From: a virus
Length of the DNA stretch: 26,479 bases
Reading direction: 5' to 3' (one strand)
IMG/VR virus record: IMGVR_UViG_3300025131_000352
Coordinates: 1 to 26,479 of that record
The notes beneath the pieces are model-generated. The model did no database searches, was not told the DNA's origin, and saw only the letters and a list, made by a program, of their open reading frames with translations. How positions within the stretch are numbered: the first letter of the stretch is position 1; each line of letters starts with the position of its first letter. Of the stretch, positions 1 to 26,479 are shown piece after piece. Made by a program: the position numbers and the translations under genes.

Positions 1-1002
1 TGTACTGAGTGTGTAGACACCCGCCGCTGAACCAATAAATGTGTTGCTACTGCCGGTTGTACTGTATCCAGCAGCTTGGCCCATGCCTGTGTTGTAACCC
101 CCGCTGACAACTGCTGCAAAAGCGTTATTACCCACGGCGGTGTTATCAGCACCGTCAGTCAAAGCACCCAAAGCATCTTTACCAACCGCAGTCAGATAAG
201 ACGCACTCGTCGCTACGTCTGCTGCGCCAGAACCTACGGCGGTTGCATTGCTGCCGGTGAATACTGCAAGTGCGCTTGTACCAATTGCTGTGTTGTTACT
301 AACACAATCCGCGTTTAATGCGGTTGACCCAACTGCTGTGTTGTTAATGCCGTCAACTGTTTGTAACGCACCGTGACCAATCGCTGTGTTGTCGTTTCCA
401 GACGTAGCTACGCCCAATGCGTCTTTGCCAACTGCCGTTAAACCAGTCTGACTACCGGCTACATCTGCTGCACCACTACCAACGGCAGTTGCATTGCTTC
501 CGGTGAATGCGTTTAGTGCGCTACGGCCAACCGCGACGTTGTGATCGCCACCCACACCCAAAGCACCAGATAACGCCCCAGTTCCTACCGCAGTATTTTC
601 TTGACCCGATGTGAGGCCGTTCAAAGCGGCATAGCCTACGGCAACATTGTAATCTGCATCAGCGTGATTCGCTGAATCCAACGCGAGACTGCCTATTGCC
701 GTATTGCCTTCCATAGAAGACAAACTTGACTCCAACGCATTATTGCCAACCGCCGTATTGTGTATCTCTGGTGAACCGCCACTACCCAAACCGTGGCCAA
801 TGTCCAGCGAGCCGACAGTCATCGTCGGTACAGATATGGACATCACATTGGACGAATCCTCATCAATCGTAACCTTGCTGCTGCCGGTGGACGCAAGCCA
901 TTGCATCACCTCGCCACTCGCACCATCCGACTTGATGATGGGTTCGTTCTCGTAGGACGTACCCGATGTGTGAATCGAACTCTGTTGTGTAATTCTTGCC
1001 AT
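1..1002 (-). CDS. Tail fibre / adhesin-like protein with YadA-head repeats (partial, runs off left edge)
   Basis: A 334-codon open frame starts at the ATG at 1002 (MARITQQSS) and is still open at base 1, so the C-terminus is missing. After a roughly 80-residue N-terminal region come about fifteen short repeats of the form N-T-A-V/I-G-x-x-A-L. These are the left-handed beta-roll repeats seen in the heads of YadA-type trimeric adhesins and in some phage fibres. An 82-residue (246-base) larger unit is repeated: the FTGSNATAVGSGAADVA segment occurs twice. The N-terminal region is probably the virion-attachment part. It begins 3 bases after the stop of the 126-residue gene, with no Shine-Dalgarno, so translational coupling is likely. 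A host-binding role is inferred from the repeat type and from its place after the head genes. Confidence 0.75.
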   Translation of the reverse strand, partial: MARITQQSSIHTSGTSYENEPIIKSDGASGEVMQWLASTGSSKVTIDEDSSNVMSISVPTMTVGSLDIGHGLGSGGSPEIHNTAVGNNALESSLSSMEGNTAIGSLALDSANHADADYNVAVGYAALNGLTSGQENTAVGTGALSGALGVGGDHNVAVGRSALNAFTGSNATAVGSGAADVAGSQTGLTAVGKDALGVATSGNDNTAIGHGALQTVDGINNTAVGSTALNADCVSNNTAIGTSALAVFTGSNATAVGSGAADVATSASYLTAVGKDALGALTDGADNTAVGNNAFAAVVSGGYNTGMGQAAGYSTTGSSNTFIGSAAGVYTLST

Positions 1003-1005
1003 GAC

Positions 1006-1386
1006 TTAATAAGCTGTTCCTGGTGTGTGACTACTATCGTTAGTTTGTACAGTAAACAAAACAGCAGAGCCATTACTTGAATCATCTGTACACGCTGTTA
1101 CAGACTCATAATTAGCATCACTTAGATCTACTTGTGACATAGGAGAAACTTTTACGTGATACGTTGTAGTAGTAGCATTTGCAGCAACAGATAAAAGTAT
1201 GTTGTTGCTGCCTACATTTTGAACTAACGCTACAGAATATCTATAGCGGCTGGACAACAAAGGCGCACCTGTAAGCAAATTAGTTACAGAACCGCCCGAT
1301 GCACCAGACTGATTGATAGCCGTTACTGCTGGTGTATTAACCGTACCATTCTCAGCAAGACCTAAAGGTAATTTAACTGTAGCCAT
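1006..1386 (-). CDS. Hypothetical 126-residue virion protein
   Basis: The protein begins MATVKLPLGLAENG and is rich in Ser, Thr, Val, Asn and Ala. Alternating hydrophobic residues suggest an all-beta fold. No motif was recognised. It lies between the capsid candidate and the fibre in the late operon, separated from the capsid gene by a strong 13-bp hairpin. That position suits a head-decoration, head-tail joining or fibre-attachment protein, but the sequence does not settle which. The start at 1386 follows an AT-rich stretch without a Shine-Dalgarno, like most genes here. Confidence 0.7.
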   Translation of the reverse strand: MATVKLPLGLAENGTVNTPAVTAINQSGASGGSVTNLLTGAPLLSSRYRYSVALVQNVGSNNILLSVAANATTTTYHVKVSPMSQVDLSDANYESVTACTDDSSNGSAVLFTVQTNDSSHTPGTAY

Positions 1387-1407
1387 AATATTTTAATAGA
1401 AAGTAAT

Positions 1408-1447
1408 TATAGGGTAGGTGGCCCAAGAGTAAACCACCTACCCTATG
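1408..1447 (-). terminator. Intergenic hairpin after the capsid gene (weak or partial terminator)
   Basis: A perfect 11-bp stem (1411-1421 with 1434-1444) extends to about 13 bp with A-T pairs and has a 12-base loop. It lies 9 bases past the capsid stop codon. On the minus strand it is followed by an AT-rich stretch but no real U-tract. It may therefore be a leaky terminator or an mRNA 3'-end stabiliser that lets the capsid message outnumber the downstream fibre message. Confidence 0.6.
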
Positions 1448-1455
1448 TGTGTTGT

Positions 1456-2937
1456 TTACGACGTACGACGACGCTTGTAGATGATTGGTAAACAATACCG
1501 AGCATCTCCAGCGATACCACCGATAACAGCCTGAGAGATAAACTTCAGGTAGTCACCGTAGACGTTAAGTTCTGAACCGCTGTCAGCATCAAGCGCGGCA
1601 GAGCCACCGCCATTAGCAGTCGGAATCAAGAACTGATCCGTCAAGTGAACTTCGCCGTTCCACTTCATACCGTAGAACTTCTTAGCACTCATGTTCTTCG
1701 AGGCGAACTCTTTTGGCGGAGGGCCAACGTTGATCGTCTTGAAGGCATCTGCGCCGACGAGAAACGCTATCTCGTAAGAAGCGTTACCTGCATCATTCGT
1801 AGAACCATCACTATCGAAGCCAGTATCACCATCACCGATTGCTGTGTAAGCTGGATTCGGAACAACCTTATCACCGCTTGTTACCTTTTGCGGTACAACA
1901 AAAGTACCGTTATGGTCAAACCGCATTGGATACGGATCGAACTTCGCCGTGATCTTACCAAACAAATCACCTGCAAAACCATCTTGCAGAAGATTCATGT
2001 TAGCAGGAGCAAGTGTAGTTGTTCTTACGGTTGCTGACGAACTCAAATCATCAGCAGCAGAACTAGTAGCAGTCCGTAAGCTATCATCCCACAACAGCGA
2101 AGCCCATGCTTCCGTAGAACAGATGAGGACATACTTGCCCTTAACCATTTCAGAAGTTTTAGGCGCACCGTAAGTGCGATCAAACGTAGGAGCTTGAATA
2201 TCTTCCTGCAATACAAGCATTGCCTTGAAGATCTCCTTCAGCGTAATAGGCCCAGCAGGCACATTACCGTCAACAGAACCACCAGCGGTTCCGTCAGTAC
2301 AATCTTGACGGAACTGATCGCCACTAGATTGTGCTATTGCTGCCGTTGTAGCTCCTGCAGTATCAAGGCCATTCTCAATCGTACGAATCTGAGCTTGAGT
2401 AAGTGAAGTCTTACCTATGCTAGTATCGTGAGCAATCTGAGAACTTAAACCCTGCCCAGAGATATAGGCTTCTGGAGCTTGATAGTACATCAAAGTACGA
2501 ATGAACGCATTGTTTGCACATTGAATCTGCCTAACAATGTCAGACTGAGCGTAGCTTAGATGATCTCTCCAGAACGATTCAAAGTTTGAGAGGAAGCGGA
2601 AACGATTCGACTCAAATCGGTGCATTCCAAGAGACGCATCTTCTGTACGCTCACCAACTGTGAACTGATCTTTCTTCGGGAAGTTCGTTAAAACTTCTGG
2701 CATGAAAACTGTACGAAGTACAGGCGAGGGCGTTGGAGTTGTCCCTGTTAAGGTACTCCCCATATTAGGTTGCCACGGAATAGAGCCAAACAGAGTGTCA
2801 TAAACATTCCATTTGGGATAAAGGGCAACCTCGTTTTTTGCCAGATAATAACTGAGGGCTTTAAAAGCATCTGCAGTTGGACTGGCAGCACTATTAGCAG
2901 CATTAACTACTGATGCTGCGGTTACTGAACTAGCCAT
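1456..2937 (-). CDS. Putative major capsid protein
   Basis: A 493-residue protein, MASSVTAASVVNAANSA onwards. The assignment rests mainly on context: it directly follows the scaffold-like gene and portal, it is of suitable size, and it has its own consensus sigma54 promoter (3103-3117) with a roughly 150-base leader, which fits a very highly expressed protein. The N-terminal 30 residues are Ala/Ser-rich. The body mixes aromatic-rich helical segments (FESFWRDHLSYAQ) and Gly/Asp/Asn-rich loops, as in HK97-fold shells of large insertion-bearing type. The C-terminus is basic (YKRRRTS). I could not assign a specific capsid family by eye. The start at 2937 is preceded by an A-rich stretch (AAAGAAAGAT), not a clear Shine-Dalgarno. 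Confidence 0.72.
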   Translation of the reverse strand: MASSVTAASVVNAANSAASPTADAFKALSYYLAKNEVALYPKWNVYDTLFGSIPWQPNMGSTLTGTTPTPSPVLRTVFMPEVLTNFPKKDQFTVGERTEDASLGMHRFESNRFRFLSNFESFWRDHLSYAQSDIVRQIQCANNAFIRTLMYYQAPEAYISGQGLSSQIAHDTSIGKTSLTQAQIRTIENGLDTAGATTAAIAQSSGDQFRQDCTDGTAGGSVDGNVPAGPITLKEIFKAMLVLQEDIQAPTFDRTYGAPKTSEMVKGKYVLICSTEAWASLLWDDSLRTATSSAADDLSSSATVRTTTLAPANMNLLQDGFAGDLFGKITAKFDPYPMRFDHNGTFVVPQKVTSGDKVVPNPAYTAIGDGDTGFDSDGSTNDAGNASYEIAFLVGADAFKTINVGPPPKEFASKNMSAKKFYGMKWNGEVHLTDQFLIPTANGGGSAALDADSGSELNVYGDYLKFISQAVIGGIAGDARYCLPIIYKRRRTS

Positions 2938-2970
2938 AATATAATATCTTTCTTTTTAATGTGTTAAAAC

Positions 2971-3023
2971 AAAAAGGCGAAGAACAACCAGCGCGTTCTC
3001 CATACGCTGCGATGCCCTTCGCC
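2971..3023 (-). terminator. Branched terminator-like hairpin in the capsid leader
   Basis: On the minus strand GGCGAAG (3023-3017, read as the complement of CTTCGCC) pairs with CTTCGCC (complement of 2976-2982) and is followed directly by five U. Inside is a second 5-bp stem, CAGCG with CGCTG (2989-2993 and 3005-3009). The form is that of an intrinsic terminator, but it lies between the sigma54 start (about 3091) and the capsid ATG (2937). It could end transcripts from the scaffold gene, act as an attenuator, or be a stable 5' leader structure. Confidence 0.5.
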
Positions 3024-3063
3024 CTAAAGTAGCAAACAATAAAAAGAGACGTTATATCCCTCT

Positions 3064-3079
3064 GGGTATGCCCTTACCC
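3064..3079 (-). other. Small hairpin near the 5' end of the capsid transcript
   Basis: A 5-bp stem (GGGTA at 3064-3068 with TACCC at 3075-3079) has a 6-base loop. It would lie about 12 bases into the transcript that starts near 3091. It may protect the 5' end. It is a short structure and could be fortuitous. Confidence 0.3.
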
Positions 3080-3102
3080 CTTTGTAGCACAATACACTAT
3101 AA

Positions 3103-3117
3103 GCAATAACCGTGCCA
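3103..3117 (-). promoter_or_regulatory. Sigma54 (RpoN) promoter for the capsid gene
   Basis: Read on the minus strand the element is TGGCACG, GTTA, TTGC, with T before it and T after it. It matches the -24/-12 consensus TGGCACG-N4-TTGC(T/A) at every fixed position and has exact GG-N10-GC spacing. Predicted start of transcription is near 3091, leaving a leader of about 150 bases to the capsid ATG. It lies in the gap between scaffold and capsid. Confidence 0.88.
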
Positions 3118-3122
3118 AATCG

Positions 3123-3152
3123 GCTAACTTCTGAAACTTTCTACAAACTTAT
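3123..3152 (-). promoter_or_regulatory. Three 10-bp-phased AGAAGTT-type motifs upstream of the capsid sigma54 promoter
   Basis: Read on the minus strand, three 10-base units begin ATAAGTT, AGAAAGTT and AGAAGTTA. The last ends 7 bases before the -24 element. The same pattern is found beside the sigma54 promoter at 11303. It could be the binding site of a phage or host regulator. It overlaps the last codon of the scaffold gene by only a few bases. Confidence 0.55.
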
Positions 3153-4270
3153 AAGTTCATCCAATCTGGAATGCTCAGATCGTCTGCGCTAACAGATGTT
3201 TTAGAAGAACCCTTGCGTCTAGTCTTAGGTTCTTTACGTTTTGATTCCTTCGTTTTAACTTTCTCCGCTGTTGACTGTGCTGACTGTAGTTGTAGCGTAA
3301 CAAACAAGTTAGAAGCAAGCTCAGCTAACGGATGACTGCGGAACGTTTTAGGTATCGCTTTTTCAAAAGAGTTCTTTACTGCTTTAATTGACGTAGTGCC
3401 AATGTTAGGTAAAACAATCTCCTCGTTAGCTACCTTCTCATCCGTGAGCCATGCGAAGTTTGACTTCTGCTCACTCTCCAGTAGCGTAACAGCTTCATTG
3501 TAGTTGCCTTTAAACGTTTTGCTAACGTTTTCCATGTTATCCGAAAACTTACGGTTGAGCGTGACAGCTTCTTGTAGGGCCATCTCCACGTCAATCTCAG
3601 CCTGTTGCGTTGGCTTGTATGATTCTTTATTAAGCACCATACTGCCCTTATCATCATAGCCTTGTATGCTACTCCATGACTCGCCGTTGCGAATCTTGAT
3701 AAGTTGTGATCGCCAATGTTGTTGCTCTTGCTGCGCTTTCGTGAGGTTAGTATATGACTCTTTGTACTCATCACTAAGTATGTATGCGTCAGGATGGTCA
3801 GCCGTTTGCTGTGCTGACGTATCTTCCAGTTTCTTCTGCAACGCTACGTTCTCGTCAGACTTCTTTGAGAAGTGTTCAAACGCCTCGTTAGACATCTGCT
3901 TGAGATACTTTGCATCTTCTTCGCTGTACTTACTGTAATCGCGAGCCGCTGGAATGTTTTTAGTAGCACTCTTTAACTGACCAGAGAAGCCATCTTCCTC
4001 TTCTTCCTCAGAAGATTCCTCCTCTTCTTCAGTTTCCTCTTCCTCTTCAGAAGATTCAACCTCCTCCGCTTCTTCTACAACTTCTTCCTGCGGTTCTTCC
4101 TGCGGTTCCTCTGCAAGTTCCTCTGCAAGTTCCTCCTCAGGAACTTGTTCCTCTTCAACCGTCTCAGCGTCATCTAATAGATTGCCGCCGTCTAGTGGGT
4201 TAAACGCATCTTCACTCGCTTGTTTAATTAGCGAATCCTCTACATCCGTGTTCTGTAATACTGTCTGCAT
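3149..4270 (-). CDS. Putative capsid scaffolding protein
   Basis: A 373-residue protein with no recognised enzyme motif. Residues about 30-95 are extremely acidic: long Glu runs with Pro, Ser and Thr, including repeated EEPQEE-like units. The middle is predicted helical and coiled-coil-like (Gln/Lys/Glu-rich, residues 110-260). The last 50 residues are strongly basic (KTKESKRKEPKTRRKGS), then a short acidic tail. Acidic helical N-part and basic C-terminus placed between portal and capsid is the usual layout of phage scaffolds, whose basic end binds the shell. The sigma54 promoter for the capsid begins about 30 bases past its stop. It overlaps the preceding 83-residue gene by 47 bases. Confidence 0.72.
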   Translation of the reverse strand: MQTVLQNTDVEDSLIKQASEDAFNPLDGGNLLDDAETVEEEQVPEEELAEELAEEPQEEPQEEVVEEAEEVESSEEEEETEEEEESSEEEEEDGFSGQLKSATKNIPAARDYSKYSEEDAKYLKQMSNEAFEHFSKKSDENVALQKKLEDTSAQQTADHPDAYILSDEYKESYTNLTKAQQEQQHWRSQLIKIRNGESWSSIQGYDDKGSMVLNKESYKPTQQAEIDVEMALQEAVTLNRKFSDNMENVSKTFKGNYNEAVTLLESEQKSNFAWLTDEKVANEEIVLPNIGTTSIKAVKNSFEKAIPKTFRSHPLAELASNLFVTLQLQSAQSTAEKVKTKESKRKEPKTRRKGSSKTSVSADDLSIPDWMNL

Positions 4271-4475
4271 TGTGTGTTAATGTTATTATGTCATCCAACT
4301 CGATCAGCTTTGCCACAAGCCGACAAGCTAGTTCAGGGTTCTCTTTTACCGTGGCAAATTTTATTTCCCGCAACAACTTCTCGCGACGCTCACCTAAGCA
4401 GCTAACGAACATAGCTGTCTGTCGGCTAGCGCACCAGCCGTCAACTTGCTGGCGTAGGATTTCCTGGCTGCCCAT
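4224..4475 (-). CDS. Hypothetical 83-residue protein between portal and scaffold
   Basis: A small helical protein (MGSQEILRQQVDGW onwards) with a charged central helix and four Cys. It fills the only gap between portal and scaffold, overlapping portal by 35 bases and scaffold by 47, all in different frames. That tight nesting and the protein-like composition (LACRLVAKLIELDDI) favour a real gene. Function is unknown. A head-assembly accessory role is only suggested by position. Confidence 0.55.
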   Translation of the reverse strand: MGSQEILRQQVDGWCASRQTAMFVSCLGERREKLLREIKFATVKENPELACRLVAKLIELDDIITLTHNADSITEHGCRGFAN

Positions 4476-6132
4476 TGCTTTGTCCTAAAATGTCTGTAAC
4501 TTTAGCTTGTAACATCTTAATCTGTGGCGCAAAATCCTGCGCTTCTTCGTTAAGTTGTCCAGTTTGCGGATCAACGATAAGTGAGTTTATAATCTGCATG
4601 AGCTGTTGTAGCAGTTGATCTTTCTCATTACCAGTCTGCAGCATCTCTGCGTATGCCTCACCTTCGTCGGGAAACATAAGACGCATCATGTTCTGCAGGA
4701 ACACAGGCGCAAGTGCCGTTTGTGATACAACACCCCACGCTTGCATCATCTTCTGTGATTTCTCCTGACGTTCAATAACATCTACATCACCAGCAGGTTT
4801 AATGTTAAACTCGTGGTTAAGGTACATGTCAAGTGATGCTGCAGGGCGTAGCACACCAGCAACTACACGTGACTGGTAAATGCGCCAGCACCACTCGTAC
4901 ACATCTTTAAGAGCGATAGAGAAAAGCGACACTTGCGTTGACGACAACATCTGAGCTTCGTTAGAAGCCGCTTGAATTTCCGTAGCAGTCTTGCGACTGT
5001 CTTGGCGATTCATCGCCGCGTAGTTTATCTGCGACTGCTCCTGCGCATTCTGCGACATGAGAGACTGAATCGCGCTAACCATAGATGTGTCAGGCGGTCG
5101 CAGTTGAAACTGTTTGATGTTCGCATCTATCAAAGCGCCGTTTTGAAACCTAACAGATGTTTGTACGTTAGTGTTGTTAGGGTCTTCGTTATCCTTCGCG
5201 AAGTAGAAGTTTGCAGCGCGTCGATGTGCCGTCACGAACGATGACATGAGTGACGTGATAGTCTCTTGCGTCGTACGATCTGCGAAAGCGCGGCCTGTTG
5301 CGTTCTGCACGGCGCTATCCTCTTGTATGTTATACGGAAATATAACGTATGGATACTGCGTTTCGTCGCGCAGCATTTCGCCGTCTCGCCGACCAAGGTA
5401 TAACGGTCGTGGATCGCGTAGCCAATCGTCACACTTTGCGTTACATGACCACGCTACATACACTTTGTTATCGTGCTTAAAGAGAACCTTCTCCACTTGA
5501 TAGAGCGATTCAACTTCTGGTGCTTGGCCGTGATCATCTACTAAGCGATCAATAATGTCCTCGTTAAAGTCATCATTCTCAACCATGTCTAGTAGTTGTA
5601 TAGCTGTGAAGTAGTGCCGATGTACAATCATCTCACACGCTTGTACGTCACGCGTATCTTCTGGGAATCCGAAGTCTTCGTAATTGACGGCTTCAATAGC
5701 GAAGTGGCCTGGCATGTCCTCGTCGAACTGCACTTCCGCTATGCTATAGCCGTGCAACTGCATACCGTCGATGATTTTGAATAGCGGCACTTGCCAACCA
5801 GAGTAGCGCGTCTTATCTGTGAAGTCACGCTCAAGCTCCCCTGTAGCTGCTGTAGGCTCGGTGATAGATGTGAAGATCGCGCTTCTACGACTACCTGTCA
5901 CATACGCTACATACTTAGACTGCTCTCGCCGAATGTTTGTGTCGATGATGTGCGCCGGTACGAGAAACTCATCTTCGTCTAAATGACCGTCTGAACGTTC
6001 CGCATCTACGTCAATATCTAATTTACGCGAGTTTCGATTCTCTAATGCTGTCGTTTCAAGCGTTCCTATTACACTCAACAACCCTTGTATGGGAGTTGCT
6101 GCATCCTCGTATTTTGTGAGATCTTTATCCAC
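4441..6132 (-). CDS. Portal protein
   Basis: A 563-residue protein downstream of the large terminase, overlapping its end by 8 bases. It has the size and features of portals: an acidic N-terminal part, a central region with SGWQVPLFKIIDGMQLHGYSIA-type sequence (wing/clip region), and a long helical C-terminal region. The C-terminal region contains the typical TATEIQAASNEAQ segment (around residue 385) found in many podovirus-like portals. The portal forms the dodecameric vertex through which DNA is packaged and to which the terminase docks. The C-terminus is Gln/Asn/Pro-rich. The order terminase-portal-scaffold-capsid strongly supports the call. Confidence 0.87.
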   Translation of the reverse strand: MDKDLTKYEDAATPIQGLLSVIGTLETTALENRNSRKLDIDVDAERSDGHLDEDEFLVPAHIIDTNIRREQSKYVAYVTGSRRSAIFTSITEPTAATGELERDFTDKTRYSGWQVPLFKIIDGMQLHGYSIAEVQFDEDMPGHFAIEAVNYEDFGFPEDTRDVQACEMIVHRHYFTAIQLLDMVENDDFNEDIIDRLVDDHGQAPEVESLYQVEKVLFKHDNKVYVAWSCNAKCDDWLRDPRPLYLGRRDGEMLRDETQYPYVIFPYNIQEDSAVQNATGRAFADRTTQETITSLMSSFVTAHRRAANFYFAKDNEDPNNTNVQTSVRFQNGALIDANIKQFQLRPPDTSMVSAIQSLMSQNAQEQSQINYAAMNRQDSRKTATEIQAASNEAQMLSSTQVSLFSIALKDVYEWCWRIYQSRVVAGVLRPAASLDMYLNHEFNIKPAGDVDVIERQEKSQKMMQAWGVVSQTALAPVFLQNMMRLMFPDEGEAYAEMLQTGNEKDQLLQQLMQIINSLIVDPQTGQLNEEAQDFAPQIKMLQAKVTDILGQSNGQPGNPTPAS

Positions 6133-7675
6133 TTTCTGCTAACCTTTCATTCAATTGTTCTACCTCTGAAATTATTTCATCGCTCCAGCCTGTTGATGCA
6201 AAATATGGTGTGTTACGCGACGGGCGTTTTAACCTACCTTCTAGCGTAATGTTAGTGTTCTGCGGTTCTTCTGTGATGTTGTTTAATGCGTACTGAACGA
6301 CATCCCGTGATATAGCACGTTGTGGCAGTATGCCACGATAGTCAGAGAACGCAAGTACAAAAGCATCAGCACGGTCAGGCGATTCATGGCCCTTTGCTTT
6401 CGCTTGTCTTTTACTTTCAAGCTGTATCTTGTTCGCGGGAGTTATCGTGTAGTACCGTGACGCTAGCTGCTTACGTAACGTAGTGTCTTGCGGTATTATG
6501 ATCTCGAAATTCTCTATGTGATGCTTAACGCTGTACCATAACTCCGCGCCTCTGTTAAGATACGCTAGCTTATTGTAAGGCGCGGCTTGGTTTAGTATGT
6601 ACTTGACAGGCCATCCATCACGATACAGTTGATCGAGGATAGGCTTACCAAGACCACCAGCATCCCCGTAGATGACGCTATTATTGTTATCTAAATCATA
6701 TCTGTAGAAAACTTCTGCGAGCTTCTCAAGTAAGACTGTTGTGTCTTGAAAACGAAACGCTTCTACACCTATGATCTTGTTACCGTTGCGGATTACGACA
6801 ACCTGCTCATCGCCACCTGCTGAAAGATCAAGCCCAGCTATGTTATACGATTCTTCTACGTGTTCGATGTCGTATGAATCTGACTCGGCGATTGTTGAAA
6901 AGTTTATGACAACCTGCTCCTCAAGGCCACCGAAGTCTGCGAGTACCATAGAGCGATACAACGCAGAACTTTCACCATACATATCACGCACGTCATCAAT
7001 GTAATCATCACTCAAGTGCGGACAGTCAAACGCTGTTACATGATGCTGTTTCCATTTACCGCCAACACACGCATTGTAGAAATGCCCTGACGGTAGGCCA
7101 GGACTTGAGACATCTACGCGTTTGGTGAACCCCGTGCAACGAGCAAGCGCCGTGAAGATGTCGTCGTGAATTGACTTAGCTTCACTCACCAGTATAGCCA
7201 TGTGGCCACCTGGAACTGGTGGATGCCAGCCCTCTGCTCGCCCTGCTTCATCCGTTACAAACAACTCTATCGTAGAACCATTAACTGTGTTCTCGTAGCG
7301 TCTGTAGTTCTGCTTCCAAATAGGAGCGCCAAACAGTTTGTTTTGTGCTGTTGTTAACTGTTTTATATACTTATCTGTTTGACGATCTAGCTGATTACCT
7401 GACGCAGAAGTGATAACGCATAGGCTATTTTCGTAGCGTAATGATAACCAAACAGCACACGGCGCAACGATGAAGTTGTCCTTACCACTACCATTAGCTG
7501 CACGAACAACAGCGCGGTAAGGTTTATCAGCGGTTGAAGGTTGCGCGAACTCTTTAAGTATTTCTATCTGCCACGGATGCAGTTTAACATGACCATCTAA
7601 CAACGCATCATCACACACGAGAAGCATCTCATGCGGATCAGTAAACTTGATAACGTTTGTCTCGTGGGTTAGCAT
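6125..7675 (-). CDS. Terminase large subunit (packaging ATPase and nuclease)
   Basis: A 516-residue protein with both domains of a large terminase. The N-terminal ATPase has an LHPWQIEIL adenine-type motif (32-40), a Walker A of the ANGSGKD form (60-66), and a Walker B candidate MAILVSEA. The C-terminal RNase H-like nuclease has acidic residues in GLDLSAGGDE, the YGDAGG segment, and ESPDRADAF near residue 440. The final residue of Walker A is Asp, not Thr/Ser, a variant also seen in other phage terminases. It pumps DNA through the portal and cuts concatemers. The ATG shares a base with the small-subunit stop (TAATG), so the two are translationally coupled. Confidence 0.93.
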   Translation of the reverse strand: MLTHETNVIKFTDPHEMLLVCDDALLDGHVKLHPWQIEILKEFAQPSTADKPYRAVVRAANGSGKDNFIVAPCAVWLSLRYENSLCVITSASGNQLDRQTDKYIKQLTTAQNKLFGAPIWKQNYRRYENTVNGSTIELFVTDEAGRAEGWHPPVPGGHMAILVSEAKSIHDDIFTALARCTGFTKRVDVSSPGLPSGHFYNACVGGKWKQHHVTAFDCPHLSDDYIDDVRDMYGESSALYRSMVLADFGGLEEQVVINFSTIAESDSYDIEHVEESYNIAGLDLSAGGDEQVVVIRNGNKIIGVEAFRFQDTTVLLEKLAEVFYRYDLDNNNSVIYGDAGGLGKPILDQLYRDGWPVKYILNQAAPYNKLAYLNRGAELWYSVKHHIENFEIIIPQDTTLRKQLASRYYTITPANKIQLESKRQAKAKGHESPDRADAFVLAFSDYRGILPQRAISRDVVQYALNNITEEPQNTNITLEGRLKRPSRNTPYFASTGWSDEIISEVEQLNERLAESG

Positions 7676-8049
7676 TAACCTACTTTTTGTGCGGGTACAC
7701 CGAGCGCGGGTTTGCCGTTAATGACATCCTGCGCTCGTTGCATACGCTCCGTGAAATCCGAGAAGTTGATATTGTGTTTGGTTTTCTCTTTATCGTATTG
7801 TAGACCGGCGAGGAATTTCGCTGCGTCATTACGTACACGCTCAGTCTCGCCTGTTTCCATGATCTCAAGAAGCACGTTCATGGCCCTGTCACCGATGTCA
7901 TCCAGCTTACTTATTGCTTGCTGTGCTGATGGGGAGTCAGGAGCTACGAGGTCAACGATCTCTTTATCGTAGCGTAGGTCAACGGCAACTTCTTCGTTGG
8001 AGAAGCCCATCTTCTTTAGCTGATAGATTTGCTCGTTAGCTGCGCTCAT
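7675..8049 (-). CDS. Terminase small subunit
   Basis: A 124-residue protein directly before the large terminase. Residues 5-35 (QIYQLKKMGFSNEEVAVDL) look like the helix-turn-helix DNA-recognition part of small terminases. A helical oligomerisation segment follows (AMNVLLEIMETGETERVRNDAAKFLAGL). The length is typical. It recognises phage DNA and regulates the large subunit. It begins with an ATGA overlap with the 1034-residue gene and ends with a TAATG overlap with the large subunit. Confidence 0.85.
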   Translation of the reverse strand: MSAANEQIYQLKKMGFSNEEVAVDLRYDKEIVDLVAPDSPSAQQAISKLDDIGDRAMNVLLEIMETGETERVRNDAAKFLAGLQYDKEKTKHNINFSDFTERMQRAQDVINGKPALGVPAQKVG

Positions 8050-11000
8050 GGCTCTGGTTGTGGCCCGTAGACATCGGGCATAAGTATAGGTGAAATATCA
8101 ATAGTAACTCCTGAGTCTGGCCCACCAAACTGCAATAATGGCGGTATTCCAAAATTCCAATCACCTTTAAGTTGGCCAAATTCGTCGCTTAAAATTTTTG
8201 GGACTATACCGCTACTTAAATCTAACTGTTGTTGTAAAGCCTCTCTATGCTCAGGAGGCATATTTTGCCAAACTTCATCCATGTTTATATTACCTGCTTG
8301 TATTCCTTGTACATTTGTTATAGATATATCTGGCCGAACATCTCCTATACTTAATGTACTCGTCCAATTAGGTTGAAGTGCTAAGTTATTCCACACGTCA
8401 GTAGGGTATGAAAGTGTTGCTGTGTCTATGCCTGTAATGTTACTTAAATCAACGCCTTTAAACGCCAATTTAGATATAGCTAGTTCCATCTTTTCAGCAA
8501 AATCTTTCATTCTGTCTTCTTGAGACATTCCACCCATGTCACCTTGAGCTAAAGATAATGTAGCTAAAGCCGCATCCATTGGCGATGCGTTTGTAACGTT
8601 GTTTTCTTTAAAGTAACCACCAAGACCAGTTAAATCTTTACCAACCCACTTATCGTAAATCCCTTTTACAGCACCGTCTCCAAGCAGACTAGAAATATTT
8701 TGCCTGACCTGCTCTCCTAACTCCTTATCAAGTTGTTCTGTTCTCGCTTGCAGTTCATCTTTGTCTAACGGTACAGAAGGCATAGGTAGATTCGGTGGTT
8801 CTTGCGCCTCAATTTGTTTTGTCGACTGCCCTCCACTAGTAAATGAATCGGGCAGAATATAGCGCCCCGCCGACTGCCCTCCACCAGCACTAACACCTTG
8901 GCCTGTGTAGTCTGGCCCAATTGTAAACGAAGTTTCTGCTGCAGGATTCACCATCTCTATTAAATCTGCTGTAGAAATATTTACTGGGTCGATGTTATTG
9001 TCTGTAATATCAACACTCTGATCGCCAAGGCTATCTGTTTCTATCGTGGGTGGTGGCGGTGTATCATCAATTGTAACACTTTTCACCTCTCCCGTAACAG
9101 GGCCAGCAGATAACGTAGAACCTGCTGAAGGTGCTGACCCAGCAGAAACACCTTGACCAAGATGCGAAGAAGTAGTCTCTTGCTCTTTTGGTATTGTTAC
9201 ATTTACGATAGGTGCAGTTGCCGTGCCGAGTGCTGGACTAGGCCCACGACGAGGAGGTGTTCCAGTTTCCGTTACAGTTTCTTTAAGCACCTCATCTACT
9301 AACGCACTTGTGTCAATCTCACCTACGCTTGGATCGACTTCAGGTTCTGCTGGGATTTGATTAGGGTCTATGCGGAAAGAACTTTGGTCAGAGAAATCTT
9401 TATCGAATGGGCCAGATAATTTATCAAACTCAACCCTATTAAGACCGAACGCATTTTTTACTTTATCTTTAAGGCTTGCATCAGATGTATCATTAAGAAC
9501 AAAATCTGCAACCGCTTTAATTGCTGGACGTAGAACACTAGCTGTAAATTCTACCGAATTGTTATACGCTGGAGCAAATGATGCGCCATCACTCGAATCA
9601 TATTTAGAACTATCATACGTAGATACATTTATGGAATCTTTAACAAAATCATTTAAAGTATTCCCAAGCTGCAAACCTAAAAAAATTGGATGTTGTGATG
9701 CAAGATAAAAAGCTGCTGGCTGTAAATTGCCATAACCTTGTTTATCAAGTTCTTTGAAATCTAATTTCAGTATATCTAAAAGCCCTTTTGCGGATAACCC
9801 CCACGGCTCTCCTTCTGTAACAGAACCACGTCCACCCTTTCTTTCAGTAAAGCGTGTTAGTTCATCAATTACCCCTTCAAGAAGGATTTTGCCATTTGTA
9901 ACAAGCTCTCCAGTTTTTGAGAAAATACCTTTTATTTTTCCAAAACCTTCGTTAAGATTTTTATTTACACCGGGATGCTTATAAAAGAGAAAGTCTTCGA
10001 CACTACCTTCTGGAGAATCGCTGTACAAACCAGTACCCCAAGTATCTCCCCAGAAATCTTCAGCACCTTTCATAAGCTGTTCTTTCTGTGCAGTTTCTAA
10101 GTCTCCGTAGTGTTTGTTTATATTAACTCCCCAGTTATCATTGCCAGGATGAAAAGCTCCTTCTGGTATGTCGTTTATAAGCTCACGTCTGCGCCACTCA
10201 TTCCAGTCAAACTCTTCTCCACCACCGTCCACAACCTCTCCAGTAGGTGCGCCAAAACGTTGATTACCGTAGTACACGTCAGATGGCGCAGCTTTACCTA
10301 AACGTGACCACGGAACTTTTGGCCCTTGGTATATGTCTGGAGCGCGGCCTAGCATACGTTGCCTCTCTGCCGCGTAACCACCTTCTCCACTATATGCAAA
10401 TGCGTTTAGCCCTCCTTGTAAATACTTATTAGCTGAGTTAGGTACTTGTGATGTGTACGGTGTGCGTTCGCTTGTCGCAGTTGCTATAAGCTCGTCAACG
10501 CTACTGTTAGCAAGTAAATTATGGTCAGCAACATCTTCGCTAACTCCTTTGTCTTCTAAATCATATATGTCTTTTCCTCCAGCAGCAGGGTCAACATTAA
10601 CAGTCTTATTAACCCAATCTTTGTATGCAATGTTATTTACTTCCTCTTGTGAAGGCATGGGATCAGTTAAACTTGTTGACGTTGGTGACGTAAGCGGAGA
10701 AGTTTCTCCAAGGATACCACCTGACGTTGTTGTGATTACTCCTGACGATGACGATGGTTGTGATGCTAATATGTCAGTATTTTGCTGCTCAATTTCTGTT
10801 GACTGAGGCTTTGTCGCCATCGCTACAGGTGGGTTTACAAGACCCGTAAGCGAAGGCCATACTGCTTTGTATATGCTATCATAGACGTTACCCCTTCCGA
10901 TATTAGCTCCAGCGAGCTTCTGCAGCGCAATCGGACTATACGCAAAAGGGCCAGTAGAAGGACTACCCATTCCCCCAGGAGTAGGCATATTGACATAACG

Positions 11001-11150
11001 AAAGCCTTTATCATACGAGTCGTTGTACGGACTAAACGCTGCGTCTGGATATGCTTCTCCTAACGCACCCGCCAACGCTTCATAACCACCGTAGTCAGGT
11101 AGTCTTGTAAACGCATCTGTGAAATTAGCCGCGTTATACTCTAGTGCCAT
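8046..11150 (-). CDS. Large 1034-residue protein of unknown function, probable virion or ejected protein
   Basis: The largest gene in the window, and first full-length gene of the sigma54-driven late operon. No enzyme motif was recognised. Composition is uneven. Residues about 120-180 and 620-830 are low-complexity Ser/Thr/Pro/Gly linkers with repeated GQGVSAG, SAGS and GGQSAG units. Residues 240-560 are more globular and rich in Trp, Tyr, Gly and Asp. The C-terminal 200 residues contain helical and Asn/Gln-rich parts. Multi-domain proteins with flexible linkers near packaging genes are often internal virion or DNA-ejection proteins, so that is the working guess. A tail component is possible. 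Start at 11150 overlaps the stop of a 33-codon ORF as TAATG. Confidence 0.8.
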   Translation of the reverse strand: MALEYNAANFTDAFTRLPDYGGYEALAGALGEAYPDAAFSPYNDSYDKGFRYVNMPTPGGMGSPSTGPFAYSPIALQKLAGANIGRGNVYDSIYKAVWPSLTGLVNPPVAMATKPQSTEIEQQNTDILASQPSSSSGVITTTSGGILGETSPLTSPTSTSLTDPMPSQEEVNNIAYKDWVNKTVNVDPAAGGKDIYDLEDKGVSEDVADHNLLANSSVDELIATATSERTPYTSQVPNSANKYLQGGLNAFAYSGEGGYAAERQRMLGRAPDIYQGPKVPWSRLGKAAPSDVYYGNQRFGAPTGEVVDGGGEEFDWNEWRRRELINDIPEGAFHPGNDNWGVNINKHYGDLETAQKEQLMKGAEDFWGDTWGTGLYSDSPEGSVEDFLFYKHPGVNKNLNEGFGKIKGIFSKTGELVTNGKILLEGVIDELTRFTERKGGRGSVTEGEPWGLSAKGLLDILKLDFKELDKQGYGNLQPAAFYLASQHPIFLGLQLGNTLNDFVKDSINVSTYDSSKYDSSDGASFAPAYNNSVEFTASVLRPAIKAVADFVLNDTSDASLKDKVKNAFGLNRVEFDKLSGPFDKDFSDQSSFRIDPNQIPAEPEVDPSVGEIDTSALVDEVLKETVTETGTPPRRGPSPALGTATAPIVNVTIPKEQETTSSHLGQGVSAGSAPSAGSTLSAGPVTGEVKSVTIDDTPPPPTIETDSLGDQSVDITDNNIDPVNISTADLIEMVNPAAETSFTIGPDYTGQGVSAGGGQSAGRYILPDSFTSGGQSTKQIEAQEPPNLPMPSVPLDKDELQARTEQLDKELGEQVRQNISSLLGDGAVKGIYDKWVGKDLTGLGGYFKENNVTNASPMDAALATLSLAQGDMGGMSQEDRMKDFAEKMELAISKLAFKGVDLSNITGIDTATLSYPTDVWNNLALQPNWTSTLSIGDVRPDISITNVQGIQAGNINMDEVWQNMPPEHREALQQQLDLSSGIVPKILSDEFGQLKGDWNFGIPPLLQFGGPDSGVTIDISPILMPDVYGPQPEP

Positions 11151-11251
11151 TATGTTTTACGTTTCGCTGTTTGTACGAGTCGGGTTGCGCTACACATCGC
11201 GAGCGTCTGCGCCGAGAAGCCTTCCCGCGAGAACTTTTGTTTTTTATCCAT
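11150..11251 (-). CDS. Possible 33-residue basic leader peptide
   Basis: An ATG at 11251 opens a 33-residue frame, MDKKQKFSREGFSAQ onwards, ending TAA inside TAATG, the start of the 1034-residue gene. It is the only ORF between the sigma54 start site (about 11291) and that gene. The peptide is strongly basic, especially at its C-terminus (TAKRKT). The exact stop-start overlap matches the coupling used throughout this genome. There is no Shine-Dalgarno, and the short length leaves doubt. Confidence 0.5.
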   Translation of the reverse strand: MDKKQKFSREGFSAQTLAMCSATRLVQTAKRKT

Positions 11252-11302
11252 AAGCTTGTTTTGTCTGCTGGGCGAACGTTTCCGCCCTGCTATCTTATAA
11301 AA

Positions 11303-11317
11303 GCAAGATCCATGCCA
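11303..11317 (-). promoter_or_regulatory. Sigma54 (RpoN) promoter for the 1034-residue/terminase/portal operon
   Basis: Read on the minus strand: TGGCATG, GATC, TTGC, preceded by T and followed by TTTTATAAG. One fixed base differs from the consensus (CATG for CACG). GG-N10-GC spacing is exact, and the GATC spacer and T-rich flank are the same as in the promoter at 17542. Predicted start is about 11291, some 140 bases before the 1034-residue gene. Confidence 0.82.
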
Positions 11318-11325
11318 ACTACCTT

Positions 11326-11355
11326 AGAAGTTATGAGAAAGTTCTAGAAGTTGTG
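11326..11355 (+). promoter_or_regulatory. Three 10-bp-phased AGAAGTT-type motifs beside the sigma54 promoter
   Basis: Three units in register every 10 bases begin AGAAGTTA (11326), AGAAAGTT (11336) and AGAAGTTG (11346). The array starts 8 bases from the -24 element. The middle unit has the same AGAAAGTT variant as the middle unit at the capsid promoter. Here the array is on the strand opposite to transcription, so it is inverted relative to the one at 3123-3152. Confidence 0.55.
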
Positions 11356-11519
11356 TGTGTATTTTTTAACTTTTATGCAGTTTTTTCAGATGTCATAATT
11401 TCAGAGAAGGTTATAGTTCTATAGTGTAACTCAATCGGGGTTCACCCCGACACTTCAAATCTCTAATCGTTCGACAGTTGCGAAGCAACACTCCAAAAAA
11501 TTTTTTCGTCGTAGCATAC

Positions 11520-11549
11520 AAAAAAACCCTACGCTTGCCAGGCGTAGGG
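11520..11549 (-). terminator. Rho-independent terminator of gene 11573-12076
   Basis: An 8-bp perfect stem (CCCTACGC 11527-11534 with GCGTAGGG 11542-11549) has a 7-base loop. On the minus strand seven U residues follow (11526-11520). It begins 24 bases past the stop codon at 11573 and insulates this gene from the late sigma54 promoter. Confidence 0.88.
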
Positions 11550-11572
11550 ATGCGGTTCGGGTTTGTGTTATG

Positions 11573-12076
11573 CTAGGCTTTGCCTCCCGTCATAGCGACT
11601 GCCATTTGCGCGGTGATTTCTGCGATTGCCTCGGCATCGCCTTCGCTCTGCGCTTTTGTCAAAGCCGTTACGAGTTCTTTCATATCAGACATTACACGCT
11701 TGTTTGCAGTTGCTTCGCTTTCATACTTCGTGAACAAAACGTCTATCCATTTGTCGAAGCGTACCTTTTTCTCATCTAGCGTGAGTGTATCCTTCCGCGA
11801 CGAGTCGCCTTTTTCAATCGTCGTTTGAACCGTCTTTGCTTTCACATCAAAAGCGCGAACGATAATCGAAGCATAGTCGCTCGACTTCTCACGTAGCGTA
11901 GCAAGCTCTCCAAGCTGCTCCACAAGCGAGATTGGAACGTGCCAGTACTCTATAGCCTCCCCGCCTTCGCGTGGATTCGTTGTTGTTGTTGTCGCGCCTT
12001 CCTTGAGGATGGCTACGACGTTATCGACCGTCGCTTGTGACGATTCGCCTTCGCTTGGTTTTTTGTTCGTTGTCAT
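11573..12076 (-). CDS. Hypothetical acidic helical protein, single-gene transcription unit
   Basis: A 167-residue protein if the ATG at 12076 (MTTNKKPSEGESS) is used. A TTG at 12127 would add 17 residues but lies between the -35 and -10 boxes of the predicted promoter, so it is rejected. The N-terminal 45 residues are Thr/Glu/Gly-rich and probably disordered. The rest is helical with heptad-like spacing (WIDVLFTKYESEATANKRVMSDMKELVTALTK), suggesting a coiled coil. No family was recognised. It has its own sigma70-like promoter and a strong terminator, so it is probably expressed early and apart from the late operon. No Shine-Dalgarno precedes the ATG. Confidence 0.75.
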   Translation of the reverse strand: MTTNKKPSEGESSQATVDNVVAILKEGATTTTTNPREGGEAIEYWHVPISLVEQLGELATLREKSSDYASIIVRAFDVKAKTVQTTIEKGDSSRKDTLTLDEKKVRFDKWIDVLFTKYESEATANKRVMSDMKELVTALTKAQSEGDAEAIAEITAQMAVAMTGGKA

Positions 12077-12109
12077 GATAACAGGCCGGTAGTTTTTCCG
12101 ACCTCCAAA

Positions 12110-12138
12110 ATTATCGTCTATTTCCAAAATAACGTCAA
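12110..12138 (-). promoter_or_regulatory. Sigma70-like promoter for gene 11573-12076
   Basis: Minus strand: TTGACG (12138-12133), 17-base spacer, GATAAT (12115-12110). Each box has one mismatch to consensus and the spacing is ideal. Predicted start is near 12103, about 27 bases before the ATG at 12076. Confidence 0.75.
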
Positions 12139-12272
12139 GCCTTTTATTAAAGAAAGTTTTTCCGATAATTACGTAACATCCGATCTCACACGTAAACTGT
12201 TCATAGTAGTTAAACGAACCACGGTGTAGCGTAAAAACGTGTAGCGTAGTTAAAGAATTGTTAGAAGGAAGG

Positions 12273-12504
12273 TGTTAACAAATGACAAACAGTTACAATA
12301 CGCGTTAAATGCCAGCGGCAGTTTACCCAAGTGCGGTAGTGAGGGGGTTTAGTAGGTTAGATAGATATAATATAAAATATATATATGTATATATATATAC
12401 AGTATGTATAAAAAGAAACACTACCCTACAAAGCCTACTGACACACACGGACAACTTGCCGCTATCATTTAATGCGTATTGCACCACCTTGTCATTTGTT
12501 AACA
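12273..12504. repeat. Large imperfect inverted repeat with AT-rich centre
   Basis: Arms of 48 bases (12273-12320 and 12457-12504) align as inverted copies without gaps. They share a perfect 16-base block (TGTTAACAAATGACAA and its complement), a 7-base divergent block, a near-perfect 16-base block and a 7-base block: about 40 of 48 positions agree. The centre (about 12361-12410) is almost entirely A and T and itself nearly palindromic (alternating TA). It could form a cruciform or serve as a melting region flanked by protein sites. Confidence 0.75.
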
Positions 12505-12513
12505 GCCACCACC

Positions 12514-12573
12514 CCACAAAACCCCACGATACACTACAAAACCTTACGTTACGCTACAAAACAAACTGCGTAT
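12514..12573 (+). repeat. Three iteron-like direct repeats with 20-bp period
   Basis: C-(C/T)-ACAAAAC occurs at 12514, 12534 and 12554, exactly 20 bases apart, with partly similar spacers (CC.CACGATA, CTTACGTTA). A related CTACAAAGC occurs at 12424. The array ends just before the rightward early promoter, so it may be iterons of an origin or an operator. Confidence 0.55.
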
Positions 12574-12589
12574 GATACACACTTTTTTC

Positions 12590-12618
12590 TTGACATACTA
12601 CGGGTGATGTGTTATCGT
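12590..12618 (+). promoter_or_regulatory. Sigma70-like rightward early promoter
   Basis: TTGACA (12590-12595), 17-base spacer, TATCGT (12613-12618). The -35 is perfect and the -10 matches at four of six positions including TAT. Predicted start is near 12625. It would drive the 34-residue gene, the 146-residue gene and the helicase. Confidence 0.72.
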
Positions 12619-12666
12619 AGCGTGGTCGTTGGGGAAGGTTATGTTGCCTCCCAGGGATTGTACGAT

Positions 12667-12771
12667 ATGAAAAAAGAATTACAAAAACTACACCGGCAAG
12701 CTACGATAGCGACCATAGTATCGCTCGGCGCTTGGTTACTCATCATACTTACACTTATGCTAGGATCCTGA
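12667..12771 (+). CDS. Small single-pass membrane protein
   Basis: A 34-residue protein: a short charged N-terminus (MKKELQKLHRQ) followed by one hydrophobic segment of about 20 residues (ATIVSLGAWLLIILTLML). The positive N-terminal flank suggests an inside N-terminus. A longer frame open upstream is rejected because it crosses the promoter at 12590. An AGGGA lies 9 bases before the ATG, one of few Shine-Dalgarno-like sites here. It is first in the early operon and ends 2 bases before the next start. Small early membrane proteins of phages often act on the host envelope, but nothing specific shows this. Confidence 0.62.
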   Translation: MKKELQKLHRQATIATIVSLGAWLLIILTLMLGS

Positions 12772-12773
12772 AA

Positions 12774-13214
12774 ATGATTACGCTAACGGAAGAACTCTTC
12801 GCATCGCTTGTTATAGGCTCGAAGACATACGTTATCATAGATGAAGAAACGAAATGCGCTATTGAGAATAGCGACTATGGTAGCGAGCATATGGTATGTG
12901 AGAACAACTCGGATACCGTAGGATGGGCAGGGCCAGCATTAGGCCAAGTGCATAGCGTAGGTGTTGGGTTGTATAGGTTGTGGAAGCGTAGCGAATGGAA
13001 ACTCGTAGGGAATCTTGCGAAAGAACGTGGCGCAGAGCGGGATCGTAAGTGCGCGGAAGCGGATGCTATGAAAGCGGCGAAGGTAGCGGCGGATGCGAAG
13101 GCTATCGAAGACTTGAAGGATACGCTACGTAAGCAAGGTGTGAAAGAGGAGATCATAGCGAACTTTTTCGCTAGCATGAAACCAGATGAGATACGGAACA
13201 TGTTAGGGTTGTAA
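12774..13214 (+). CDS. Hypothetical 146-residue early protein
   Basis: The start at 12774 (MITLTEELFASL) is chosen over an in-frame TTG 42 bases upstream because it has AGGA 8 bases before it and avoids overlapping the membrane-protein gene. Residues 1-85 look globular with beta strands. Residues 85-125 are an Ala/Lys/Glu/Arg-rich charged helix (ERDRKCAEADAMKAAKVAADAKAIEDL). The tail resembles a short helical bundle (KQGVKEEIIANFFASMKPDEIRNML). No family was recognised. Confidence 0.72.
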   Translation: MITLTEELFASLVIGSKTYVIIDEETKCAIENSDYGSEHMVCENNSDTVGWAGPALGQVHSVGVGLYRLWKRSEWKLVGNLAKERGAERDRKCAEADAMKAAKVAADAKAIEDLKDTLRKQGVKEEIIANFFASMKPDEIRNMLGL

Positions 13215-13233
13215 CATAAAAGAAAGTAAAATC

Positions 13234-14769
13234 ATGATAACATCTAAAGACGAAACGAAAGTTGTTGATGATGCTATAAAAGATATAGCGTTTCAACATG
13301 ACGCAGCAAAGGAACTCGGCGCTCTTGTACTACGTGAACAAGGTGCGCTACTGCAGGGCGGTACGGGAACGGGCAAGACATACATTACGTGTGAGATGCT
13401 ACGTGACATCCTACCTACGTTAAAGCAAAACGCCAACATAGGCGGTGGGCCAATCCCTGTGCTATGGATTGCTCCCGCTGCTACCATACTCCAAACGCAA
13501 CGTGTACTGCGCTCGTATGGTCTGGCAAAGGATGTGCTAGTCATGTCCTATAGCGCACTAACATCACCGAAGACAGGTGGCTGTATGTACTACGGTACGA
13601 AGACGGTCGTCGAGTTAGGTACAGAACACACGAAGTATACGTGGTCAGATGTTATGCTACCGCGTCTCGTTGTGTTTGATGAGTGTCAGGCGTTAAAGAA
13701 TGACGGCTCGTCGCGTACGAATGTCGCAAGGCAAATCCCAAAAGATAAGGTAAAGCGTCTCTTCATCTCCGCTACACCATACCAGCGTGTATGTGAAGCA
13801 CGTACGGTACTCACAGGATGTGCGATAAAGAGTGAGTATAACGTGTTGCCGTTGTGTGAATCAACTGTGCCGTCTGTGCTACGTTCACTCGCAACGTATG
13901 GTAATCCCACGTCGTACAGCCCACGTGCTATGGAACGTGTGAAAGATGTTATGAAACCGTATACTGTAGCACTCAAGAACGTACGGTTTAAGTACAAGGC
14001 GCGGACGGAGTGTGTTATGATTGATTTCCGTAGCGACAAAGAACGCGCAGCATACAACGAAGCGTACGAAGAGTACCTTAAGTATCTGTACGAGTTGCGT
14101 GGCCAACGTGGTCATGGTATCGTAGCGGCACGACTTGTAGCGATGATGAAATTTCGGCAAAAAGCAGAAGAGATACGTTCGCCGCAAATCGCATCACGTG
14201 CGCGTAATGCTGTCGTAGAGGGATCGCAGGTGATAGTCGGCAGTAACTTTAAGAATATGCTCCGTGGCGTATGGCTGGCACTTACGAAAACGTACAACAT
14301 ACCGGAAGAGCGGATTGGATTTATCACCGGTGGGCAAAGTGCAGAAGAGCGCCAGCGTCACGTAGATGCATTCCAGCGCGGAGAGAAAGACTATATGCTA
14401 CTGACCGTTGCGGCTGGCGGTGTTGGTATTTCGTTACATCACGAAGATATGTACGCTAACGCCAAGCCAAGGCATATCATACTCCCGCCCACGTGGTCTG
14501 CGATAGATCTCATCCAATGCGTAGGTCGATCACACCGACTAACATCATGCAGTAACACATTGCAGGAAGTCATATGGTACAGGAACACCATAGAAGAACG
14601 TGTTGCTGCTGTCGTACAGAATAAGGTAGCGTGCATTAACAAGGCTGTTACCGCAAAGGAACAATGGTCTTCGCTATTCGCACCGGACATAGATGATGAT
14701 CTCGGTAGCATAAACGATGACGGTGACGAAGACGAGGATCACACGCTAGACGAAGGGATGTTTGAATGA
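13234..14769 (+). CDS. SF2 helicase / Snf2-like ATPase
   Basis: A 511-residue protein with the ordered motifs of superfamily 2 helicases: Walker A GGTGTGKT (42-49), motif Ia PAATILQTQ, motif II DECQ (149-152), motif III SAT (179-181), and in the second lobe GGVGISLH (motif V) and QCVGRSHR (428-435, motif VI). The C-terminal 25 residues are very acidic. The DECQ box and overall arrangement resemble Snf2/Rad54-like and phage UvsW-like enzymes that remodel DNA or branched intermediates. The exact substrate is not visible. It is the first large early gene. The ATG follows AAGAAAG with poor spacing. Confidence 0.85.
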   Translation: MITSKDETKVVDDAIKDIAFQHDAAKELGALVLREQGALLQGGTGTGKTYITCEMLRDILPTLKQNANIGGGPIPVLWIAPAATILQTQRVLRSYGLAKDVLVMSYSALTSPKTGGCMYYGTKTVVELGTEHTKYTWSDVMLPRLVVFDECQALKNDGSSRTNVARQIPKDKVKRLFISATPYQRVCEARTVLTGCAIKSEYNVLPLCESTVPSVLRSLATYGNPTSYSPRAMERVKDVMKPYTVALKNVRFKYKARTECVMIDFRSDKERAAYNEAYEEYLKYLYELRGQRGHGIVAARLVAMMKFRQKAEEIRSPQIASRARNAVVEGSQVIVGSNFKNMLRGVWLALTKTYNIPEERIGFITGGQSAEERQRHVDAFQRGEKDYMLLTVAAGGVGISLHHEDMYANAKPRHIILPPTWSAIDLIQCVGRSHRLTSCSNTLQEVIWYRNTIEERVAAVVQNKVACINKAVTAKEQWSSLFAPDIDDDLGSINDDGDEDEDHTLDEGMFE

Positions 14770-14833
14770 ACACACGTACAATAGAGGAAACCGATTGGCT
14801 ACAAACTATCGTCGTCTCGTACTCACTTTTTTA

Positions 14834-14862
14834 TTGACAATAACCCCGCGATGTGCTAGTAT
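14834..14862 (+). promoter_or_regulatory. Sigma70-like promoter for the small-gene block and activator
   Basis: TTGACA (14834-14839), 17-base spacer, TAGTAT (14857-14862). This is the best sigma70 match in the window (perfect -35, ideal spacing, TA...T in the -10). Predicted start is near 14869. It is the likely source of the message that ends with the sigma54 activator and possibly continues to the replication genes. Confidence 0.78.
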
Positions 14863-14924
14863 GTTACCAGTTCGTGCGAGTGGGACTTGTATCCACCACG
14901 TACGATAACAAAAAGTATAACATC

Positions 14925-15185
14925 ATGACACTAGAAACAGCAATAAATAAATACGAAACAAAACATAACGTACGTATTGATTACGCCGTACCGCAAGGAT
15001 GGTTCAATGACGTAAATAATGCAGACGTACAGATCAACCCACAAGATTTCGTGTGGGTTTACAAAGAAGATAGCGGTATCTTTGGCATACCATTACATAA
15101 AGATACCATCTTCGCGGATAGCATAACCGATGATTTCGATCTCGAACGTGCTATGTTACTTAAAGAAATCGCACACAAGATATGA
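14925..15185 (+). CDS. Hypothetical 86-residue protein
   Basis: The ATG at 14925 (MTLETAINKYETKHNV) is preferred. A longer frame begins inside the -10 region of the promoter at 14857 and cannot be on that transcript. The protein is acidic with a helix at each end and a central beta region (FVWVYKEDSGIFGIPLHKDTIF). Family not recognised. It is the first gene of the block and overlaps the next by 4 bases (ATGA). Confidence 0.7.
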   Translation: MTLETAINKYETKHNVRIDYAVPQGWFNDVNNADVQINPQDFVWVYKEDSGIFGIPLHKDTIFADSITDDFDLERAMLLKEIAHKI

Positions 15186-15484
15186 AAGCATATCGTAACA
15201 CACCACAGGGATTTAACATAGCGTTTCCAAACGGCATGACCGTTTGCGTAACGTGGTATCGAAAGACCACAAGCGATGGTGGACAAACTAACGCAGAGGT
15301 AATTGTATGGGATAAAGATAACGTACGATACGAATACGAAGATAGATTGTGGCGTGAAGGTGAAGGTTTAGATGAACACACGCTACCATCTATGGTCGAA
15401 TGGAAAGGAATTAACTGCTACGTTAAACCACGTGAGCTAGTAGAAATTCTTGATGCAGCAGAAAATTACGATACAGAAACATGA
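15182..15484 (+). CDS. Hypothetical 100-residue protein, paralogue of 15624-15875
   Basis: The core GFNIAFPNGMTVCVTW, then SDGGQTNAEVIVWDKD, matches the protein at 15624-15875 residue for residue in pattern: G-F-x-I-x-F, V-x-V-x-W, D-G-G, A-E-V-x-V-x-D. The two appear to be diverged copies of one small beta-rich domain. The C-terminal extension (KGINCYVKPRELVEILDAAEN) is also matched by a shorter helix in the paralogue. Function unknown. ATGA overlaps at both ends place it in a tightly coupled operon. Confidence 0.72.
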   Translation: MKAYRNTPQGFNIAFPNGMTVCVTWYRKTTSDGGQTNAEVIVWDKDNVRYEYEDRLWREGEGLDEHTLPSMVEWKGINCYVKPRELVEILDAAENYDTET

Positions 15485-15627
15485 ACAATAACGAACGAGA
15501 ACTGTGGGTACGTAACGACGAAGGACTGTACGCAATGTGGCAGGATAGTAAGCTGTCAATGCGTATGTTCCTCATAAAGAATCGTACGACAATCGACAAT
15601 CACATAGCATACATACTTAAATCATGA
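15481..15627 (+). CDS. Hypothetical 48-residue protein
   Basis: A 49-codon frame (MNNNERELWVRNDEGLY onwards) exactly bridges its neighbours, with ATGA overlaps at both its start and its stop. The LWVRNDEGLYAMW segment and the IKNRTTIDNHI segment resemble small phage proteins of unknown function that keep a Trp/Tyr-rich N-terminal motif. The perfect fit between two coupled genes makes it very likely real despite its size. Confidence 0.7.
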   Translation: MNNNERELWVRNDEGLYAMWQDSKLSMRMFLIKNRTTIDNHIAYILKS

Positions 15628-15875
15628 AACAAGCATTCACACAAAGCGAATTCGGTAACGGATTCACAATACTCTTCGCTAACAAATGGAGTGTTAGCGT
15701 ACAATGGTCGGAGCATCACAAGTGCGACGGCGGAATTAGAACAGCGGAAGTTGCTGTGCTAGATCCAGACGGTATGTTCTGGACTATCGTAGACGATGAA
15801 CTAAAGTTAACAGGTGACGTAATGCCATACACTACGTCAGAGGAGTTAGTAAACATAATAAATAAAGTATCATGA
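15624..15875 (+). CDS. Hypothetical 83-residue protein, paralogue of 15182-15484
   Basis: It begins MKQAFTQSEFGNGFTILFAN. It shares the core pattern of the gene two places upstream (V-x-V-x-W, C/S-D-G-G, A-E-V-x-V-x-D), so the pair probably arose by local duplication with the 48-residue gene between them. It ends in a helix (TSEELVNIINKVS). Function unknown. Overlaps with both neighbours are 4 bases. Confidence 0.72.
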   Translation: MKQAFTQSEFGNGFTILFANKWSVSVQWSEHHKCDGGIRTAEVAVLDPDGMFWTIVDDELKLTGDVMPYTTSEELVNIINKVS

Positions 15876-16231
15876 GCACAGCAATATCAAGTAACGCAGC
15901 TCGCGCTTTCGTACAAGGCAAGCGCTTCAGTAGGTCTAACACCAACGTTAGACGGAACATCGACGGTAGCGTAGAGATGCGACTATGGGATAACCTTATC
16001 GCACGACATACCGTAGAGGACGGAACACAAGTAACAATGGCAGGATGGGGTACAGCTACCACACGTGCAAGACTTAACGCTATCACAAACGAGTTAGGTA
16101 TGCGCGCAGGTTTCTGGCAACACAAAGGCGATCAGTTTTATGGTACGCACAACTCGGTAGTTAGTGGAGATGCTTGTAGCGTCTGCAACCGTATCATATC
16201 AACCACAGAATGGGTACAAATAGCACGATGA
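15872..16231 (+). CDS. Conserved-type phage protein of unknown function (119 residues)
   Basis: The middle (LWDNLIARHTVEDGTQVTMAGWGTATTRARLNAI) matches a pattern common in small phage proteins: 'AGW.T.TT..RLN' followed by an aromatic-rich segment (GFWQHKGDQFYG). The C-terminal CSVC is a lone Cys pair that could be part of a metal site but is not sufficient alone. Function unknown. ATGA overlaps connect it to both neighbours. Confidence 0.72.
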   Translation: MSTAISSNAARAFVQGKRFSRSNTNVRRNIDGSVEMRLWDNLIARHTVEDGTQVTMAGWGTATTRARLNAITNELGMRAGFWQHKGDQFYGTHNSVVSGDACSVCNRIISTTEWVQIAR

Positions 16232-16431
16232 CATACAAAAAACATCAGATACACAACGGTTACAACGATCCACTAATACGTTTCATATTGCGTAGGTGTG
16301 GAGTTCAGCGTATACACACAGGATGGTATACGATACTATACAACGGCGCAAAGTTAGAAGATAGCACGTTTGCGTTTGCGTCGCGTAACAAACAAGGAAA
16401 ATGTAATCACTACAAAAGATGCCAGACTTAG
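16228..16431 (+). CDS. Hypothetical 67-residue basic protein
   Basis: Start chosen at 16228 (MTYKKHQIHNGY) because it makes the ATGA overlap usual in this operon. An in-frame ATG 18 bases earlier is possible. It is rich in Lys, Arg, His, Asn and Tyr, with a net positive charge and three Cys, and may bind nucleic acid. No family was recognised. It overlaps the next gene by 13 bases. Confidence 0.62.
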   Translation: MTYKKHQIHNGYNDPLIRFILRRCGVQRIHTGWYTILYNGAKLEDSTFAFASRNKQGKCNHYKRCQT

Positions 16432-16766
16432 ATATAACTAGTGACTTCTATCACAACTTCTTTCGTCAGTATCCACTAGACAACAGTTTGCGTAGGATAC
16501 CTGTCACATATGCGAGAACTGACATAGCATTATTAGCTCCACGCACACACGCAGGGCAACCGTACAACGAGCGCACAGTTATCTTCACGGATAATAATGC
16601 GTACGTTAAGATTAAAAAACAAGAAGGCTGGGAAGCTATGCTAAAAGATCATTATGATGCACGTGTAGCGAGTGACAAAGGCCCACCGCGCACGGATAAT
16701 AGTTGGGTACGTAAAATAGTCGAACCTATCTACGCTAAGATGCGTCGGAGTCGTAAGAAATACTGA
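16419..16766 (+). CDS. Hypothetical 115-residue protein
   Basis: It begins MPDLDITSDFYHNFFRQY and has a central beta region (ERTVIFTDNNAYVKIKK). The C-terminus is basic and helical (WVRKIVEPIYAKMRRSRKKY). Function is not recognised. Its stop TGA is part of TGATG, giving the start of the sigma54 activator, so the two are probably translated together. Confidence 0.68.
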   Translation: MPDLDITSDFYHNFFRQYPLDNSLRRIPVTYARTDIALLAPRTHAGQPYNERTVIFTDNNAYVKIKKQEGWEAMLKDHYDARVASDKGPPRTDNSWVRKIVEPIYAKMRRSRKKY

Positions 16767-17539
16767 TGACTACGCCTACTGAAATGAAAAGGTTAACAAA
16801 ACGACTTGCTGCTTACAGTACAGTTGATTCCTGTATGCGTAAGTTAACGCAAGATGCTATAACATTATCATTTCGTAACGAACCTGTATTAATTACAGGT
16901 GATACAGGTACAGGCAAGGAGGTAATAGCTACAATACTACACGGCACACGTGTAGATAACATCACAACAGTTAACACAACAGCCGTCACGGATACGCTAT
17001 TCGAGAGCGAGTTATTCGGTCACGTTAAAGGATCATTCACCGGCGCTTACTGCGATAGAGAAGGTTTAGTAGCAAGCGCCGGTGATGGTACGTTATTCCT
17101 CGATGAGATAGGTGATATGCCTGTTACATTACAAGCAAAGATACTCCGACTCATACAGTTCGGTACGTATCGTAACGTCGGTGGCGACAAACTGCTCACA
17201 GCAAAATGCCGTATCATAGCGGCAACGTGTAAAAATGTACCACAGTTAATAGAAGATAAGCTGTTCCGTGAGGATCTTTACTATCGTCTATCAACATTTA
17301 GGCTACACCTTACACCATTACGCGACAGACGGCACGACATACACCATTACTTAGCAAACCATAAGTTATGGTTTGACATGACAGAGAGTAAACGTAAACA
17401 TTTCGCAGAGTACGCTGACAACGAACCAATTCACGGTAATTACCGTGAGTTAGAACAAATCATGCTACGATATGAAGTTTTAGAAAAAATGCCTGAGTTA
17501 ACTTACGCTCTAAAAAATAAAATTTTAGAAGTTAACTGA
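16766..17539 (+). CDS. Minimal sigma54-dependent transcription activator (bacterial enhancer-binding protein, AAA+ only)
   Basis: A 257-residue protein that is almost entirely the RpoN-interacting AAA+ domain. Motifs in order: Walker A GDTGTGKE (45-52), ESELFGH (80-86), the sigma54-contacting loop as GSFTGA (89-94; usual form GAFTGA), Walker B with GTLFLDEIGDMP (108-119), arginine fingers in FREDLYYRL (167-175), and GNYREL (224-229; usual GNVREL). These are characteristic of PspF/NtrC-type activators, which hydrolyse ATP to open sigma54 promoters. It lacks an N-terminal regulatory domain, so it may be constitutively active. It also ends about 28 residues after GNYREL, with no helix-turn-helix, so it may act from solution or via a partner. 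A consensus sigma54 promoter follows its stop by 2 bases. Confidence 0.93.
   Translation: MTTPTEMKRLTKRLAAYSTVDSCMRKLTQDAITLSFRNEPVLITGDTGTGKEVIATILHGTRVDNITTVNTTAVTDTLFESELFGHVKGSFTGAYCDREGLVASAGDGTLFLDEIGDMPVTLQAKILRLIQFGTYRNVGGDKLLTAKCRIIAATCKNVPQLIEDKLFREDLYYRLSTFRLHLTPLRDRRHDIHHYLANHKLWFDMTESKRKHFAEYADNEPIHGNYRELEQIMLRYEVLEKMPELTYALKNKILEVN
17527..17534 (+). promoter_or_regulatory. AGAAGTTA motif 7 bases upstream of the sigma54 promoter
   Basis: AGAAGTTA ends 7 bases before TGGCACG, the same distance as at the capsid promoter. It lies in the last codons of the activator gene. A second identical octamer lies downstream of the start site at 17592-17599. The 10-bp array is poor here: only one good upstream copy, preceded by an A/T-rich unit. 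Confidence 0.45.
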
Positions 17540-17541
17540 CT

Positions 17542-17556
17542 TGGCACGGATCTTGC
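17542..17556 (+). promoter_or_regulatory. Consensus sigma54 (RpoN) promoter
   Basis: TGGCACG, GATC, TTGC, with T before and TTTATATATAG after: a match at every fixed position of the -24/-12 consensus with exact spacing. Predicted start is near 17568, about 66 bases before the gene at 17634. It sits just after the gene for the sigma54 activator, in a 94-base gap. Confidence 0.93.
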
Positions 17557-17633
17557 TTTATATATAGTATCTGGCCCCAACTAGGGGGTTTAGAAGTTAA
17601 GTAGAACCCTAGCATAAAAGTAGAACATAAGAT

Positions 17634-18041
17634 ATGGCACAACATATTGAACAAACATATAAGGACGGAGACTGGAAGGGATTCAAGTTTACCGTGAAGC
17701 AATTCGATAGCACAGTAGAGGCTGTCGAAGGTCTGGGCGAGGATAACGTACTCGCGCTCGTTAACCAACAGGTTGCATCTCGCATACGTTCTAAAGTTAA
17801 GAACGGTTTGCCGAAAGGTCTTAGCGGGGATGATCTCGCTAACGCACAGCAGCGTTTGTTAGATAAGCACACCGATGGTGTGTTGTTTAACGCTGACGAT
17901 GCTAACGGATGGCGACCTGACCAACGTACCGAAACGCCTACTGCCCTGTTCAAACAGGCGAAGGAAGCGTTCAAGGCTGGCGATACTGCCAAGGGTGCGG
18001 AACTGCTGACTCGTATGCAAGAGCTTCTCGAAGCTTCGTAA
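17634..18041 (+). CDS. Unknown 135-residue protein expressed from a dedicated sigma54 promoter
   Basis: A soluble, mainly helical protein (MAQHIEQTYKDGDWKGFKF onwards) with acidic and Gly/Asp-rich loops and a C-terminal helical hairpin (LFKQAKEAFKAGDTAKGAELLTRMQELLEAS). No family was recognised. It is alone between a consensus sigma54 promoter and a strong terminator, so it should be made late and in quantity even though it lies in the early arm. Candidates are a late virion component, a DNA-associated protein, or a lysis/takeover factor. The sequence does not choose between them. The leader contains a CTAGGG/CCCTAG stem. The start has no Shine-Dalgarno. Confidence 0.8.
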   Translation: MAQHIEQTYKDGDWKGFKFTVKQFDSTVEAVEGLGEDNVLALVNQQVASRIRSKVKNGLPKGLSGDDLANAQQRLLDKHTDGVLFNADDANGWRPDQRTETPTALFKQAKEAFKAGDTAKGAELLTRMQELLEAS

Positions 18042-18058
18042 ACGATAAGCATATCGTA

Positions 18059-18094
18059 GAGAGGGACGGCCAGTAAAAGCTGTCCCTCTCTTTT
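18059..18094 (+). terminator. Strong rho-independent terminator after the sigma54-driven gene
   Basis: A 12-bp stem (18059-18070 with 18079-18090, one G-U pair) has an 8-base loop and is followed by TTTT. It begins 17 bases after the stop at 18041, closing the single-gene unit that starts at the sigma54 promoter. Confidence 0.88.
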
Positions 18095-18123
18095 ACTCAT
18101 AACTGCTAACAAGATATTTTTAT

Positions 18124-18693
18124 ATGGATGATATTATAGATATTGTTGTAGGGAAATTAAAGAAACCACAAAATTTAGCTGCACCAAAGCACCACCGCTC
18201 ATCGTACACAAAAGATACAGCCGCAATGGTACAGCCTATCATGGACAAACTGTTAGGCGACGGCGCAGATGTATTCGTACCAGCAGCTAACACAGGCTAT
18301 AGTGCAAACACTTTATACGGTAAGTTAAACGATGGCTTGCTATGGTTAATGCACAACACAGCGGAAAAGGATAAGAACGAAGCGTATCGTATGTTACGTA
18401 CGCAAGTCTCCATGCGCAAAATGGACGACGGCGTTTTGATATATTTTAAAGCTGCCGTGCGTGACATCAAGCGTACGCCAAGTAAACCGGCGCTTGAAGG
18501 TGTGTCAGCCGATAGCGTAAAGTGGCGGCATGACTTACTCTCGTGGCTGCAACGTTCACAAGAAGGTGAGATGTTCAAGGCAGACGTTACGACAGACGAC
18601 GACGATCAGCGTTGGGTATACGATAACATAGCCATACATGCACCTAGCGCAGAAGTTATCTTCAGCGACGACAACATTAAACTCATACGCTAA
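18124..18693 (+). CDS. Hypothetical 189-residue protein
   Basis: It begins MDDIIDIVVGKLKKPQNL. It contains a segment of the form SANTLYGKLNDGLLWL and a later beta-like segment (GVLIYFKAAVRDIKR), with a high content of Asp, Lys and Arg. The C-terminal EVIFSDDNIKLIR ends in a TAATG overlap with the next gene. No enzyme motif was recognised. No clear promoter lies in the 30 bases between the terminator at 18094 and this gene, so it probably depends on read-through from upstream or on an undetected promoter. Confidence 0.7.
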   Translation: MDDIIDIVVGKLKKPQNLAAPKHHRSSYTKDTAAMVQPIMDKLLGDGADVFVPAANTGYSANTLYGKLNDGLLWLMHNTAEKDKNEAYRMLRTQVSMRKMDDGVLIYFKAAVRDIKRTPSKPALEGVSADSVKWRHDLLSWLQRSQEGEMFKADVTTDDDDQRWVYDNIAIHAPSAEVIFSDDNIKLIR

Positions 18694-18968
18694 TGACAAT
18701 AGAAACACTACTCGAATGTGAAGTTAGCGTACTGGAGAAGATGACCGACGATGAGTTGCTCACACACTTCCAACCATACCTTGTCGTATGTCAGCCACCT
18801 GTTGACGAGCGTAAGACAAAGGTAGTTAAAATAAAACGTAAGTCTGCAAAGGTTTCGTCCAGCGTCAAGCGTACGCTAGAGGAACAGATGAAGGAGCTAG
18901 CTGACTTACATAGCATAGACTTAGACGCGGAGAAAGCGCGGAACTTACTACCACCAAACTTACGATGA
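18693..18968 (+). CDS. Hypothetical 91-residue protein
   Basis: An acidic N-terminal helix (ETLLECEVSVLEKMTDDELLTHF) is followed by a Lys-rich linker (RKTKVVKIKRKSAKVSSSVKR) and a C-terminal helix ending PPNLR. The basic middle may contact nucleic acid. It lies between a TAATG overlap and an ATGA overlap with the nuclease gene, so it may be a partner of that enzyme. This is inference only. Confidence 0.68.
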   Translation: MTIETLLECEVSVLEKMTDDELLTHFQPYLVVCQPPVDERKTKVVKIKRKSAKVSSSVKRTLEEQMKELADLHSIDLDAEKARNLLPPNLR

Positions 18969-19894
18969 TTACTTTAGATAAAACAACAGACGGACGTTAC
19001 ATAGTTAAGATAGATGCATCGTTGTACACACAGTCAGCTTGCCCACGCAGGATGTGGTACATGGGCGGACGAGGCTTACGTTATGACGGTAAGTCACACA
19101 AGATGGAGTATGGTACAGCGTTTCATAAAGCGTTGCAGGAATACTACACCACGTTTAACACAACGAAAGCTGTTGCCGTCGCCGTGGAGCACTACACGCA
19201 ACCTGACATACACATACCAGACAATGACTTCCGTGACGTAGGACATCTCATTGCTACATTACATCAATACTTCAAGGAGTATGAAATGATTGATGGCCTA
19301 AGACCTGTAGTAGTTGACGGCGAGCCGTTACTTGAGCAGCGGTTTGCTGTACCGTACTTCACCGACGGCAACCTACTGGACATAGTATTGTGTGGCACGG
19401 TGGATATGATAGGTACGTTCAACGGCATTAACGTAATCGTTGACCACAAGACAACCGCGCTTATGCAAGTGGAGAAGTACCTCGACTCATACCAGAACTC
19501 ACCACAAATGATGTTCTACAGTATGATATATAAGCAACTGTTTCCTGACGAAGACCGTGGTGTAGTTATCAACGGCATCTTCCTGTCACGTACAGGTAAG
19601 AATAAGTTCCAGCGATCTACGATAATCACATTCCCCAATCACGTACTGGATGAGTTCGCCGCGCATTTGCATAACATAGTCACCGACTTCGCTAACAGTT
19701 TATACGTTGTGATAGCAGACGGCAAAGATCCAGAGCAGGAGTTCCTACCAAACTTCAACTGCTGTCAGACAAAGTTTGGCGAATGTAACTTCTCACCTGT
19801 GTGTACTACGCCACGGCAAGATGATAGAGAGACTCTCGTTACGTCGTTGTTCACCACAACTAACACATACGATCCACTAAAATTCCAAGCATGA
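18965..19894 (+). CDS. Cas4/RecB-like PD-(D/E)XK nuclease with probable Fe-S cluster
   Basis: A 309-residue protein. Conserved features in order: C26 in SACPRRMW, GTAFHKALQEYY (50-61, including His54), GTVDMIG with Asp147, the DHK triad part (160-162), and Gln/Tyr residues near 177-185 of motif QxxxY. Cysteines follow at 266/267, 274 and 280. One N-terminal and three C-terminal cysteines around the nuclease fold is the arrangement that binds a 4Fe-4S cluster in Cas4 and AddB. Such enzymes cut or resect DNA ends in recombination. Neighbouring Sak4-like ATPase and SSB-like genes fit a phage recombination module. There is no CRISPR array or cas1/cas2 here. Confidence 0.85.
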   Translation: MITLDKTTDGRYIVKIDASLYTQSACPRRMWYMGGRGLRYDGKSHKMEYGTAFHKALQEYYTTFNTTKAVAVAVEHYTQPDIHIPDNDFRDVGHLIATLHQYFKEYEMIDGLRPVVVDGEPLLEQRFAVPYFTDGNLLDIVLCGTVDMIGTFNGINVIVDHKTTALMQVEKYLDSYQNSPQMMFYSMIYKQLFPDEDRGVVINGIFLSRTGKNKFQRSTIITFPNHVLDEFAAHLHNIVTDFANSLYVVIADGKDPEQEFLPNFNCCQTKFGECNFSPVCTTPRQDDRETLVTSLFTTTNTYDPLKFQA

Positions 19895-20148
19895 CAGACC
19901 AAGAAATACGCGACGCAGCTTTACGTAAGTTTAAAATACTTGCACCGCGCAAGTTCAACGCTGGCATAGCAGAACACAATCCCGACGGTACAAAAGGAAT
20001 GTGGCTTATGACTCCAGAGCAACTTGTAGATAGCGCGGAGGAAGAAGTAATAGATCTTTGGCACTACATACAAGTGCTTAAAGCAAAAATAAAAGAGCAA
20101 GACGCTCTCATACTACAACTGAAACGAACAATAGCAAAACAAACATGA
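19891..20148 (+). CDS. Hypothetical 85-residue protein, possibly MazG-like
   Basis: The segment QLVDSAEEEVIDLWHYIQVL (44-63) resembles the metal-binding helix of small MazG-like nucleotide pyrophosphohydrolases (E-x-x-D at 52-55). The first E-x-x-E pair of that family is not clear, so the assignment is tentative. The C-terminus is a coiled-coil-like helix. It overlaps the nuclease gene and the next gene by 4 bases each. Confidence 0.6.
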   Translation: MTDQEIRDAALRKFKILAPRKFNAGIAEHNPDGTKGMWLMTPEQLVDSAEEEVIDLWHYIQVLKAKIKEQDALILQLKRTIAKQT

Positions 20149-20333
20149 ATGACGAACAAGACATATTAGCTTTATCTAAAGCTATAATAGAGATAAGTCA
20201 AGACAACCCAACCAGAATCATACACGCTATAGACGGTGTGAGTGAAAGCATAGAAAAACTTAACTCAACTTTAGCGGAACAGCTAAGACAAGTTAAAGTT
20301 GAGTTAGATATTATTTCTAGCACCATGCGATAA
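20145..20333 (+). CDS. Hypothetical 62-residue helical protein
   Basis: It is almost wholly helical (MNDEQDILALSKAIIEISQ, later ESIEKLNSTLAEQLRQVKVELDII), with a coiled-coil pattern in the second half. It starts in an ATGA overlap. Function unknown. Probably a small oligomeric accessory protein. Confidence 0.62.
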   Translation: MNDEQDILALSKAIIEISQDNPTRIIHAIDGVSESIEKLNSTLAEQLRQVKVELDIISSTMR

Positions 20334-20356
20334 CGAACAATAGCAAAACAAGAACA

Positions 20357-21007
20357 ATGAGTAAAGCAATAATAGGTATCGTAGGTAGTAGTGGCACAGG
20401 TAAGTCTACCTCGCTACGCAACCTGCCAACCAACACAACACACATAATAGATCTTGAGCGTAAGGGTATGCCCTTCCCCAAGAAGTTCCCACACACATCA
20501 TTCTGCGCTAGCGTTAAAGAGTTTAACGATGCGTTAAGCGTAGCACTAGCAGACGAAAGCTGCGAAGTGATAGTCATTGAGTCGTTCACAAAGTACGTTG
20601 AGATACTACATACGTTATCTGATAGGTCTTTCAAGGGCTTTGATATATGGAACTACTACAATAAGGAGATCCGTACTATGCTAGATAAAGTTAAGAACGA
20701 TCACGCTGTCGTGATATTCACGGCGATTGACGAGATCGTGGAACTAGCGCAGCCCAGCGGCGAAGCATTCAACGTACGTCGCATCAAGGTGCAAGGTAAG
20801 CAACACGCTGGTTGTATAGAGAAGGAACTCCTTATGGTACTGTTCACGGAAGTTAAACGTGACAAAGAAGGTAACACACGCTACGCGTTCCAGACGAACA
20901 GCGACGGTATCACATCTGCGAAAACCCCGATGGGTATGTTCGATAAAATGTACATAGACAACGACGTTAATGAAGTCATAGAGAAAGCTAAGAAATATTA
21001 TGCCTGA
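20357..21007 (+). CDS. Sak4/AAA_24-type P-loop ATPase (RecA-like recombination protein)
   Basis: A 216-residue single-domain ATPase: Walker A GSSGTGKS (10-17), LIDLERKG-like segment after it, and Walker B VIVIESFTKY at about 72-81. Later come strands AVVIFTAIDEI and RRIKVQGKQ. The size and pattern match the phage AAA_24/Sak4 group, single-domain RecA/Rad51 relatives used for strand annealing or exchange with a phage SSB. The SSB-like gene lies three places downstream. Exact activity is inferred from family resemblance. Start at 20357 has no Shine-Dalgarno. Confidence 0.78.
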   Translation: MSKAIIGIVGSSGTGKSTSLRNLPTNTTHIIDLERKGMPFPKKFPHTSFCASVKEFNDALSVALADESCEVIVIESFTKYVEILHTLSDRSFKGFDIWNYYNKEIRTMLDKVKNDHAVVIFTAIDEIVELAQPSGEAFNVRRIKVQGKQHAGCIEKELLMVLFTEVKRDKEGNTRYAFQTNSDGITSAKTPMGMFDKMYIDNDVNEVIEKAKKYYA

Positions 21008-21380
21008 TCAAACACATAACATAGACTGGAGTAAGTTTGTTGATGAGAAGTTTGCTATGCTAAAAGATACAGCAAAGCAACAGTATAACAACGTTGATGA
21101 AATGTCAGTAACGCTATCAGAGATAATCGAAACCGCTGAGGAGCTTCAGAATGATATAAGTGATCTGCAAAATGACGTAGATGAAAACTATATCGTACGA
21201 CCGAAGTGGCCAGAATACTTTGGCATCGCCGAACTCACCGACATACTCATTACTACATTACCCACACCTAACTACGGTAAACAAGAAGACTCTCTGCGAC
21301 AGTTGCATGAGCTACGCCAAATGTGTGCTCATGCAAACATCGTGGGCTTAGACGACCTAATAAAATACATAAAGCAATGA
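21000..21380 (+). CDS. Hypothetical 126-residue protein with coiled coil
   Basis: It has a coiled-coil region at about 35-60 (SEIIETAEELQNDISDLQNDVDEN), followed by a small globular part containing VRPKWPEYFGIAELTDIL. Family not recognised. It overlaps the ATPase gene by 8 bases and the next gene by 4, so it probably belongs to the same recombination operon. Confidence 0.68.
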   Translation: MPDQTHNIDWSKFVDEKFAMLKDTAKQQYNNVDEMSVTLSEIIETAEELQNDISDLQNDVDENYIVRPKWPEYFGIAELTDILITTLPTPNYGKQEDSLRQLHELRQMCAHANIVGLDDLIKYIKQ

Positions 21381-21628
21381 GTAAAGAAGAAAAAGAATAC
21401 GATAACATGGTTATCGGCGTGGCAACAGCTACGTATAAGCAAGCGCAGCTTATAGCAAACAAGTTGGATATTAGTAAGCAGGATTCGTTTCTGTTACTAC
21501 AAACCATTACGATAGAGAAGCTCACGTATCTTATAGCACAAATGCTCGAAGGAATTTCCTCCGCAAACAATAGGAGTGCGGTTACGGAGGAACATACAAA
21601 CAAAGACACTCCCCACATAGTAACATAA
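21377..21628 (+). CDS. Hypothetical 83-residue protein
   Basis: Start set at 21377 (MSKEEKEYDNMVIGV) because of the ATGA overlap. A longer in-frame start inside the preceding gene is unlikely. Helical, Lys/Glu-rich, with a segment LDISKQDSFLLLQTITIEKLTYLIAQML and a polar, probably flexible tail. Function unknown. Confidence 0.65.
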   Translation: MSKEEKEYDNMVIGVATATYKQAQLIANKLDISKQDSFLLLQTITIEKLTYLIAQMLEGISSANNRSAVTEEHTNKDTPHIVT

Positions 21629-21637
21629 CATAACATA

Positions 21638-22123
21638 ATGGCAATCATCAACTTAGATGAAATCGCAGATAGCGTAAGACCCTATCTAAAGAAGGACACG
21701 TACACAGCACGAATTCTTAGTGCTGAGTTTACGCAAAGCAAGGCCGGTGCGCCTATGGTAGTGATGCAATGGGAGCTAGCTGCTCCTGAGTCAATCGAAG
21801 ATGGCATGAGTGGTAAGACCGTACGAATTGCAGGTTTGCAGTTCCGCGACTACCTATCGTTTAGTGAGAAGGCTAAGGAGTTTACGTTTCGGCGTATCAA
21901 AGCCCTGCACAAAGCGTTAGAACTCACGCCAGAGTTTGATGACGAAGATCCTGACGTAGATCAGTACGCTGGTTTAGCTGCTGACGTTACGATAGAGACT
22001 GAGCAGCAAGCACAGACGAACGATGATAATTCGCCTGTCCTTGACAACAACGGCGATCCTGTAATGAACAATAATTACAGGCTCAAACGTGTGCTTCGTT
22101 TGAATAACGACCACACGCTGTAA
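21638..22123 (+). CDS. DUF669-like protein, probable ssDNA-binding partner of the recombinase
   Basis: A 161-residue protein. The N-terminal two thirds (DTYTARILSAEFTQSKAGAPMVV then MQWELAAP, later GKTVRIAGLQFRDYL) has the strand pattern of phage DUF669-type proteins. These are often encoded with Sak4/AAA_24 ATPases and are suspected single-stranded-DNA binders. Acidic, Asn/Asp-rich residues occur near the end (FDDEDPDVDQ, NNNGDPVMNNN), which resembles the acidic tails of SSBs in position, but it ends with a short basic strand. The ATG follows a triple ACATA repeat and no Shine-Dalgarno. Confidence 0.68.
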   Translation: MAIINLDEIADSVRPYLKKDTYTARILSAEFTQSKAGAPMVVMQWELAAPESIEDGMSGKTVRIAGLQFRDYLSFSEKAKEFTFRRIKALHKALELTPEFDDEDPDVDQYAGLAADVTIETEQQAQTNDDNSPVLDNNGDPVMNNNYRLKRVLRLNNDHTL

Positions 22124-22132
22124 CACACACTT

Positions 22133-22196
22133 GTAGTATAGCGGTACACGGCAGCTATTAAGACGCTGCGCAGTTCATTGATCGCCGCTATACTAC
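22133..22196 (+). ncRNA. Structured RNA element A upstream of the polymerase gene
   Basis: A closing helix of 12 perfect pairs (22133-22144 with 22185-22196) encloses a 5-bp hairpin GCAGC/GCTGC (22151-22155, 22165-22169) with loop TATTAAGAC. The junction has GG-TACA on the 5' side and TTGATCG-CC on the 3' side, both shared with element B. ATTAA of the loop could pair with TTGAT (22178-22182) as a pseudoknot. No class of RNA that I know fits. Confidence 0.65.
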
Positions 22197-22200
22197 GTTT

Positions 22201-22346
22201 AATTTATGTTGTAGCACATGGGTACAAGATTGCTATTAAGATGCAACTGGGTTCAGGCTGCTATCATGACGGCCTCATGTAACGTTTTATGGTTGACGTT
22301 ACATGGCATTACCTGAGTTGATCGCCTGTGTGCTACAACATAAATT
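22201..22346 (+). ncRNA. Structured RNA element B in the polymerase leader
   Basis: A closing helix of 18 perfect pairs (22201-22218 with 22329-22346) continues through two G-U and two G-C pairs to 22222/22325, 22 bp in all. Inside are hairpin TTGC/GCAA with loop TATTAAGAT (22230-22246), a TCAGG/CCTGA pairing (22253-22257, 22312-22316), and a 9-bp hairpin CATGTAACG/CGTTACATG (22276-22284, 22297-22305). Junction TACA and TTGATCG match element A. It ends 6 bases before the polymerase ATG, leaving no room for a Shine-Dalgarno. Confidence 0.7.
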
Positions 22347-22352
22347 AGACTC

Positions 22353-24728
22353 ATGCCTTTAACCATACAACATACATCCGCACAGCTACCGTACAAGGGG
22401 TTAACAGTAATACTAGGTAAGCCATCGCGCTTCGACCGCGCCCAGTTACTTAGTGGATACGCAGGGCAGTTATTCTACAACGCCCTTAATCCTATACCAC
22501 GGCAAACTATCGACGTTACACTCGCCGATAGCGTAAACCAATACCCCATACGCGAGGGTACTAAAGTCGTGCTGCTACTAGGGCAGAAGGCGTTAGACTT
22601 ATTTAAGTCTGGCGTTACGTTAGATGAACAACGCGGTTGCCCGTTCATCATCGACGGCATAACGTACGTATGTTCGTACGAACCGCAAGAATCTGTTGAT
22701 CGTATGGCATACTTCAATCCTAACGATGCGGATAACGTAGGCGCAGAGAATGACAAGGGCCGACACGGTAGAACACGACGGCCCAATCGTAAGTTCTGGC
22801 TGTCACGTGACGTTAAGAAAGCCGTAGGATACTTGACCATCCCGCCAGCAGTTACGAAGGCCAAACATATCTTGTGGCCACGCGCCGATGACGTAATCGC
22901 GGTACTACAAACACGTAAGAACGAGACTATGTACTTTGACATAGAAACAAACCGTTCATTAGAGTTAACGTGCTTCGGATTTTCGTTTGACGACAAAGAA
23001 GCGTGGTGTGTACCTATGGTAATATCGCCGTTCGCCGGTTACTACTATGAGGATACGCCACATATCCTACGTGCACTAGCTGTAGCCATGCGTGACAATG
23101 AGGTGGTCATACACAATGCGCTGTTCGATCTCTTCGTCCTAGCGTACAAGTATGGCATCCCCGCACCGCGTAAGGTGTATGATACAATGCTCGCGCATCA
23201 CAGGTTATTCCCTGAGGTAGAGAAATCCCTCGGCCATTGTCTTGCACTATACACAGATCAACCGTATCATAAAAACGAGGGCGTGTTCGATCCCAAGAAC
23301 CACGATCAACGTGAGAGTTTGTACGAATACAACGCTAAAGATGTTATCTCTATGGCGTTACTCAAGCCTCAAATAGATGCAACAGCCGCAAACTTCAAGG
23401 CAACTGATAGCGTACGTCAAGTTAACGAAAGTGTTGTGCCATATCTCACGGCCATGCTACAAGGGATTAAGTATGACGTAGAGAAACTCAACAATATCAT
23501 AAAACATAACGATAGGTATCAGAATGAACTGTTGCGTTTCCTGCGCTTGCTAACAGGCAACGACCTTAATCCTAACAGCCCAAAGCAAGTATCAACATAC
23601 TTGTACAATCGCCTCGGCTACAAGAAGCCGTCGAAAGATGTAACGTCCGAGAAGAACTTACTACAGATTAGGTTAAAGTACCCTAACAACCCTATCCCTA
23701 CAATCATACTACGCTACCGCGCTTACGCAAAAGAAAGTGGGCAGCTAAAGTTTCCGCCGTGGAAAGGTGATCGCATAACAACATCGTACAACCTAGCGGG
23801 AACAACGTCGTACCGGCTAGCATCTCGGCGCTTGCTTGGCGAGTGGGGTACTAACGTACAGAATTTCCCGAAGAAACTACGTAAGCTGTTCGTACCAGAC
23901 GAGGGTAAAGTATTCGTGCAAGCCGATCAGTCAGGCGCGGAGGCACTCGTCGTAGCGTATCTATGCACTGCAGGAAATTTCCGACGCTTGTTCGACCACG
24001 GCGTTAAGTCACACGTTTACGTGGCATTGCGGTTATTTGCAGAAGTTTGGGAGGCGCGTCTCGGTGAATCTATTAAACCGTACACAGATGTAGACGTAGC
24101 AGATCTCGTCCAGAAGCCACGGTGGAAAGAACTACGCGACATTATAGCATCCTCCGATACGTGGCCAGCCGCTGAACGCTACTATTTCATGGCCAAGATG
24201 GTATGCCACGCATCCAACTACGGTATGAAAGCGCCGACGTTCCGTGTGAACGTGCTGCAGAAGTCGCATGGCGCGGTTAACCTCACAAACAAACAAGCTA
24301 CATACTTCCTCGAAACATACCACGCATTATTCCCTGAGATACGTAAGTGGCATAGAGATACGATAGAGAAGTTAAAGAAGGAACGTATGCTACGCAACCT
24401 CTTCGGCTACCCTCGGATGTTTACGCAGACTGTAGAGCCGTCTATGTTCAAGGAAGCATACGCATTCGTACCACAATCTACCGTAGGTACGATAACAAAC
24501 ATGGCGTTCACCGACTTGTATCACAACGAACGTATCATAGAGTTGGGTGCGGATGTGATACAGAATAATCACGATAGCGTTTTACTGCAATGTAAGCCAG
24601 AGGTTGCGGAGGAGGTTTGTGCGCTAGCGTGTGAAGCACTTAACCGCGAGATGATCTCACCATATGGTGAGAAGTTTAAGATGCGCTCCGAAGCGTGTGT
24701 TGGTAATAACTGGGGAGAGATGGACTAA
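22353..24728 (+). CDS. Family A DNA polymerase with 3'-5' exonuclease and UDG-like N-terminal region
   Basis: A 791-residue replicative polymerase. Residues 1-130 resemble a uracil-DNA-glycosylase-like fold (LGKPSRFDRAQLLSGYAGQLF; later RGCPFIIDGITYVCSYEPQE), as found fused to some phage polymerases, probably without activity. The exonuclease has ExoI FDIET (D196, E198), ExoII VIHNALFDLF and ExoIII YNAKDV. Polymerase motif A is ADQSGAEAL with D525, motif B has K615 and Y623-G624, and motif C is NNHDSV with D741. Two departures from E. coli Pol I are visible: the position four after the motif-B lysine is His619, not Phe/Tyr, and motif C reads HDS in place of HDE. It replicates the phage genome. 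Its leader is the structured RNA element B. Confidence 0.92.
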   Translation: MPLTIQHTSAQLPYKGLTVILGKPSRFDRAQLLSGYAGQLFYNALNPIPRQTIDVTLADSVNQYPIREGTKVVLLLGQKALDLFKSGVTLDEQRGCPFIIDGITYVCSYEPQESVDRMAYFNPNDADNVGAENDKGRHGRTRRPNRKFWLSRDVKKAVGYLTIPPAVTKAKHILWPRADDVIAVLQTRKNETMYFDIETNRSLELTCFGFSFDDKEAWCVPMVISPFAGYYYEDTPHILRALAVAMRDNEVVIHNALFDLFVLAYKYGIPAPRKVYDTMLAHHRLFPEVEKSLGHCLALYTDQPYHKNEGVFDPKNHDQRESLYEYNAKDVISMALLKPQIDATAANFKATDSVRQVNESVVPYLTAMLQGIKYDVEKLNNIIKHNDRYQNELLRFLRLLTGNDLNPNSPKQVSTYLYNRLGYKKPSKDVTSEKNLLQIRLKYPNNPIPTIILRYRAYAKESGQLKFPPWKGDRITTSYNLAGTTSYRLASRRLLGEWGTNVQNFPKKLRKLFVPDEGKVFVQADQSGAEALVVAYLCTAGNFRRLFDHGVKSHVYVALRLFAEVWEARLGESIKPYTDVDVADLVQKPRWKELRDIIASSDTWPAAERYYFMAKMVCHASNYGMKAPTFRVNVLQKSHGAVNLTNKQATYFLETYHALFPEIRKWHRDTIEKLKKERMLRNLFGYPRMFTQTVEPSMFKEAYAFVPQSTVGTITNMAFTDLYHNERIIELGADVIQNNHDSVLLQCKPEVAEEVCALACEALNREMISPYGEKFKMRSEACVGNNWGEMD

Positions 24729-24730
24729 AA

Positions 24731-25978
24731 ATGGAAACAAACCTTGAGCGATGGCGTTACTTTTTAAAAGATATGGAATCCCCAGAACTGTTTATCGACT
24801 GGGGATTTTATAGTATGATAGCAACAGCACTACAACGCCGCGTGTGGCTGTATCCTGACACGTTCACGCTGTATCCTAACCTATTCGTCATACTCATCGG
24901 CCCACCTGCTGCTGGCAAGTCTCGTATCATATCGCAGATCAACGAGTTCATACGAAACCCAAAGCTCATTCGTAAAGTGCCAGGGAAAAAGAAAAACAAA
25001 GTTGAGATACAACCCTTCTATCCGTTGAGCGCGGATACGATAACACAGGAGGCACTCATACAATACATCGTGCGCGAGTGCGGTAGGGATTTCTTTTACC
25101 AGAACGAAGGTAAACGTGTACGTGCCTCGCACTTTTCCGTAGGCTTCATGATCGAAGAACTCGGTGTGCTGTTGCGTAAGAACTGCGAGAACATTGTTAA
25201 TATGCTTAACCAACTTTACGATAGCCGTGACTTCACATACAAGACTAAGCACCAAGGCACAGATGCAATTAAGAATGTATGCGTGAACATCGTAGCTGGC
25301 ACAACGCCAGCGTTCATTCGCACAGCATTCAACGCCGAGATCATATCGCAGGGCTTTACGTCACGTGTTATCATGGTGTACGGTGACGGGCCTAGATTCC
25401 TACGGCAATTTCCTGGCGTATCAGATGAGCAGAAAACGGCGAAGGAAAAGGTCGTAGATCACCTAGCTAAACTACAGAAAGTCAATGGCCCTGTTGCGCT
25501 ATCCGACGAGTGTGAGGCGTTCCATAAAGAAGTTTACGAGAGCGGTCAGTTAACACAGCAGCGCGTTAACATGGATCACCGACTCGATACATATTACGGA
25601 CGTAAGAACGTACACTTACTAAAGCTGTCTATGATAATGCACTTCATGGATACAACGGATAGTATGGTAGTGGAGAAGGTAAGTATGGAACGGGCGTTGC
25701 GATTCCTCGCACACACGGAGATACGTATGCACGAAGCATACGTTACCGGCGGTCGCAACTCTCTCGCTGGCATACAACGCCGTGTGTTAGAGCATATCAT
25801 TAACAGCAATAAAGCTGTACCATACAAACGACTATGGCTTACGTTCGTCGACGACTTATCAAAGGATGACTTAGATCAATGTATAGAATTTCTGTTAGCT
25901 ACGGATCAAATATCGAAAGACGCTAGCGGATTCAGATCACTTGTTGAACAGCCGACGAGTGCATCTGATTACTTGTAG
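24731..25978 (+). CDS. P-loop ATPase, DUF3987/primase-helicase-like replication protein
   Basis: A 415-residue protein with an N-terminal helical part, Walker A GPPAAGKS (57-64), Walker B candidate FMIEELGVLL (E142-E143), then NVVAGTTPAFIR-type sensor segment and a Gly/Arg-containing region (ISQGFTSRVIMVYG). A C-terminal winged-helix-like part follows (VLEHIINSNKAVPYKRLWLTFVDDLSKDDL). This is the layout of DUF3987-type proteins, RecA-fold ATPases often fused or linked to primases. Next to the polymerase it may be the replicative helicase. No primase domain is present in the window. Start is 2 bases after the polymerase stop. Confidence 0.75.
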   Translation: METNLERWRYFLKDMESPELFIDWGFYSMIATALQRRVWLYPDTFTLYPNLFVILIGPPAAGKSRIISQINEFIRNPKLIRKVPGKKKNKVEIQPFYPLSADTITQEALIQYIVRECGRDFFYQNEGKRVRASHFSVGFMIEELGVLLRKNCENIVNMLNQLYDSRDFTYKTKHQGTDAIKNVCVNIVAGTTPAFIRTAFNAEIISQGFTSRVIMVYGDGPRFLRQFPGVSDEQKTAKEKVVDHLAKLQKVNGPVALSDECEAFHKEVYESGQLTQQRVNMDHRLDTYYGRKNVHLLKLSMIMHFMDTTDSMVVEKVSMERALRFLAHTEIRMHEAYVTGGRNSLAGIQRRVLEHIINSNKAVPYKRLWLTFVDDLSKDDLDQCIEFLLATDQISKDASGFRSLVEQPTSASDYL

Positions 25979-25992
25979 GCTGATAAAAAACT

Positions 25993-26301
25993 ATGTATAG
26001 AAAAGATACGTTCGATATTACGATAGAGTTAGACAACTACGAGGAGATTATGCCCGATGTCTACTATACGGAAGACAGTACCGTAACTTACTCTTGTGAA
26101 ATCATGGGTGATTCTGGTACTGATGAGGGTGCACATACAGAAGTGCATGCAGCGGATGACGACATAGCATACGTAAATGTCGACGGTAACTCAGTTATAT
26201 TATCTGAGGAGAATGCAAAGCTGTGCCGTGACAAAGCGTTCGCTGCTACGGAAGAACGCGCACACGAAGAAGCATGGGAGGCACGGTATGACGACAGGTA
26301 A
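25993..26301 (+). CDS. Hypothetical 102-residue acidic protein
   Basis: It is strongly acidic (Asp/Glu-rich throughout, e.g. ITIELDNYEEIMPDVYYTEDS). The first half is beta-like, and a C-terminal helix ends EERAHEEAWEARYDDR. Family not recognised. It follows the ATPase gene by 14 bases and overlaps the next by 14. Confidence 0.66.
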   Translation: MYRKDTFDITIELDNYEEIMPDVYYTEDSTVTYSCEIMGDSGTDEGAHTEVHAADDDIAYVNVDGNSVILSEENAKLCRDKAFAATEERAHEEAWEARYDDR

Positions 26302-26479
26302 GGCTATCTTCACAAATGTTAACGGCAAGCATATTTTGCTAGCAAAGCATATAGGTAACACACTAATACGTGAGCTTCCGTTTAAGCAATCTGTTCTATG
26401 GAAAACTAAATCGTTCGGCTTTAACAAAAAGTTGTTTAATTACGCGAAGCAAAACGCTATCGAGAAGTTTATCTTCGCC
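26288..26479 (+). CDS. Unknown protein, partial at right edge
   Basis: The ATG at 26288 opens a frame of 64 codons still open at the last base (MTTGKAIFTNVNGKH onwards). The N-terminal part has a beta-hairpin-like pattern, followed by a basic helix (FNKKLFNYAKQNAIEKFIFA). It overlaps the preceding stop by 14 bases, as is usual here. Too little is present to name it. Confidence 0.6.
   Translation, partial: MTTGKAIFTNVNGKHILLAKHIGNTLIRELPFKQSVLWKTKSFGFNKKLFNYAKQNAIEKFIFA

Follow-up and report, generated by a model that had tools for sequence, protein, structure and literature searches.

Gene organization of the window and its relatives

The window, i.e. the whole 26,479-nucleotide stretch of viral DNA analysed in this work (IMG/VR record IMGVR_UViG_3300025131_000352), contains two diverging gene blocks. 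On the plus strand a helicase gene (13234-14769, +), part of a presumed early operon, lies upstream of the gene of a minimal sigma-54 activator that consists of an AAA+ core only (16766-17539, +). The activator gene is followed by a putative sigma-54 promoter (P1) and by an operon (17634-26301, +) encoding a PD-(D/E)XK nuclease, an AAA_24 ATPase, a family A DNA polymerase, a DUF3987 protein and small genes. On the minus strand the first gene past a second such promoter (P2) codes for a 1034 aa protein of unknown function (8046-11150, -), and the same strand carries the genes of the terminase large subunit (6125-7675, -; PHROG phrog_2, E 5e-30), a probable portal (4441-6132, -), a probable, acidic scaffold (3149-4270, -) and the major capsid protein (1456-2937, -), the latter presumably driven by a third promoter, P3. 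The portal had no family match and was, like the scaffold, assigned from its position; both genes occur lineage-wide. The capsid protein, which is kept in 12 relatives, was assigned an HK97-like fold from fold matches. Its AF2 model was of low confidence (pLDDT 50); the PDB matches with E < 1e-3 were mostly HK97-type phage capsids, the best one being that of phage N4 (E 1e-6).

The lineage was studied with 12 fetched genome-sized contigs (43-55 kb), which together with the window make 13 genomes. Nearly all 12 contigs share with the window the terminase, portal, scaffold, capsid, helicase, nuclease, polymerase and DUF3987 genes. All sequences are metagenomic, and the ORFs were called mechanically. 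Among sequenced phages we found neither a DNA-level relative of the window nor a relative of a capsid protein from the lineage.

The window has a few further features. Where the two gene blocks diverge, an AT-rich segment (12258-12519) contains a long imperfect inverted repeat (83-nt arms, 71%), a possible origin or early control region. A 22-nt inverted repeat (95% complementary, 110 nt apart) lies directly before the DNA polymerase gene (22197-22350), and positions 15872-16231 (+) gave a match to Kyano_Gp96, a cyanophage protein family in Pfam (E 2e-10).

The activator has the catalytic core of a bEBP and lacks accessory domains

The activator gene is an open frame of 257 aa running from ATG to TGA. 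In a profile search residues 22-180 matched Pfam Sigma54_activat (PF00158, E 2.2e-51), and all catalytic motifs are present: Walker A (GDTGTGKE), the switch Asn (N70), the L1 loop (GSFTGA), Walker B (FLDE), the arginine-finger region (FREDLYYRL) and sensor II (GNYREL). The full RpoN-activating AAA+ core described in the initial annotation is thus there, and the protein satisfies the criteria of the family of bacterial enhancer-binding proteins, or bEBPs (sigma-54 interaction AAA+ domain, GAFTGA-type L1 loop, Walker A/B, arginine-finger region, sensor II). In an alignment of 13 relatives (34-92% identity) the key motif residues were invariant or nearly so, except for positions 2 and 3 of the L1 loop. 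The AF2 model (pLDDT 85, pTM 0.80) had as top PDB fold matches the AAA+ domains of FleQ, NtrC1, NtrC4, FlrC, ZraR and PspF, so the proposed structural comparison with PspF and NtrC1 came out positive for both.

Two features that are typical of bEBPs, albeit not universal, are missing: the C-terminal HTH and the N-terminal regulatory domain. Only 44 residues precede Walker A, without a match to a regulatory domain, and in a domain search none of the 13 activators gave a match to HTH_8 or to a response-regulator, GAF or PAS domain. There is no room for a DNA-binding domain downstream either, the distance from the activator stop to the next plus-strand ORF being 94 nt. This short gap, together with a sigma-54 promoter starting 2 nt past the stop codon, excludes a missed downstream frame supplying another function, which would have refuted the initial reading.

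The protein belongs to PHROG phrog_7998 (E 7.5e-37), which is annotated only as unknown function. Unrelated AAA+ ATPases are common in phages, and one could imagine that the protein has another job, for example in DNA replication or packaging, and resembles sigma-54 activators only incidentally. We find this hardly credible: the sigma-54-specific L1 loop is retained, the nearest viral structures in BFVD are only distantly similar AAA proteins of different types (ClpA, Lon, MoxR-like and others, 12-23% identical), and the pairing with promoters described below would be left unexplained.

Relative to homologs that are 87-92% identical the dN/dS of the activator gene was 0.13-0.18, a sequence-based estimate indicating that it is under purifying selection. 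This bears on the idea that the truncated protein is an inhibitor, which silences the sigma-54 regulon of the host by assembling with host activators into nonfunctional mixed rings. Missing accessory domains would fit a dominant-negative protein as well, but the catalytic residues are all conserved under this selection, and such an inhibitor would also silence the phage's own sigma-54 promoters before key genes. We regard it as very unlikely.

The minimal activators form a separate class

In the IMG/VR loci two classes separate cleanly. The minimal phage proteins are about 240-336 aa long, their chain stops at or just past sensor II, and in nearly all of them not more than 15 aa follow the AAA+ profile. 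Even relatives whose activator is only 36% identical to that of the window stop at sensor II without exception. Ordinary full-length activators have 65-160 further residues; the contigs carrying them are possibly bacterial or prophage. There was one bEBP match per phage record, i.e. no companion full-length bEBP is encoded. In a tree of 70 AAA+ domains, which took in only 18 full-length sequences, the minimal class appeared as one label change (support 77), a topology compatible with a single capture from bacteria. L050, when used as search query, gave no match except itself.

Matches of the activator in annotated phage records were mostly bacterial contigs. The phage-like exception is MT121960, the human-gut phage DP SC_2_H4_2017, which encodes a divergent short sigma-54 activator (L064, 22348-23260). 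This record is without sigma-54 sites, and its activator groups with the full-length activators on a long branch.

It was initially suggested that GSFTGA, as a variant of the GAFTGA loop, may affect which promoters open. This was not borne out. GSFTGA is common in the family and is present also in ordinary full-length bEBPs (L040, L047, L052), and since the family switches among GSFTGA, GAFTGA and GSYTGA with unchanged promoters, we do not consider it distinctive and reject it as a functional variant. More strongly altered loops (NSFTGA, GAFTDA, GAFTNA and SFTGS) were seen in the minimal activators L117 (in G008), L121, L122 and L114. Strong sigma-54 sites lie close to L117 and L121, which could be useful for testing loop function.

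Sigma-54 promoters accompany the activator throughout the lineage

Exact matches to TGGCRY-N5-TTGCW occur in the window at 17542 (+), 11302 (-), 3102 (-) and 9573 (-). The last one is intragenic; the other three are intergenic and oriented toward operons, and correspond to the three promoters mentioned in the initial annotation. P1 (TTGGCACGGATCTTGCT, 17541-17557, +) starts 2 nt past the activator stop and precedes the replication genes; its position is kept in relatives. P2 (TTGGCATGGATCTTGCT, 11302-11318, -) stands before the packaging/structural operon and is kept in G001, G002, L024, L026 and L032, whereas P3 (TTGGCACGGTTATTGCT, 3102-3118, -), located before the capsid gene, has a counterpart in all 13 genomes. 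With TGGCAY-N5-TTGCW elements upstream of genes the sigma-54 promoter criterion is satisfied; dependence on rpoN is inferred. A scan for sigma-70 promoters yielded a count near chance and weak candidates only, one of them a possible early promoter (TTGACA-17-TATCGT, 12590-12618, +).

Sites were scored with a weight matrix whose weights were set by hand from the published consensus. Fifty non-redundant loci contained 49 strict sites (1.8 expected) and 93 sites of at least 15 bits (6.7 expected), and in 33 of the 50 a same-strand site lies 2-263 bp past the activator stop. The free positions of the strict pattern also follow the consensus, with G after TGGCAY in 72% and T before it in 66%. No strict sites were found near full-length activators (0/15). 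Sites above threshold were lacking in L101, L122, L129 and some other relatives, whose sequence stretches may be partial.

In the genome-sized set a site was present 152-194 bp upstream of the capsid gene in 13/13 genomes (0.0035 expected per genome), the weakest scoring 13.7 bits (G008). The activator gene is followed by a site within 210 bp in 11 of the 13, and at about 440 and 690 bp in the other two. The 13 genomes have 70 sites of at least 15 bits, as against 2 in the reversed-sequence control, and 54 of the 70 fall in the non-coding 7.3% of the sequence (p 3e-47). The search for homologs with neighboring -24/-12 sites in other phages, suggested initially as a check, succeeded across the phage lineage. 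As judged from these sequence comparisons, the activator-promoter pairing is conserved in the whole lineage, which strongly supports the reading as a sigma-54 activator and with it the central claim, that a phage AAA+-only activator is paired with sigma-54 promoters of the phage.

It must be considered whether the activator is a chance host gene, or the contig mis-assembled, with promoter-like sites that are there by coincidence. Many "phage" database matches are indeed bacterial contigs in phage records. Conservation has already refuted this reading, and we regard it as practically ruled out: dozens of independent contigs that share a phage backbone carry the activator amid phage genes, it groups apart from the full-length activators, and the excess of sites is far above chance.

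A box adjacent to the -24 element

At P1 a promoter-proximal box, TAGAAGTT (17526-17533, +), starts 15 nt upstream of TTGGCA. Two inverted copies of TAGAAGTT (11325-11332 and 11345-11352, +; together 11325-11352) lie upstream of P2, and P3 has the box AGAAGTTA (3125-3132, -) in the same register as P1. In the window's clade the consensus YARAAGAT occupies the positions 15 to 8 nt ahead of TTGGCA, a fixed register that holds in most of 18 non-redundant promoters, and is enriched upstream of the sites (observed vs. expected: window 3/0.08, G001 4/0.06, G002 6/0.14). The recurrence is not explained by common descent of a single locus across genomes, since P1, P2 and P3 are separate loci. Some other genomes, such as G011 and G004, have repeated words of their own upstream of the sites, differing from YARAAGAT; some of these words are marginal. 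The box is the best hint at how an activator without a DNA-binding domain locates its promoters.

A separate DNA-binding partner, encoded by phage or host, might read the box, the activator alone being weak or inactive. The fixed register and enrichment of YARAAGAT, and the genomes with upstream words of their own, speak for such a partner, as does FleT, a known bEBP without both accessory domains that works complexed with FleQ (PMC7175178, PMC7277832). On the other hand, the early small genes tested had no recognizable DNA-binding domain (Pfam, lenient threshold), no small early gene was common to all 13 genomes at the sensitivity used, and AAA+-only fragments can act from solution (PMC3844500). 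We hold a partner to be a real possibility, at somewhat under an even chance; it refines the explanation favored below rather than opposing it, and our confidences in the two overlap. The description "stand-alone" is uncertain, since the fixed-register box hints at a further DNA-reading component.

The leader RNA of the capsid gene

The leader between P3 and the capsid gene (2938-3091, -) contains one or, usually, two hairpins with AGGGCA loops, in the capsid mRNA of the window at 3064-3079 and 3009-3022 (-; together 3009-3079). GCTTCT or a similar word usually precedes each hairpin, and GCUU could form a pseudoknot by pairing with the loop. The hairpins are also present in G001-G007, G009, G012, L137-L141 and L179. 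Stem covariation was strong in 21 distinct copies (89.5% paired, score 0.763; controls 0.143 shuffled and at most 0.137 slid). An Rfam search of the window gave nothing meaningful, and as an RNA element the hairpin is apparently new. Just before the capsid start (2960-2995, -) the hairpins are followed, in the clade of the window, by a stem and a T-run that resemble a terminator or attenuator.

Discussion

We consider it highly probable that a phage-owned bEBP, cut down to its ATPase core, opens the host RNAP-sigma-54 at phage promoters. The architecture of the activator, the promoters, their placement and conservation, and the lack of a phage sigma-54 are observations. ATPase activity, RpoN dependence, timing and activation without a host signal are inferred, there being no expression, ATPase or transcription data. 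The activator would be expressed early, probably from host sigma-70 promoters, for which we have weak candidates only, and would assemble, judging from its family and motifs, into an ATP-driven ring. The ring is predicted to remodel host RNAP-sigma-54 waiting in closed complexes at the -24/-12 promoters of the phage, and would turn on the replication genes from P1, the packaging/structural genes from P2 and the capsid gene from P3. Lacking a DNA-binding domain, it may act from solution, or be guided by a factor recognizing the box just upstream of the -24 element; the fixed register of this box suggests an extra component, which our explanation leaves unnamed. As it has no sensor domain, no host signal should be needed. 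That the activator is always on and captures all host holoenzyme, as was proposed initially, is a plausible inference by analogy with the engineered AAA+-only DctD250, which is constitutive and promiscuous (PMC3844500).

A more far-reaching reading, to which we would give an even chance, is that middle/late transcription of this large uncultured phage lineage relies on host sigma-54 polymerase, that the activator without DNA-binding domain is aimed by the box next to the -24 element without a remote enhancer, and that it was captured once from bacteria and then kept.

A phage-encoded sigma-54 was rejected, as none of the 21 phage records tested has a sigma-54 gene (0/21); the host must therefore supply it. 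Two capsid relatives (L178, L179) were binned into a Deltaproteobacteria MAG, which has rpoN and several full-length bEBPs, and into a methanogen (archaeal) MAG. Archaea have no sigma-54, thus at least the methanogen MAG is probably mis-binned. We do not accept a host from MAG binning for the phage of the window: the binning may be wrong, and host rpoN has not been shown. It is a prediction of this work that the hosts of the lineage have rpoN, and that its loss would protect them.

Phages are known to redirect host RNAP by new sigma factors, anti-sigma factors, sigma-70 activators, antitermination or a polymerase of their own. Sigma-54 polymerase is the only bacterial form that needs an ATP-burning activator, and its use, if true, would be a new takeover route with a tight off/on switch. 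The natural AAA+-only activators, with many variants, some of them with altered GAFTGA loops, offer material for studying how sigma-54 polymerase opens and whether it needs a remote enhancer; phrog_7998, of unknown function so far, would thereby gain a function.

It is instructive to compare the phage activator with known systems. T4 gp55, T7 RNA polymerase, P2 Ogr and lambda Q are phage proteins that switch on middle or late genes. They do so by supplying a new sigma or polymerase, by activating sigma-70 transcription or by antitermination, and none of them is known to act via sigma-54. The activator would resemble them as a phage protein that turns on middle or late genes, and would differ in the sigma-54 route. 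In the open-access literature we found no precedent for a phage sigma-54 activator, and annotated phages had none except the divergent MT121960, which agrees with the initial impression that no well-characterized phage is known to use this strategy. The activator is a member of a known protein family; its reduced form and its use in phages are new.

Among cellular proteins, PspF is a bEBP without regulatory domain, with the same AAA+ fold. CtcC of Chlamydia trachomatis, like the phage protein, has no DNA-binding domain and was proposed to be a general activator of sigma-54 polymerase, but it is cellular and works in a two-component system with CtcB (PMC12282069). FleT of Rhodobacter (Cereibacter) sphaeroides, described as the sole known bEBP without regulatory and DNA-binding domains (PMC7175178), lacks both accessory domains as the phage activator does, and acts in complex with FleQ (PMC7277832). 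FleT is a cellular flagellar regulator, whereas the phage gene has no adjacent full-length activator and its paired promoters belong to virus genes. A further parallel is DctD250, an engineered AAA+ fragment of DctD, which activates sigma-54 promoters without an enhancer and was at one promoter nearly tenfold weaker than the cognate activator (PMC3844500). Both consist of the AAA+ core only; DctD250 is a laboratory construct, whereas the activator described here is a natural phage protein with promoters of its own.
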